A DNA stretch of 64,000 bases from Narthecium ossifragum (Eukaryota; Streptophyta; Magnoliopsida; Dioscoreales; Nartheciaceae). The position numbers and the translations under genes were made by a program. Below, one piece after another: positions 1-64,000 of this stretch (its first letter is position 1; each line of letters starts with the position of its first letter). Location: positions 24,538,672-24,602,671 of the forward strand of contig OY986972.1 of assembly GCA_963920575.1 (NCBI GenBank), in the 5' to 3' direction. Below the pieces are notes generated by a model. It did not search any database, was not told where the DNA came from, and worked only from the letters and a program-made list of their open reading frames with translations.

Positions 1-1075
1 TAAAAATAAATCCTTTGTTATCATGACTCGTAGATGATAAAGTGGTCTTCACGAGCTCTCAGCTCAGCTTGCGGGGTTGGTTCTCTATACTATGTTGCCA
101 TTAATGACAACGCGTGTCGTGACTGAAGGTGGGCACAGCAGCACAGCAGCACAGCACCACATATGAGAGATAGATGGCTTGAGTTGTTTCCCAAAAGATT
201 TCCCTTTTAGCAGACGGCATCGCCCTCAAAGTTATTAATGCATGCAAACTGAGTTGAGTGCTGGTGCTGCTCTATTGGTACTTATTCACTTTATTACCTA
301 TAAAAGCTGATCATCAGACAGTTCTCACAGCGGAATATTAATAAAGCTCCCCATGAACCCATCAATTCATTTGTTGCCAACTTTAGATTTAAATTTGACA
401 TTTTCTCTATTTAATTGCTGGAAGCCTTATAACTTGTTTTTTTTTTATTTATGATCGAAATCAAACGGGAATTAACGGGAGAACTTGGAAGTTTTACACT
501 TTTTTTTTTGTAGTAAAATATATCTGATAGAGAGTAAATTTTATGATAAACGACATGATATGATTTAATAGGATTTCATTAAATTTTTTAATTTCTCTGA
601 AACATATTTGAGAGTTTTTATATATTCCAAGACGTACCCATGGAATTATTTTTATTCAATGTATATGGGATATGAGTTATTGATATAACTATTCATCTCA
701 TTAACAAATCACACACCAAATATAGGATAGAGCGAAACAGAGGGGTCGTCAATCCTATCATGTCCATAATCTCACAAAACAAACATAGATGCATAGTCTA
801 ATAAAGAATAACTAATTAACTAGGATGCATGGTCTCTCTTGAAGATGCGATCACATGTTGCATGCTAAAGTTTAATATAAATATGTAAACTCCTTATGTC
901 TTATCACCTTAAGCTTTTGAATGATTCTAAAATTTAACAATATAAAACATGAGATTGTCGGCTATATGGGTAGAACTTCTCGAATTAAAAAGAAAAGAAA
1001 AACTATTGATCACATATGCCACACCAAGAGAACAAGTACAATAGATAATAATAAAAAAAGAAGTACAAACTGATG
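1..1075. other. AT-rich intergenic DNA
   Basis: I see no gene or clear repeat here. The stretch is AT-rich with short homopolymer runs and many stops in all frames. Confidence 0.6.
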
Positions 1076-1330
1076 CTAGGGAGTTGTTGAGTATACTTTC
1101 GATGTTTGTAGAAGTATTCCCAGGTATGGCACTCGAACCGCCTCCCCTTTGTTTAGTGAAGATGAAGGATCAATGACCCTAAAGTGGTCTTCACCAATCA
1201 ATCCATTTGGAAATCTTTCCTGTTTGAATATGAGCCCAAAAGAATCCCATGCTTCAGCCCATAGCAACACAATCATCAAAACAAACCAACAAAAAGCCTT
1301 AAAGAATGCTCCTCTACCAAAAAAGCTCAT
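1076..1330 (-). CDS. possible small secreted peptide precursor (84 aa)
   Basis: An 84-residue reading frame starts at the ATG at 1330. Residues about 8-26 form a hydrophobic core (FFKAFCWFVLMIVLLWAEA) after a short basic start, like a signal peptide with a possible cut after AEA. The remainder is hydrophilic and ends ...KVYSTTP. I do not recognise a CLE, IDA, CEP or PSY motif near the C-terminus. It could be a short secreted peptide gene, the first exon of a longer gene, or chance. The call rests only on the signal-like N-terminus. Confidence 0.3.
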   Translation of the reverse strand: MSFFGRGAFFKAFCWFVLMIVLLWAEAWDSFGLIFKQERFPNGLIGEDHFRVIDPSSSLNKGEAVRVPYLGILLQTSKVYSTTP

Positions 1331-2017
1331 GTAGCCTTTCCAACACACCTACCAATATTTCATTAAGTTATTTGAGCATAGGCATCGTGTGCCGGTGCCC
1401 CCCTTTAAACATTAAACCATGGGCCAAGCCAAAGATACTGCTCTCCATCAAGAAGTTTCCTACTGTACTGATCGATCGCTCTTGCAAGCTAATTATCTAG
1501 AATACAATGGAATTCCAGGCCAATGAGATTTCGGGTAGTTGGGATGTATTGAAATCGATAGCGACTTGGGCGACAATTATTATGCAACTTAATAATTTAA
1601 TATCCATGCAACTAACTACACCTGATAAGTGCTGCAAGAAAGCTAAAAAGATAACCAAAATTTATTATTATGGCTTTAGTTATTGACAACCAAAACCACT
1701 CAAAAATAGTTCCAAAAGTCAAACACATGAGATGTAGAGAGGGATGATATCTTTGGTTTCTTACATGAAAATTTGGGTTTTTTTTTTCTTTTCCCAAAAT
1801 AATCAAACCAAGAAATAAGCAACCCATCATGATGACCAGCTTTAATTCCAAATTATTTTTTTTATTTTATTTTCTTTGCAGGCAAAAGGCGGCAAAATTT
1901 AATCCCTTTTTGAGGTTTTTTTTTTTATTTACATTTAGTATTAATATATATGTATGCTATGTATATACCCGTATACATTATATTTTTATTTTTCACCATC
2001 AGGAAAAAAAAAAGAAA

Positions 2018-2904
2018 TTAGAGACGCCGGTTTCTCTCAAGGAGCCCTTGCAGGACGACCCTCTTCTTCTCATACTCTTCCCACTCCTTACTCCTAGTCT
2101 CCGACGGCTTTGCCGCCGCCTGGGCCACCGCCGGAGGGGCGGCGGCTGTATTGCGACGTAGAAGGAGGTATAGCCAAGTGGACGTCCACAGGATCGCGCA
2201 GATCCTTCCACAGACCATCAGAAAGCACATGCTCGTGAGCCACAGCCACAGCGTCGACGTCGGGTATGATCTCCTCGCTGGCTGCGGAGCCGCCTTCCTC
2301 GACTCCGCCTTCGAAAGCGCGCGCCTCCGCCGTGGTTTCGCATCTGGCTGACGCGGCGCCGCCTGGAACGACGACGAGGACGATGAGGATAAACGAGAAG
2401 AAGACGATGAAGATGATGAGGACGAGGAGACGGATGGCGATGAGAAGATCCGATCCGTCCTCGGATCGTCGACGTCGGAAGATTTCCTCGAAGATCCCAG
2501 CGAGGATTTCTCATTGAATTCCTCCAAACGCTTCGACCTCTGCTAATCACCCACAAAATTAGTCAAATTTCGATCCATTTTGCCAAAATAGCACCAAAAT
2601 CACTCAAAACCTAGATCTAGGATACGAGTTCCTAATCCGATTTCGGATCTCAGAGTCAATAAAAGCAACTCACCTGAGAGGAACCGAACGAGACGGATCG
2701 AAATATCTTAGACAGAGAGCGGCGAACCCGCCGCCGCCGGCTGCGGCCACGGCTCTCCGTCTCGTCTCCAGGCAGCCCGAGGTCGGCGCTCCTCGCGGAC
2801 GAACCGATGGAGCTCTCCACCTCCTCCTCATCCTCCACGACCGACGCGGCTCCAAAGCAGAGGAAGCCGGCCAAGCGGCCCCTCCGCCGCCTCCCCGCTC
2901 CCAT
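2018..2904 (-). CDS. single-pass membrane protein of unknown function, two exons
   Basis: The two exons are 2904-2674 and 2539-2018, joined in phase 0 across a 134-bp intron with a CAG/GTGAGT donor and a TTAGCAG acceptor. The product is about 250 residues. Exon 1 is arginine-rich and acidic (GDETESRGRSRRRR, then RRSLSKIFRSVSFGSSQ). Exon 2 has a polyserine tract (about residues 112-134), a basic segment and one strong hydrophobic span at about 174-204 (LWLWLTSMCFLMVCGRICAI region). The conserved-looking C-terminal end is EYEKKRVVLQGLLERN, residues 232-247. That ending recurs, as I recall, in a small plant family of unknown function; I cannot name it. The strong codon bias, clean splice sites and matching phase make this a real gene. 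Confidence 0.7.
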
Positions 2905-2999
2905 GATCTCTACTTCTCTTCTAGAGGGTGGGGTTAGGTGGCGGTGGCGGCCGCTCTCGTCCGGCGTCCTCTCCGGTCGTCGCTTGCGTTGGGTTGTCT

Positions 3000-3433
3000 G
3001 ATCGTTAAAGATGGGCTTGTGCCGCTCTGGAGTTTATATGGGCTCACGAACCGCTGCCCAAACAGCCTCCCCGTAACGGGCAAGCCGTTCCGCTCCGTTA
3101 TTAGAGTACATCCGTCTCACACCAGTGCTCTGTTGACCAGCTGTCCTTGCGAGGTTTAGGATCAAATTAGTTGACTCCCTTGCTTTAATTAGCCAGATAG
3201 CTTTCATACTAAATAATGGAAGTTAATCTAGTTACCAACTGTTTTTTGATTCGTTGAATCAGTTGCTCATAAGTGAATGTCCTGCGTAATGACTTCTACA
3301 AATTATCGAGCCTCTAGGACGTAAATCATGCTTCCTTTTTTTCCATATCATATGTGATTTTAACATGAGTTCTTGCATAATATGTTGTCATGAAAGCTCG
3401 AATTATATTTTTCATATTTGAGAATAAAAACTC
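3000..3433. other. upstream region of the membrane-protein gene
   Basis: GC-rich to about 3160 (the likely promoter and 5' leader of the minus-strand gene ending at 2904), then AT-rich. No gene is seen. Confidence 0.4.
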
Positions 3434-3436
3434 TTA

Positions 3437-3883
3437 GGCTGTGTTTGGTTGGCGCTTTGATCACGGGAGAGGGAGTCACGACTCCCTCCGCTGCGTTTGG
3501 TTGGTATTTAAGCGTGGGAGAGGGAGAGCTCTCATGTCATGGGAGGAGAGAGGACTCCTCCCGAAATTGGGAGGAGTCTTCTTTCCTTCCCCTCCTTTCT
3601 GGTCAACATTTGTAATATTATTTAAACACCCCTTCTACTAAAAATACAAAGTTTAAGATCACAAAATACATTATAATATAGTAAAGGGTATATTAGTAAC
3701 TTCAATATCATTTCATTCCTTTCCCATCTTAATTTGGACATATCAAGCAAAAGCAACGTCTTTCCCTCTCCCTCTCTCATGATCATACCAAACACTAACG
3801 AGGGCAATCCCATTCCTTTCCACTCCTCTCCCTCTCCCACTCCCTCTCCCTCTACCTCTCCCGTCATGCAACCAAACGCAGCC
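3437..3883. mobile_element. Tourist-like MITE (PIF/Harbinger)
   Basis: The left end is GGCTGTGTTTGGTTG and the right end is its near-complement (CAACCAAACGCAGCC). A 3-bp TTA target duplication lies at 3434-3436 and 3884-3886. TTA duplications with GG(C/G)TGTGTTTGG ends are typical of Tourist MITEs. A second copy of the end motif occurs internally near 3490, so the element may have an internal repeat. No transposase is encoded. Confidence 0.75.
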
Positions 3884-3970
3884 TTATCTCTGCATCATGC
3901 ACTTGTCCAATAAAATTGGATCATATGGGTTTATCTTAAATGAAAACCAGATTAAATGGATAATAGTAAT

Positions 3971-4006
<36 letters not shown>

Positions 4007-6294
4007 TATTGAACTATGATATCTTCTGCATGATATTTTTGTGAAATTAATATGTTTTCAGGAATTATTACGTGATATTAGCCCATGGTCTAAAATGGAA
4101 TCGCTGCAAAGAAACATGAGACGATGAACGTGGAATTATTTTACACGGTTTGACGTTGACCGGCGATTTTTTCCAATAAACGGAGATGCCCCTAATCTAG
4201 TTAACGGCCGTTACGTCCAGTGTGGCCGCGCCGGAGACATATATAGATCCGACGTGGACGTTGGGTTAGGGCACGTGCAACTAATTTTCTCGGTGGGGTC
4301 CACGTTTGAGTTATGTGTTTCTTGGTGGAGTGCACCGCGTTGGATAAAAGATTAGCACTAATTACGAACCCCATTATAGAGGGCTTGGCTTAAAGAGTAA
4401 TATTAATTAGGATTAGAAAAGATTACATGCCATAATTACGTTCCAGCCATATAGCATATTAGGAAGTTAAAAACACTTTTGCATGGAAAAAATGTGACTC
4501 TTATTTTAGTCATTGTTAGTCTCCAGGAAACTATTAAGTGTGCTTTTTATAAGAGTCCATTTTTGGTGTGGCCACCTATGTGGCACTCAGGTGCGTTGCT
4601 GACGTGGCTCATCATGCGAGTACGAAAATTCTCATCAGTCAAAATAAAAAAAAATATCAAACTAAAAATACTCGTTTTCCATTCATCTCCTATTTCACAA
4701 ACAATTGATAGAAAAGAGCTTTTGTTTTTTAATTGATGCCAAAATCTTTTGCTAAGACCACGTCACAGACATGGTCTATTATATAAAATCCAACACATCG
4801 TATCAGACGGATAGGGATGACCGATCCAAAATAAGCTTGGATATATCATGCGATTAAGATAAAATCACGTTAAAACTGACGGTTACATGGTCTTTAAAAG
4901 AGAGATGATTAGTGTAGGGTGGTGGTTACCCGTACCAGATGACAGGGGATCCGCTAGTGCCATATAAGCGCCACATAAAGATCGGCATTTTATCACTTTT
5001 AATGGACTAATTATGTCTTGATCACCTCAACTAACATATCCTTTATTATAGTCTCCAAGGTGCATTACACTTTACATAGGGCACACTTTGTTCATTTATT
5101 TATCTGTTTTTTTCTGTTGATAATTGAGTTGGCATGCTTTCATATCCACTTTACATTAATGTTTCTTGTTTAGCGCATACATCTGATGTAGACTGACTTG
5201 GTCACGAGACTCACGATGATAGATTTAGAAGCCATCTTTTTCAATCAATTGGTTGTTTCTCATAATAACTGATGACAATGTCGCTATAAGACCCTACGGC
5301 GAAATCCACATATAAGACAGGACGTGATGAATCAATATGAATCAAGCCTATGCATTGCAGGGATTTTTATGGCAAATAAATATTTGAGTGTGATGTCATT
5401 GCCATATTTATTTTCTTTCTTTTGCCAGGATCGGAGGTGTTTGCAGCGTTTCGAATTATACTAATAAGAAGCGTACGTATATAGCCTGACAGTGAAATGA
5501 TGCTTTCCTGATATACTTGTTTTTAGAGTCAATATCATACGATCCCTTAAAAACATACTAAATATCATCAAAACCCTGCGATTATGATATTTTATTATAT
5601 AAAATAAGATGGATTATGGGTCATATAACCTATGTACACATAACAGATGATGATTCGATCGCATATGTATACATGACGTATTACATGGCATATGCTTACT
5701 CATTATTTAATTGGTTATCAGGTAATTAGGAAAGAGAGATGGAGGGAGTAGTGAGAGGTGATGGTTACCGTGTCAGGTGGCACGAGGGGCAATTGATTAT
5801 CATATAGTTAGCGGGTGTTTAGAGAAAGAGAGGGGAGTAGTGGGTGTGGTATGTCGTGTCCCCGGCCCGGTTGGGTTTTCGCGGATTTCCCATATTTCCC
5901 AGATTTCTACGGTGAGACAAAAAATGGACAATATTATATCGGGTGAGGCCATCGGGTGGATCCTGGACGGAGCCCGCAGGCCCTGGGCGACCTCGGACGG
6001 CAGGGGCCGTTACATAGTGGTTACTCGTGTTAGGTGGGATGGGGGGCCCACCTAATATCATATATAACAAACATGGGGATCCTCGTCATCTAGTTAAGAA
6101 GCTTCATGATTAAGTTATGAAATGACTAAAATATCTTTAAATATTAAGATAGAAGTTTAAAAAATACAAATGTATTCTATATATATATTTGAATTTGTTA
6201 AATGACCCATATTTCTGGGGGTTACATGATATTAACCGTTTGCTTATCATATATAGTAGCAGACAAATATTGTATTTGTGTGATGCCTTAGATG
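3884..6294. other. intergenic DNA with repeat remnants
   Basis: I see no convincing gene. There is a (TA)n microsatellite at about 3974-4003. A GC-rich patch at 5815-6060 includes a stretch near 5853-5885 resembling the terminal part of the gypsy LTRs at 43.9 and 50.8 kb (GGCCCGGTTGGG...CGCGG in common). Short degenerate copies of a motif like GGTTACCGTGCCAGGTGGCA occur near 4922, 5760 and 6016, and again near 15497. Confidence 0.45.
3974..4003. repeat. (TA)n microsatellite
   Basis: About 14 uninterrupted TA dinucleotides. Confidence 0.9.
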
Positions 6295-6573
6295 TCGAAT
6301 TTGTTGTCAAATAGGACCTTTGATGTTCACTTTTTGCATTTTAGGACCCCTCCTCATGTTTTTTTTGCATAATAGAACTCCATACATGTAAGGAATATGT
6401 GTATAAACTAATACGCGTATAATTCTTGGTTATACATATATAATGGGTACACGTATAATTATTGTTTATACGCGTGTTCTTTACGTGTATGAGGTCCTAT
6501 TATGCAAAAAAACATGAGGGGTCCTAAATTGCAAAAAGGTGAATATCATGAGTCCTATTTAACAACAAACTCC
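6295..6573. mobile_element. foldback MITE with about 130-bp arms
   Basis: The left arm (TCGAATTTGTTGTCAAATAGG...) is matched by the reverse complement of the right arm (GGAGTTTGTTGTTAAATAGG...). The match continues almost to the centre through TTTTTGCA, AGGACCCCTC, GCATAATAG and TTATACAT-type blocks. The whole 279-bp unit can fold into one long hairpin. It has no coding capacity. I could not settle the target duplication. Confidence 0.8.
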
Positions 6574-8436
6574 TTGATCGTCTCACAACAACTCAGATCA
6601 CACAGTTTACATAGACGACTTCCCCCCTTTGTGATAAGTTTGAATTAATATAAAAATTTTAAAATTCACTCACTTACCTGCACCAGCTACTTGACTTTGT
6701 CAAGACAATATGATTAATTACTGAAACCACGTCAACTGACTCAACAACAAAAAATTTAAATTTAAAAAAAAAACCTCTATGGGACTAAAATATTGCTCAA
6801 CGAACGTTTGCCGATTACAAAGAAGCTAGGCAGCTAAGACAGAGAACATCAAGCTAAGATACTGACACAGTGATACCTTACCGCTGAGATCCGAATAGCT
6901 TGTGCTTGGATACCAGATTAGTTGGTGAGACAATAGATGACAAAAGGGCGATAGTGAGTCGTCGGTGGAGACTAACAAGGCTGGCAGCATAGCTAGGCAG
7001 CCGCCGAGAAATTTCCTCGACGGATGACTTCTTTTGTTGTTCCAAACTAAGCGCGTACGTACAATGGAATCAACTCAATCTTTTTGACGACTAATTAGAT
7101 GTCCGATGACCAAATCAACCATGAGAAAACCCATCAGTACACATGTGAACAAGCAGCGGAAGTCGCGTATCATAGGATACATGCATTCCCCAGGATAATT
7201 AAATCACTGGTTCAACTAGTTAAAAGTCAAGAAATATTACAGAAGCTAAAGCATACTACTACTATGTATTTGAACTAATTAGGAACACATCTCAACTAAA
7301 AAATTACAACATAACAAGAAAGAGAAGTAGATATATAGAAAGATGGCCATGAGACAAACTAGCTAGTTTTAGGGCCGGCAGGATGGTTAATCCACAGGGC
7401 TTCAAGCTGGAGCAATTTTAAACGGTGTGGAAGTCTGGAAGAAACACATAGTCACAGCACCAAAAGCCAGCTAGGTTGGTTTTGGGCTTAGGCTAATGGG
7501 TTATTGGGATATGACATGACCGGCCCGGCCCGGCCTGTTATCACACACCGATCGACATTGATGCATGTTTTCCAATAGAGCTTGATGATATATTAATACA
7601 AATAACCAAACAGAACCTAATGTGATTGATCATCATCAGAATCTCTCTCTTTCTATTTTGCTATTAATGTTTCTCGGATGGTTCCATTTATTTAGTTTTC
7701 CACTGGCTACTAGTTTCTACTAGCTAGCTGGAACATTTGTATGGGTGACTGGTAGTATATATATACGCTGACATTTTAAACAACTCCATGGGCAGATCAG
7801 GAGCAGGCATTTGGTGTTCTACGTGTCAGTGAAACCTCATGGTTATCATTGCATTACATGCTAATCTAATCACTATTTACGGAATTAATTGTGAAACCTC
7901 ATGAACTGTTTTGACGGGAAAAATCCGTATTTTCTCCTGTTATAGATCCATCCTTTTCAACATGCATTGAACCTAATATATTTCTTTTGCAGCTTTTCTT
8001 GAATGCTTGTTGACAAGGGCTGGCTCCTTATGAAGCTTGATCTTTATGTGAAGCTTTTCCACTCTAAGAAACAGTGTTCTGGATTCCATCTTGACAACAT
8101 CATTCATGAGTGGTGACAAAACCAGAGGAGCCCGTACTACAGTATCTATACATATCATGCACCGTGGTATTGATTGATAGCATGCAAGGCTTCATGGCCT
8201 TCAACAGACGGGCTACATGATCATAAACTTCCCACCAAACTTACTGTGTAGCTTCTTTAAAGATGGCATCATGGCCAATATCATCCTAAACCGTTCCTCT
8301 GGTGCACTGCATGTCTGCAACAAAAGCAAAAGATGCTGGGCCATTTGTCAAGCCCCTGCATGCCTGACACGTTGAAGTATGTTTGAGTATTTACAAGTAT
8401 CTATCTATGCATATATATCAACCAGGAAACAGGGCT

Positions 8437-8441
<5 letters not shown>
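6574..8441. other. intergenic DNA
   Basis: Mostly AT-rich with no complete gene. It contains the doubtful minus-strand fragment described at 7973-8317. Confidence 0.5.
7973..8317 (-). pseudogene. possible gene fragment, unidentified
   Basis: On the minus strand a TTTGTTGCAG acceptor-like site ends at about 8318. It is followed by an open stretch that looks protein-like (TCSAPEERFRMILAMMPSLK, then KLHSKFGGKFMIM) and then a stop. A second open stretch of 61 residues follows (to 7973). I do not recognise the family. It may be a decayed gene or the last exon of something missing; it is kept only because of its protein-like composition. Confidence 0.25.
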
Positions 8442-8518
<77 letters not shown>

Positions 8519-8645
8519 TATGCAATAATCAATTGATCAAACAATCATGTGGCACTATATAAACCACCTCTCTCTCTCTCTCTCTTCCTCTATTTTATGC
8601 AATAATCAGTTGATCAAACAATCATGTGGCACTATATAAACCACC
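8442..8645. repeat. long (CT)n tract and a 77-bp tandem duplication
   Basis: A pure CT run of about 36 units (8442-8514) is followed by a unit starting CTCTATTTTATGCAATAATC and ending GGCACTATATAAACCACC. That unit is repeated at 8587-8645 with one base difference, with a second short CT run between. The duplicated unit includes the TATATAA-like string. Confidence 0.85.
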
Positions 8646-8898
8646 AATTCAATGCAAACAAGAAAAAAACAAGTAAACCATAAGGAGACATCAAATTTTA
8701 CGTTGAAAACCCCAATTTGAAGTAAAATCTAGCACCAAACTTCCACTATGATGATGAAAAATTACAACAATATTTTCTTTAGACAACACTAGAAGTATAC
8801 AACATCCACCATCAACATAAAGGAGATAACATAAAGTGGAAAGATCTCACCAAACAATGATGGTTAGAAGCTTAGCTTGCTCCCCCTTCTTCTCTTCC

Positions 8899-9807
8899 CA
8901 GGGGCGGATCTATGGGTGGGCTGCACCGGGCTGTAGCCCGAGCAGCCCACACATGATATTTTTTAAAGGATTTATATATTTTAATTCATTTAAATTTAAT
9001 ATAAATACAATTAAATTCAGCTTATATAATGACTAGCTTACCCGTCAGCCCTCCAGTACTGCCAAAGCAGCAAAGAGTCAAAATTAAAATTAAAAGGCAA
9101 TCCTGCCAAATCAGCCAAAGAGTCAAAATTAAAATTAAAAAGTGCTAGGTATAGGTGGCTTGCTGACATCACCGTAGGAACTAGTCAAAATTAAAAAGTG
9201 CGCGAGAGTCAAAATTAAAAAGTGCAATAGCTACGTGTCAGTGACCAATGACTGGGTATTGGGCGGTCTGCTGACATATATTTAGTTCATTTATTCATGT
9301 TTGTTTACTCGTTCTTCAAAATGTTTGATAGACATATAATTTATTCACACAGTATTTGATACTTGCAGGACACCTATGGGTTCAAGGCTTTAAGTTAATG
9401 TCGTGGCTCCTAATAGCCCCTTGATTTTATTATTTTTTCTCTCTTAAAAGCAATTTTCTACAACGTACAAGGTAAAAAAAACGACTTTAAAAGGTTAGTA
9501 GTTATATAATTAAGAGATTAGACTCCATTTGTAATTTTTTTATTTTCAGAATTATTTTACAAATAATTTTACTGTTCAGAAAAGAATGTGCTTTGAATAT
9601 TGAGAACACTACTTGAGCATTTACTGTTTGGATATAGTCTCTTGTTCTTGTGTAGAGTAACAATAATTGAAACATAGGAACGGGCCTTTTAAAATCCATT
9701 AGAGATATTACATTAAAATGTGAGCATGTGATTGGTATAGTTTCCATCAAGCAAACCATTAGGATAGTATTAGCCCGGGCGGATTTTAAATCCTGGATCC
9801 GCCCCTG
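8899..9807. mobile_element. non-autonomous hAT element
   Basis: The ends are CAGGGGCGGATCT and GGATCCGCCCCTG, an inverted terminal repeat. They are flanked by a perfect 8-bp duplication TCTCTTCC (8891-8898 and 9808-9815). An 8-bp duplication with CAGGGGCGG ends is characteristic of hAT elements. Internally it has short direct repeats (CAAAGAGTCAAAATTAAAAT, several copies at 9070-9220) and no transposase frame. It was inserted in a pyrimidine-rich stretch. Confidence 0.9.
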
Positions 9808-9815
9808 TCTCTTCC

Positions 9816-12217
9816 CCTCTTCTTCTCTTCTTCTCATCCAACCAAGGAAACCCTCTCTAACACTTGAAGAAAAGATCCATAGCTCTCTTGATGGTTACAT
9901 GAAAAGGATAAGTAAGTGGATCATCTGTGATTGACCCAAACCAACCAACATAAAACCTCACTAACCCAATAGGAAGTGGCTCAACCAATTCTTGCTATGG
10001 TGTATTGGTGTGAGTCCACCGCATGAGGACACCGTAACAGCTAGCTCTTGCTGTTGATCATGACCTCTAGCTAGCTGTGCACTAGATGCTTTACAGATGC
10101 AATTGATCAACAGAGCACATGAATCCGATTACTATCTAAGTGGCATGCCTTTCTGAATGAATCACGAGAGATTGGCTGCAGAAAGATTGATAGATTTAAG
10201 AATAAAGCTGGTGTCACTATATACTCTTTGTCTAATCTGAAGACTGAAAAGAGAAGTCACTCTCATGAGCATCTGATAGAAAATATCTCTCCCAGACGAT
10301 CTCTGGCTGATTCCATATTTGACTGATAACAGAGCTATATAAGCTTTTAACCTGATGCTCTGTTAAACTGTGCATGATAGCTGTAGAAAAGTCATGCATG
10401 CTCTTGATATTTTGATTCCTTCGAGACTATATAGCTCAGCGACTTGTCCAAGAAGAGAGTATGCTCAAGTGGATGACAAATAGCATTGAAGATAGATCGA
10501 GAAGCATTCAAAGATAAGAGTACCATATATATATATGATCACTATAGCGTACTGGCATGAGTTCTAAACGTACGTACAATGTTTCCTACACCCCTGTAGT
10601 CTTGTTGAATCCTATTAGAATGGTTTAATGCATGTTTTAGCTAGATTAATTCTAACTATATGACTATATATGCAGCTGTAATTCTGATAATTACAAACCC
10701 TAGCTATTAAGTTGATAGAAGTTTTCTTTATGTAAAGCATCCGTCCGATCGAGACCGAGGCATCTGTATGTATAGGAAAAGATGATCTCACATGTTAATT
10801 AACTTCACCAACTTGTTCCAAAAGCTTAAATTGATGGTAACGGGCTGAGCAAACAAGGCATGGGTTTGATATTTATCACAGTCTAACATCACATGCATGC
10901 TCCGATATTGTTGATGCTATTTTACAAGAGGAGTTGGAGGAGAACAGCTCACAAAGATCTTTACTTAATTGGCTAACTAGCTAATTCCCATGCAGTTTGA
11001 AGTTAATTCGTATCATCCACAGGCATAGCCCCACTCTCCTAATTGAGTTTAAAAACAAAAGGCTATAGTACCAAAAAGTGCCCTTGTCCTCATCTTCATC
11101 AAATGCTCAAGCTGTCCCTAGTTCTTAACTCTTAAGTATAGGGCTAGCTCACGGAACCTGTCACAAATCCAAGAAGCTACCAAACAAGGCATGCAACCCT
11201 TTGATAATGTGGACATAAGTACGTACAAGCTCAAACCCATAGGAGGGCTCGTGGAGTTCCAGAACAAGGAGGTCATGACAGGGTTAGTTGTGAGCTTGAA
11301 GGTGGCCGTGGCTTCTTCTCATGAAGATGGATACAAAAGGACAGAGAGGTCCTAAGTCCTAACTTTCTTTCATTCTAGAGAGATAGCCAACAATGAGCTA
11401 AAGGGTGAAAGGTTTGGTGAAGTTTGAGTTCCAAAAGTCATCGGAAGGTGACAAAGAGCTCATTGTTATTCCTTAATAATAGAAAAGGTGAGGGAGAGAT
11501 CTAGAGATGGGTACTTAATTATAATTCTTACATAGTTGACAGCTTGTTGATACTATAAGTTGCCTAATAATTAAGAAACAAAGAAGCTGCTTAATATACA
11601 GGGCCCATCTCCACTTTCCCCAGCTTCTCGCAACCAAACAGCCCCACAGTACTCTGTGATGACTGATGAGATGATGAACTATATATTTATCTATGATTTG
11701 AAATGATATACAGAAACATGATATAGACCTCAGTAACTAATGCATGAGGATATTGTAGTTTGGAGAAGAGTGAAGCATGCCTCACACACTTTCAATAAAG
11801 ACAACCTGCTAGAAGTTGGAAGGTGTCTTAATTATTGGCTTATCTTTGGTGGATGGAATCGTTGACATTTTTGTGAATCCAAGACTTATAATAATAGCTT
11901 AGGTAATTAAAGGGTGATGGCAAGCAATATTCTTGCTTGTCCTCATATCCTTGTCCATGAACAATTAAATCTTCTTAATATGCATCATTAATCTGGTCCC
12001 CTTGAGATCCCGAATCCATCGTGTCATCCTATGTGACAATATTGGATTGTTTATCTACTACTCGTAGCTCATGTGATCTGAAAGAGCTGCTAGAAAATGG
12101 TGTTTGTATTCAGAGCTCCCTGCTAGATAACCATATATTAGTTGCATGTCCCAATGCATCACATGCATGAAGCAAATAGATCGAATTAGGGTTCCTAACT
12201 TCATCAACTAAAAGGCC

Positions 12218-12248
<31 letters not shown>

Positions 12249-13700
12249 CTCTCTGTGAGAGGACTTTTTGGTGAGATTAACTCCACTGCATGAATGCTTG
12301 ATACATTCATTGGTCACTACAAAGAATGTTTCACATTTTTCACCCATTTGTTGTGCTTCAACCATCCTAAATGAATTGTAGCTACTCGATCCTAGCTAGC
12401 TAGCAGTAATGGTGATAGAATAGCTTGCACAGTTGAACGTATATATATACATCCGATCAAATTTAATTACAAGCAGTATGCCAGTATCATATTGTTCGTA
12501 AGGTAAGGTATCCTCTCTTTAGTCTTTATGACTGCTGCTCTGGGTTCCTTCAACCAGCAGCGAGTGGCCAGAGACATTAATGCCACGAACCGAGATATCG
12601 TCCAACAAATCATATCAAATCATAGCACATTACCTCCCTCCTGATCAGTAAATGCATGTAGGCTGGATCGAGTACAGGGCGACGAGGAGAAGAGTGTGCA
12701 ACGCGTGACTGCTTGCCATGCAGCAATAACTTGTCACACTCCTAGTAATTAATATATCCTCAACTGCTTAGTTTTATAGTGTTTTTTAGAATATTTGATA
12801 GCATTGTAGTATATAAGCTCTCAGATTTGGGCCTGGGCCTGCATCCAGAGTCTACGAGGGCCCCGTGCGGTTTGACCCGATATGAGACTTTTTAGTTTTT
12901 AACGTAATCTTCGTTATAGAGAGGTAGGCCGTACCTACTAATAAGAACACAAGTGCTGCCATGTCCCCAACCCAACCTACTCCCCCACCTTTAAGTCAAA
13001 CCGTTCCAAGTCCTTAAACCCATTTCTCCATCATACGTGAAATGACCAAGATGCCCTTTAAAAAAGCCAAAAAGACGGTGTCGGGGTTATAAATTCCACA
13101 GGATAGGACAGGGATGTGATGCATTTATATATTACCGAGGATCTCCATATCTCATAGGTCATAGCTGTCCTTTTAAAACAAGCTACTTGTCAGTGTCTGT
13201 ACATACTCTTTTGTTTTCTTCAGGGTTACCAGTGTAAGCTACGTACGTACCTTTGCTGGTGTTAATACTGTAGCCATATATAGTAATAAATAATATATAG
13301 TAGGAACCGTATCCCTCGATTCGAACGGGGTTTGATGTTGGACACGTGTCAGCTCCCCGGGACCCCGAAGCGTTTCAGATCCGTACGTGTCGTTGACTGG
13401 AGGCATCAACTAACAAAAGTAATAAACGAAACGTCTTATGCTTTTTGTTATTTGGTGGAGAAAAAAAGGAAGTGAGGACGATTAAATACATAAATATCGA
13501 GATGGGATAAAGGGATTAATACCAATTACCAAGAGACCATCAAAATTCCAAGGCTCTCTTTTGGCCTCTCTTTGGCTCCAGAAAATAAGCCACGAGAAAA
13601 GGAAAAAAAGAAGAAGAACAATAGGATTCAATTCTTCTTCTTTTTTCGGCAACTTTATGTTTTCTTGCTCCCTTTTTTTTCAGTTTTTTTTGGTTTTTTC
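9816..13700. other. long intergenic region
   Basis: I see no convincing coding region in this 3.9 kb. It is AT-rich, with a CT microsatellite at about 12214-12246. No tRNA, rRNA or known conserved miRNA sequence was recognised by eye. Confidence 0.5.
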
Positions 13701-13709
13701 TTTTAATTT

Positions 13710-15130
13710 TCAGTGGTTCCGGTGGAGATTGAGGGGAGATGTGGCGAGACGGCGCTTCTTGAGATCGCGGCCGTCCGATGAAGAGCCGACGGTTTTCTCA
13801 CTCTCGGAACTGGGGCAGTGGTGGGCGAGGATCGTCACCGGCGTGGAGGAGCTCGAGAACGTCTCGAGCGTCTCTAGCGTCGAATCCCATCCGTCGGCCA
13901 CCACGTGGCTCATAGCCAAGCAGCACTCACACAGCCTCACCTATAGGAACAAATCCAAAAATAAGAACAATAACCAGACAAAATAAAAAATATAAAATAA
14001 ATAAAACGTCAATAACTAAAAGATTCGAATAAAATTAGGGGAAACGTACTTTATTTACATATTCACAGGAGGAAACGGCGGAGCGGAAGGAGGGGAATTG
14101 TATGGGGAACAGCTCGTGCGCGGCGGAGAGCAGCGCCGATGCGGCGACCACCGACGGCTTGAACTCCAGGACCTTCATCTCTGTGTAAACATTTAGATCG
14201 GAAAAAATAAGAAAAAGATTCACAAATGCGAAGAATTGGGTTTAAGTAGCGCTGGAGGAAGCGTACGGTTCTGAGCCTTGAGCAGAGTGTGGGAGGCGCG
14301 AGACTTGAGGGCATGGAGGAGAGGGGGCTCTGGGGGAGAGAAGAAGGAGAGGAAGTAGCGGAGGAAGGAGAAGGGCGTGATAGATCGCATCCGCCACTCC
14401 AGCGTCCCGAGCACTAGCAGTTCCATGCGCTTGATCGTCTGCGCGTCGAAGATGAAGCCCTCCTCCCTCTGTTCCATCGAGAACTCTTAACAATCCATCA
14501 CGATAGGCATGTAGAAAGAGAGATTAGAAGAAGGAAATAGACGGAGAGAGGACCTGGAAGTCGGCGACGGAGAAGGGGGACTTCCTCATCTTGAAGGCCA
14601 GAGAGAGGCAGGAGATGGCGAGGAGCCTCGCGATCCACGGCTTATCTCTCTGAAAACAGAGACAGATTGGGTGTCAGTACCTCAATCGAATCGGAGACCG
14701 ATTTGATCCATCGGATTAGCTAGCATCCTATTTTTGGATGATGATTTCCATACCGGGATTTCCTTTCGGGAGAGGAACCGGTCGGCGTAGTTAACGGCGA
14801 GGTAGCTCACCATCGGATCCAGATCGCAAGAGAACTGCGTCTGGTGGTCATAGAAGCCATTCCTCGATCAATCAATCCTCCAATCTTCTAAAATCGGAAG
14901 CATATACCATCTATTGATGGATTAGTTACCTGGAGGATGAAGGACACAGCGTCGCGGCGAGCGGAGAGCTCGATTCCTCCGACGGCGGCGTCGGAGAGGG
15001 AGCTCATGTGGTAGGCCTCAGCAGCGAAGAGATCCGAGAAGGACTCACCGGAGCGGAGCTCCTCCTCCTCTTCCTCGAGACTAATTAGCGGGTTCTCGAG
15101 ATCGAACTCCATTCCTCTTCCCTCCTCCAT
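13710..15130 (-). CDS. CYCD6: D-type cyclin, CYCD6 class
   Basis: Six exons: 15130-14930, 14834-14754, 14649-14554, 14468-14267, 14180-14050 and 13940-13710. All junctions keep frame, giving 313 residues. D cyclins bind CDKA and drive the G1/S step by phosphorylating retinoblastoma-related protein in the nucleus. The cyclin box runs from about residue 50 (ARRDAVSFILQ, SYLAVNYADRFLSRKEIP, KPWIARLLAISCLSLAFKMR) into GFIFDAQTIKRMELLVLGTL. The second cyclin fold holds WRMRSITPFSFLRYF and LEFKPSVVAASALL. The N-terminus (MEFDLENPL, ...LFAAEAYHM) lacks the LxCxE retinoblastoma-binding motif, as is usual for CYCD6. The first ATG gives six extra residues; the ATG at 15112 (MEFDLENPL) is an equally plausible start. 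The C-terminus carries a basic cluster (LKKRRL). Family assignment is strong; ortholog number is not determined. Confidence 0.9.
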
Positions 15131-15137
15131 GAAACCA

Positions 15138-15149
15138 ACCCGAGATATA

Positions 15150-15185
<36 letters not shown>

Positions 15186-15355
15186 TAGAGACAGAGGCAG
15201 AGACAGAGAGAAAAAGAGAGCTTAGAAGCGTAGAGAAGAAGCAGCCATTGGTGGCGATGATGATGATGAGGGAAAGAGAAGTGCTCTCAAAAGAGAAGAA
15301 AGGGGAGAAGAGAGAGAGAGAGAGAGAGAGGAAGGATATCTTTTCTAGAGAGAGA
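15138..15355 (-). promoter_or_regulatory. GA/CT-rich 5' leader of the cyclin gene
   Basis: Two GA microsatellites (about 15144-15210 and 15307-15352) lie immediately upstream of the cyclin start. Such CT-rich leaders are common in plant genes. Their position suggests the transcribed leader or core promoter; no TATA box was assigned. Confidence 0.4.
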
Positions 15356-16500
15356 GAGCATTGAGACGTCGGAAGAGGTAGACAGGTGTCCCTTGTTTTT
15401 ATATACGCCTTATTAGAGCTATATATATGGTATGCGTATACTATCGTCGAATGCCTATACCATCGCGTGTGTGCGTGCGGGCGCGCGCGCGAGTGTGATT
15501 ACCATGCCAGATGGCACGAGAGGCTCATTAGTACCGTATTTATTGGCATGGAAGACGTGTGATGTGGCATCGACGTGCATAAGGGTGAGTTTGGCAGACC
15601 ATGTGGCTATATTAGTGGGGTTCACTTTTGTGCCAGCTCACCCATCTACGTGGATGCTGCGTTGTGTTTACCAATGTGTGTGGGTCATGCGCTTGTTCTG
15701 GTGTTGTACTAACTCACACATAGCACTGTGCCACGTGAAGTATACAGGCGATACGTGGATGTCTGGGGGTTAGGTTTTGTCTGCCTCTTTCATGGACCAT
15801 AGCCACGCAATCGCAACCTGCACCAACCATGTCCTTCCTCGCTTACAGGGAGAGCATATCATATATTACTTCCAAAATATTTTAACTTCTCGTTAAAAAA
15901 GATTAAGTTATATGTACTTTTATGTAAATATTCTTGATGCAAGGCAACGTAACAAGTTGGCAAAGAGAGACCACTCTCACATGGACCGCCTCGAAATCTT
16001 GAGTTGTATCTGTACCGAGTCCTCTTATTGGATTTGACTGATGTTGCTAGCTATTCAAACCATAAAGCATAGTTTAAGGTTCTCCACGTTCAAAAGCTAG
16101 TGTTCTCCTTGTTAATTTATACAACCGAGCTAGCCCCTTATATATTTGACTCCTCCGACCTAAGTCCCCGTGTAAATAGATATAGTTTTCGGTGGCTGCC
16201 GGCATGGGTACGGTTGTTCAAATGCCGGTGCCTCCGATGACCCCTTGTCGCACGTCGCCCGGCCCCCGCCGTGCGTTGTTTATTAGCGCGCGCCTCGGTG
16301 GGGTGCATGTCTTTGTGCCTTTGGTGATTAGGAAATAATTAGCCCTCCCGCTAATCCAAGCTATGCAAGTTGAAAGCTTTCTACCCCCACCAAGCATGGC
16401 CCGATTTTGCTGTGTCTACTGTTTTTTTTCTTTATATATGAATTAATAATATTATAAAATTTAAATATTTATAAATAGTTGAGTATTTGATTCCGACTTG
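15356..16500. other. intergenic DNA
   Basis: No supported gene. A 113-codon open stretch at 15432-15773 has no recognisable domain and includes CG and GT simple sequence; I treat it as chance. Confidence 0.45.
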
Positions 16501-16690
16501 GGTCTTATTTGGCTCCCATCCCAGATGAAATCCGGGATCCGGTATCCGCACCGTCCGCTCGTCGCGACTTCCATTTTTTGGAATCCGCCGGTGAGTCAAA
16601 CGCTGGGATCTAGGAATCTGGAATCCGCGGATTTCAGGATCCAACGGATTCACCCCTATTCGCTCCCATTCCATGTTGCCAAACAGGCTC
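16501..16690. mobile_element. short MITE, same family as 58335-58574
   Basis: The ends GGTCTTATTTGGC and GCCAAACAGGCTC are an imperfect inverted repeat with a 3-bp TTG flank on both sides. The body is rich in GGATCC/GGAATCCG words and resembles the element at 58335-58574. It looks like a non-autonomous Harbinger-type element. Confidence 0.6.
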
Positions 16691-16693
16691 TTG

Positions 16694-19600
16694 ATGAATG
16701 CGATAACTCATGAATCATCGACCCTTAAGTAGCTGGTGTGAAGTGATAATGGAAGTTAAAATTCCTTAACCACAACAACTATGAAATATGAGAACTATGA
16801 GATTTTATTCCAAATCAATTCCCTCTTTAGATGTTTATTGCAAGGGATGTGAACTATATTTATATACGATTATATTTTAAAAAATGTGGCGACCAATTTT
16901 AACTTATCTCTTTCATGACTCTGAAACGTGTGAAGTATAAATCACCATTTTGCTGTACGTGGAAATTATTGAAGAACAGTGCTTGCCTTTGTCCTTTATT
17001 TGTCAACATATACATGGTTGAGAGAAGCAGTGATGCCACACTCAATGCCCAACCATATATACATCGTTAGGCTCCAAATTAAGGCCAAGGACATATAGAC
17101 ACATGCATACGTTAGATCTCTCTTCCTCTCTCTCTCTCTCTCCCCTGCATTCCTGATCACAGTGATCCTATATATCAATGGTTGCCATTTCCCTGGTAAA
17201 GCTCCAAAGGCCATGCCCCATATCCTCCATCATGTGAGTGTGGCTCATGAATGGAGGTGGAAACCCTTCTTTCATCCCTTGTGCTGTCACAAGTTGCCAG
17301 TTTGCCAGCTATTTTGTCATGTCCTTTGAGCCATGACACACGAAAAAGGAGCTGCTCTCATAAATACCGTGCCTTGGGTGGATGCATATCATCAACAACA
17401 GCATATATATATCTTCTTCCTCTTTATATATCTAGTTTTTGGAAGCCCACCCATGAAAGAGAGATGAATTGCTCCTAACAGGGTCCCCTAATCAAAACAC
17501 CTGCAGGCTAGCTAGCTTAATTTGCACATATATATATATGTATAGAAGTGTGCTGGCCAACCTAAACAGAGAGAAGAACGCAAGGGATGTTAGCTAATAT
17601 GGATGAAGGGGTTAAGAGGAGAGAGAGAGAGGGGAGGTACATAATTTCTCTCTCTTGTATAGTAAAAGTTGGTGGAAGGCCATGTGAGGAGCCTTGGAGT
17701 GGTGCACAAAAGAAGAGGTCAAGGTGCTTCTGGAAAATAAAGGATGGCCACACCATTGCTATGCGTAGAAGTTGTTGGCTGGGTTCCTGTGTAGCCACCA
17801 GCCTTTATGCAGAATAAGCTATTGAATGCATTCACCACCTTCTACCTTCCCTCAGTACACACTATAGATATATATACAAATCACTCACATACCCATACAT
17901 ATGGTTCAATTCTTTCTAAGGAAAATCTCTTGCATGAGCTTCAAACTAAGGATGCATGATGCACTTGTATGACTGTGGGACATGACATGAGGATTTTTAT
18001 TTAATATTTACTGACCAATACAACAAATAGGAAGAACTGGTTAACAGGTTCAAGCTAAGGCATTCCTGACCCTTCGACATGCTTGAGCTACACCATCAGC
18101 TCTCGCATTACAAACTCTGAAGATATATAGAAATAGTATCTAATCAAAAAGAAGAACATGCAGTCAGATGCTCTTCGCCATTCCTATCTATATTAAGGAG
18201 CCAACCTCTCAGTCCATTCAAAATCCGGACTGCTGGTAATGAGAATGTTTCAATAATCAATTTTTTGAGGCAAAGGAGCTTTGTCCTTTCCATTGCTTTA
18301 AAGATTGCTACCATCTCTGCTTGTACGTAGGACCGATCTGGTATCTATAGGCTTAGATCATGCCCATACTTCCTTCCCATCGTCTGACAAACCAACAATT
18401 CTTATGGTTATGGTCTGCATCTGTTTGAATCACACTAGCTCAGGTGTTGGCGGTTTGATTAGGTGCTTTGCGAGCTCTTTGATCTTCTTGGCCCTCGAAC
18501 TCATTCACCTGACATGATATGAGGATACTCCCATGAAGCAAATGGTGATCAGGTGATGATATACATTATGTGGTGAACACAAATGAGTAGTGCCGACACT
18601 TGGTGCTGTCACAGGACGGACAAGAACGGACAAGAGGGGTCGACGTATATAGACGAACCTTCTTAAAGCTCTTCTTTTCCTTTTGGTCCCTTAAACCAGC
18701 TTCCAAATTAATCTCGTATCTTGTCACCACGCAAAATCTTCTGCCGATCATATATATCTAGCTAGCCATCACTCTAATAAGAACAGCTCTCGTTGATGGA
18801 TGGACATGCATGTGTACCTCTCTAGCTGTTCTTTACTCCAGTGGGAATAACATAGGAAGAAGACCAAACATGGTAGACATCCTATTAGCTGCGCCTTTAA
18901 TTAGGACACCTTTTATGGATGCTCTGCTGCATTGAGGCAAGAGAAAGATTAAAGCCAGTTTGCCACTGTGGGCAATCAAAGAGCCACCGGTGCTACAAAT
19001 CCACCTTCTTCCACTGGGGAGGAGGCAGCTCTCTCTCTCCCTCTCTACCTCTCTACATCTAGCTTTTGCTTTCCTATGCTTTCTCCTATACATATGTTGT
19101 TAAAATACCAGTACTATAAATATAACAATAGTATAACTGGGGGTCAAAAGGGAGGAGTTGGCACGCTGGGGAATGATATATGGTGGGGACTTCATTATGA
19201 ATGCAGTCTATTAAGGGATGCTAGGTGTCACATGAGTGCATGGCTTTGCATGCTCCCACGCCTTCCCCCCTATGGAGCTGGCAAAATTATTGATGAGCCC
19301 TCTGTCTCCCTATCTCTTGCTCCAAATATAGGGACATGCCTGGTGGAGGTATACCCTAGCCCCTAGGCCCTAGGAGAGAGCATGGAGGCCGCTGACCCAA
19401 CAATCAGAATCCAAACCCGGCCCAAATACTTCTTATCGGATCTGTGTTGGGTTTTGCTTTCTCGTGCTTGACAGTCATTTTCTTGACAATTGACACTAAA
19501 AAATTCAATAAACAACTCGGATTCAATTCATGTTTGGATGCTTGTTTCCAGCCCAAACCCTTGTTGGATCTGGAATCAGTCATTAAGAATCCTGGCCATT
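16694..19600. other. intergenic region between cyclin and PPR genes
   Basis: No convincing gene is seen in 2.9 kb. Short CT runs occur at about 17122-17142 and 19030. I looked for the mature sequences of the common conserved plant miRNAs and found none. Confidence 0.45.
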
Positions 19601-19680
19601 GTAAGTTTCTAGACAACACGGGCCCATTTAACTCAAAAAGACTACAAAGCCCATTGGGCCTACTACCTTCACCTCTCCCC
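19601..19680 (+). promoter_or_regulatory. site II-type (TGGGCY) promoter elements of the PPR gene
   Basis: Three TGGGCC/TGGGCT-type motifs in either orientation (GGGCCCATTTAA at 19620, AAGCCCATTGGGCC at about 19648-19661) lie 110-150 bp before the PPR start codon. Such site II elements are known to be frequent upstream of plant genes for organelle proteins, which fits this gene. Confidence 0.45.
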
Positions 19681-19770
19681 GCGACGATATATTGTAACGG
19701 TTAAAACTGCCGCCTTTTGTTTCCTTTGAATGCCGAGACTAAGCAAAGTTATATAGAAGCGGATCATACT

Positions 19771-21360
19771 ATGAGAGATGGATTGGTTTTGAGGCCAATA
19801 TCCCCTCTGATTAGAGCCATCTCTTTCAACTTCCACTCAAAAGCTAGTTACCATAGTGGCTTCCATTATAGCTCAGCTGCTATAGCTTCATCTCTTCAAC
19901 ATTACATAGGCAGCACCTCCCCATCCGAAGGCCAAACAATCCATGCCCATATCGTCAAAACCGGGTTTGATCTCAACACCAATGTATCCATCAAGCTTCT
20001 GATCCTTTATCTCAAGTGTGGTTCGTCGGGGTATGCGCGCAAGGTGTTTGATCAAATGCCGAAGCCGACCCTCTCGGCGTATAATTACTTGATTGCAGGG
20101 TACTTCAAGGAAGGTCGAGCAGAGGAATCGCTGGATGTTGTTCGGAAACTAGCGTTTTCGGATGAGAGGCCAGATGGGTTCACCTTGTCGATGGTTCTGA
20201 AGCTCTCTGCAAGCTTGGTTTTGGCAAATCTTGCAAAAGAAGTGCATACCCGGATTGTTAAGTTGGATTATGAGATTGATGATGTGGTCTTTGCTTCTCT
20301 GATCGATTCATACGTGAAAAATGGAAAGGTTGGTTATGCTAGGAGTGTCTTCAATTCGATGCCAGAGACGAATCTAGTGTGTTCGACTGCGTTGATCGTT
20401 GGGTACATGAATCAAGGGTCCTTTAGTGACGCAGAAGTCATCTTTGATGGCATTCTGGAGAAGGATGCAGTGGTATACAATGCTATGATTGAAGGTTACA
20501 GCAAAACTTTGGAGACTGCTATAAGATCTCTTGAACTCTATAAGACTATGCAATGTCTGAATTCCTTGCCCACAATTTCGACTTTTGTTAGCATAATTGG
20601 AGCTTGCTCTCTCTTGTCAGCGTTGGAATTTGGTCAGCAGCTTCATGGTCAAATCATCAAGCGTGATCTGTCTTGCCATGTAAAATCTGGGAGTGCCCTC
20701 ATAGATATGTATGCCAAATGTGGTAGAATCGAGGACGCAAGGAGAGTCTTTGATCACATGCCGGAGAAGAATGTGTTTTCCTGGACATCCATCATTGATG
20801 GGTATGGTAAGAATGGAATTCCGCATGAGGCTCTTGAACTCTTCTATAGTATGAGGAGGAATTCTGACGTGAAGCCCAATTATGCTACTTTCCTTGGTGC
20901 TCTATCGGCTTGTGGCCATGCTGGATTACTCTCTAGCAGCAAAGAGATTTTTGAGAGCATGGAAAAGGATTATAAACTGAAACCAAGGATGGAGCACTAT
21001 GCTTGTGTGGTAGACCTCTTCGGGCGAATGGGATGTCTTAATGAAGCATATAACTTAATCAGAAGGATTCCAGAGAAGCCGAGCACTGATGTCTGGGCAG
21101 CTTTGCTTGGAGCAAGTAGGCTTCATGGTGATGTGCAGATGGCAGATATTGCAGCTAAGGAGATATTTGAGTTGAATATAGATGGGAGGCCAGGTGCTTA
21201 TATTGCTCTGTCTAACACTTTTGCAGCCGCAGGGGAATGGGATGGTGTGTGCAGAGTGAGGGACCTAATGAAGGAGAGAGGGATCTCAAAAGGTGCGGGT
21301 CGTAGTTGGGTCGGAACAGATGAAGGTTTGCTTGGGTTCCATGTTGGCAAAAAGATGTGA
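19771..21360 (+). CDS. PPR protein, E class, ortholog of Arabidopsis At1g28690
   Basis: An intronless frame of 529 residues starts at the ATG at 19771 and ends with TGA. The N-terminal 45 residues are basic and serine-rich with no acidic cluster (LVLRPISPLIRAISFNF), fitting a mitochondrial targeting peptide. P-, L- and S-type pentatricopeptide repeats follow from about residue 60, with many typical phrases (QTIHAHIVKTGF, YARKVFDQMPKP, SALIDMYAKCGRIEDARRVF, NVFSWTSIIDGYGKNG, MEHYACVVDLFGRMG). The C-terminal part (VWAALLGASRLHGDV, RPGAYIALSNTFAAAGEWDG, KGAGRSW) is an E/E+ motif, and there is no DYW domain. PLS-class proteins bind organelle transcripts and usually direct C-to-U editing. The order and wording of the repeats match At1g28690 from memory. 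The frame is open upstream of this ATG but has no earlier ATG. Confidence 0.93.
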   Translation: MRDGLVLRPISPLIRAISFNFHSKASYHSGFHYSSAAIASSLQHYIGSTSPSEGQTIHAHIVKTGFDLNTNVSIKLLILYLKCGSSGYARKVFDQMPKPTLSAYNYLIAGYFKEGRAEESLDVVRKLAFSDERPDGFTLSMVLKLSASLVLANLAKEVHTRIVKLDYEIDDVVFASLIDSYVKNGKVGYARSVFNSMPETNLVCSTALIVGYMNQGSFSDAEVIFDGILEKDAVVYNAMIEGYSKTLETAIRSLELYKTMQCLNSLPTISTFVSIIGACSLLSALEFGQQLHGQIIKRDLSCHVKSGSALIDMYAKCGRIEDARRVFDHMPEKNVFSWTSIIDGYGKNGIPHEALELFYSMRRNSDVKPNYATFLGALSACGHAGLLSSSKEIFESMEKDYKLKPRMEHYACVVDLFGRMGCLNEAYNLIRRIPEKPSTDVWAALLGASRLHGDVQMADIAAKEIFELNIDGRPGAYIALSNTFAAAGEWDGVCRVRDLMKERGISKGAGRSWVGTDEGLLGFHVGKKM

Positions 21361-22589
21361 ATATTGGTCTTATACAAGGATTATGATGGTAAAATGCTTT
21401 GAGAATAAATATACAACCTTGACCTTTAACCTTCTGAAGTGCATCAGATGCTATAATCATGGGATTGATTCGTACATGTTAGTGAAAGAACAGTGCAACT
21501 TTGGAGTTGACAGAAAAGTTATGGCCGTGAAAATTCCTGGTGTATCATTATGAATGCAATGCCATTGTTCTGTCACAAGCATGTTTATATTCTGGTCAAT
21601 TCCCCTGAAGATCAACATTGTTCTGTACTGCTACTGCTGTCAGCTCTTTGACTGAGCTATGGTTCAGAGATTTGATGCACTGGAGAAGTAATTGTGACTT
21701 GGTAGAAGGGCATCTACACCAAGCTTCTGCACATTATACATGACTTATGATGACCTTCGACTATTTTGGTAATTTCCTCATCGTGCTGACCATAGTAGTA
21801 TATTTCATTTTTCTTTCCATTTGAAGCCCGTAAACATGTTTATGTACTTTGCAGGGCCATTGAAGGAACATTTGTCTGATGTTTTCATCTTCCATTTTAA
21901 AACAGCTCTACTTTAATCTACAATTCGGCCCTAGATGGTAAGTCCATGAAGGATATAGTATTGCCTAAAGGACTTGAACTAGCTTATGTGGTCAATGTAC
22001 TCATGTCCATGTTACAAATTTGAAATGCACAAACATGTTCTCTTGTATGTTATTGGATTCTGCTATGTACTCTTTTACATTGGAAACAATGTTTTAGAAC
22101 ATGAGCACGGTACTGAAACCAGCCATATTGGGAGGATATGTGTTCAATTGATCAAGTCTTTGTAACCAAGATGATGCTTGAATGAAACTTTTCTCACATT
22201 CGATTATCTTCTGCAGGATATTGCAACATGGCACACCTTTAAAACACACATACCTCGGACCAGGTTATTTTCGCCTCCTTTGTTGCAGAAGGGCACGATG
22301 GAGGCTGTTGCAGAGGTGAACTCTGATGATCCACCACCAGTGGGTCCTAGAACACCTTTAAACAGGCATATACCTCAGACCACCTTACTTTAATGAGGTT
22401 ATTTGAGTTAAAAGAGAGGAAGAATAGCTCCTTGGACTTCATAAGTAGAAAAACTTTATTGGGGTTTCAGGAATCAGAAAAGAGATGAAATTACTTCTTA
22501 AGATGTACATCCTGTGTTCCAAATGATTCTTCAAGCAAGCCATGGAAGCCTCAGCTCATGCTCAACCTGATCATCATGATGAAATCGAT
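21361..22589. other. 3' flank of the PPR gene
   Basis: Probable 3' untranslated and intergenic DNA. Two similar strings (ACACCTTTAAA...CATACCTC...GACCA) recur at about 22236 and 22350. No gene is supported. Confidence 0.4.
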
Positions 22590-22607
22590 GATACAATACT
22601 TCTACAT

Positions 22608-25012
22608 TTTTTTTGAGAAGTTGAGCCGAAGCTAAAGCCATAAGGCTTACAGGGGACCAGACACCCTTACATGGGCAGCACGAGCTAGCTCGTCAGCCCT
22701 TACATTCAACTCTCTAGGTATGTGCACTAGCAAAAAGTGAACAAAATTTCCCAAGTGCCACCAAAGCTCCAGTAGCAGGCTCCTGCAGTCATCGTTGATA
22801 GGCATATGGCCATTCACCATATCAACAGCAAATCTAGAATCACTTTCTACGAATATATTCACCATGCCTCGCCGTCTGGCTTCATGTATCGCCGCTAGAA
22901 TTGCAAATATTTCCGCTTGAGGCACAGAGCTGGCGGCCGATGTCAAGGAAAGCTCCCATGTTGGGTTATCACCATCAAAGCAAACAACCCCAATTCCCAT
23001 TGCCCCTGATATGAAGGAAGCATCCACCTGTATGCGTACGCCATCCCACACCTCCCGCTCCACTCGACGGGCTTTCCAACCAGTTAGAAGAAGAAATTCC
23101 TTGATCTGCCATTTAATACTACGTGCCAGACTAGGGACAGTAGCCCCCTCTTGCCCATGGATCACACTACACCTCCTCTTCCAAAGAGACCATATAGTAT
23201 ATGAAATGGTGGATTTAATCGTCCTGATCTCATCCGATTTCATAGGCTTACGTATCCAGTCCATACACACCTGGAGGTTTAGCAGCTGAGGGTCCAGAAC
23301 CGTGCCTTCCAGTACAGCTCTCCATGTTGCAGTTGCTACACTGCACCCAAACAAAATGTGGTCTAAGGTCTCCTCTTCCGCTCCACAGGTCGGACAAGTC
23401 TTGTCACTGATCAAACACAGCTCCCACAAGCGATCTCGAGCAGCAACCTTCCCGTGCATCAGTTTCCAGAGGAAGTGTTGTACCCTGGGGCCGGCTGGGC
23501 TACGCCAGATACTCCACCAGGTGGCCTCCGGCTGCCTTCGATGCTGATGGCGTGCCTCGAGAAGTCGTAGCAGGAGCTCGTGGAGGGATGCCCAGCAGAT
23601 CCCCACACCCATCGAGGCCGAGAAGATTGGAGAGTGGAGGTTATAGGGAGAGCACTGACCTTTGCCACCAAATCTGGGTGAAGAAGAGAGGAGAGTCTGT
23701 CCACTCGCCACCCCCGAGTGATCCAGCAACTGGCCCAGCTCGATCATGTCCGCTTGCTCAGCGTCGAAAGTATAGGCCGATGAAGAGAGGGGGCCATCCA
23801 GCAGCCACCAGTTCCTCAGAACGTTAGCATGGCTTCCTTCTGTCACCGGCCATCGCAGGCCTAGCCGGAGTTGGTCTGATGCCCGGCAAATGGAGCGCCA
23901 AAAAGGAGAGGCGTTGTCCCGACACAATAGTGTCCGCTTTTGGCTCACCGCAGCCGATCGATCGATAAACCCACCGATCGATCGGACTTCCTGGGAGGTC
24001 ACCCCTCCCAAACCTACTCCAGCCCAAGCACGCTTAACACTAGAGTTTTTCTGACGGTTCACTGCCATCACGGCTTTAAAACGCGTTGTGTCACCAACAA
24101 TCCACCCCCCTTGGAGGCCCAGCGTCCTCGCTTGCACAATTTCCAGCTGGGAACCGGCTCTGATACCATACTGTAACGCCCCCGGCCCTTCACTGGATCC
24201 ACCCGAGGGCCCCACCCGAGCCGATCGATCGATAAACCCACCGATCGATCGGACTTCCCGGGAGGTCACCCCTCCCAAACATACTCCAGCCCAAGCACGC
24301 TTAACACTGGAGTTTTTCTGCGGTTCAATGCCATCACGGCTTTAAAACGCGTTGTGTCTATTAAGGGCTTACTATATACTTATATCGAACCCCAGACTAT
24401 ACCCAGGCGTTGTGGGATTGCTTACCCGGCTACCCGACTCAGCCCCGCCCTCCAGGCGCTGGCATCTTGTCCCACGGTAGACCCAGCGGGCCTCACAGCA
24501 GACATCAAGAAGACGGGCAGTGATTGTAGCACTGACTGCACTAGTGTGACTCGACCAGCCTCCGCAAGCTTCTGAGAGTGCCATCCCGATAGCCTAGCCT
24601 GCACAGCCTCCAGGAGAAAATTAAAGTCATGGGGGACCAGCCGCTTGTGATCCAGAAGCACCCCTAGATACTTCCATGGTCCATCCTTCTCCCTTAAACC
24701 CAACACCTTCAAGACCCGGTTCTTCCTCCTTTTACTTGTTTTTGGAGAAAATTTCAAACTGGATTTGTCTGGGTTCACGTCTAACCCAAAGAGGGTTCTA
24801 AATCGCTTTAGCACATTCATCAGCTTTAGCGCTTCCTCCTTGCCTGCCCTCGTCAGGAAGAGACAGTCGTCGGCAAATAGCAGGTGGGTCACCCGGAACC
24901 TGCCCCGATCAAAGGCCACCCCTTCCAGTTCGAACAGAGGCTGCTTAAGAAGCCTAGTGAGCACCTCCTGCGATAGTATGAAGAGATAGATGAACTGCTG
25001 AGAAACCCGGCC
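22608..25012 (-). mobile_element. 5'-truncated L1-like LINE with RT, zf-RVT and RNase H parts
   Basis: On the minus strand the element begins inside the reverse transcriptase domain. It shows the FADD catalytic motif (HLLFADDCLF, about 24860), LFGLDVNPDKS and WKYLGVLL. Further on are the zinc-binding linker of plant LINEs (FLWKLMHGKVAARDRLWE, CPTCGAEEETLDHILFGC) and a plant-type RNase H (QVDASF, QAEIFAILAAIHEA, VESDSRF, RELNVRADELARAAH). The 3' end is an A-rich tail at 22608-22616. An 18-bp duplication flanks it, so it is one insertion, truncated at its 5' end. The frame is interrupted at 23950-24500 by another element. It is non-functional: no ORF1, no endonuclease, and part of RT is missing. 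Confidence 0.92.
23950..24497 (-). mobile_element. small rearranged LTR element (TRIM-like) inside the LINE
   Basis: Read on the minus strand, a possible 326-bp LTR runs from 24497 (TGTGAGGCC...) to 24172 (...GGGGGCGTTACA). After it comes a primer-binding site for initiator tRNA-Met (TGGTATCAGAGCC, 24168-24156), a 70-bp interior and a G-rich polypurine tract before 24099. A second, partial LTR copy (24099-23951) shares about 140 bp with the first (ACACAACGCGTTTTAAAGCC through GATCGATCGGCT). It lacks both the TATA-containing first part and the terminal part. The interior codes for nothing. Missing LINE sequence on both sides suggests a deletion came with or after the insertion. The exact left limit is uncertain. 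Confidence 0.6.
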
Positions 25013-25030
25013 GATACAATACTTCTACAT

Positions 25031-25330
25031 GATATATAATTATGTTCTGATGAGATACGGATAGCTTTACCTCCATATATGTGGAAACTACTGAAGCCAT
25101 CTGCTGCATTCTTGCTTGCTAAATAAGTCTGTAGGATTCTTTGTGAGAAAAGTTTGGCCTTCTCTAGTTGATTCTCATCATGGAACATCATATTTGCAGA
25201 TCTACATACTCAATTCATGGCTCCCAAGAATTTGATGGAATTCTCTTCCATTTTCGAAAGAATATCTTCATCATGCATGTATAAACCAGCAGAACCCCCG
25301 TGGAGTAATAAGCAATCGGCAAGAATGTTC
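25031..25330 (-). pseudogene. unidentified gene fragment
   Basis: Two protein-like stretches are read on the minus strand. At about 25330-25228 is ...ESHVNILADCLLLHGGSAGL, then YMHDEDILSKMEENSIKFLG, ending in a stop. At about 25191-25040 is MMFHDENQLEKAKLFSQRIL, then QTYLASKNAADGFSSFHIYG. The phrase ENQLEKAKLFS resembles a helix common in diterpene synthases, but the match is too short to name the gene. The LINE lies at its downstream edge. Probably a decayed exon pair. Confidence 0.3.
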
Positions 25331-25864
25331 ACATGGCTCTCCAATCCGATCAGGACTTGGGATTTTTAAGTAGTCTCCGGTTGCGCTCTCAGAGTGGTTC
25401 GACCCGGCCCGGGCTCACTTGATCTCGGACTGGGCCTGGACCCAATGGTCTAGACCTCGCATCTAGACCCACTCAATCATTCACGGATTCGGACTAGTTG
25501 AGGATACGAGGGCCTAATTCCCCATACAAATTGATATCCGAGCTCGAACCCAGCACGATCTAGGCCCAATTCATGTATTTCTAGAGCCTCTTGCTATCAG
25601 CCCATGCCGATCTTTATGTATATCGTTGTTTATATATATTGTTGTTAATGGGTAGCTTGATAAAGATAAAAAAATTGAAGAGGAGATGAGGCATGATTGT
25701 ACTCCGTATCATTAGAACTATTGTGTATATTACATCGACTCATTGGCATGAGATAAATCGAATCAACTAAATTATCTGCTAAGAGTATCTTAGACCTACA
25801 ACTTTTTGGCCCGTAATTTAATGAAGATTGCCCAATAAATACGGTGCAAAATAATAGCCAACTA
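25331..25864. other. intergenic DNA
   Basis: No gene is seen. Confidence 0.4.
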
Positions 25865-27533
25865 GAATGCTTCTATAAAGAGCATTCCTTTGGGACGGAA
25901 ACGTGGTGGCTCCTTAATGGTGAGGTGGGATGTGGCTTGTTCTCATAAGGAAGATGGTGGTTTGCTTTGAGACACCTTCCTTCCTGGCAATGAGCACTCC
26001 GCTTGACTTGATTGTTCTCATTCCTCCTGTCTGCTGACTCTCTATGGAAGAGGGTGGTCTACGCTAAGTACAAGTGGCGAGGTCATCTTCCTCCAGTATC
26101 TCCTTCCAGCACCTCCTCCTCCATGCGGCGACGTACGTGTGGGGCGACGAAAAACCTCCAGCTGGGCCTAAGATGATCTCCGGGCATTGGCAGCCGGGTG
26201 AATCTTCTAAAGGATTTGTGGTGTCATGACTTGCCTTTAGACTGGAAGCCATGCTATATCAATGTTGATATCATCTCCTGTCGAACAGTGGTAGAGAAGC
26301 TGATCACCACTGATGGGCGGTGGAGGTGGTGGAGGCGGAGGACGCTTCGAAGGTTGTTTGCGCCTTGCTTGACAGACTGGATCCTTGAGATGCATATCTG
26401 TGCTGAAAACTCGTATCGCTAGACTGTTGATCCCAAAGGTATTCTCTCCTCTAAATCAGCGCACCTCATGCTTTATGTTATATGTAGGGGTGATGAGCAT
26501 GGTCCTGTTTTCAGATGGGATCGTGTGTGGAAGGGTCCCTTTGGCCCTCACGTGAAGACCTTTATGTGGCGTTTACTACATGGCAAACTGCCTGTGTTGG
26601 AGGCTCTGAGAGGAGTCGGAGCTATAGATAATGATCAATGCGTGCGTTGCAGAGTAAGCCAGGAATCCATCCATCACATATTCTTCTCTTGTACCCACTC
26701 TAGAGCTATGTGGGAGCTTGTCTTTAGACATGATGAGGCCTTCAGGGGAACAGAGGGCTGGCTGAATTGGCAGGAGCTTATCTTGGAAGACTCTCGATTG
26801 AAGATCTATGAGAAACGGAGGACTAAGGTGGGGTATTCGCTTTGGATGCTCTGGAAAAACAAAAAACGCATCTACCTTCAAGAATGAGAGGGAGAGGCCA
26901 GAGCAACTTTCAAGATCTATATAGTGGCAGGCTAGGGAATGGATCCTTAGGAAAGGTATGGAGGTAAAGGACAGGTCCCCCTCAAGTTTAGGACCCTGGG
27001 TTCTTCATTGTCCAGTCGGATGCGTCAGTGGCTCATTCCCAATATTTGGCTGGTTTAGGCGTTGTTGGGTATGACAATCATCATATGGTGGAGTGGCTGG
27101 CAATCTGGCATCCGACTGCCTACCTATCAACGACGCAACACATGCAGAGATGAAGGCCTTGGCATGAGGCTTAGATATGGTGAAACAGAGAGAATTAAGA
27201 AGGTGATTTTCGAAGTCGATGCGAAAGATCTCACGGATTGATTCTCCTATCGGAAGTCTTGGCCGATCATGTTCAGAAGGAGATTATAGTCCATGTGTTG
27301 GGAGATGGCTCAAGTGGGGGAGGTCATTGTGCGGTACATCCTGAGGGAGGACAATTTTGCCACAGATGGATTGGCGAGGTTTGCTTTTGGTCGTGGACCA
27401 TGGACTGTCCAGCTACATGGGCCCTGGGTTTTGGTAACATGTAACGGGATATTTTGATTTTAATTTACACCAGCCAATGGCTCATTTTGTCAAAAAAGAA
27501 AAAAAGAAAAAAAAAAAGAATGCTTCTATAAAG
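25865..27533. repeat. 16-bp target duplication flanking the plus-strand LINE
   Basis: GAATGCTTCTATAAAG occurs at 25865-25880 and 27518-27533 on either side of the element. Confidence 0.9.
25881..27517 (+). mobile_element. 5'-truncated, decayed L1-like LINE
   Basis: The zf-RVT linker is clear at 26468-26887 (FRWDRVWKGPFGPHVKTFMW, RLLHGKLPVLEALR, CVRCRVSQESIHHIFFSC). Degenerate RNase H follows (QSDASV near 27015, LGVVGYDN near 27055) with several stops and frameshifts. The 3' end is an A-rich tail (27491-27517), and a 16-bp target duplication surrounds the unit. It differs in sequence from the other LINE in the window, so the two are separate insertions of related families. Confidence 0.88.
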
Positions 27534-27765
27534 ATTCGCGGACAGAAATCACAACCTAAAATATCATTGCGAAATCAATCACATACCATTACGAATGCCA
27601 TTTATACAAATTCTTTTTTACAAGCTATCATAGAAATAAATACACCAATCATAATTAATTAAAAATATAAGAAAACCCAAATAAGGCCAAAACAGGTCAC
27701 CAACAATCTTTCAAATGGCACAGGCATATCCACACCAGCAGCATATTCTGCCAAACTCCTCCAAG

Positions 27766-29013
27766 CTACTGAGAAGCCCGAGCATACCTAATCTCGGAAC
27801 CGGCTATCACCGGTGGTTCCGGGCCCACCTGCGGAACTCCAGCCGTCCGGTACATTGGGGCGCCCGGATTCCTCACCAAACCTCCAGCAGCCGGTACCTG
27901 GGCCCCCTGTTGGAACGCATACTCATACGACCCGGGCGCCATGGGCCGTCCCATCTGGGCCCCATTGAGGCCCATGTAGACCTGTCCCGGGTGGACCTGG
28001 ACCGGCGGTGGGCCGTACCCGACCGGCAGCTGTCCAGGCTGGGCCCGCTGGTAGGGTACTGGAACGGATACGTTCATCGGCCGGACGGGTAAGCTCCCGC
28101 CGGGGACGTAGTAGACTGGGAGCGGCTCCTGGATGTAGTAAACCGGGTTCGAAGGGTTCGAACCGAACCCGGTTTGATTCTGGACCGGTGGTGGCGGCCC
28201 CTCCGGCTTAGTCTTAACCGGGGGGAGGTCGGGGAGCGGTGGAACGGACGGCGAGGATGAAGCGGAGGGGTACTGCGGCGATGACATGGCTGGCGGAGGC
28301 GAGCCCGTGTCGGAGATCGTCCGAGTCTTGGGTTTAGTAGGCTCGTCCGAGTTGGCGTCTAGCCCGAATAGGTAGTCGGGGACCTCGGAGACGATGGAGG
28401 ACGCCTCGGACCGGCCGCGCTCCAGCTGGTGGCCGGCGGCTGCGGCGTCACTGCCGCTGCGGTTGAGGGCGTCGAGGAACCACCTGTCGTGCGAGGATTG
28501 GCGGGGGCCGTCGAAGATGGATCCGAATCCGGATCCAGATCCGGCGGCGGAGGAGGGGAAGAGGAACACGCGGAGGCGAGGGTTTTTGGAGGATTGCAGG
28601 CGATCGTACTCCTCTAGCATGAGCTCGAGGTCCTCGTCGGAGGTGAGGGAGATGAGGGAGTCGAGGTCCTCGTGGGGGAGCTGGTACTTGACCGCGGGGG
28701 AGGGGAGGCCGGAGAGCTTGGAGAGCTTGGATAGGAGGGCGGAGAAGGGGGTGGAGCGGGGGACGGCGACGATGCGGGTGTCGCCGCCCACGTAGCGGAG
28801 CTGGTGGTCATGGGGGCGCGGGAGTATCTTGCCGCCGTAGCTGCACATGAGGCGGACCTCCGGAGGGGCGGCGCCGCCTCCTCCGCCGGAGATGTAGGAG
28901 TCCTCGTTATGCCACCTAGCCGGAGGCGGCGGAGGGTGGTCGGAGCTCGGGGTGGAGGGCACCGAGTTTGGCGCGGACGAGTCCGGTTCGGCAGGGTGGT
29001 GTCGCGAACTCAT
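27766..29013 (-). CDS. PB1-domain protein
   Basis: A single-exon frame of 415 residues runs from the ATG at 29013 to TAG at 27766. The first 50 residues are proline- and serine-rich. A PB1 domain lies at about residues 53-150: it starts VRLMCSYGGKILPRP with the basic-face lysine (about Lys62), continues through YVGGDTRIVAVPR and ends with the acidic OPCA-like segment SDEDLELMLEEYDRL (about 125-139). Having both faces allows head-to-tail association with other PB1 proteins. The second half is low-complexity, rich in proline, glycine, tyrosine and valine (VPVPYQRAQPGQLPVGYGPP). This is the layout of a plant PB1 family of unknown or adaptor function. The substrate or partner cannot be told from sequence. 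The codons are very GC-rich. Confidence 0.88.
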   Translation of the reverse strand: MSSRHHPAEPDSSAPNSVPSTPSSDHPPPPPARWHNEDSYISGGGGGAAPPEVRLMCSYGGKILPRPHDHQLRYVGGDTRIVAVPRSTPFSALLSKLSKLSGLPSPAVKYQLPHEDLDSLISLTSDEDLELMLEEYDRLQSSKNPRLRVFLFPSSAAGSGSGFGSIFDGPRQSSHDRWFLDALNRSGSDAAAAGHQLERGRSEASSIVSEVPDYLFGLDANSDEPTKPKTRTISDTGSPPPAMSSPQYPSASSSPSVPPLPDLPPVKTKPEGPPPPVQNQTGFGSNPSNPVYYIQEPLPVYYVPGGSLPVRPMNVSVPVPYQRAQPGQLPVGYGPPPVQVHPGQVYMGLNGAQMGRPMAPGSYEYAFQQGAQVPAAGGLVRNPGAPMYRTAGVPQVGPEPPVIAGSEIRYARASQ

Positions 29014-30558
29014 CGAGGAAGGTGCGGTAGTTTTCCTCAAAGGCCCTTCGAAATACACAAAACAATAAAAAAGTCATTGATTTAGTCCTTCAGACTTTTT
29101 GAGCGATGGCCTTCTTATTCACAAAGGCCCCTGAGCAAAAAGGAAATAACATTATAAATTCTTTCGGTGCTAAATATATTACACGCTGTCAATAATGGAG
29201 ACGGAGATGTTAAAGCTCACTACTTTATAGTAATAATTTAAAACTACATTAATATATTACACGCTGTCACTCTGATTGCGAGATATTTATGAAATTTTAA
29301 AAAATCCACAATATAAGTTTTAAAAGATACGAAACTCGTCATCGAATCCCATTATGTTGAACAAAATGTTTTTTTTTTAAATATAGTTTTGGAAGTGTCG
29401 GCCGTTGATAAAAATATATTAATCATCAAATGAATCATCCAGCCAATCGAACGGTGAGAAAAATGATATAAATAAGATTTATACATATTTATTCTCAAGC
29501 CAAACGGCCCAAAGTCCATGATTCATCACGTGAGGTCCATGATGTTGAAAAAATTTCCGATATTTGGTACGGAAGTATAAAGCTATCTAGTAATAAGCCA
29601 ATAATGTCTAAAAAGATTATTTATTTTCTTTCCATTGACCACTTGGGAAGCTTCTGGTATTGACTATATATATAGACAGACCATAGTTGTTTAGAATCAC
29701 TGAATCGCCAAATAGAAAACTATCGTAAAGTAGATAGAGCATATGCCATCTTACGTCATTCAAACCTACTACACCTTACTACTTCTACTTGGTGGAGAAG
29801 AGAGTCTCAACTCTCAACTCATGTAGCAGCAATAAGAAGATTGAGAAAGGCAAGAAATCATCTCCAGAAGCAGCTAATCGTTCCATCCATACATGTCTAT
29901 TAATGAAAGAATGTATGAACTAGAGAAAAAGGCAAGAAAATATAGATTATTTTTATGTTGAACAGCCGTATATAAGAATTGTTGACAGCCCATTGATTCC
30001 AAATTAGGAAAAAGACGAGAAATTATGCGGATTAAAAGGAAAAGAATTGAAGAAAACTCAAACGTAAAACATAGAGACATGGAAACCTTCATCCCCAAAT
30101 TAAACGACATAAAAGTAGATGAAAATTTAGATAACTTACTAGCAAAGGAACTATAGATGCTGGCTTCTTCGAGAATCCCTGTTCTTGGGGATTCTTTTGT
30201 AGGGGGAGAAGGGAGGGAGAGAGGATAAGAGAGGGGAAAGAATGGAGGAGGGGCTGTGGATGATGGATGCTTTGCTTGGCCTTGGCGTTTATGTTCAGAA
30301 GACGAGAAGAAAAAGAAAGAGACGGAGGAGCCAGCCACTAGAGGCTGGTGGTGGGGCCGATGGACGGCTGGCGGATGCGTAAGTGGGACCCAATGTCACT
30401 CCTATAAAAGAGAATATGTCGTGCGGTCTGACGTGGCACGTTAGTTGTACACCATTTTGGGTGCACTGCCGCCGGGCCCAGCTCCTCACGCGCGCTGCGC
30501 ATCTATCTGTCTACTGTTCCTCGGGATCAGTACCCCACCATCACTTGTGATTTTTCAG
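29014..30558. other. upstream region of the PB1 gene
   Basis: Holds the promoter of the minus-strand PB1 gene and AT-rich DNA. A 154-codon open stretch on the minus strand (30338-29874) is low-complexity at its start, with no recognisable domain; I do not call it a gene. Confidence 0.4.
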
Positions 30559-30774
30559 AGACCTTTTGGATTATATTTCAGCTAAATATATCCAAAAGAT
30601 TTTGTGACTGTGTTTATAGGATTTGATAAAAAACATTATAATTTCTAATCAACAAAAACTCATTTATGCATCCAAATATTTTATCCATAATTTTACATAA
30701 CTATATTTAATACTTACATAACTTTTACTTTATTCAACATATAAATTTATCCTATCTTCGGTCCAAACGGACCC
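30559..30774. mobile_element. degenerate MITE related to that at 39799-40617
   Basis: The right end (reverse complement GGGTCCGTTTGGAC...AGGATAAATTTATA) matches the left end of the element at 39799. The interior AAAGTTATGTAA...ATAGTTATGTAAAATTATGG block is also shared. The left end (GACCTTTTGGATTATA) is only a weak inverted match. Confidence 0.45.
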
Positions 30775-30798
30775 TTAGTCTACACGTCTTTTTTTTTT

Positions 30799-31221
30799 GG
30801 AGTAAATTACTGTTTACTACCCCAAATTTAACCAAAATAACGATTAAGGCCATATACTTTCAATTGTAACAAATAAGGCATTGTACTTCCTAAAACCTTT
30901 TAATCCGGGCCAACCCTTGACGTCAGTCGTCCATCCTAACGGCAACTTGTCACGTGCAGTCACGTGACAAGGTTCGGAGGCTGAGATCGGGCCAAACCTT
31001 AAGTTCAATTGTAACAAATAAGGCCCCGTACTTCCTAAAACCTTTCAATCTCAGCCTCCGAATCTTGTCACGTGCGGTCACGTGACAAGCTGCCGTTAGG
31101 ATTGACGACGGACGACAAGGGTTGGCTCGGATTGAAAGGTTTTAGGAAGTACACAATTGAAAGTACATGGCCTTAATCATTATTTTGGTTAAACTTGAGG
31201 GTAGTAAATGGTAATTTACCC
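30799..31221. mobile_element. Mutator-like MITE with long inverted repeats
   Basis: The ends GGAGTAAATTACTGTTTACTACCC and GGGTAGTAAATGGTAATTTACCC are near-complements. The complementarity continues through ACTTTCAATTG, TACTTCCTAAAACCTTT and CTTGTCACGTG(C)(G/A)GTCACGTGACAAG blocks. The centre duplicates the CACGTGACAAG words. T-runs flank both sides, so the target duplication cannot be read exactly. Confidence 0.7.
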
Positions 31222-32121
31222 TTTTTTTCAATACTATTATGAAAAAAATATCAATAGAATTATTTTTCTCATCTACAAATTGTATATCATAAATAATACA
31301 AAAGCATTGCTAAGCCTATATATATAGTTTATAATCCCACGAAAGAAACATCTCCAAAGTTTATACTGGGCTAGGCAAAGCTGAGACTTTAAACTATGGT
31401 ATGTAGATAATGGATAGGAGTAGTTGGAGATTGGGTAAGATCTTAAAGCAGAGATGCCACCACCATTAGGTATTTTGAAGGTTAATTGTTTGTTTAATGT
31501 CAGTGGACAAATAATTAGACTAAGCTCCAAAGAATTATTTGGATCTTTCACCTAGCTGTTAAGATCCAAGTCATCAGCCAGAAGAAAACCTTCTTGTAGG
31601 ATGAGGTATCCTCTGCGAGTTGCAACATGCTTAACAAAGTAACTTTGAGATCAGTATGATGCATCATTAACCACATTGTAAGTTTTGTTCAAGCCACCAC
31701 TTTCACTTTAAAGATATGTTTATGATCCATCTTGGCTGATGAAAGATGAAGGGATTTTTTTTTTTTTTTTTTTTTTTGTGTGGATCCGTCACTATAGGAA
31801 TCGGTTCTGACTTCTGAGCTGACTAACAAGAAGATATATGTTCAACAAGAATGCTGTTGCAACTAATCATATAATTTCATTTATTTCATTAATGCTGCAA
31901 ACATTTCAGAACAACTTCATTTAAAGTGGAGAAGTGGAGTTTCCTAACTTTCAATTATCTATGTGCTGGGCCTGGGCAAGAGAAGTGGAGTTTCCTAACT
32001 TTCAGAAACTCCAAATCCAGAAACGTCAGCTAAGAAAAGACCAGAAAAACTCTCAAGCAAACTCTTCCATGTGTATCAATGATCAATTGGGAGCAACTAA
32101 TGTTGGGTATCTTTGCAGCAA
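31222..32121. other. 3' flank of the transporter gene
   Basis: AT-rich, with a 23-base T run at 31755-31777. No separate gene is seen; it probably includes the 3' untranslated region of the ENT gene. Confidence 0.4.
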
Positions 32122-35100
32122 TCACCAGCCTTTGCCAATAAGCCACATCCAATCCAGAACTACTCCAGAAAATATACCTCCAAGAAGGAATAGCACCAGA
32201 ATGTTCCCCAAAGCATTTTGCTCAGGTCCCTGCTCAACCAAAAGTTCAGTTATCATCGGTTTGTTACAGTATTTATAGAGAGAAAGGAGTGAGAGGGAAG
32301 TAGCGAACCTTGTATCCCTTTGGAGCTACAGTGAGAACACACACAGTAAGATAACCATTGCTTAATCCTAAGAATGATGTCAACATGATCATCCATCCTT
32401 GGGTGCCATACTTTGCCGTGAAATAGAATGCCGGAATAAGTAGGAATCGAGAAAAACATGCAACCAGGAGACCTTTCCTTGATCTTAACTTCACTTGCTC
32501 CAGCAATGGTACATATCTTCCAATGAGGTCCCAAACATTGTACATGGCTATCAAGACAAGTGCGTACCTACACAACAGATGATAACAGCAGAGTTTAGGT
32601 GATCACTGATAATAGATACCTTTTTCGACAAAATTGTTGCATGCAAGAACATTTCATGCCAATAATGACCAACACAGTATGTTAAGGCCTTTATATTTAT
32701 GCAGCCAAGAATTTAATTTTAGTCATAAGTGAGAGTACTAGTGATTCACAAGAAGACTTTGAAGATAATCTAGCAAACATAAGAATACATTACCCATAGC
32801 TGTTTCTGAAGTATGAAAGCACATACCATGAACCTAAGCTGTGGAATCCAGTATCCTCTGACAAGAATCCAGGGAATATTGACAATGTCAAAACATAAAT
32901 TGCATACAGATCAAATCCATAGTCTAAGTTTTGTGACAATAATTGTTTGTTGCTCAGCCGCTCTAGCAGCTTTGGATCTTCTACCGCCTGCAACATGTTG
33001 AAACACTAGTTCAAAATAGCAGCATAGAAAATCCTCCAGGGATAACCATAAATAAAAATAGACAACAAATATGCAATTAGGTAGTCACATATGCAATTAG
33101 GTAGTCACTGACTCCAGAGTCATGCTGATCTTGAATACCACCAGCAGCAAGGTCCGCGGAAACAGTTTTTGATCCTTCTGAAGCAGCTTTTGCACGATAG
33201 TACTTCACGATCGAAAGCTTGGGGAAGACGAATGCATATAAAAGGACACATAGTAGCTCAAAGAAGCATGTAACTGCGAAGAACATCACTGTAGGAGGCA
33301 TTCCAAAATCACGGTTAAAACAATAATTCCAAAGCATATAGAATTCCCCAGCTCCCAGTATTCTCTAGACACTCTCTAGACATGGGAAGTAATAAAGTCA
33401 CTCTATGGAATGTGGTAATAGATATCATGCAAGACAAGCTTGACTCATTACCATTTAGGTTCACAAATCCAGGAAACAACTCAAAATCCATATTTCAGGC
33501 TTGACAATATGAAAGAAAAGCTCACATTAATCATATTAGAAACTCTAGATGCAGAAACAGGAAAAAATAAGTCTTTCCATTTCCTAGGACCTCAACGGGT
33601 ATCCAAAGAGAGGGGAGATCGATACTTGATATAGGGGGTTACATTTATTTTGGAAACATAGGCCATACAGGAAAGATGAATTACGACCAGAAGCAGCTTG
33701 CTAGCTTGGGGATTATGGGACTAGTACTCCCCCCTAGTAAACAGATAAAGCCAAGATGGAATCGTAAATCCAAGTGAAGCTGTTCCCAAATCATTATGCT
33801 GGTATAACTATCACGGAAGAAAGATAAATGTGATGCATAAAAAGACCATAATTGAAAAAACTTGCCACATCCCCCAACTAATATTATGCTCTACAACGTC
33901 ACCAACAATTTCCAGCTAGCTACTTTGATCAAAAGTTCAAGAAGCATCTAATATTGCATAATGCAGCAGAAGAGTAAGTCCTCAAAATGTTATAAATTTG
34001 CACAAAGTCTACGCATGTATGAAATATAAAACTGTCCACGTACTTGCTCCCTTGCGAAGACCATTTTTGCTACTCTCGAAAGCTGCCTTTGTAATGAATC
34101 TGAGAGCAGAGGTTAGAACTCCTGATGCAGCTAATCCAGCCAAGAACGACTGCAATTTAAAGTGAAAGGATGTCCTCAAGAGGTGGAAGAAGATGTCAAC
34201 ACTCCAAAGAAGGGCAAATTTAGCCGATGTCTTACTTGCATCAATTCTGGGCACATCAAGGACAAATCACCAAACAATCCACCTTGCACACTAGCATCCG
34301 CAACACCGAATGCCGCACTAATGACACATACACCAATAAATGGACCAATCCCTCCTCTGCCAGATGTTGCAATATCCAACTGTATAAAATAAAGTCATGC
34401 TCAGTTATGATTAAGTTCTTTTTTATTGAGTAGTTAAGCCTCCAGCAAACCTGGGCTACATACAATTTTAACGTTATGGTTAAGTTCATTAATCAAAGAA
34501 AACCTTCAAAAACTGAACAGGAAAAGAGTATATGCTAATAACCAAAAGAAGGAAAATTTTACTTACAACAATCAGTGCCAGGGAACTTATGAAGAAAAGA
34601 ACAAATCCAGTCAGGTTGCGTATTCTGGTATTCAACTTCGCTTCGTGGTAAGCAAGTATTGCCGTGATTACAAAGGCAAATGGTTGATAACAAACAGTAA
34701 GTATCCTCGTGGGATGGTAATTCTGCAACAAGAAAAATATAAGGAAATCAAATTAGCAAGCACAAGTCTTATTTACCAAAAATCTCTGTATTGCAGTCTT
34801 TTCTAGTGTTTACACTTCAATAAGCTCGTTTTGGATAAAGTAAAGAAATCAATGTCAATACTTACTAAGGCATGATGGTACAATTAAGATGCAAGCCAAG
34901 TTACAAAATAATGGAAAAGAAGAAATGGCAGACTATATTTGCAACCTACATGTACTGATTGATAGTGGATCTGCTACCAGCAGGAATAAGGCAACTTGTA
35001 CAATCGAAGTGAGAGGTTTATCGTGGACACAAAAACAGAATACTAGTTAGTTTGTATCTAACGAGAAAAAATTCTCATGTTAGAGCAGTGCAACCTACAC

Positions 35101-35870
35101 ATATCATTATCTTCAAAGTACTAACTATATATTGTTAACGGATTTTTTGGTAGTTGTATTTAATCCACCAGAAGCAACACAATAGCATATGGCCAAGGAG
35201 AGAAATCCAACAATGAATTTGTTTGGCTATTCTTCTCTCATGTATTTATCACACTCCTAAATTCTAAAGAACTGAAGATGATCTTTAAATGCTGGCCCCG
35301 TTCTTATAACAGCTTTCTTCACCCATAAATACCTCTTCCACCTCAAACAACTAACTTGGGGAAAAGGCAGCAAGATATTGACTATGGAATGAAATAATTA
35401 GGCCAAAAGGCTGCTCTACGCTAAATAAAATTTAATCTGTTTTTAAGGTTTTGATCTGCCAAATAATTCGGTAGATTCCTGACATTAGACTGAATAGAAT
35501 ATATATGTGGAACTCAAAAGGATGAAATCTTGCACTTAAAAAAAACAAAATTTGACCAATGTTAGGCCAAACATATCATAATTAAATTGGATGTTGGAAC
35601 GTACAGGAAAGATGGAGGCATAGTAATCTTCGATCGTCAACATGCTATTCCATGCGAACAGCGAACCATTTCCGAGAAGCCAGCAGATCAGTATTGCCAT
35701 AAGCTTCCCCTGTCAATTGAATAGAGTAAACTCAAGTGGTTCGTCTAGAAGTTTACTGACTCGTCAGCCTTCAAACCACAAGATTAATCATAATTTCTTT
35801 AAAGAAATGGCATGTTTAGATAAAGAACCTCATGAGCGTTGAGTGCGTTGCTCTCAGCCTGATAGTTCAT
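32122..35870 (-). CDS. equilibrative nucleoside transporter (ENT family)
   Basis: Nine exons: 35870-35829, 35709-35605, 34722-34567, 34379-34236, 34149-34044, 33288-33113, 32987-32827, 32567-32309 and 32229-32122. All splice sites are GT-AG and all phases agree. The product is 418 residues, the usual length for plant ENT3-like proteins. ENTs move nucleosides across the plasma membrane (or vacuole in ENT1), often with protons in plants. Family landmarks in order are GNGSLFAWNSMLTIEDYY, YHPTRILTVCYQPFAF, GRGGIGPFIGVCVISAAFGV, GDLSLMCPE, SFLAGLAASGVLTSALRFIT, FPKLSIVKYYRAKAASEGSK, YVLTLSIFPGFLSEDTG, YNVWDLIGRYVPL and the last membrane helix NILVLFLLGGIFSGVVLDWM. About eleven membrane spans fit. 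The start MNYQAESNALNAHE is short but in frame with a good splice. A 5' leader, possibly with its own intron, probably extends to about 36.7 kb. Family certain; subgroup inferred. Confidence 0.92.
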
Positions 35871-36949
35871 GACTCTTCCCCTTCAGCCACTGCGATCAGA
35901 GAATAAAATTGTAGAGACAACAATAAGGTACTCTGGCTTCCTCAAATAGTAAGTAACTACACTGCTGCACAATAACACATGGAATACTGTCTCTGATCCA
36001 AAAGTTTTACAACTCCTAAAAATCAGAGAAAGAAGTTTCTCGCAAAAAATGCAATCTTAGTTCTAATTGCTCAGAAAACTCATGAGCAAAGGCAATAATT
36101 CAAGGACTGATAGCCCAATAATTTATAACTCACAAGAGCAACAAACTTACAGAAATATTGCACACCACTATATCCAGCAAAACCTTAAGCAGCAAAGAGG
36201 AATATGATGAATGGTCTCGGAGAGAGATCCAAAGCTTTTATAAAAAAAGAGATGCCTTCCAACGGCAATATAAAACCAAACTAAATGCTGGAAGAATATC
36301 TACGCAGCTGCACCAAAACTGCTCATTGTTCTATAGTCTTATTCTTCCGCACTTCCATGTTTTCCATGCGAAAAGGAGGTGCCAACAAAATTGAGCCCCA
36401 CAAACTTAAAGCGGCATAAACACAACCCAGAAAAAACAAGCAAACACCCATCTTTCAATCAAGAACACAAACAGCAAGACAAGATCATAATGCCCTTCTC
36501 GTCAAAGTATAAAGGACAAGCAACCAAGAAAAAAGCTCCCCGTGCATTGGGTTTGACTCTTTCTACAAAACCCACATCCCTTCACTCATAATACTCATCC
36601 ACCATCAAAACCAACCAATTTTTCAACCAAAAGCCCCCAAAAACAAAATCGAGAGGCGTCTTAGGCGGTAGAGATACTCACAAAGAGAGCCCAGAAACCA
36701 AAATCTAAAATTCCACACGGTCTACAGAAGCCCGAAGACAATGCCCAAAGAGAGAATCTTGAGAGCTTGGAAAGAAAGGCTGGAAAGGGCTGTAGCGAGA
36801 TTCCCGTGTTGATTTCGCATGCCAAAAGATTCAGAATCTCTCATCCTTTTATCGAGCAAGATTGGAGATATCCAGCCAGGATGGAGTAAATCAGACTCTC
36901 ATTTAAAAAAGGCTCCTTTTTTTTCAACATCGAGACTTTGTTATCTTAT
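35871..36949 (-). promoter_or_regulatory. 5' leader and promoter region of the ENT gene
   Basis: Upstream of the ENT start codon. An acceptor-like site (CTCTGATCGCAG) ends at about 35889, so an intron in the 5' leader is likely. The first, untranslated exon may lie near 36.6-36.8 kb. No TATA box was assigned. Confidence 0.35.
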
Positions 36950-37245
36950 CAAGGCTGGATCCCTGTTCACATAGCCGTTTCTCCTTTTGCGGTATACCAT
37001 CCTAAGGTACAGACTATCATGGGTGATCCTTTCACTGATTCTAGAAAACGATCTCTAGATTAGGATCAACGGTCCACGTAGAGGGTGCATGTTAAGGAAG
37101 CCTGGACCTCGGGGAATGTATAACGGGAGTCCCAATTTCTTGGGCTTTCGGCCCTTTTAGACGTGTTCCGTTCAAAGTGGGCCAGAGGATAGCAAAGCAT
37201 GAGGAATCTATAAAAAGGTGATTATTTTAATGGCAGTTGACTCCT
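36950..37245. repeat. segment with an inverted copy at about 50060-50361
   Basis: This roughly 290-bp segment (AAGGCTGGATCCCTGTTCAC...) reappears in reverse complement at 50060-50361 with few differences over most of its length. Shared blocks include GGTACAGACTATCATGGG, GATCTCTAGATTAGGATCAA, CTTTCGGCCCTTTTAGACGT and AAAGCATGAGGAAT. Confidence 0.85.
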
Positions 37246-37734
37246 TCTCTTTTAATCCAGCGCAAATCCTATCTATTCCATTCCATATTGGGTAATTAAA
37301 TCCTCGCATGTGTAACGTGTGAACATATCCTTAATTGGTAGTACGGCTGGTGTAAGTTATAATTTTTTTTAAAAAAATATAATTAAAATAATTGATGTTG
37401 AGTAGTTTTGATAAATTAATTTTACAATAGAATAAATGAAGTCTAAAATACTGAATTAATGTAACAATATTAGTAATGTTCCAATAAATATCACCTCATT
37501 ACAATTGTCCTCAATCATTATTGGAGTTTTTTTTTTTAAAATCCATTCCACTTTCAAATTTACAGAACCAGTCTATTTTTATGTTTGTTTACATGATAAG
37601 TCAATTTTTTTTTAGGACAAAAATGCCCTTCCTTCATTCTCTCACCCGCCGCCCTCGTTCTCTCTCCCCCCCGACCTCGCTCTCTCTCCCAGATCCAGCG
37701 CCGCCATGGTTGGAGTCTCTCAGGTCCAGGAGTC

Positions 37735-38010
37735 GTGCCGGACGTCATCCTCTGCCCCGCCTCAACAGCAATCTTGAGGATCCTCAGGCTCGATCTTGAG
37801 GACATCGGCGCCGGGATGAGATCGAGGGAGTTCAAGCTCGATGATGTCAACGCCGGGAGGAAGTTGAGGAAGCTCGAGCTCGATCTTGAAGATGTCGATG
37901 CCGGGATGAAGTCGAGGGAGCTCGAGCTTGATCTTGTGGAGGTCGGCGCCGGGATGATGTCGAAGGATCTCAAGCTCGAGGATGTCAGCGCCGGAATGAT
38001 GTCAAGCTAG
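37735..38010 (+). CDS. open frame of 14-16-residue repeats inside the Mutator-like element
   Basis: A 91-residue frame from an ATG contains four to five degenerate repeats of the pattern LDLEDVxAGMxSRELE. At the DNA level these are 42-48-bp tandem units rich in CTCGAGCTCGA. The pattern is amphipathic and acidic. It may be a captured gene piece or only a minisatellite in an open frame; expression is unknown. Confidence 0.3.
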   Translation: MPDVILCPASTAILRILRLDLEDIGAGMRSREFKLDDVNAGRKLRKLELDLEDVDAGMKSRELELDLVEVGAGMMSKDLKLEDVSAGMMSS

Positions 38011-38339
38011 CAGATGTGTAGATGTTTTGGACCACCGACGATGGAACAGAGCTCGAAGGACCCATAGTTTTCAGCACCGCCGGATTACTCCAATCGGCTT
38101 CGATGTCTTCTCCGTTGACCTCCCCGTCGACCTTCAGGGTTCCATTGCCAAGCACCACTTCACTCGAACCTCAGCCGACGAGATCTGGCCGACTCCTTCA
38201 CCGGCGATGCTCAGCATTTAAATCATTTAAATTGATTTAATGCATGACATCAGCATTTAAATCATGACGTTAGCATTTAAATCTTAATGCATGACGTCAT
38301 CATGTTTGTGGACGGGGCGACGACCAGGGCGAGGGAGGC

Positions 38340-38690
38340 ATGCATGGGAGCACCGGCTGGGGGTGAGAGAGGGTACACCGACGTCGACGAGGTCGACGGC
38401 GAGGGCGGCGTGCATGGGAGCGCGGGAGAGAGAGATGCCGACGTTGAGGGTGGCGTGCATTGGAGCGCGGGAGAGAGAGAGGGCGACGTTGAGGGTGGCC
38501 TGCATGGGAGCGCGGGAGAGAAAGAGGCCGAGGGCGAGGTCGACGGCGACGTCGACGGTGACGGTGAGGGCGGCGTGCATGGGAGCGCCGGAGAGAGAGA
38601 GAGAGGAGAGGAGGCCGAGCGACGTCGACGGTGGACGGGGTCGATGTCGAGGGAGGCGTGCATGGGAGCGCCGGCTGGGGGTGAGAGAGG
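38340..38690. repeat. GC-rich minisatellite
   Basis: Units of about 45-55 bp containing GGCGTGCATGGGAGCGC and GGAGAGAGAG, repeated at least six times. The first and last are longer and share GGAGCACCGGCTGGGGGTG-type text. The plus frame reads GGVHGSAGERE repeats, but all frames stay open, as is usual for such DNA. Confidence 0.7.
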
Positions 38691-39045
38691 GTATGAGGCC
38701 GACCTTGGAACCCTCGGCGCCCTCGACTACCCCGGCGAGGCAGAGGAGATCTGGAACGAAGCAGGGGAGCGGGAACGGTGGCTGTTGCTGGAGGTGGATC
38801 ACGGCAAACCCAGGCTTGATCGAGGCTGGATCCCGGCGAACAAGGTTTGATCGAGATCGAAGTGGCGTCCAGGAAGGCAGCCAGAGACCCCCTCCGTCCG
38901 GCGCTCGTCCTTCCCCTCCTTCCGGCGCTCGTCGTCATCGGGCGTCCGCACGCGACCCTCGACGTCCCTCGACGCCGCCGTCGACCTCGCCCTCGACCTC
39001 TCTCTCTCTCTCCACCCGAGGTGCGGCGCATGGATCGCTGGAGTG

Positions 39046-39204
39046 AGAGAGTACTCCGTGGCATGCATGCCACGGAGTGAGAGAGTATGTACACTCTCTT
39101 CATGCATGCCACGGAGTGATCCCTGTGGCAGGCATGAAGAGAGAGAGGAGGCGACATACTCTCTCACTCCGTCGCCTCCTCTCTCTTCATGCATGCCACC
39201 CGCG
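39046..39204. repeat. cluster of overlapping palindromes
   Basis: GCATGCATGCCACGGAGTGA and its complements recur. GGCATGCATGCC is self-complementary, and CGGAGTGAGAGAGTATG at 39074 pairs with CATACTCTCTCACTCCG at 39154. Strong hairpins are possible here, inside the Mutator-like element. Confidence 0.6.
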
Positions 39205-39798
39205 CGCTCAGCAATCCATGCGCCGCCCGAAGGAGGGGATCACGGGTGGAGAAGGAGGTAGGTCGCCGGTCACGTGCAGACGCCCGACGACGACGAGCGC
39301 CGGAAGGAGGGGCTGAGAAGGTGGGGAAGTAGGGGCTGGGGAAGGTGGGGGAGCGTCGGAAGGAGGGGCTGGGGAAGGTGGGGACTGTTAGCTTGAGAGG
39401 AAGGGTAATTTTGTCTTAAAAAAAAGATTTTGGCTTATCATGTAAACAAACATAAAAATAGACTGATTTTATAAATTCGAAAGTAAAATGAATTTTTTTA
39501 AAAAAATTCCTCATTATTGATCATATTTTGAAAGCGATGATGCGTATTAAATAAGCTTCAAGATGAGCTTTCAGTATCTCGAGTCGTGTTTCCGGGAAAA
39601 GAAAAGAGAACTTTTTTAGATAAAATTGGACCAGACGAATCAACTTTTGCCGCCATAATTGGGGATTTCCCATCAACCATTTCAACTGCGTTCCTCCTCT
39701 CACTCTTTTTCTTTAAACCTATCTTTTTCTTTGAATTTGAAAATTCTTTACCTAATAGAATCTCCTACTCTTTTGCGAGCCTTATAACTCATTAAACT

Positions 39799-40617
39799 AA
39801 GGGTCCGTTTGGATTGAGGATAGGATAAATTTGTATATTAGATAAAGTAAAAGTTATATATGTCAGTTCAGGATCCACGAGCTAACCACTCGTATCAAAA
39901 CTCCGGAGTGATAGTAGGGGGCCCATATTGCCTTTATCATAGAGCCGCGATCGACCCGACGAATCGACCGCCAGCACCACTGGCAACGCAGACACGCTAC
40001 CTGGGTCGACCCTACAACCCATCCCGTCCTGGGCCTCTACATCTCACACGGCAGGGCCGAACACATGGGGTTGTTGCCTGGTCCGTAACCATGCCCTGGG
40101 CCTCTACATCCCACTCGGCTGGCCCGCAACCAAGGCCTGCAGCGCCCACGGCCAACAATCTCCCCCCAGCAGTACCACTGGGGTTCGAACCTGCAACCTC
40201 GCTCTGATACCACATGTCGGTTCAGGATCCACGAGCTAACCACTCGTACCAAAACTCCGGAATGATAGTAGGGGGCCCATATTGCCTTTACCATAGAGCC
40301 GTGGTCGACCCGACAAATCGACCGCCAACACCACTGGCAGCGCAAACACGCTGCTCGGGTCGGGCCTACAACCCACCCCGTCCTGGGCCTCTACATCCCA
40401 CACGACAGGGCCGAACACATGGGGCTGCTGCCCGGGCCTACAGCCTGGTCCGCAACCATGCCCTGGGCCTCTACATCCCACTCGGCAGCCCCGCAACCAA
40501 GGCCTGCAGCGTCCACGACCAACAATGTAACATTAAAAATAGTTATGTAAAATTATGAATAAAGTGTTTGGATGCATAATAGGATTTATGTATATTTATC
40601 CTCAATTCAAACGGTTA
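39799..40617. mobile_element. Tourist-like MITE carrying a TRIM insertion
   Basis: The ends GGTCCGTTTGGATTGAGG and CCTCAATTCAAACGG are inverted repeats. The interior (AAAGTTAT...AACATTAAAAATAGTTATGT) matches the degenerate copy at 30.6-30.8 kb. The TRIM at 39861-40524 interrupts it. TAA/TTA borders are suggestive only. Confidence 0.65.
39861..40524 (-). mobile_element. TRIM retroelement, 664 bp, complete
   Basis: Read on the minus strand: a 310-bp LTR (40524-40215) begins TGTTGG and ends CGACA. Next come TG and the initiator tRNA-Met binding site TGGTATCAGAGC (40212-40201), a 57-bp interior, a polypurine tract CTGCTGGGGGGAGAT and a second LTR (40157-39861), which begins TGTTGG and ends CTGACA. 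The LTRs are close but not identical. The flanks are ATATA and ATGTA, a 5-bp duplication with one change. There is no coding capacity, and such size and layout define terminal-repeat retrotransposons in miniature, mobilised by enzymes of other elements. Confidence 0.9.
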
Positions 40618-43600
40618 GTCTAAGATGGATTGAATTTTTCGTATGCTCGTCCAAATCTTTTTGCAAAAAAGTATGATGATGGGTTTAGTGGCGCGGCGGT
40701 CAAGGCCCGGCGGCGTAGGTAAGCGCTCCATTGACTCGCGGAGGAATTATGAGTGAAGAATTGGCTGGGTTTTTTCTTCTTATTTTTTTCAAAAAATAAA
40801 AGAAAAATCGGTAGGCAGATATATGGATGAAAAGGGGAAAATAGAGTGATGCATAATTATGGACAGAAAGTTTGGTTGCTTTGTTGTGACTTTTATTAGC
40901 AGAATGATCAATAATAGTACAACTCTTGAGTGCAGTACAATCTTACTCTTGCAAGTGTCCCAACTCCCAACTCATGGGTGGAGTACCAAACTCTTTTATA
41001 TTTCAAACCAAACTCAGCTGAATTGAGTAGATAAATCAAACTCTTCCATGGAGAAACACACTGCGAAGTACAATGAATGAAGCAATGGTGAGCTCTTATG
41101 TGCAGTACATGTATGATTGCAACGTGCAAGGTAGTGTGTACTTCTGAAGTACCAGCATCCCCCATCAAACATGCAATATTATATAAGAATGAGGAGGAGC
41201 GAAGGTTGGAAGGATGGGAAGTCCCAGATCAAATGCATCATTGAGTGCAGCGTTGATGAACTCTGATCTCTGTATAGAGGATCTGAAGGCTTCAGCAGCG
41301 CTGCACTCAATCATGTCTTTGAGTTCTTGGCGGAAAAAAGAAGATCGATGGTGTCATCGACATCGATCTTCTGATCTGATGGCCATGTCTTTAGTTGCAG
41401 GTGATCAGAAGCTTTCTTAAGCTTAGCTGCTGAGGTAATACGTTTGTGTGTAATCCATTGCTGTGGTTGTTATTTCAGGGCAATCTTGGGCACTATCTAT
41501 GAGTTCTTCAGGGAAAAGGCTACCAGATTCAGAGACTGATACACGTACGGCCAGTCTTAAAGCGATGAAGGGATGGAAGACCCTTTTGATAAGGGTCCAA
41601 TCTAAATGAGATCTTATGAAGAGGATTGAGATTTGAGACCATAGAAATGTCCAAAGTGAGCTGCTATGAGGATATGAATACCTGCACCTTATGATTCAAT
41701 CAGGGCTTCAGCTAATAGCTTGATGAGATTCCGCGGCTGCTGCATCACTCGATGCAGCTACTTTTCCGATTCGAATACTTGGATCAGGAGTCTGTTGTAG
41801 CCGTTTTTATTGCCAAATGGGTGGTGTATTTGAGCTGTAATCGTGCAATGCATGTATTAGTTGATGCAGAGTGTCAAACGGCCTCGAACCCTGTAAAGTT
41901 ATTATATTATATATATGTAAAGTTATTATATTATATCAACCTTATAAGGAGTAATAACGGTTACAACCGTTTACCTCCTATTAGTTCGTTTACATATATA
42001 TTTTTCTAAGTTAAGTTTGTATATTTTTATCATATTCCCTAGGTTAATTTTAAATATACATTTTATAAACATAAACTAGGAGATAAGTTTTAAATATACA
42101 TACTTATAAGATACTTATTATAAGGTTTAAAACCTAAGCTTTCCCCGATATCCCTCCTTCCCCTCTCGCAACCGATCTCTCGCTTCTCATCCCCCAGGGT
42201 TACTTCCTCCGCCCCTTCTCCCTCTCCGATTCTCCGAGCTTCCGTCGTCCTCCCTCTTCCCGGCGCTCTCTCAGTCAACCTCTCGCCGGAACGCCGTCCC
42301 GACCTTCCTCTCTCCTTCTCCCTCCATTCTTCGCTGCTAAGCCTAAACCCGTATCACCCCTAACCTCCCCGCTCTTCACCCCTCCGGCCGTTCCGATCTT
42401 TCACCCATTCCTCTCAGAGGTGTCCAACGGGTGACTCAATAGAGAAAATAGAGGTGAGGAATCGAGAGAGAGAAGAGATCGAGAGAAAATCGAGAGAGAG
42501 AAAAGATCTTTCACTGATCTTTCTCCCATTCCTCTCAGAGCCGTCGAAGACCGTTGCCGGAGGAGGTCGCGACCACAGAGAGAAGGGCCACGACTACCGG
42601 AGGAGACGGCGACTGTGACGGGGACGACGAATGTGACGGCGACGACGACTGTGACCGGGACTGGAGAAGGAGCTCTTGCACAATCTAGAGGTAGGGTACC
42701 TCTATCGCGATTCCGAGCTTCTCCGCCGGCGTCGGGACCTCCGACCTCCCCGATCTCCTCAGCCGACCTCCGATCCCCCCGATCTCACCGACCTCCGGCG
42801 TCGCGGACGGGGAAGTGGAGCGAGCTGTGTTGATGCGTTGTCACCGGAGCGGGGAAGTGGAGGCATCACCGAGTTGGACTTCGCCGGAGAAGGAAGGCTT
42901 CAAAACGATGGGCTTTGCCGGCGGCGAGGAGGAGGGAGGAAGAGGGGAAGAAGAAGAGAAAAGAAGAGAAAAGAAGAAGACAACGGAGGAGAGAAGAAAT
43001 GGGGAAAATTGTGATTTTTTATTTCTTTTGTTTAATTTTGTTTTTGTTTTTGTTTTTATTTTAATATATTGTATATCACATGAGAATCTCAAGACTCTCC
43101 TTTTAACTTAGTTGATTTATTGGAATACAATGCTGATCACGTAGAGGTTGTGTTTTTCTTTGTAGTTGTCATCCTTGCTCCTAAAGCAGGCTCAAACTAA
43201 ATGCGCGCAATCTCCTACTCTAAATTTGCTACGTCTGTGCTCACAATTAATCAAAATATTGTAGTTTTCATCCGTTCGATATACAGGGTGTAGTGACCAA
43301 ATGTTCATCACCATTCACTATTACAAGTTTGATCCTTTTCTATATTAATAGAGAATGATTGCTATTGGCAATTACATAATTAAAATATTTAATGATGTTA
43401 AGCATATTTATCGCATTGCCAAGGTTTTCTGTAAATAGTGATTCATTTGGATGTTATCCAAGAATTAGTAATGATATTGTTGTTAATGAAACTTATTGAA
43501 TTCCAAAAGTTCAAGGTCTCATATTGTCATAATTTTATGAATCATTTTTATGAAATATTGATTGGAGATACAAAAGTGACATGGACTCACACTAATAATT

Positions 43601-43859
43601 ATATCCATAGTTGAAACTGCGGAAATGGACTGCGTGATGCTGAAAAAGAACTGTCCATCGTAATGCCGAGAAAGAAGTACTCTATGCGGTCTTATATTAT
43701 CAATATTTTTTATACATTTTAATGATTTATTAATAAGAGAATTGCAAAACCGTGACAGGGGCATGGGTGAGTACTAGTATATATATATGCTTTAATGATA
43801 AGAATCAGGATGACATGCTTGGATCCGAGTCCATGGCAAGAGCAATTTCAGTGTCATAT
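40618..43859. other. intergenic DNA with a GC-rich, gene-like patch
   Basis: No gene can be named. A 68-codon frame (41214-41420, MGSPRSNASLSAALMNSDLC...) follows a TATATAAG string at about 41182; it could be a small gene, but nothing else supports it. Positions 42140-43010 are GC- and CG-rich with gene-like composition between AT-rich flanks, similar to captured DNA in Mutator-like elements. I found no terminal repeats for it. Confidence 0.35.
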
Positions 43860-45153
43860 TGTCGCGCCCCGACCCGCAGAGCGCACCCGGGCCGGGGACC
43901 GCGAGGGGAAGACACCTACAACTACTAGCCTCGACTGGCGGAAACAGCCGAGACAAAGGCCCAGCTGGCGGAAACAGCTGGACACCACAGAGAAAGAGCG
44001 AAAGCAGGAAACAAAAGCTAACAACATCTATTACAAACACATAATAGAGTTACAACAAAAGAAACCTAGATACAACAGATCTAGAACAAGGGGGGGTAAA
44101 CAGTCCCCACAAACAGAAAGCAAGCCACACTGCCCACCGGGGTCTCCACGAAGGCGCAGACAAAGCCATCCTGACCCTCAGACATGGTCAGGAGCCGGCG
44201 CGCTGCCATTGGACGACCGACGGGGCAACGGTTGGGAGAACCGGTCACCAGCACCTGCAACAAACACAGTCCAGGTAGGCATGAGCAACAGCTCAGCAGG
44301 GTCCCACTCCACAACCTCCACAAGAAAGACAAACCCAAAGACCAACCCTGAAGCCAAGTGCTGAGGCTTGCCAAGGATCCCATAAATCCTATCGATAACC
44401 CGAAGGGTCCCTGTCCCGAGTACGTCTCCGACTGCCACTGTCTAGGGATGGACAAACTCCGACTGTCCCTGACACAGGGTGGACATGACGCTACTGGTAG
44501 GACACCCTTCCCCAAGCGGGACCTCCACACTTGGCGGAACGACCGAGGTTACGACAACCACCTCCCAGCACTCCAAGCCACAGAGCCACGATCCCTGACT
44601 CCAGACCAGGCACTAAGTCTAAGGACTGCCAAGGTTCCATAACCCTATCGATGCCCCAAGGGCTCCCGACATGAACCTTGCTCATCACCCTAAGCACCCA
44701 ACAGGGGAAAAGGTTCCATGTGGGATCACCCTCTGCACCAACAGAGGGACGGAACCGTGCAGGACACCTCCAATTAGCACCTGGGTACGGAGTACAAGGG
44801 GGAAACACCCACCCAAACTAGCCTAACATGTCTAATGCACAGTTAAGCAAAACAGGGCAGATAGATATAAAGCTGTAAACAAGCAACACGGCAAGGACAC
44901 ACCTTCGGCCCATTTATACTAAACACTCCCGAGGGTCATGACTCCCTCGGTTCACCACAAAGCGGTAAGGGCATACCGTCAGCCCATTTATTCTACACAC
45001 CTGAGAGGCATCACCCTCCCAGTTCAACCACAAAGCGATAAACATTCATGCATAAATCATTACAGGATAAACCCCGAGGGTAAAACCGTAAAAAGTCGCT
45101 TGCATGCGAAGCCCCGCGGGCAAAACTCTTGAAAACCCTCTCTGCTACTGAAG

Positions 45154-45457
45154 GATCGATCCTCACCAAGGGAAGGATCGATCATCCAAGCAACAGTGAG
45201 CTTCCTCGCTGTCGAGCCAAAGAAGATCGATCATTCCTCCCAGGGAGATCGATCTCTTTGGTGACAGAGGGCACCCTTCCAGTCGCACCAGGGAAGATCG
45301 ATCCTTCCTCCCAGAAAGATCGATCATTCTCGGGACGAAGGGTAACCAAGCTTACCCAGGCCCCATGATCGATCTCCTCCCATAAGAAGATCGATCATGT
45401 GCTGGGCGCAGCAAGCCCACACCAGAGGACCGATCCTTCCTCCCAGAAGGATCGATC
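45154..45457. repeat. array of five GATCGATC dyads, 71-bp period
   Basis: GATCGATC (one copy GACCGATC) starts at 45154/45176, 45225/45247, 45296/45318, 45367/45389 and 45428/45450. Within each pair the starts are 22 bp apart. Pairs recur every 71, 71, 71 and 61 bp. The 14-bp spacers are often partly self-complementary (for example CTTCCTCCCAGAAA). Confidence 0.95.
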
Positions 45458-46015
45458 ACCCAAAGATGGGTTCCGGCGTGCTTCCGGCCGGAGAACCGCC
45501 GGAAAACACAACCAAACCCCACCAAACTTGGTGGGTTGGTAGATCTGAGTACAACGAGGCTACTCAAGGCCTCAAAACCGGGAAAGAACAACTCCACAAG
45601 GAGATCTAAGCAAAACAAAACCCGGATACAAAACCCTCAAACAGCCGGAGTTTAGAAGAAGAACCCTACCTCCTCAGAGCAGCTTCGATCCACGAAGACT
45701 AGCCACGGATCTTCCTCGCCTCGCTACGAACCCAACGAGCCTTCAAGCTCCAGGAGAGGTGGCCGGAGGAGGAAGAACGGAGTAGAGAAAGGAGCGGTCG
45801 GAACAGGGGAAGAAGCAGAGCATTCGCGGGAAAGAAGAAGAAGAGGGGAAGGAAGGAGGGGGAGGGGAAGGGGGTAAGGCCGGGGAAAGCCGGAGAAACC
45901 GCGGGAAAGGCAAAGGAGGGGAGCAAAAGTCTCCCCTCCCCTGACAGGGGAAGCGACGGCCACCGCGGTGGCCGTCCTTCGAAAGCCACCGACAAAGACT
46001 TCCAGGCACACGTAG

Positions 46016-46087
46016 GATCGATCATCCTTGCATGCATGATCGATCCTGCTAGCAACAGGATCGATCTTCACCCCAAGGTGATCGATC
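46016..46087. repeat. second GATCGATC ladder in the same LTR
   Basis: Four copies start at 46016, 46038, 46059 and 46080, so steps are 22, 21 and 21 bp without the longer gaps seen in the first array. Confidence 0.9.
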
Positions 46088-47030
46088 TTCTGTGCACTGA
46101 AAGGCAAACTTGGGCTGGGACTCGGGCCCAAGCCCAGAACCCCCAACCTCGGGTCCACCTAACCTTTCTAACAAACACAACCATCAAGCAAGGCCTGTGT
46201 GTGCACAGCCAGTGTGAAAACGACCGCCAAGGCGCAATTTCCCAAATTGCCCTTGGGGTAAACAACAAGCCGAAGGGATGGAGGGACGGGTCCTCACACA
46301 TATAGTTGGATCGCTATGGCAGAAATTAAAGCAACAAGCAATGATCCTTCCAACAATGAGATCATCCATTAAAGGCGTGTTTGGCGAAGGCGTGTTTGGC
46401 GATCGTCGGAATCCGGAATCCATGGGAAGGAGTCAACTGCAATTAAAACATGGGGGAAGGGGCGTCAGCACCATAAACTAGACTTATCCCGTTAAAAAAA
46501 CACTAAGCATAAGATTTGGGGCCTTAACACCATCTACCACTTCAAAAGACACCTATGCCCCCCTCCTACAACAACCTCAAAAAACATACGCTCTCCTCTT
46601 CCTCCTCTTCCTCTCTTCTCGCCTCCTCACTGTCACCCATCCGCCTCCTCTAGCTCCTTCACCTCCCGTCTCCTTCAAACCCCCATGAACGCCCTCCTTT
46701 TGCTCCTCAACCTCTCCTTCAAACGCCATGAACGTGCCTTAGAAGCTCCAAACGCTAGGCCATGTCAATGGATTCGCATCATCCCAAGAAGAATGGTTGT
46801 GATGGTTGCGGTGAGGAGAAGGGCACAACAGTCAAGAAGATGTGACCGTCGCCAACTATCACCGTAGATCGTCGCGGAGTTCTCCCACCAAGCCCCCGGC
46901 GTTGCCCGGATCAACAACGACAACTTCGGGCTCTGCCCTACCTCTATTCTTGCTGCCCCTTCTCCCCTGTCAACGAGGTCCCTCTGTTCTTGCTGCCCCT
47001 TCTCCCCTGTCAACGAGTTCCCTCTATTTT

Positions 47031-48196
47031 GGCTAAATTTTCATTTAGTACCCTGTAGTTTGACGCATATTTTTATGTGATCCTTATATTTCAAAAAGTT
47101 GTAATACATACCCTCAAATTTAATAATCGCTCTTATGTGGTCCTTCCGTCCACTCGCCGTCGAGTTTTTAACGGCAAAACGGGTCACGTCAGGTTTCTCA
47201 TTTATTTTAACATTTTTTAATTTAATGTTTAACTTATTTTAACATTTTTTTAATTTTTTAACTTATAAAATATGTTATAAGTCAGCTGCATCTCTCTCTC
47301 CACCTCCTCGCCGGCAAGCTGGACCCGTCCCTGTCTCCGGCCGTCTTCGTCGATCGCAAGCTCGACGATCGGGCTGCCGAGGTCGTCGAGGTCCTAGACT
47401 CACGGTCGAGCCGCCGTCGAGGATCCGATTGGGTGTGGGGAGGGGGTTTGGGAAGAAGGAGAGGAGGTGGAGAGAGGATCCGATTGCTCGACGTAGCCGG
47501 AGAGAGATCTGGCGGAGCAGGGGAGAGGGTTGGGGAAGAAGGAGAGGAGGTGGGGAGAGAGATCCGGCGGAGCAGGCGGAGGCGAGCACTGAACATGGGG
47601 AGAGAGATCCGGCGGAGCAGGGGAGAGGGTTGGGGAAGAAGGAGAGGGTGGGGAGAGAGATCCGGCGGAGCAGGGGAGGGGGTTGGGAGGGGAGAGGGTT
47701 GGGGAAGAAGGAGAGGAGGTGGGGAGAGAGATCCGGCGGGTTGGGGAAGAAGGAGAGGAGGTGGGGAGAGAGATCCGGCGGAGCAGGGGAGAGGGTTGGA
47801 GAAGAAGGAGAGGGTGGGGAGAGAGATCCGGCGGAGCAGGGGAGAGGGTTGGGGAAGAAGGAGATGAGGTGGGGGGAGAGAGATGTAGCGGAGCAGCCGA
47901 AGGACGGTGAGCAGGGGATCCGATCGGGTGTGGGTAGGGGGTTGGGGAAGAAGGAGATGAGGTGGAGAGAGAGAAAGCTGAAATAAGTTAAAATAAGTTA
48001 AAAATAAGTTATTAAATTAAAAAATGTTAAAATAAGTTAAAAATCTGATTTGCCGTTAAAAACTCGACGGCGAGTGGACGGAAGGACCACATAAGAGCGA
48101 TTATTAAATTTGAGGGTCAGTATTACAACTTTTTGAAATATAAGGACCACATAAAAATATGCGTCAAACTATAGGGTATTAATTGAAAATTTAGCC
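47031..48196. mobile_element. Mutator-like element, 1166 bp
   Basis: The ends GGCTAAATTT and AAATTTAGCC are exact complements, and the inverted repeats extend over 150 bp (GTAGTTTGACGCATATTTTT; CTCGACGGCGAGTGGACGGA, and so on). The perfect 9-bp duplication CTCTATTTT lies at 47022-47030 and 48197-48205. Joining the flanks restores a repeat unit (TGCTGCCCCTTCTCC...TGTCAA) already present just upstream. The interior is a GC-rich minisatellite. Confidence 0.92.
47500..47960. repeat. minisatellite in the Mutator-like element
   Basis: Units containing GAGAGAGATCCGGCGGAGCA and GGGGAGAGGGTTGGGGAAGA, repeated at least six times with variable spacing. All frames stay open, so long reading frames here are not evidence of a gene. 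Confidence 0.85.
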
Positions 48197-48224
48197 CTCT
48201 ATTTTTGCTGCCCCTTCTCCTCTG

Positions 48225-49195
48225 TCAAGAGAAAAGATAATTTTGAAAAGAGAACTTAGAAGAGAAAAAAGAGAAAAGGGAACTAAGAAAAAGAGAAGAG
48301 AGAAGAGTGTAGAGAGAAAAGAGAATTTTGAAAAGATAACATTGAAAAGAGAAAAGAAAAAAGATAAACTAAGAAAAAGAGAAGAGAGAAGAGTATAGAG
48401 AGAAAAGAGAACTAAGAAAAGAGCAGAGAGAAGAGAGTAGAGAGAAAAGAGAATTTTGAAAAGAAAACTAAGAAAAGAGAAGAGAGAAGAGAGTAAAGAG
48501 AAAAGAGATTTTTGAAAAGAGAACATAGAAGAGAGAAAAGAGAAAAGAGAACTAAGAAAAGAAAAGAGAGAAGAAAGTAGAGAGAAAAGAGAATTTTGAA
48601 AAGAGAACATAGAAAAGAGAACTAAGAAAAGAGCAGAGAGATGAGAGTAGAGAGAAAAGAGAAAAGAGAACATAGAAGAGATAAAAGAGAAAATAGAACT
48701 AAGAAAAGAGAAGAGAGTAGAGAGTAGAGAGAAAAAAGAATTTTGAAAAGAGAACTAAGAAAAGAGCAGAGAGAAGAGAGTAGAGAGAAAAGAGAAAAGA
48801 GAATTTTGAAAGGAGAACATAGAAGAGAGAAAAGAGAAAAGAGAATTTTGAAAAGAGAAGAGAGTAGAGAGAAAAGAGAAGAGAGAATTTTGAAAAGAGA
48901 ACTAAGAAAAGAGAATAGAGAAGAGAGTAGAGAGAAAAGAGAAAAGAGAATTTTGAAAAGAGAACATAGAAGAGAGAAAAGGGAAAAGAGAAAAGAGAAC
49001 TAAGAAAAGAAAAGAGAGAAGACAGTAGAGAGAAAAGAGAATTTTGAAAAGAGAATTTTGCAAAGAGAATTTTGCAAAGAGAACTAAGAAAAGAGCATAG
49101 AGAAGAGAGTAAAAAGAAAAGAGAAAAGAGAATTTTGAAAAGAGAATAGAGAAGAGAGTAGAGAGAAAAGAGTAGAGAGAAAAGAGAAGAGAGAA
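48225..49195. repeat. purine-only satellite, about 1 kb
   Basis: The plus strand is nearly all A and G, built from words such as AGAGAAAAGAGAATTTTGAA and GAACTAAGAAAAGAG in units of about 40-60 bp. It is strongly strand-asymmetric. Confidence 0.9.
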
Positions 49196-49460
49196 TTTTC
49201 CGTTTTCACTTTTCACTTTTCTATGTTCTCTTACTCTTTCCTCTTTTCTCTCTTCTCTTTAAGCCTTTGCATTGTTTCACCCTGTCAACACATCCACCAC
49301 CCAGCTTCAATCACATAGACCATAAATCCCTTCACATACCTCTCATGAGAAATGATTGGTGTGTCCTCTCTTGATCAGAGAAATGGTCTTAGCTTCACAT
49401 TCCATGTTCTTCACAGTCCCTGTTCTTTCTCATGCTCATATCCATCCCTTCACATACCTC

Positions 49461-49680
49461 TTATATCCATGCCCAAATTTGCTGGATGAAGCCGTTCATG
49501 GGGACGGGGTATGTGGATGTGTTTGCGAAGCCGAATATCTGAAAGGAGTGGCCGGGGTCGGAGTAGACATAGGAAGCGTCGTCCATCACGAAGACCTCCA
49601 ACGATGACGGATCGGAGGCGTTGTCGTGCTGTGATGACGGATCGGAGGCGGCACACTTCTTGATCACGGTGGTGGAGACG
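49461..49680 (-). pseudogene. fragment of a non-specific phospholipase C (NPC) gene
   Basis: The minus strand reads VFVMDDASYVYSDPGHSFQ, then IFGFANTSTYP, then VPMNGFIQQ. The order DPGHSFQ...IFG...PMNGF(V/I)QQ is characteristic of plant non-specific phospholipases C, which cleave membrane phospholipids to diacylglycerol. Only this piece is recognisable, it has lost the residues normally between DPGHSFQ and IFG, and it sits inside a Mutator-like unit. It is most simply a captured exon fragment. Confidence 0.65.
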
Positions 49681-50059
49681 AAGGGCGACGCCGCCCATGC
49701 CCATCTCGATTTGGTCGGACATCGTGTTGACCCGCCTGTCGCCGTCGACGGCGGGGTGTACTGACTTCTCGATGGTGGCTAGCCGAGCGGCGGGGGAGAG
49801 GGTGCTGGGGGAGAGGAGGGTGAGAGGGAGGGGGATGATGGAGGAAGATGACAGTAAGAGAAAGGGAAGAGGGACGGGGAGAGGGAGAGGGATGATGGAG
49901 TTATAGTTGGGATTAGGATTTGGGTTATCATAGGGGTAAAAAGGTCATCAAAATTATATAACCAATCATAACTATCTATAACTGATGTAAAATGGTGTTA
50001 AGACCTTAAATCTAATGATAGGGGTGTACCCATCAACAAGTTTCACAAATTTGATGTAA

Positions 50060-50361
50060 ACACCAGTTATCTGTTAAAATAACAATCTTTTTATAAATTC
50101 CTCATGCTTTCCGTTCCTCTGGCCCACTTTGAACGGAACACGTCTAAAAGGGCCGAAAGCCCAAGAAATTTGGACTCCCGTTATACATTCCCCGAGGTCC
50201 AGGCTTTCCTTAACATGCACCTCTACGTGGACCATTGATCCTAATCTAGAGATCGTTTTCTAGAAACGCAAACAATGAAAGGATCACCCATGATAGTCTG
50301 TACCTTAGGATGCTATACAGCAAAAAGAGAAACGACGATGTGAACAGGGATCCAGCCTTGA
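50060..50361. repeat. inverted copy of 36950-37245
   Basis: Reverse complement of the segment upstream of the ENT gene, ending at CAAGGCTGGATCCCTG. See the partner entry. Confidence 0.85.
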
Positions 50362-50579
50362 GCCGTTCTAAACAAGAAGTGATCGGTACATGTCAGGTAA
50401 TCATGTGCATAATATATGACCACTTTTAACGCTCCAGATTCACCCATATTCACTGGCCCCAATCACATAAATTAATAATATATGACCATGTAAGCCATGT
50501 GTATTGTACATGACTGAAAAGCCATGTACACAAATCTTTTTACATTTTAAAGTTATTTCCCCATTTTAAGATGGATAAT

Positions 50580-50617
50580 GTTTTGTGTACATGGTTGCGG
50601 AGCCATGTACACAAAAC
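50580..50617. other. perfect 15-bp hairpin
   Basis: GTTTTGTGTACATGG and CCATGTACACAAAAC are exact complements separated by an 8-base loop. A further half copy (GCCATGTACACAAA) lies at about 50521-50534. It lies just past the recognisable part of the GT47 pseudogene; no function is evident. Confidence 0.8.
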
Positions 50618-50639
50618 ATGCTGACGTGGGCATGTTTTA

Positions 50640-50789
50640 AATGCATATACCTCCTCTCCCACAGGGTGAACGAGTCGTCCGAGAAGAACACCGGCATGCA
50701 GCCCATCAAGACTGAGTCGAAGGTGGACCGTCGGGTGAACTGGCGGCCGACGGTTGCATGCAGAACTCGACGATGAGCATGACCCTGAG
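50640..50789 (-). pseudogene. MUR3-like (GT47) pseudogene, downstream part
   Basis: The minus strand reads GRQFTRRSTFDSVLMGCMPV, then FFSDDSFTLWERRYMHL. It matches the exostosin-domain block (TRRSxFDSxLxGCxPVFF) of plant xyloglucan galactosyltransferases. It continues the gene whose upstream part is at 55778-56565; the LTR at 50790-55772 separates the two. Confidence 0.75.
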
Positions 50790-52881
50790 TGTCGCGCCCC
50801 GACCCGCGAAAGCCCAACCGGGCCGGGCGACGCGAACCGGAACCTAACCAACGCGGAAAAAGAACGACGAGGGTTCCCTCTAACCTATTGGTCTCCCTAG
50901 CAATTCACCAAAACACCTTCAAGAAAAACAATATTATATTCAAGCCTCGAACCACAGATTTAAAACTCAAAAAGATGTAATATACATAACCTCGGAGAGG
51001 GGTAGTTCAAAGTACAACATTACTCCCGTAGGAGACTAACTAACATAGGGTAAAAGCAGTAAACGATCACCACCTCTCAAAGTACACCAGGCGCCGCCGC
51101 ACCGCCGACCAATTGCTCGGTAGGGGCCACAGAGGAAGAACTGACGCATGCACCTGCAAAACGCAGCCCGGGTAGGTGTGAGCACTAAGCTCAGTAGGGA
51201 TCTACACTACGCCACACAGAAGGAAGAGGAAAACACAACAGTGTCGCCCTCAAGCCAGACTCGAGTGAGCTACAATGGTCCCATTACCATTCACCGGTGA
51301 TCTCTAGGCATATCCAACCATGTTCACCCCAACGGACTGGGCCCATCCTGGATACGCCTAGTGTCGCAGGGTTCCAGCTGTGGTCACCCAAATCGCCATG
51401 GGCCCACACTGATGCCCCTACTGGCAGGAACGAACACTGCCCAAAGAATAAGACCCGTCACCGGTGGCATCCTCAACACCTGACTTGAGGCCGACACGAC
51501 CTCTACAATCATCAAGCAATAAGTGTACCAGTCATCTAAGCCTATCATCGAATCAACTGGACACCACAATTCAACCGGGTCCTAACAGCTCAACCCCGGT
51601 CCTAAGGCTAAGTCCGAGCTTCCAGCCTCGGGACGGCGACCCAAGGATCACCCACGCCCTAACCAATGCAACTAATGCACACAACAACAATGCATGCTAT
51701 GACATACACAGATAATAGGAAAGGCATGCAACAGTATGTCAAGCATCATATAAGTCTACTGGATCGCTGCAGCGGTACCACCAACCGCTGCCAGCCGATC
51801 CGCAGCGGGTCCCGGCATTACGACGGTATCGCGACCGTCAACCGCGGACTCCTGCAACGGGAAGCAACCCCAAAAACGATGATGAACAAAACACAATATA
51901 ATATTATATTCCGAAATATAATATTATATTCAAAAACACCCAAAGCCTCTACTTAGGGGCTAATTGATCCCGTCGATCCGACGCCCAAACGACGTCGGAT
52001 TCAAGATCCAACTTAGCCACCAGTAGGTGTATAAACCAGTATCATCATATCCAAAAATCATAATCATCCAACGGTTGGATTAACGGGAAAACGCTAATCA
52101 AAATCGCTAATCACACTAATTTACCCATTCATTGCTGCAACGCAGCCCTCCAGCAAACAATTCATAAGAAATCATACATAAATCGGACAAATATGAAACA
52201 AGATGGAATGGAAAGCTAACGACTAGATCTACAACTCTTATGTTTATGAAAAGCCAAGATTATGTACTCGCCGGCCGAGAAACTCGCCGTAAGCCGGCTG
52301 TTTCTCAAGAACAGCAGAAAACCAGAAATCTGAGACTAATCTTGCATAAAACCTACTCAAAGCTCAACTGATTAACATGAAACTTAAATAAGTGATTCTA
52401 AAAGGCATAAGGAAACCAACAAAGCAAGGATCAACAAGATCCGACGGCTAGATCTCAAGAAAACCCGAAAAGAACATCAGTAGGTATAACCCTACCTAGC
52501 TGCGCTTTCCTCGGCTGATTCCCCGCGATTTGATCGCCAACAAGCTGCCAAATCACACCAGGAGCCTTCCTCTCGTTGTCACTAATCCAACGAGCCAAAG
52601 AACACCCAATTTGATGGCCGGAGGAGGGAGAACGGAGGGAAAGAAGCTCGCCGGCGGTAAAGGGAAGAAACAGAGCACCGCGGGAAAGAGAGAAGGAGGG
52701 AAGAAGAAGAGAAGGAGAAGGGGGAAGAAGAGGGGAAGAAAAGAGGGGAAAGGGGGAAGGGAAAGCCGGGAAAGAGGGGAAAAAGCTGGGGAAAAGGGAG
52801 GGGAAGTCTTCCCTCCCTGACAGGGGAGAGCGACGGCCGACGGCCGTCCTCGCGAAAGAGAAAACCCACCGACTCGAGCAT

Positions 52882-53047
52882 GATCGATCTCCAAGGCATG
52901 TGAGATCGATCTCCTTTGCAATCGAGATCGATCTCCTTTGCAATCGAGATCGATCTCCTTGAAATCCATATCGATCTTCTTTGCAAAAAAGGCCAGATCG
53001 ATCTCCCTAGCCATCCAGATCGATCTCCCTAGCCATCCAGATCGATC
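52882..53047. repeat. GATCGATC ladder at 22-bp steps
   Basis: Copies start at 52882, 52904, 52926, 52948, 52969 (as TATCGATC), 52996, 53018 and 53040. Steps are 22, 22, 22, 21, 27, 22 and 22 bp. Flanking words (CTCCTTTGCAATCGA; CTCCCTAGCCATCCA) show recent tandem duplication. Confidence 0.95.
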
Positions 53048-53614
53048 TCCTTTACTAAGAAAGGCAAACTTGGGCTAAAACACAAGCCCAAGCTCAGATC
53101 TTCCGATCTCGGGTTCGCCTAGCCATTCTAAACAAACACGAACACAGACAAGGCCAGTGTGTGCATACGCGGGTGTGAAACAAACCAACAGGTGTTTGCC
53201 CTACCTGACCGCCCTTTCGCAGACGAGGTGCAGCCGTCCTATCAGGAGTACCTGTCTCAGCACCCGCTTCCACTGACCGTAGCACCACCCGCCTCCAGAG
53301 GTAGCTGTTACCGCTTTGTAGTATCCTGCTAGGCGTTGTTTTTGTTTTCGAGCCCTACCTTAATCGAATCTCGAGGACGAGATTTCTTTTAAGGGTTTTA
53401 GGATGTGAGGACATGCCCCTCTTTTCCCTTTTGGCTTGTGTTGACCCCAAGGGCAATTTGGGAAATTACGCCTTGGCGGTCGTTCCACACTGGGTGTGCA
53501 CACACAGGCCTTGCTTGATGGTTGTGTTTGTTAGAAAGGTTAGGTGGGACCTAGTTTTGGAGTTTTGGGCTTGGGCCCGTTTTCCAGCCCAAGTTTGCAC
53601 TCCTGGGCAGGGGG

Positions 53615-53644
53615 GATCGATCCTTTGGTCGTGGAGGATCGATC
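53615..53644. repeat. single GATCGATC dyad
   Basis: Two copies at 53615 and 53637, 22 bp apart. Confidence 0.9.
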
Positions 53645-54196
53645 CTGCCTGTGTCTGGAAGTCTCTGTCGGTGGCTTTCGAAGGACGGCCACCGCGGTGG
53701 CCGTCGCTTCCCCTGTCAGGGGAGGGAAGACTTTCCCTCCCCTCCCCCAGCTTTTCCCCGCCTCCCCCGGCTTTCCCCCGGCCTTACCCCCTTCTCCTCC
53801 CCCTTCCTTTCTTTCTCTTCTTCCCTCTTCTTCCTCCCGGCTCTGTTTTTCCCCTGTTACGGCTGAGAGCTTCCGCTCGCTGTTCTTCCTCCTCCGGCCA
53901 CCTCTCCTGGAGCTTGAAGGCTCGTTGGGTTCGTGGCAAGGCGAGGAAGGTCCTGGGGTAGGACTTGTGGATCGAAGCTGCGTTGAAGAGGTAGGGATCC
54001 CACTCAAACTCCGGCTAGCTTTGAGGGTTTAAATCCGGGTTTTGTTTTCGTTTAATCTCCTTGTGGAGTTGTTGTTCCCCGTTTTGAGGCCTTGAGTAGC
54101 CTCGTGGTCCTCAGATCTACCAACCCACCAAGTTTGGTGAGGTTTGGTTGTGTATTCCGGCGGTTCTCCGGTCGGAAGCACGCCGGAACCCATCAG

Positions 54197-54501
54197 GATC
54201 GATCCTCCTGGGAGGAAGGATCGGTCCTCTGGTGTTGGCTTGCTGCGCCCAGCACATGATCGATCTTCTTATGGGAGGAGATCGATCATGGGGCCTGGGT
54301 AAGCATGGCTACCCTTCGTCCCGAGAATGATCGATCTTCCTGGGAGGAAGGATCGATCTTCCTTGGTGCGACTGGAAGGGTGCCCTCTGTCACCAAAAAG
54401 ATCGATCTTCCTGGGAGGAAGGATCGATCTTCTTTGGCTCGACAGTGAGGGAAGCTCACTGTTGCTTGGATGATCGATCCTTCCCTTGGTGAGGATCGAT
54501 C
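54197..54501. repeat. array of five GATCGATC dyads
   Basis: Starts at 54197/54219 (second as GATCGGTC), 54258/54280, 54329/54351, 54400/54422 and 54472/54494. All pairs are 22 bp apart and recur every 61, 71, 71 and 72 bp. Spacers such as TTCCTGGGAGGAAG make the 30-bp unit a near-perfect inverted repeat. Confidence 0.95.
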
Positions 54502-55777
54502 CTTCAGTAGCAGAGAGGGTTTTCAAGAGTTTTGCCCGCGGGGCTTCGCATGTATGTGGTTTTTACGATTTTTACCCTCGGGGTTTATCCTGTAATGAAT
54601 TGTGCATGAATGTTTATCGCTTTATGGTGAACCGAAGGAAGTCATGATCCTCGGGAGTGTTTAGAATAAATGGGCCGAAGGTGTGCCTTTGCTGTGTTGC
54701 ATGTTATTGCTTTCTCTATTTATATCCTGCCCTGCTCCTGTGCATTAGACATGCTAGGTTGGAATGGGTGGGGTTGACCCGTGGACTCCGGTGATCTAGG
54801 ACTAAGCGTGGGATGTCGTTACCCCGGTAAGGGTGTCCTACAAGTATCGTCTGGGCCACCCTGTGCCAAGGACCGTCGGAGGTAGCCCAGTCCTTGAGCA
54901 GTGGCTATCGGAGGGACGTAGGTTGGACAGGAACCCTGGGGGGGGGGGGAGACATCGATGGGATCGATGGACTCCCTGGCTAGCCTTAGTCTTGGGTCAG
55001 GAGTTAGGGGTCCTGTTGGCTCTGTGGCTTGGAGTACTGAGAGATGGTAGTCTTAACCTCGGTCGTTCCGCCAAGTGTGGAGATCCCGCTTGGGGAAGGG
55101 TGTCCTACCAGTAGCGTCATGTCCACCCTGTGTCAGGGATTGTCGGAGTTGCCCACCCCTGAGCAGTGGTTGTCGGAGGGGCGTACTTGGGACAGGAATC
55201 CTTCGGGTTAGTGACGGGATTTATGGGGTCCTTGGCAAGCCTCAGTACTTGGCCTCAGGGTTGGTTCGTTTGGGTTTTGCCTTCTTAGCGAGGTGGTAGA
55301 GTAGGACCCTGCTGAGCTGTTGCTCATGCCTACCTGGACTGTGTTGTTGCAGGTGCAGGTGGCCGCTCTGTTCCTGTGTTACCTCCTCGGTCGTCTCGTG
55401 GCAGCGTGCCGGATCCTGACCATGTCTGAGGGTCAGGATGGGTTCGTTTGTGCGTTCGCGGAGACCCCGGTGGGTAGTGTAGCTTCTTTTTGGGGACTGT
55501 TGATCCCTTGTAGCTTGTTGTACTAAACCTTTGTTAACTCTTTTATTACTGTTTTGTAATAATTGTTAATAGCTGTTGTTTAGTACCCTTGCTTCCGCTT
55601 GTGACTGTTGGCAGCTGTTTCCGCCAGCTGGCCGTAGTCTCAACTGTTTCCGCCAGTTGAGGCTGTAGTTGTAGGTCTTTTCCCCTCGCATCCCCGGCCC
55701 GGTTGCGCCCTGCGAGTCGGGGCGTGACACGGTCCACAGCGAGCCACAGGGGTAGAGGGGCAGGTCCTCACACTGAG

Positions 55778-56565
55778 GACCCGGTCCGGCTCGTGGCAGT
55801 CCTTAGAGCCCGGGCCCCGGCGCGCACTGGGCCTGGAGGCACTGGCTTGATGAGCCGCATTGGCGAAGGATCTCCGTGCGCACTGCCGCCTTCTCCAGCG
55901 TCAGTGGACGGGGCCCATCGAAGAAGGCGAAGAGGTGGTTCCGCTTCGAACGGTCATGTGTTCCGAGAAGAACACCGACACGCATCCGCCCAGGACCGAG
56001 TCAAATGTGGACCGTCGGGTGAACGAGTTGCCCGGCGGTTGCATGTAGAACTCGACGGTGAGCATGATCGTGAGGACCTGATCCGGCTCGCGGCAGTCCT
56101 TGGAGCCCGGGCCCGGGCACGCACTGGGCCCAGAGGCACTGACTCGATGAGCCACACTAGCGGAGGATCTCCGCGCGCACTGCCGCCTTCTCCAGTGTCG
56201 GTGGCCGAGGCCCACCGACGAAGGCGAAGAGGTGGCTCCGCTTCGAACGGCGAGCCGTGTCTTGCCACGCGGCGACCTCGGCGGTGGAGGTTGGGTGAAA
56301 GTAGGAGGGGTAGGGGATGTCAAACTGGTGGCGTGCGCGGCCTTGTCAGGGGCCGAGCTCGACGGTGAGCACGGACATGTTAGCGAGCTCCAGGAGGAGG
56401 AGGCGGCTGGTGCCAAAGTTGGGGTTGGCGTCGTTGCGCATGAAGCCCCACGTGGTGCAGCTAATGGCGATGAAGTGGTCACGGCTGCCGCCGCGGAGAA
56501 AGAAGGATTGGTCGGAGAGGTGGGTGGCGAGATCGTGGGCGAGGGTGTCGCGGAGGTTTGCTGGT
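55778..56565 (-). pseudogene. MUR3-like xyloglucan galactosyltransferase (GT47) pseudogene, upstream part
   Basis: The minus strand reads LRGGSRDHFIAISCTTWGF, NMSVLTVELGP, a stop, FDIPYPSYFHPTSTAEVAAW, FAFVGGPRP and TRRSTFDSVLGGC. These are the exostosin-domain landmarks of plant GT47 galactosyltransferases, Golgi enzymes that galactosylate xyloglucan. At least two in-frame stops and a frameshift break it. The block from FAFVGGPRP to TRRSTFDSVL is present twice in tandem: 56240-55965, then 55965-55778 continued at 50789. The N-terminal half of the family is absent. Clearly a dead copy. Confidence 0.8.
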
Positions 56566-56744
56566 AAGGCTAACACATTAACCAAATACCCATATATAAT
56601 ATACTATTATTTTACTATAAAAGTGGGTGGTCACGTAAATATGTGTATTGCACATGCCTACGTGGCATGTACCCCAATCAGAATCCGCAAATAAATAATC
56701 GGTAGTCGGCCGAGGGTAGGGCTAGGAATTTTATTTTGGACGGG

Positions 56745-57352
56745 CGGTGTAAGTTATTTTTTTATTTAAATATAATTAAAATAATTGATGTTGGATAGTT
56801 TTGATAAATTAATTTTGCAATACAATAAATGAAGTCTAAAATACCGAATTAATGTAACAATATTAGTAATGTTCCAATAAATATCACCTCATTACAATTG
56901 TCCTCAACCATTATTGATCATATTTTGAAGCGATGATGCGTATCAAATAAGCTTCAAGTTGAGCTTTCAGTATCTCGAGTCGTGTTTCCCAATAATAATA
57001 ATAAAAAGAAACCTTTTAGATAAAATTGGACCAGACGAATCAACTTTTGCTTATCGAAATAAGCAAAAGAGTAAATCAGACTCACACATGATTTTTTTTT
57101 TTGTACAGTTAAGCTGCAACAACGCTGAGATGGTTATAGGACAATCAAGCTACCCTAGTACCAGCCAAACGAGCAATCTCGTCGGCCCTTCTATTCTTCT
57201 TCGTGGAGATATAAACAATAAAAAAGTCAAAAAATACATTGAGCCAGCCTCCACCAAACATCAAGAAGTGCATGTCCGTAGCCCGCCATAATTGGGGATT
57301 TCTCAGGAACCATTTGAACAATCTCCTACTCTCTCTTCCAAGGCTTATAACT
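56745..57352. repeat. direct copy of 37335-37523 plus 39511-39790
   Basis: Carries the empty target of the 2-kb Mutator-like element (ACCATTATTGATCATATTTT at about 56911) and a LINE tail that the other copy lacks. Confidence 0.88.
57083..57282 (-). mobile_element. short LINE 3' fragment
   Basis: A T-run at about 57092-57102 is the A tail on the minus strand. Upstream on that strand lies the end of a plant LINE RNase H (ISTKKNRRADEIARLAGT). It is absent from the partner segment at 39.65 kb, so it is an insertion, though its target duplication is not clear. Confidence 0.65.
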
Positions 57353-57490
57353 CTGCTGGGAATTTTGAAAATTATAAGAGATAAATGTCATTCGGAAGTT
57401 TTTAAGGATATTTGTGTAATATAACATTAACCTTTCCTAGTTTGTATCCAAGCCGCGTCCAACGCCGCTTCTAATCTTGGCGTGCGTTTA

Positions 57491-57734
57491 ATGCCAGTTT
57501 GATATGAGAATAACTTTATTTCGGGTTAAGGGAGTTTATTCCCGATTTCGAGAATAACTTTGTAATGATTACTTGAAATAAAGAAAAAGTAGAGAGGAGA
57601 GTGGGAATAACTTTGTAATGATTACTTGGAATAAGGAAAGGTGTTTGGAAAATAAAGTGTGGGATAAGTAGTGGAATTGGGAATATTCTAGGAATATTTC
57701 CTCCCTGAATGCTTATTCCCGTTTGGTATGGGCC
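57491..57734. mobile_element. MITE with TTA target duplication
   Basis: The left end is ATGCCAGTTTGATATGAGAA; the right end reads GGCCCATACCAAACGGGAAT in complement. TTA flanks both sides. An internal direct repeat (GAATAACTTTGTAATGATTA, two copies) is visible. Confidence 0.55.
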
Positions 57735-57737
57735 TTA

Positions 57738-58334
57738 GGGGTGTAAAGGAGGCAAAATCGATCTGGTTCGAGTTCGGCTCGAAATTCCTAAAGCCAGGCT
57801 CGAGTTCGTTTGGAGTTCGATTTGAGCTGGGAACTCATGGCTCGAGTTTGGCTCGGTTCAAATCGAGCTACCTCGAATTCGGCTCGTTAGCTCGGTAAAG
57901 TCTTGACCCAATCTCTCTCGAGCTGGAGAGAGAGAGAGAGTCGGGAAAAAGCATGCCGGAGAGAATACGTCAGAAATATTTCTACCGGGGGAGAGAGAGA
58001 GAGATCGGGATACAAGAGGGATCGCTCGGCAATTTGGGTGGTCTTGTAGCTGGTGTGAAGGACACGAGACGTAGGGGAGGGAGGCAAGGGTGAGGCGGCG
58101 GTAGGTATCCCACGGAAGCAAATTATGTTTGATTTCTCAGCCATTGATCTTAGAAGCCAACGGCTGAGATATCTTGAACATATCCTATCTTAGGCGTTGG
58201 CAAAAGAGAGAGAAATCACGGAGAATGGGTGGGGGCGGCTTGGGTTTTAAAGCCCTAAGCGGTCTCTTTATTTAATAGAGCTTACATCTCATTCGTTGAT
58301 ATGAAGATCTAACGGTTGAGATCTTAGCTATTAA
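57738..58334. other. repeat-derived DNA
   Basis: The first 170 bp are rich in GGCTCGAGTTCG/GTTCGGCTCG words and resemble 60545-60720. GA-rich microsatellites occur at 57925 and 57991. No gene. Confidence 0.4.
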
Positions 58335-58574
58335 GGCTGTGTTTGACGCGCATCCCGCACGAAATCAGGGATCCGGAATCCAGAATCCGATGGATACTGT
58401 GAACGGTGTCCGCTTGATTTCGGTATCCGCCCTTGATTTGGAATCCACCGGTGCTCCGCCGTGATCCAGGAATTCAAAATCCGCGGGGCGGTGCACCAAA
58501 CATCAGGAATCCGGAACCCACGGATTCCGGGATCTAACGGATTCGCCTCCATTTCATGCATCCAACACATGCCC
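58335..58574. mobile_element. MITE, same family as 16501-16690
   Basis: The ends GGCTGTGTTTG and CAACACATGCCC are imperfect complements with a TAA duplication (58332-58334 and 58575-58577). The body shares GGAATCCG/GGATCC words and ACGGATTC(G/A)C with the copy at 16.5 kb. Confidence 0.7.
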
Positions 58575-58707
58575 TAAATGAATTCAGAAAAGTATGTAAA
58601 CTTTTTAATAAATATATCAAAATCCTTAGCTGAAGATCCAGTGGCGGTAGAAAAATCTATGAGACATATATGGACTAGTTGTGCCCCCTGCCACATGACA
58701 GGGTAAT

Positions 58708-60356
58708 TGACGCGCCCAAACCACTCGTCGTTAAGAGTGACTAGGGCGTCAAAGATTACAATTTATACCGAATCCTACTAACTACTACGTAGCTAGCGGG
58801 AGTCCGGGTCGATCCGCAGGGAAATGAGAAATGACTAACGTACTCGATAGATAACTCCAAACAACTAGCTAAAATGATTTGGGTTTTGGATTAATGACTA
58901 TTAAAGTAATTAACTAAGTGAAAAGAAAGATAACTAATATAGAGAGGTCTTGGGATCTCCATTTCATTGTAGGTTCTAGTGTAGCCTCCTAAGGAATTGA
59001 GGTGTGTAATCCAATCGGGACGATCGAAATCAAGAAGTCGACAAGCGGGTGATTAGCCTCACTTATCGCTCAACGAAAGTCGGGTTAGGATCATCCGCCG
59101 GAAATAATCACATTCACAAAGTCGACGAATGAGTGATTAGCTTCTATCGTCGCTAACGAACCTTCGATTAAGATCGATTCGTCGCAAGAAAAAGATATTG
59201 CATGGAGTCGTGCATTGGATCGAGATGGTTCTAACACCTCGAATCCAATGCAAGAGAAAGATAGAATGGATCCTTTGATTAGAGAGATAGGGATGGTTCT
59301 AGCATCCCTAATCTCTAATCTAGGGCTAGTAATCCTCCCAATGTCATTGGATGTGTTTCTAGCACATCCAACTCATTGGGGCATAACAACAAACACCTAT
59401 CATGCACAAGTCCCAACTCATACCAAAGAAAGGCATTCATCCATTCAACATATGAAATCCATGTACAAAGATAGAGAAATAATGCTCAAATCCATACAAT
59501 AAATCAATCCCTAAAGATTACACATCAAAAACCCTAGGAAAACTACAAAAGAATCCTACAACTACATGGAAATCCCAAGATAGAGGAAGTTAGCTACTCA
59601 TCTTGGTTGGATCCATGGATGGAGGTTGATGAAGCTCTCCTTCCATGGGTTTTCTCCAAGAAGTCCTCCTCTCAATTGGGTAAAGAAACCTAGAAGGGCT
59701 GGAGAAGACAAAGAGAAGATTCCCTAAAATCCCCCCTAAGGGGTCTATTTATAGTCAACAAGCCTCCCCCACTCGGATTAGATCTGAGCCATTGATTTTG
59801 CTCGGCTGGCATCAAAGGATCGATCCTCATAAGGTGAAGGATCGATCATTCGCTTCGTGTGATCGCTGGTCCCGTGAAGGATCGATCCTCCCATAGGAAA
59901 GGATCGATCTTTTCTTCTTGAATTCTGGCTTCGCCCCGATGAAGATCGATCCTCCAGTGTGTGGAGATCGATCCTTTAGAATTTGCATTCTGTCACTGGG
60001 AAAATGCGCAAAAGTGATCGATCCTACCCAGGGTGAAGATCGATCCTTCAGAACTTGCGTTCTGTCACTGAGAAAATGCGCAAAAATGATCGATCCTCTC
60101 ATGCCATAGGATCGATCCTTGTTGTCCTGATTGGCTCCTTCTTAAAGCACTTCAAAGGATCGATCCTTCTTCCATACAAGATCGATCTTCTTCATAAAAA
60201 CTGGCCCGGATGACGTCGTTTAAGCTCGGAACTTGATCCAATCCTCGTTGGGGGCACTTGTACCTGTAATAGGGTAAAATCCATCAGTAAAGCCTTGCTC
60301 AGAGACTAACAAGGCCAAGTTAAAAGGGTGATTTATGCACTTTTCACGTCTTATCA
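58708..60356 (-). mobile_element. solo LTR of a second retrotransposon family, 1649 bp
   Basis: On the minus strand it begins TGATAAGACGTGAAAAGTGC and ends TTGGGCGCGTCA, flanked by a perfect 5-bp duplication GTAAT (58703-58707 and 60357-60361). Its ends and body differ from the TGTGAGGAC family. No internal region remains. It contains six GATCGATC dyads. Confidence 0.9.
59818..60187. repeat. array of six GATCGATC dyads
   Basis: Starts at 59818/59840, 59880/59902, 59944/59966, 60016/60038, 60088/60110 and 60158/60180. Every pair is exactly 22 bp apart and pairs recur every 62-72 bp. Sequence between dyads is partly repeated (TTCTGTCACTG(G/A)GAAAATG twice) but otherwise diverged. Confidence 0.95.
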
Positions 60357-60361
60357 GTAAT

Positions 60362-60899
60362 CACCAACCCCACCCCAATAACTCTCTCCCACTAACCCCC
60401 CCTCAATCTAAGATTATCACGCCACATAAGCGCCATACAGGCTCCACCTAGGACATTCTCCTGCCACGTAGGACAATAATAGGTTCACTTATAATCATAA
60501 CATCATATAAGGATGATATGTATATGTGTGTGTGTATATATGGATATATAGCCGAACTATATTGAGTTGAACTCGAATCGAATAAGTTCGGCTCATTTAT
60601 ATTTCGAGCTCAAGCTTTCGGCTTGTGTTCGGCTCATTACTAAACCAATGAGTTGAATTCGAGCCAAGATCAAACCGATTTCAAATTGTTCATGAACCAT
60701 GAAATGGATTGACACCCTAATGCTCAACCGAGTATGATAAATGGTGTCAACTAAGGATTCGGGGGGTCTGCCATTGGGATAGCTAATCGGGACCGTAGAT
60801 CTACATCCACGTAGTATCAACGGTGGGGATTTACATCCCCTTCACCAGCTTTTAAACTTTGAATCGCGATAGATTTTGGGAATTTTTGGGTTCGCGCAG
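60362..60899. other. upstream region of the gene at 60900
   Basis: Contains a MITE-like stretch at about 60545-60720 (GTTCGGCTC words; right end GATTGACACCCTAA) and the probable promoter and leader of the following gene. Confidence 0.4.
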
Positions 60900-61256
60900 A
60901 TGGAGAACGCCCGCGGCCTCGTCCCCCTTTCTCTTCTCACCTCGCGATCCATTCCGGACCAAGCATCGCCGGCGTCGATCATTGCCCCGCTGCCCTTGCC
61001 CGGAGATCCATTGCCGGCTTACCTCCCCACCGCTAGTCCCTGTCTATTCTCCTCGGCGATCAACCTCTCGTCTTTCACCATCTCCAACTCCGACATGGAG
61101 TCTAATTTCTCACAACTCCAAGATCAATTTTCCGACGCCAGGAACGGGACGCAGCGATTGCCTACCACAATGGAACCGGCCCTCCCACCAGAACTCGACA
61201 TTGGAATCTCCGCATCATTGCCGTCCTCCACAGAGGATGAGACTAGTGCATATAGG
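60900..61256 (+). CDS. first exon of an unrecognised gene
   Basis: An ATG at 60900 opens 119 codons ending ...DETSAYR at a good donor (AGG/GTATGT, phase 0). The product starts MENARGLVPLSLLTSRSIPD and is rich in proline, serine and leucine with no recognisable domain in this exon. The leader is GC-balanced and codon use looks real. No second exon is seen before the LTR that starts at 61407, so the retrotransposon probably sits in intron 1 and later exons lie beyond the window. It could instead be a truncated gene. Confidence 0.5.
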
Positions 61257-61406
61257 GTATGTCTAACATTGAATCTTAGTACTCTTGTGACAATTTATGG
61301 CCTTTTTAGTTCATAATCTTATATGCTCTTTTGTTGTTGCTTTCTTCCTTGGTATTAGTTTCGGTGTCCTCTGTTGTTGTTCTTGATGAATGATGATGAT
61401 GAGTTC

Positions 61407-62590
61407 TGTTAGATATAAATATAGCCATTTGGGCGATCAATGGCAATTTCGTAAATATTGCCAATCGGCCAATAAATACTTCAGTTTTGACACAACTGAA
61501 GTATTTTGGCCATAACTTTTACATCAAGTATCCAAATTGGACGATTCTTGAACCATTGGAAAGAGGACGAAAAGATCTATAACTTTGTTGTTGACGTCAT
61601 CTCCAAATTCGGTCATTTAATGTATCAAATTAATGGTCAAAGGGTTTAATGGCAAACTGGTAAATAAGACCAAATGTCCAAAATCTATCGACCAGATTTT
61701 TTATCGTCCATTTTTCATCGTCCAAAATGGACGATAAAAAATCGTCCAGATTTCTATCGCCCATTTTCCTAATCGGCCATTAGTGCAGTTTAAGTATTTT
61801 GACCATAACTTTCTCATCCGATGTCCAAATTGGACATTTTGGGTACCGTTGGAAAGCTAATTTGAAGATCTACAACTTTGATGTTCAGAGTTTTGCCAGA
61901 TTCCAAGGTTATCATCGGCAAAAATACAGTGAAAGACAGGAGGCGTTATTTAGTGGCGGTTCCAGAGCAGTTTTAGACCAGTTATGCAGTTTTGGTTGTT
62001 TCCACTTTCAAAGCAACAGTTGCAGCAACTGCAGAGTGGTTTCCTGACAGTTTTCAAATCAGTTACCAGAAGCCCTATAAATAGCCAAGAGGAAGAAGAA
62101 AAAAAGGCCCCCGCCATCAAAGCAAAACTACTTTTTATCTTCATATTGTCTTTTTATATTTATTAGCAATGTAGCCTTTTAAATTCAGCAATGAAGCATT
62201 TTCCTTCCTTTAAATTCCTGCATTTTCCTTCCTTTAAATTCCTGCAACGTCCTTCATTTCCTAGGAGTAGTTCTATCATAATTCTTTATTTCTAGGAGTA
62301 GATCTACCGAAAATAGGAGTAGATTTAACATAATTTCCCATTTTTCATTTTCCATTATTCCCATTTTTCATTTTCCATCTCCATTTCCCATTTTCCATTA
62401 TTCCCATTTTCCATTTCCACCAACTCTACCACCAACCACAAAATATCTTCTTTGTACACTTCAACACCTCTGATTCGATCATTCGAAGGAGTTGAACTAA
62501 AAACCACAATTTCCTGATTCTTCGAATGTGGAAATAGAATTTTGACCTTGATTACAGTCCCGGTCAACGGTCATAATTTCTGTTCTAACA
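61407..62590 (+). mobile_element. 5' LTR of a further retrotransposon
   Basis: Begins TGTTAGATATAAATATAGCC and ends TTCTGTTCTAACA (TG...CA with a short TGTTAGA/TCTAACA end repeat). It has a TATAAATAG promoter box at about 62077. Directly after it stands TTTTTTGGCACGCCCGGTGG, then GAC, a tRNA-complementary primer-binding type sequence seen in plant gypsy elements. The other LTR lies outside the window, so the target duplication (expected AGTTC) cannot be confirmed. Confidence 0.75.
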
Positions 62591-62647
62591 TTTTTTGGCA
62601 CGCCCGGTGGGACATTGTGTTGAAACTGTCAAAGAAGAAGGGACAAA

Positions 62648-63799
62648 ATGAGAGATAGCATTTCCAGAATTGTAATTTTGAAAGCTGAAGGAAGTGACCA
62701 TGCAGATGATGTTTTCCAAGAAAATTTTCTTAGATGGAGTATGTCCTCACGTGAAGGTTCCAACAGCAAGAAGATCAAGGTCACTATGCCATCTTTCATG
62801 CAGAATCAAGGCAGTTTCACTTTATTGGTAAGGAATTTTTCATCTACAAAAGAAAGTGATGATATAGTGGAACCGAATCAGCCAGAAAATATTACAGTTA
62901 TGGCTGATAATAAAAATTCATCAAGTGCTAATTTTAAAATGTTCAATATAATTGAACAAAATATGGTGATGGTTGATCAAAAAGCTGTCAAAGAAGAAGG
63001 GACAAAATCTACACGCCGAGCATTAATGGAGAAATCCGACAATGGCCTCCCGATCAGCGTCTACACGCCGGAGACGGCCAGCCATCTTCTTCTTGGAGAT
63101 ATGTTGCCGGCGGCGTCATCAGGGAGAATACCTCACCATTCGCTGCCTCTGCGCAGCAGTTTAGGGCGGTTCAAGCGGTTCAAAACAGGAACGTCAAGGG
63201 GAGATCGTGCACCCGTTGTGAAAACCGCAGCAGTTCATAGCAGTTCCAGACGGTTCCAGCGGTTCAAGCTAGGGATCTCAAAGGGAGATCATGCACGATG
63301 TGAAAACTGCAGCAGTTTCAAGCAGTTTAAGGTGGTTCGAGCGGTTCAAGACAGAGATCCTCCACTTCGGAGCCTTGGAACCCATCTTTCCCACGTTTAC
63401 GCCGCCACCCTCAACACTATCATCCTCTGTAATCTCAAACGTCGTCGTCACCAACTCCGGCGGTTTCATTTTCTACCTCCACGGCGTGGGAGGAATCCTC
63501 TGACAGCCTCGAGATCTCCTTCAAATGGCGAACCCATTCGCCGCTACCAAAGCCACAACGTTGAAGAAGGGGAAAACAGAGCATGGGTGGTAAAGCAATT
63601 GACAACAAATGGTGACTGCGACGGCCATCGCGGACGGGAAAACCATCGGAGTCCCCAATGGAGAAGAAAAAAACAGAGTTTCAACACTTCAAGAGCATCC
63701 TTCGCGACCTCACTGCCACCAGCATCAGCAAAAGCCAGGATCGCCTCTGTCTCCAACGCGATCTTCACCCGGCTGGCCATGGGTAGATTTGAGATCTAG
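62648..63799 (+). CDS. 383-residue frame in the LTR element, function unknown
   Basis: Begins with the ATG just after the primer-binding region, where gag normally starts, and ends at TAG. The first 125 residues are hydrophilic. From residue 170 come basic tandem repeats (LGRFKRFKTG..., RRFQRFKLG..., FKQFKVV), then an arginine-rich tail. No gag homology is recognised. The join of an AT-rich first part and a GC-rich second part at about 63010 suggests a fusion. A copy of the leader text (GTCAAAGAAGAAGGGACAAA) at 62628 recurs at 62987, exactly before that change. It may not be a functional protein. Confidence 0.35.
   Translation: MRDSISRIVILKAEGSDHADDVFQENFLRWSMSSREGSNSKKIKVTMPSFMQNQGSFTLLVRNFSSTKESDDIVEPNQPENITVMADNKNSSSANFKMFNIIEQNMVMVDQKAVKEEGTKSTRRALMEKSDNGLPISVYTPETASHLLLGDMLPAASSGRIPHHSLPLRSSLGRFKRFKTGTSRGDRAPVVKTAAVHSSSRRFQRFKLGISKGDHARCENCSSFKQFKVVRAVQDRDPPLRSLGTHLSHVYAATLNTIILCNLKRRRHQLRRFHFLPPRRGRNPLTASRSPSNGEPIRRYQSHNVEEGENRAWVVKQLTTNGDCDGHRGRENHRSPQWRRKKQSFNTSRASFATSLPPASAKARIASVSNAIFTRLAMGRFEI
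63153..63365. repeat. three tandem units of about 74-82 bp
   Basis: Each starts GCAGCAGTT (63153, 63227, 63309) and carries GGTTC(A/C)AGCGGTTCAA and GGGAGATC(G/A)TGCAC-like words. Confidence 0.75.
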
Positions 63800-64000
63800 T
63801 GGATCATGGCCATCCTTTGCAAACTTAACGTCGCCGTCACCAACTCCGGCGGAAGGATCCACGATGGCAACGGCAACTCCAGTTCGCCAAGCAGATCCCC
63901 GGCGCGTGGAGCGTCTTCGTCCTCAACTCCGACGGAAGGGAGAGCCATCGGAAGACTGATCGGCAAACTGGTATGCCTTCCTTGTTCCCAGCAACTCCTC

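Follow-up and report, generated by a model that had tools for sequence, protein, structure and literature searches.

Why would one short palindrome recur in regularly spaced pairs in the LTRs of different retrotransposon families? The question is raised by the window analyzed here, a stretch of 64,000 nucleotides from Narthecium ossifragum. A first-pass annotation had pointed to pairs of GATCGATC with starts 22 bp apart, lying in arrays within LTRs of two families. We refer to each GATCGATC as a core and to two cores a short step apart as a dyad.

Dyads in the window

The window contains 48 copies of GATCGATC, compared with 1.02 expected from dinucleotide shuffles and a maximum of 5 in any shuffle. 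Exact GATCGATC-N14-GATCGATC dyads, which have the 22-bp step, occur 21 times where 0 are expected. They lie in the following elements.

43860..46298, minus strand: family A (Gypsy) solo LTR, copy 1, 2.4 kb; ends and duplication read directly
43855-43859 and 46299-46303: target duplication CATAT of A copy 1, read directly
45154..45457, minus strand: GATCGATC array of A copy 1; 9 exact cores, steps 22/49/22/49/22/49/22/61
46016..46087, minus strand: second cluster of A copy 1, closer to the LTR 5' end; 4 cores, steps 22/21/21
52882..53047, minus strand: array in an A-type LTR fragment; 7 cores, steps 22/22/22/48/22/22
53403..55480, plus strand: family A LTR, copy 2, starting at TGTGAGGAC; 55480 is a provisional 3' limit
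53615..53644, plus strand: dyad at about LTR position 212 of A copy 2
54197..54501, plus strand: GATCGATC array of A copy 2; 9 exact cores, steps 61/22/49/22/49/22/50/22
58708..60356, minus strand: family B solo LTR, its sense strand placed by the TATA box and the array
58703-58707 and 60357-60361: target duplication GTAAT (5 bp) on both sides of the family B LTR
59818..60187, minus strand: GATCGATC array of B; 12 cores forming 6 dyads, steps in sense 5'-3' 22/48/22/50/22/50/22/42/22/40/22
59774..59785, minus strand: second shared promoter motif of B, AGATCTAATCCG, between the array and the TATA box
59746..59754, minus strand: TATA box of B, CTATAAATA, with the nearest core 63 bp away

Copy 1 of family A and the LTR at 53403 are 84.6% identical over 1347 bp. 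The LTR of family B holds 12 cores and the A copies 13 and 11. The 16 pairs first reported in the three large arrays are all present, 14 as exact dyads (4, 4 and 6 per array) and two with a single change in one core (GACCGATC at 45428 and GATCGGTC at 54219). The separate pair reported at 53615 is likewise a dyad. Overlooked were five exact dyads at 52882-53047, one at 46016-46045, and two, at 23956 and 24223, whose step is 20 bp. The window also encodes a pentatricopeptide protein, which matches date palm at 72%, a Dioscorea at 68% and Acorus at 59%, pointing to a probable monocot source.

GATCGATC is also the ligation junction of Hi-C or Chicago libraries made with a GATC cutter, according to the available portions of two reports (PMC5288721, PMC10849321). 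An assembly artefact was considered and rejected because the cores occupy constant positions in entire homologous LTRs, of which two are flanked by target duplications.

Spacing of the cores across the genome

A search of the 379-Mb genome for 22-bp dyads returned 33,313 places, and the reversed control pattern returned 3. The spacing peak proposed as a check of the first reading is therefore real. The fixed 22-bp step of the first reading does not hold strictly, however. Dyads at 23 bp number 19,361 (control, 7), those at 8-21 bp 24,843 (control, 206), and those at 24-28 bp 1,957 (control, 41). Longer core-to-core distances form a comb, with 11,829 at 39-41 bp, 20,699 at 48-50 bp, and only 222 at 34-36 bp. 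Distances of 53-55 bp number 3,820, part of which are sums across a third core; a true 54-bp step is present in one family.

The core distances are spaced as if helically phased. To estimate the period, arrays were grouped by BLAST with the cores masked, since unmasked cores align with one another and merge 44 of 45 arrays. At 90 bits this gave nine groups and 64 collapsed steps, for which the best period is 10.20 bp (R 0.45), a value reached by none of 2000 jittered sets. Merging at 40-bit links left four groups and 44 collapsed steps with no significant period (R 0.33 at 10.25 bp, reached by 565 of 2000 jittered sets). In a two-group collapse, 25 of 1000 jittered sets reached the observed value. 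The best period also varies with the subset, from 9.56 bp for all 278 steps to 10.60-10.64 bp for longer steps. Among steps of at least 26 bp, 33 of 46 in family A and 77 of 81 in the others fall inside comb bins, which were drawn after the data had been seen. The off-comb steps of family A are 44-46, 54 and 68 bp.

Such regularity could in principle be a mutational artefact, with tandem duplication of a 22-bp or 71-bp unit, palindromes perfected by strand switching during reverse transcription, and no selected function. Some arrays do alternate regularly between 22 and 49-50 bp with similar adjacent flanks, and the loss of a significant period after lenient merging is what this account would allow. 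Duplication fails, however, to give the steps of 12, 30, 40 and 60 bp that are found beside the 34-36 trough. It gives neither the fixed distance to the TATA box nor the same octamer in Copia and Gypsy elements, both described below. We regard this origin as very improbable.

A fixed distance to the TATA box

A TATA box lies near 19 of the 45 arrays examined, and all 19 arrays are upstream of it. In 18 of these the nearest core is 62-64 bp upstream; in the nineteenth the distance is 84 bp, or 62 + 22, with the expected place lacking a core. CTATAAATA, with one mismatch allowed, is absent within 110 bp of the other 26 arrays, 21 of which belong to family A. In family A, the most frequent one sampled, no CTATAAATA adjoins the arrays, and the larger array is located within the LTR at roughly 0.7-1.1 kb.

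Across the genome, a core followed by a TATA box at 48-78 bp was found 7,099 times (control, 2), while the opposite order was found 21 times (control, 7). A distance of 61-64 bp accounts for 6,367 of the 7,099 pairs and for 0 in the control. On C1, 96 of 100 listed places are at 61-64 bp. Exceptions there, at 52, 52 and 73 bp, are about one turn off, and both 52-bp cases are near-identical copies of one another. A second motif, GATCTAATCCGA, is located between the last core and the TATA box; GATCTAATCCGA followed by TATA at 14-28 bp occurs 3,166 times, with 0 in the control.

Carriers and kinship of the arrays

The dyads are carried by LTR elements of both Gypsy and Copia. Gypsy pol domains adjoin an A-type LTR with an array (L023), and Copia gag domains adjoin the array of L006, the one Copia carrier, which belongs to a TATA group. 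A protease ORF near L009, a member of the TATA groups, points weakly to Gypsy. Six stretches of 3.4-3.6 kb on the downstream side of other arrays contained ORFs, and a Pfam scan of seven of these gave no match.

In diverged copies, the cores agree at 95-99% and their neighbors at 68-76%; core conservation is 78-89% when the cores are masked before alignment. With cores masked, the five TATA groups match one another weakly, with best matches of 38-85 bits and links of 42-85 bits. Because of this weak similarity beyond the cores, the TATA groups likely inherited or exchanged one promoter module. Masked family A arrays find a match at E 0.01 or better only in L039, a singleton without family assignment.

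These links bear on the earlier suggestion of a shared mobile repeat, which is partly right. In the alignments inspected, similarity beyond the cores is short, weak and found mainly in the promoter stretch, where exchange or descent of a module among the TATA groups is likely. Taken further, the idea would be that one ancestral array with GATCTAATCCGA and TATA spread by template switching, so that the likeness would mainly reflect past events and serve little function today. The second motif and the interval to TATA look alike across groups, and the five linked groups fit as well. The excess conservation of cores over flanks, with lower core values under masking, argues against it. Family A has dyads but lacks the TATA module, and its only match is the singleton named above. 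Drifting indels would not be expected to leave a trough at 34-36 bp beside peaks at 39-41 and 48-50 bp. We consider a purely historical origin doubtful, although it deserves serious weight. Since the groups are weakly linked and the four-group period is not significant, our confidence is reduced both in a phased protein and in a common factor.

Symmetry and folding of the dyads

The 14-bp spacer had been described as partly self-complementary. This held in 41 thinned spacers, where in-register pairing is 46%, compared with 25-31% when the partner is slid. The bases flanking each core are symmetric, and covariation links all four dyad flanks, so symmetry at the level of the site and of the dyad are inseparable, save at inner position 4, where inner-inner pairing stands out.

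Pairing of this kind raises the possibility that self-folding itself matters, with the dyad or the 71-bp unit acting as a hairpin or cruciform, as structured RNA, or as the source or target of small RNAs. Besides the covarying spacers and outer flanks, whole family A arrays fold far better than shuffles with the exact cores fixed (sense z -7.1, -7.1 and -7.4). In 4 of 5 arrays the sense strand has the lower raw folding energy, and it also has the more negative z for B (-3.7 vs -1.9), one A copy (-7.1 vs -5.2) and L006 (-2.2 vs -1.9). The maize literature, in its available portions, ties such palindromes to small RNAs (PMC10760457).

Other measurements speak against folding as the function. Mean unit z against shuffles is similar on the two strands, at -2.40 and -2.63 for A and at -1.31 and -1.15 for B, and two A arrays are more negative on the antisense strand. 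G-U pairs on the sense strand are not in excess of the permuted expectation, with 34 vs 42.0 in the TATA groups (41 dyads in 5 groups) and 82 vs 96.5 in family A. Covariation of the flanks with no surplus of G-U on that strand makes it unlikely that RNA pairing is under selection. The outer flanks of family B do not pair (outer-only z, 0.19). The position of all 19 TATA-assigned arrays upstream of the box disfavors the hairpin RNA signal first proposed, and folding predicts neither the comb nor the fixed TATA distance. A functional hairpin or small-RNA origin is thus unlikely in our estimation. On folding of both strands, covariation, and G-U vs A-C counts, the RNA hairpin was rejected; the symmetry itself is real, with no clear preference for one strand.

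A proposed promoter array read by a dimeric protein

We favor a reading at the DNA level. The dyads are probably, though by no means surely, the repeated unit of a promoter or enhancer array in LTR retrotransposons and candidate sites for a dimeric protein. The site of a putative homodimeric DNA-binding protein would be one core plus about 3 bases of symmetric flank. A pair of dimers would be separated by roughly two turns of the helix (19-23 bp) and additional dyads, for the most part, by whole numbers of turns (39-41, 48-50, 59-63 and 70-72 bp), which would place the sites on one side of the DNA. In the TATA groups, the last core at 61-64 bp and GATCTAATCCGA between it and the box may act as one module that recruits transcription. 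The proposal made at the outset, that families keep a binding site for a protein, dimeric or tandem, on a single face of the DNA, gains support from the spacing comb and the fixed TATA distance. The sequence, counts, comb, position and higher conservation of the cores are observed, and from these we infer protein binding, dimerization and activation. GATA or GARP-type factors were considered as candidate binders of GATC.

Copia and Gypsy families would have core and spacing in common because they respond to one trans-acting factor, whose sites they inherited, exchanged or converged on. The covarying flanks are not expected from one fixed protein specificity. A broader proposal is that one factor, or a small diversified family reading different GATCGATC flanks, controls many LTR families of both superfamilies through a phased promoter code, with about 230,000 extrapolated sites. 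We offer this tentatively, as rather unlikely on the present sequence comparisons. If true, this code would have reached different families by exchange or convergence, and they may be turned on jointly, for instance in the germ line or so as to evade silencing.

If the promoter-array reading is right, transposon superfamilies in one genome have a common promoter grammar with exact geometry. It would become open to test whether retrotransposons come under one regulator through common descent, exchange of modules or convergence, and whether that regulator belongs to the host or to a transposon. The tens of thousands of dyads would be natural variants for measuring the constraint of helical phasing on a eukaryotic promoter.

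Comparison with known systems

LTR promoters of the Tnt1 type have repeated or symmetric activator boxes that are specific to a family. No such box is known to us to occur in a fixed geometry in both Copia and Gypsy families of a single genome. Box I of Tnt1 is a symmetric regulatory sequence (PMC2829016, available portions).

VANDAL transposons offer another parallel. Their YAGTATTAY, AGTTGTCC and AGTTGTAC motifs have a known binding protein, VANC, in the available portions of Hosaka et al. 2017 (PMC5735166) and Sasaki et al. 2023 (PMC10398659). By analogy, a transposon protein might bind GATCGATC and demethylate all its carriers, countering their silencing. A short specific motif is amplified in non-coding transposon DNA in both systems, VANDAL families have versions of their own, and the VANC6 motif is common to an unrelated transposon (PMC5735166). 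Every core here contains a CpG. In contrast, GATCGATC is unrelated to the VANC motifs, and its known carriers are LTR retrotransposons, with 5-bp duplications and gag/pol, not VANDAL DNA transposons. Anti-silencing of this type seems to us quite improbable.

No description of GATCGATC dyads in retrotransposons was found in the available portions of the open-licence literature. In rice, the motif is reported in 15 sperm-expressed genes (PMC3224587) and in a list of iron-excess motifs (PMC8207140), again from partial texts. Other occurrences in the literature covered are a primer and a made-up example.

The initial statement that no element of this form had been described was nevertheless too strong. 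Repeated motif (RM) boxes in Sirevirus LTRs are palindromic, lie upstream of TATA, and are kept while their flanks diverge; a regulatory role was proposed (Bousios et al. 2010, PMC2829016). As far as the available portions of that paper go, they have a CGG-CCG core in 12 of 13 Sirevirus elements, number at least eight copies per element, and are specific to Sireviruses, which are Copia. The present arrays are alike in having at least eight palindromic boxes (12 in B, 13 and 11 in A, counting the LTRs alone) and in lying upstream of TATA, here in 19 of 45 arrays. They differ in the core, GATCGATC, in having Gypsy as well as Copia carriers, in the dyads and spacing comb, and in the fixed TATA distance of the TATA groups. 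The Sirevirus Tnd-1 box (ACAATCGATTGT) has only ATCGAT in common with them (PMC2829016). Maize Sirevirus palindromes, with the motif CACCGGACNNNGTCCGGTG, also occur in Helitrons (PMC10760457). Like the arrays here, they are hairpin-capable and clustered in the cis-regulatory part of the LTR; the motif differs, and the available portions of that report describe no spacing comb. On the sources available, the Sirevirus palindromic boxes are the closest known system, and the core, the pairing, the geometry and the spread beyond Copia set the present arrays apart.

Results

The self-complementary octamer GATCGATC occurs 48 times in the window against 1.02 expected, and pairs up as 21 exact dyads of 22-bp step. 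The majority of these cores sit within the LTRs of two families, family A (Gypsy) and family B, whose ends are unrelated:

43860-46298, minus strand: solo LTR of family A (TGTGAGGAC...), target duplication CATAT
from 53403, plus strand: second copy of the family A LTR
52882-53047: A-type fragment carrying its own array
58708-60356, sense on the minus strand: family B solo LTR, duplication GTAAT

The sense strand of the family B LTR was assigned from its TATA box. The first-pass annotation had placed the arrays and their 22-bp spacing correctly; two of its 16 pairs have a single change in one core. Elsewhere in the window, two dyads of 20-bp step (GATCGATCGATAAACCCACCGATCGATC) lie 267 bp apart (23956-24250) in a stop-to-stop frame that looks LINE RNase H-like by eye. 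A 28-bp string of theirs is found again elsewhere on the genome sequence (C1), apparently in another repeat type. A long minisatellite (48208-49200) has 14/21-bp steps and open frames rich in LSSLFS-like repeats.

The genome holding the window is 379 Mb. Twenty random 10-kb stretches (192,590 readable bases) contain 116 cores, a density of 602 per Mb where base composition predicts 14. At least one core is found in 13 of the 20 stretches, and 107 of the 116 have another within 130 bp; these stretches hold a single CTAGCTAG. Extrapolation gives about 230,000 cores genome-wide, with a wide error because cores are clustered. The earlier proposal had been made to depend on a genome-wide peak at 22 bp, and this peak is present.

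Genome-wide core pairs at the spacings counted, including pairs with a further core in between (control, the same pattern read backwards)
8-21 bp: 24,843 (206)
22 bp: 33,313 (3)
23 bp: 19,361 (7)
24-28 bp: 1,957 (41)
34-36 bp: 222 (11)
39-41 bp: 11,829 (9)
48-50 bp: 20,699 (8)
53-55 bp: 3,820 (14)

Phasing was assessed on 45 arrays with at least three cores (278 steps), taken from the window, the random stretches, sampled stretch L001 and 19 chosen stretches. The last are non-random, since they were picked on C1 for differing spacer types. With cores masked, the arrays form nine groups (21, 11, 5, 2, 2 and four singles) sharing no BLAST match of at least 90 bits. Collapsing steps per group leaves 64, with a best period of 10.20 bp (R 0.45; search range 9.5-11.5 bp); none of 2000 control sets, each jittered by at most 5 bp, matched it. 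The 45 collapsed steps of 26-75 bp give 10.60 (R 0.46; 1 of 2000). Below 90 bits, pairs among the five groups with a TATA box are linked at 38-85 bits and family A with L039 at 86 bits. Merging at 40 bits yields four groups and 44 steps, for which the best period is 10.25 with R 0.33, a value that 565 of 2000 jittered sets attain; under a coarser collapse still, the period is reached by 25 of 1000 jittered sets, and all 278 raw steps fit best at 9.56. When every copy is counted, whole-turn bins hold 110 of the 127 steps that are at least 26 bp long (33 of 46 in family A, 77 of 81 elsewhere); these bins were set after the data were seen and take up 32 of the 69 integer lengths in the range 26-94. 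The comb of whole-turn distances is strong as counts, and the groups behind those counts are partly linked. A true 54-bp step between adjacent cores (GATCGATCTCTTGGCGGC...), off the comb, was seen in one family (L035, 989-1222; C1:368967-369028).

The TATA box CTATAAATA, with at most one change, lies within 110 bp of 19 of the 45 arrays, in five groups. The nearest core end is 62-64 bp away in 18 of these; in L043 it is 84 bp away (62+22) and the expected place holds no core. At the same threshold, no CTATAAATA was found within 110 bp on either side of the other 26 arrays (21 of family A, two in L009, and those of L030, L034 and L039). In the two L009 arrays (3780-3899 and 5104-5223), whose cores are flanked as in TTTGGATCGATCCAAA, the cores closest to TATA look degenerate by eye. 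These decayed copies (GATCAATC, GATTGATC) are of the kind expected from CpG decay of the cores in an older family.

Genome-wide, core-(48-78)-CTATAAATA occurs at 7,099 places, copies of far fewer types, against 2 in the control, and 6,367 are at 61-64 bp; the reverse order occurs 21 times (control 7). In a list of 100 such places, the distance is 61-64 bp for 96, and 52, 52, 59 and 73 bp for the others. A second promoter motif lies between array and TATA: GATCTAATCCGA-(14-28)-CTATAAATA occurs 3,166 times (control 0). Given the order and distance of core and TATA, the array in these groups lies upstream of the putative start site.

Dyads are present in both superfamilies, Copia and Gypsy; two stretches tie them to coding sequence. 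In L006, array and TATA lie upstream of a Copia gag ORF (Retrotran_gag_2, gag_pre-integrs) and of TGGTATCAGAGC, which we take to be the primer site. In L023, an A-type LTR with an array immediately follows a Gypsy pol ORF (RVT_1, RT_RNaseH, integrase, Tf2-1-like).

Symmetry extends beyond the cores. In the spacer, positions 1-4 are complementary to positions 14-11 more often than under permutation (z 7.0, 6.5, 3.7, 4.8 for 92 spacers; z 4.6, 4.4, 2.8, 2.8 for a thinned set of 41). Among 87 non-redundant dyads, positions 1-3 covary for inner-inner, outer-outer and within-site pairs, which persists under within-group permutation (z 2.0-6.2). Read outward from the core, a dyad's four flanks tend to identical bases, and arrays have flank dialects such as AAG-core-CTT and TCC-core-GGA. 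When diverged copies of one group are compared, identity is 95-99% in the cores against 68-76% in neighbouring positions (four alignments, gaps excluded), with the core value biased up by core anchoring. Masking cores before alignment gives 78-89% against 68-76% in three of the four, biased down by misplacement.

Compared with controls in which single bases were shuffled between the exact cores, units fold better, and the strands are alike on average (mean z -2.40/-2.63 in A, n=29; -1.31/-1.15 in B, n=11). Whole-array z, sense/antisense, is -7.1/-7.5, -7.1/-5.2 and -7.4/-9.1 in family A, -3.7/-1.9 in B and -2.2/-1.9 in L006. In the 71-bp units of family A (window 54150-54560 and 45110-45500), self-complementarity reaches past the dyad, which yields consecutive predicted hairpins along each array; array z on the two strands runs from -5.2 to -7.5. 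A second array of family A, which lies deeper in the LTR, is strongly self-complementary and may have a hairpin role. Sense-strand G-U pairs are below expectation, at 34 against 42.0 in 41 TATA dyads and 82 against 96.5 in 29 family A units, which favours the DNA over the transcript as the level at which selection acts.

Discussion

The reading best supported by the enrichment, comb, TATA distance, second motif and occurrence in both Copia and Gypsy is that the arrays serve as DNA-binding sites of a dimeric protein. Such a protein would occupy sites set at whole helical turns, within a promoter module common to several LTR families. We infer that it would activate these promoters as a factor common to the families. 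Family A departs from this mechanism by its missing TATA module, some off-phase steps and its deeper array.

GATCGATC is also the ligation junction of GATC-cutter Hi-C and Chicago libraries, according to PMC5288721 and PMC10849321. Read-trimming pipelines that cut at GATCGATC may lose reads covering LTRs with these cores.

No published description of GATCGATC dyad arrays was found in the available excerpts of the open-licence literature. The closest described system is the Sirevirus RM boxes, which, as outlined in PMC2829016, are likewise palindromic boxes upstream of a promoter but differ in core sequence and in their restriction to Sireviruses. VANC targets, as portrayed in PMC5735166, resemble the arrays in the amplification of a short motif within transposon non-coding DNA, and differ in element class, in motif and in that the protein there is known.
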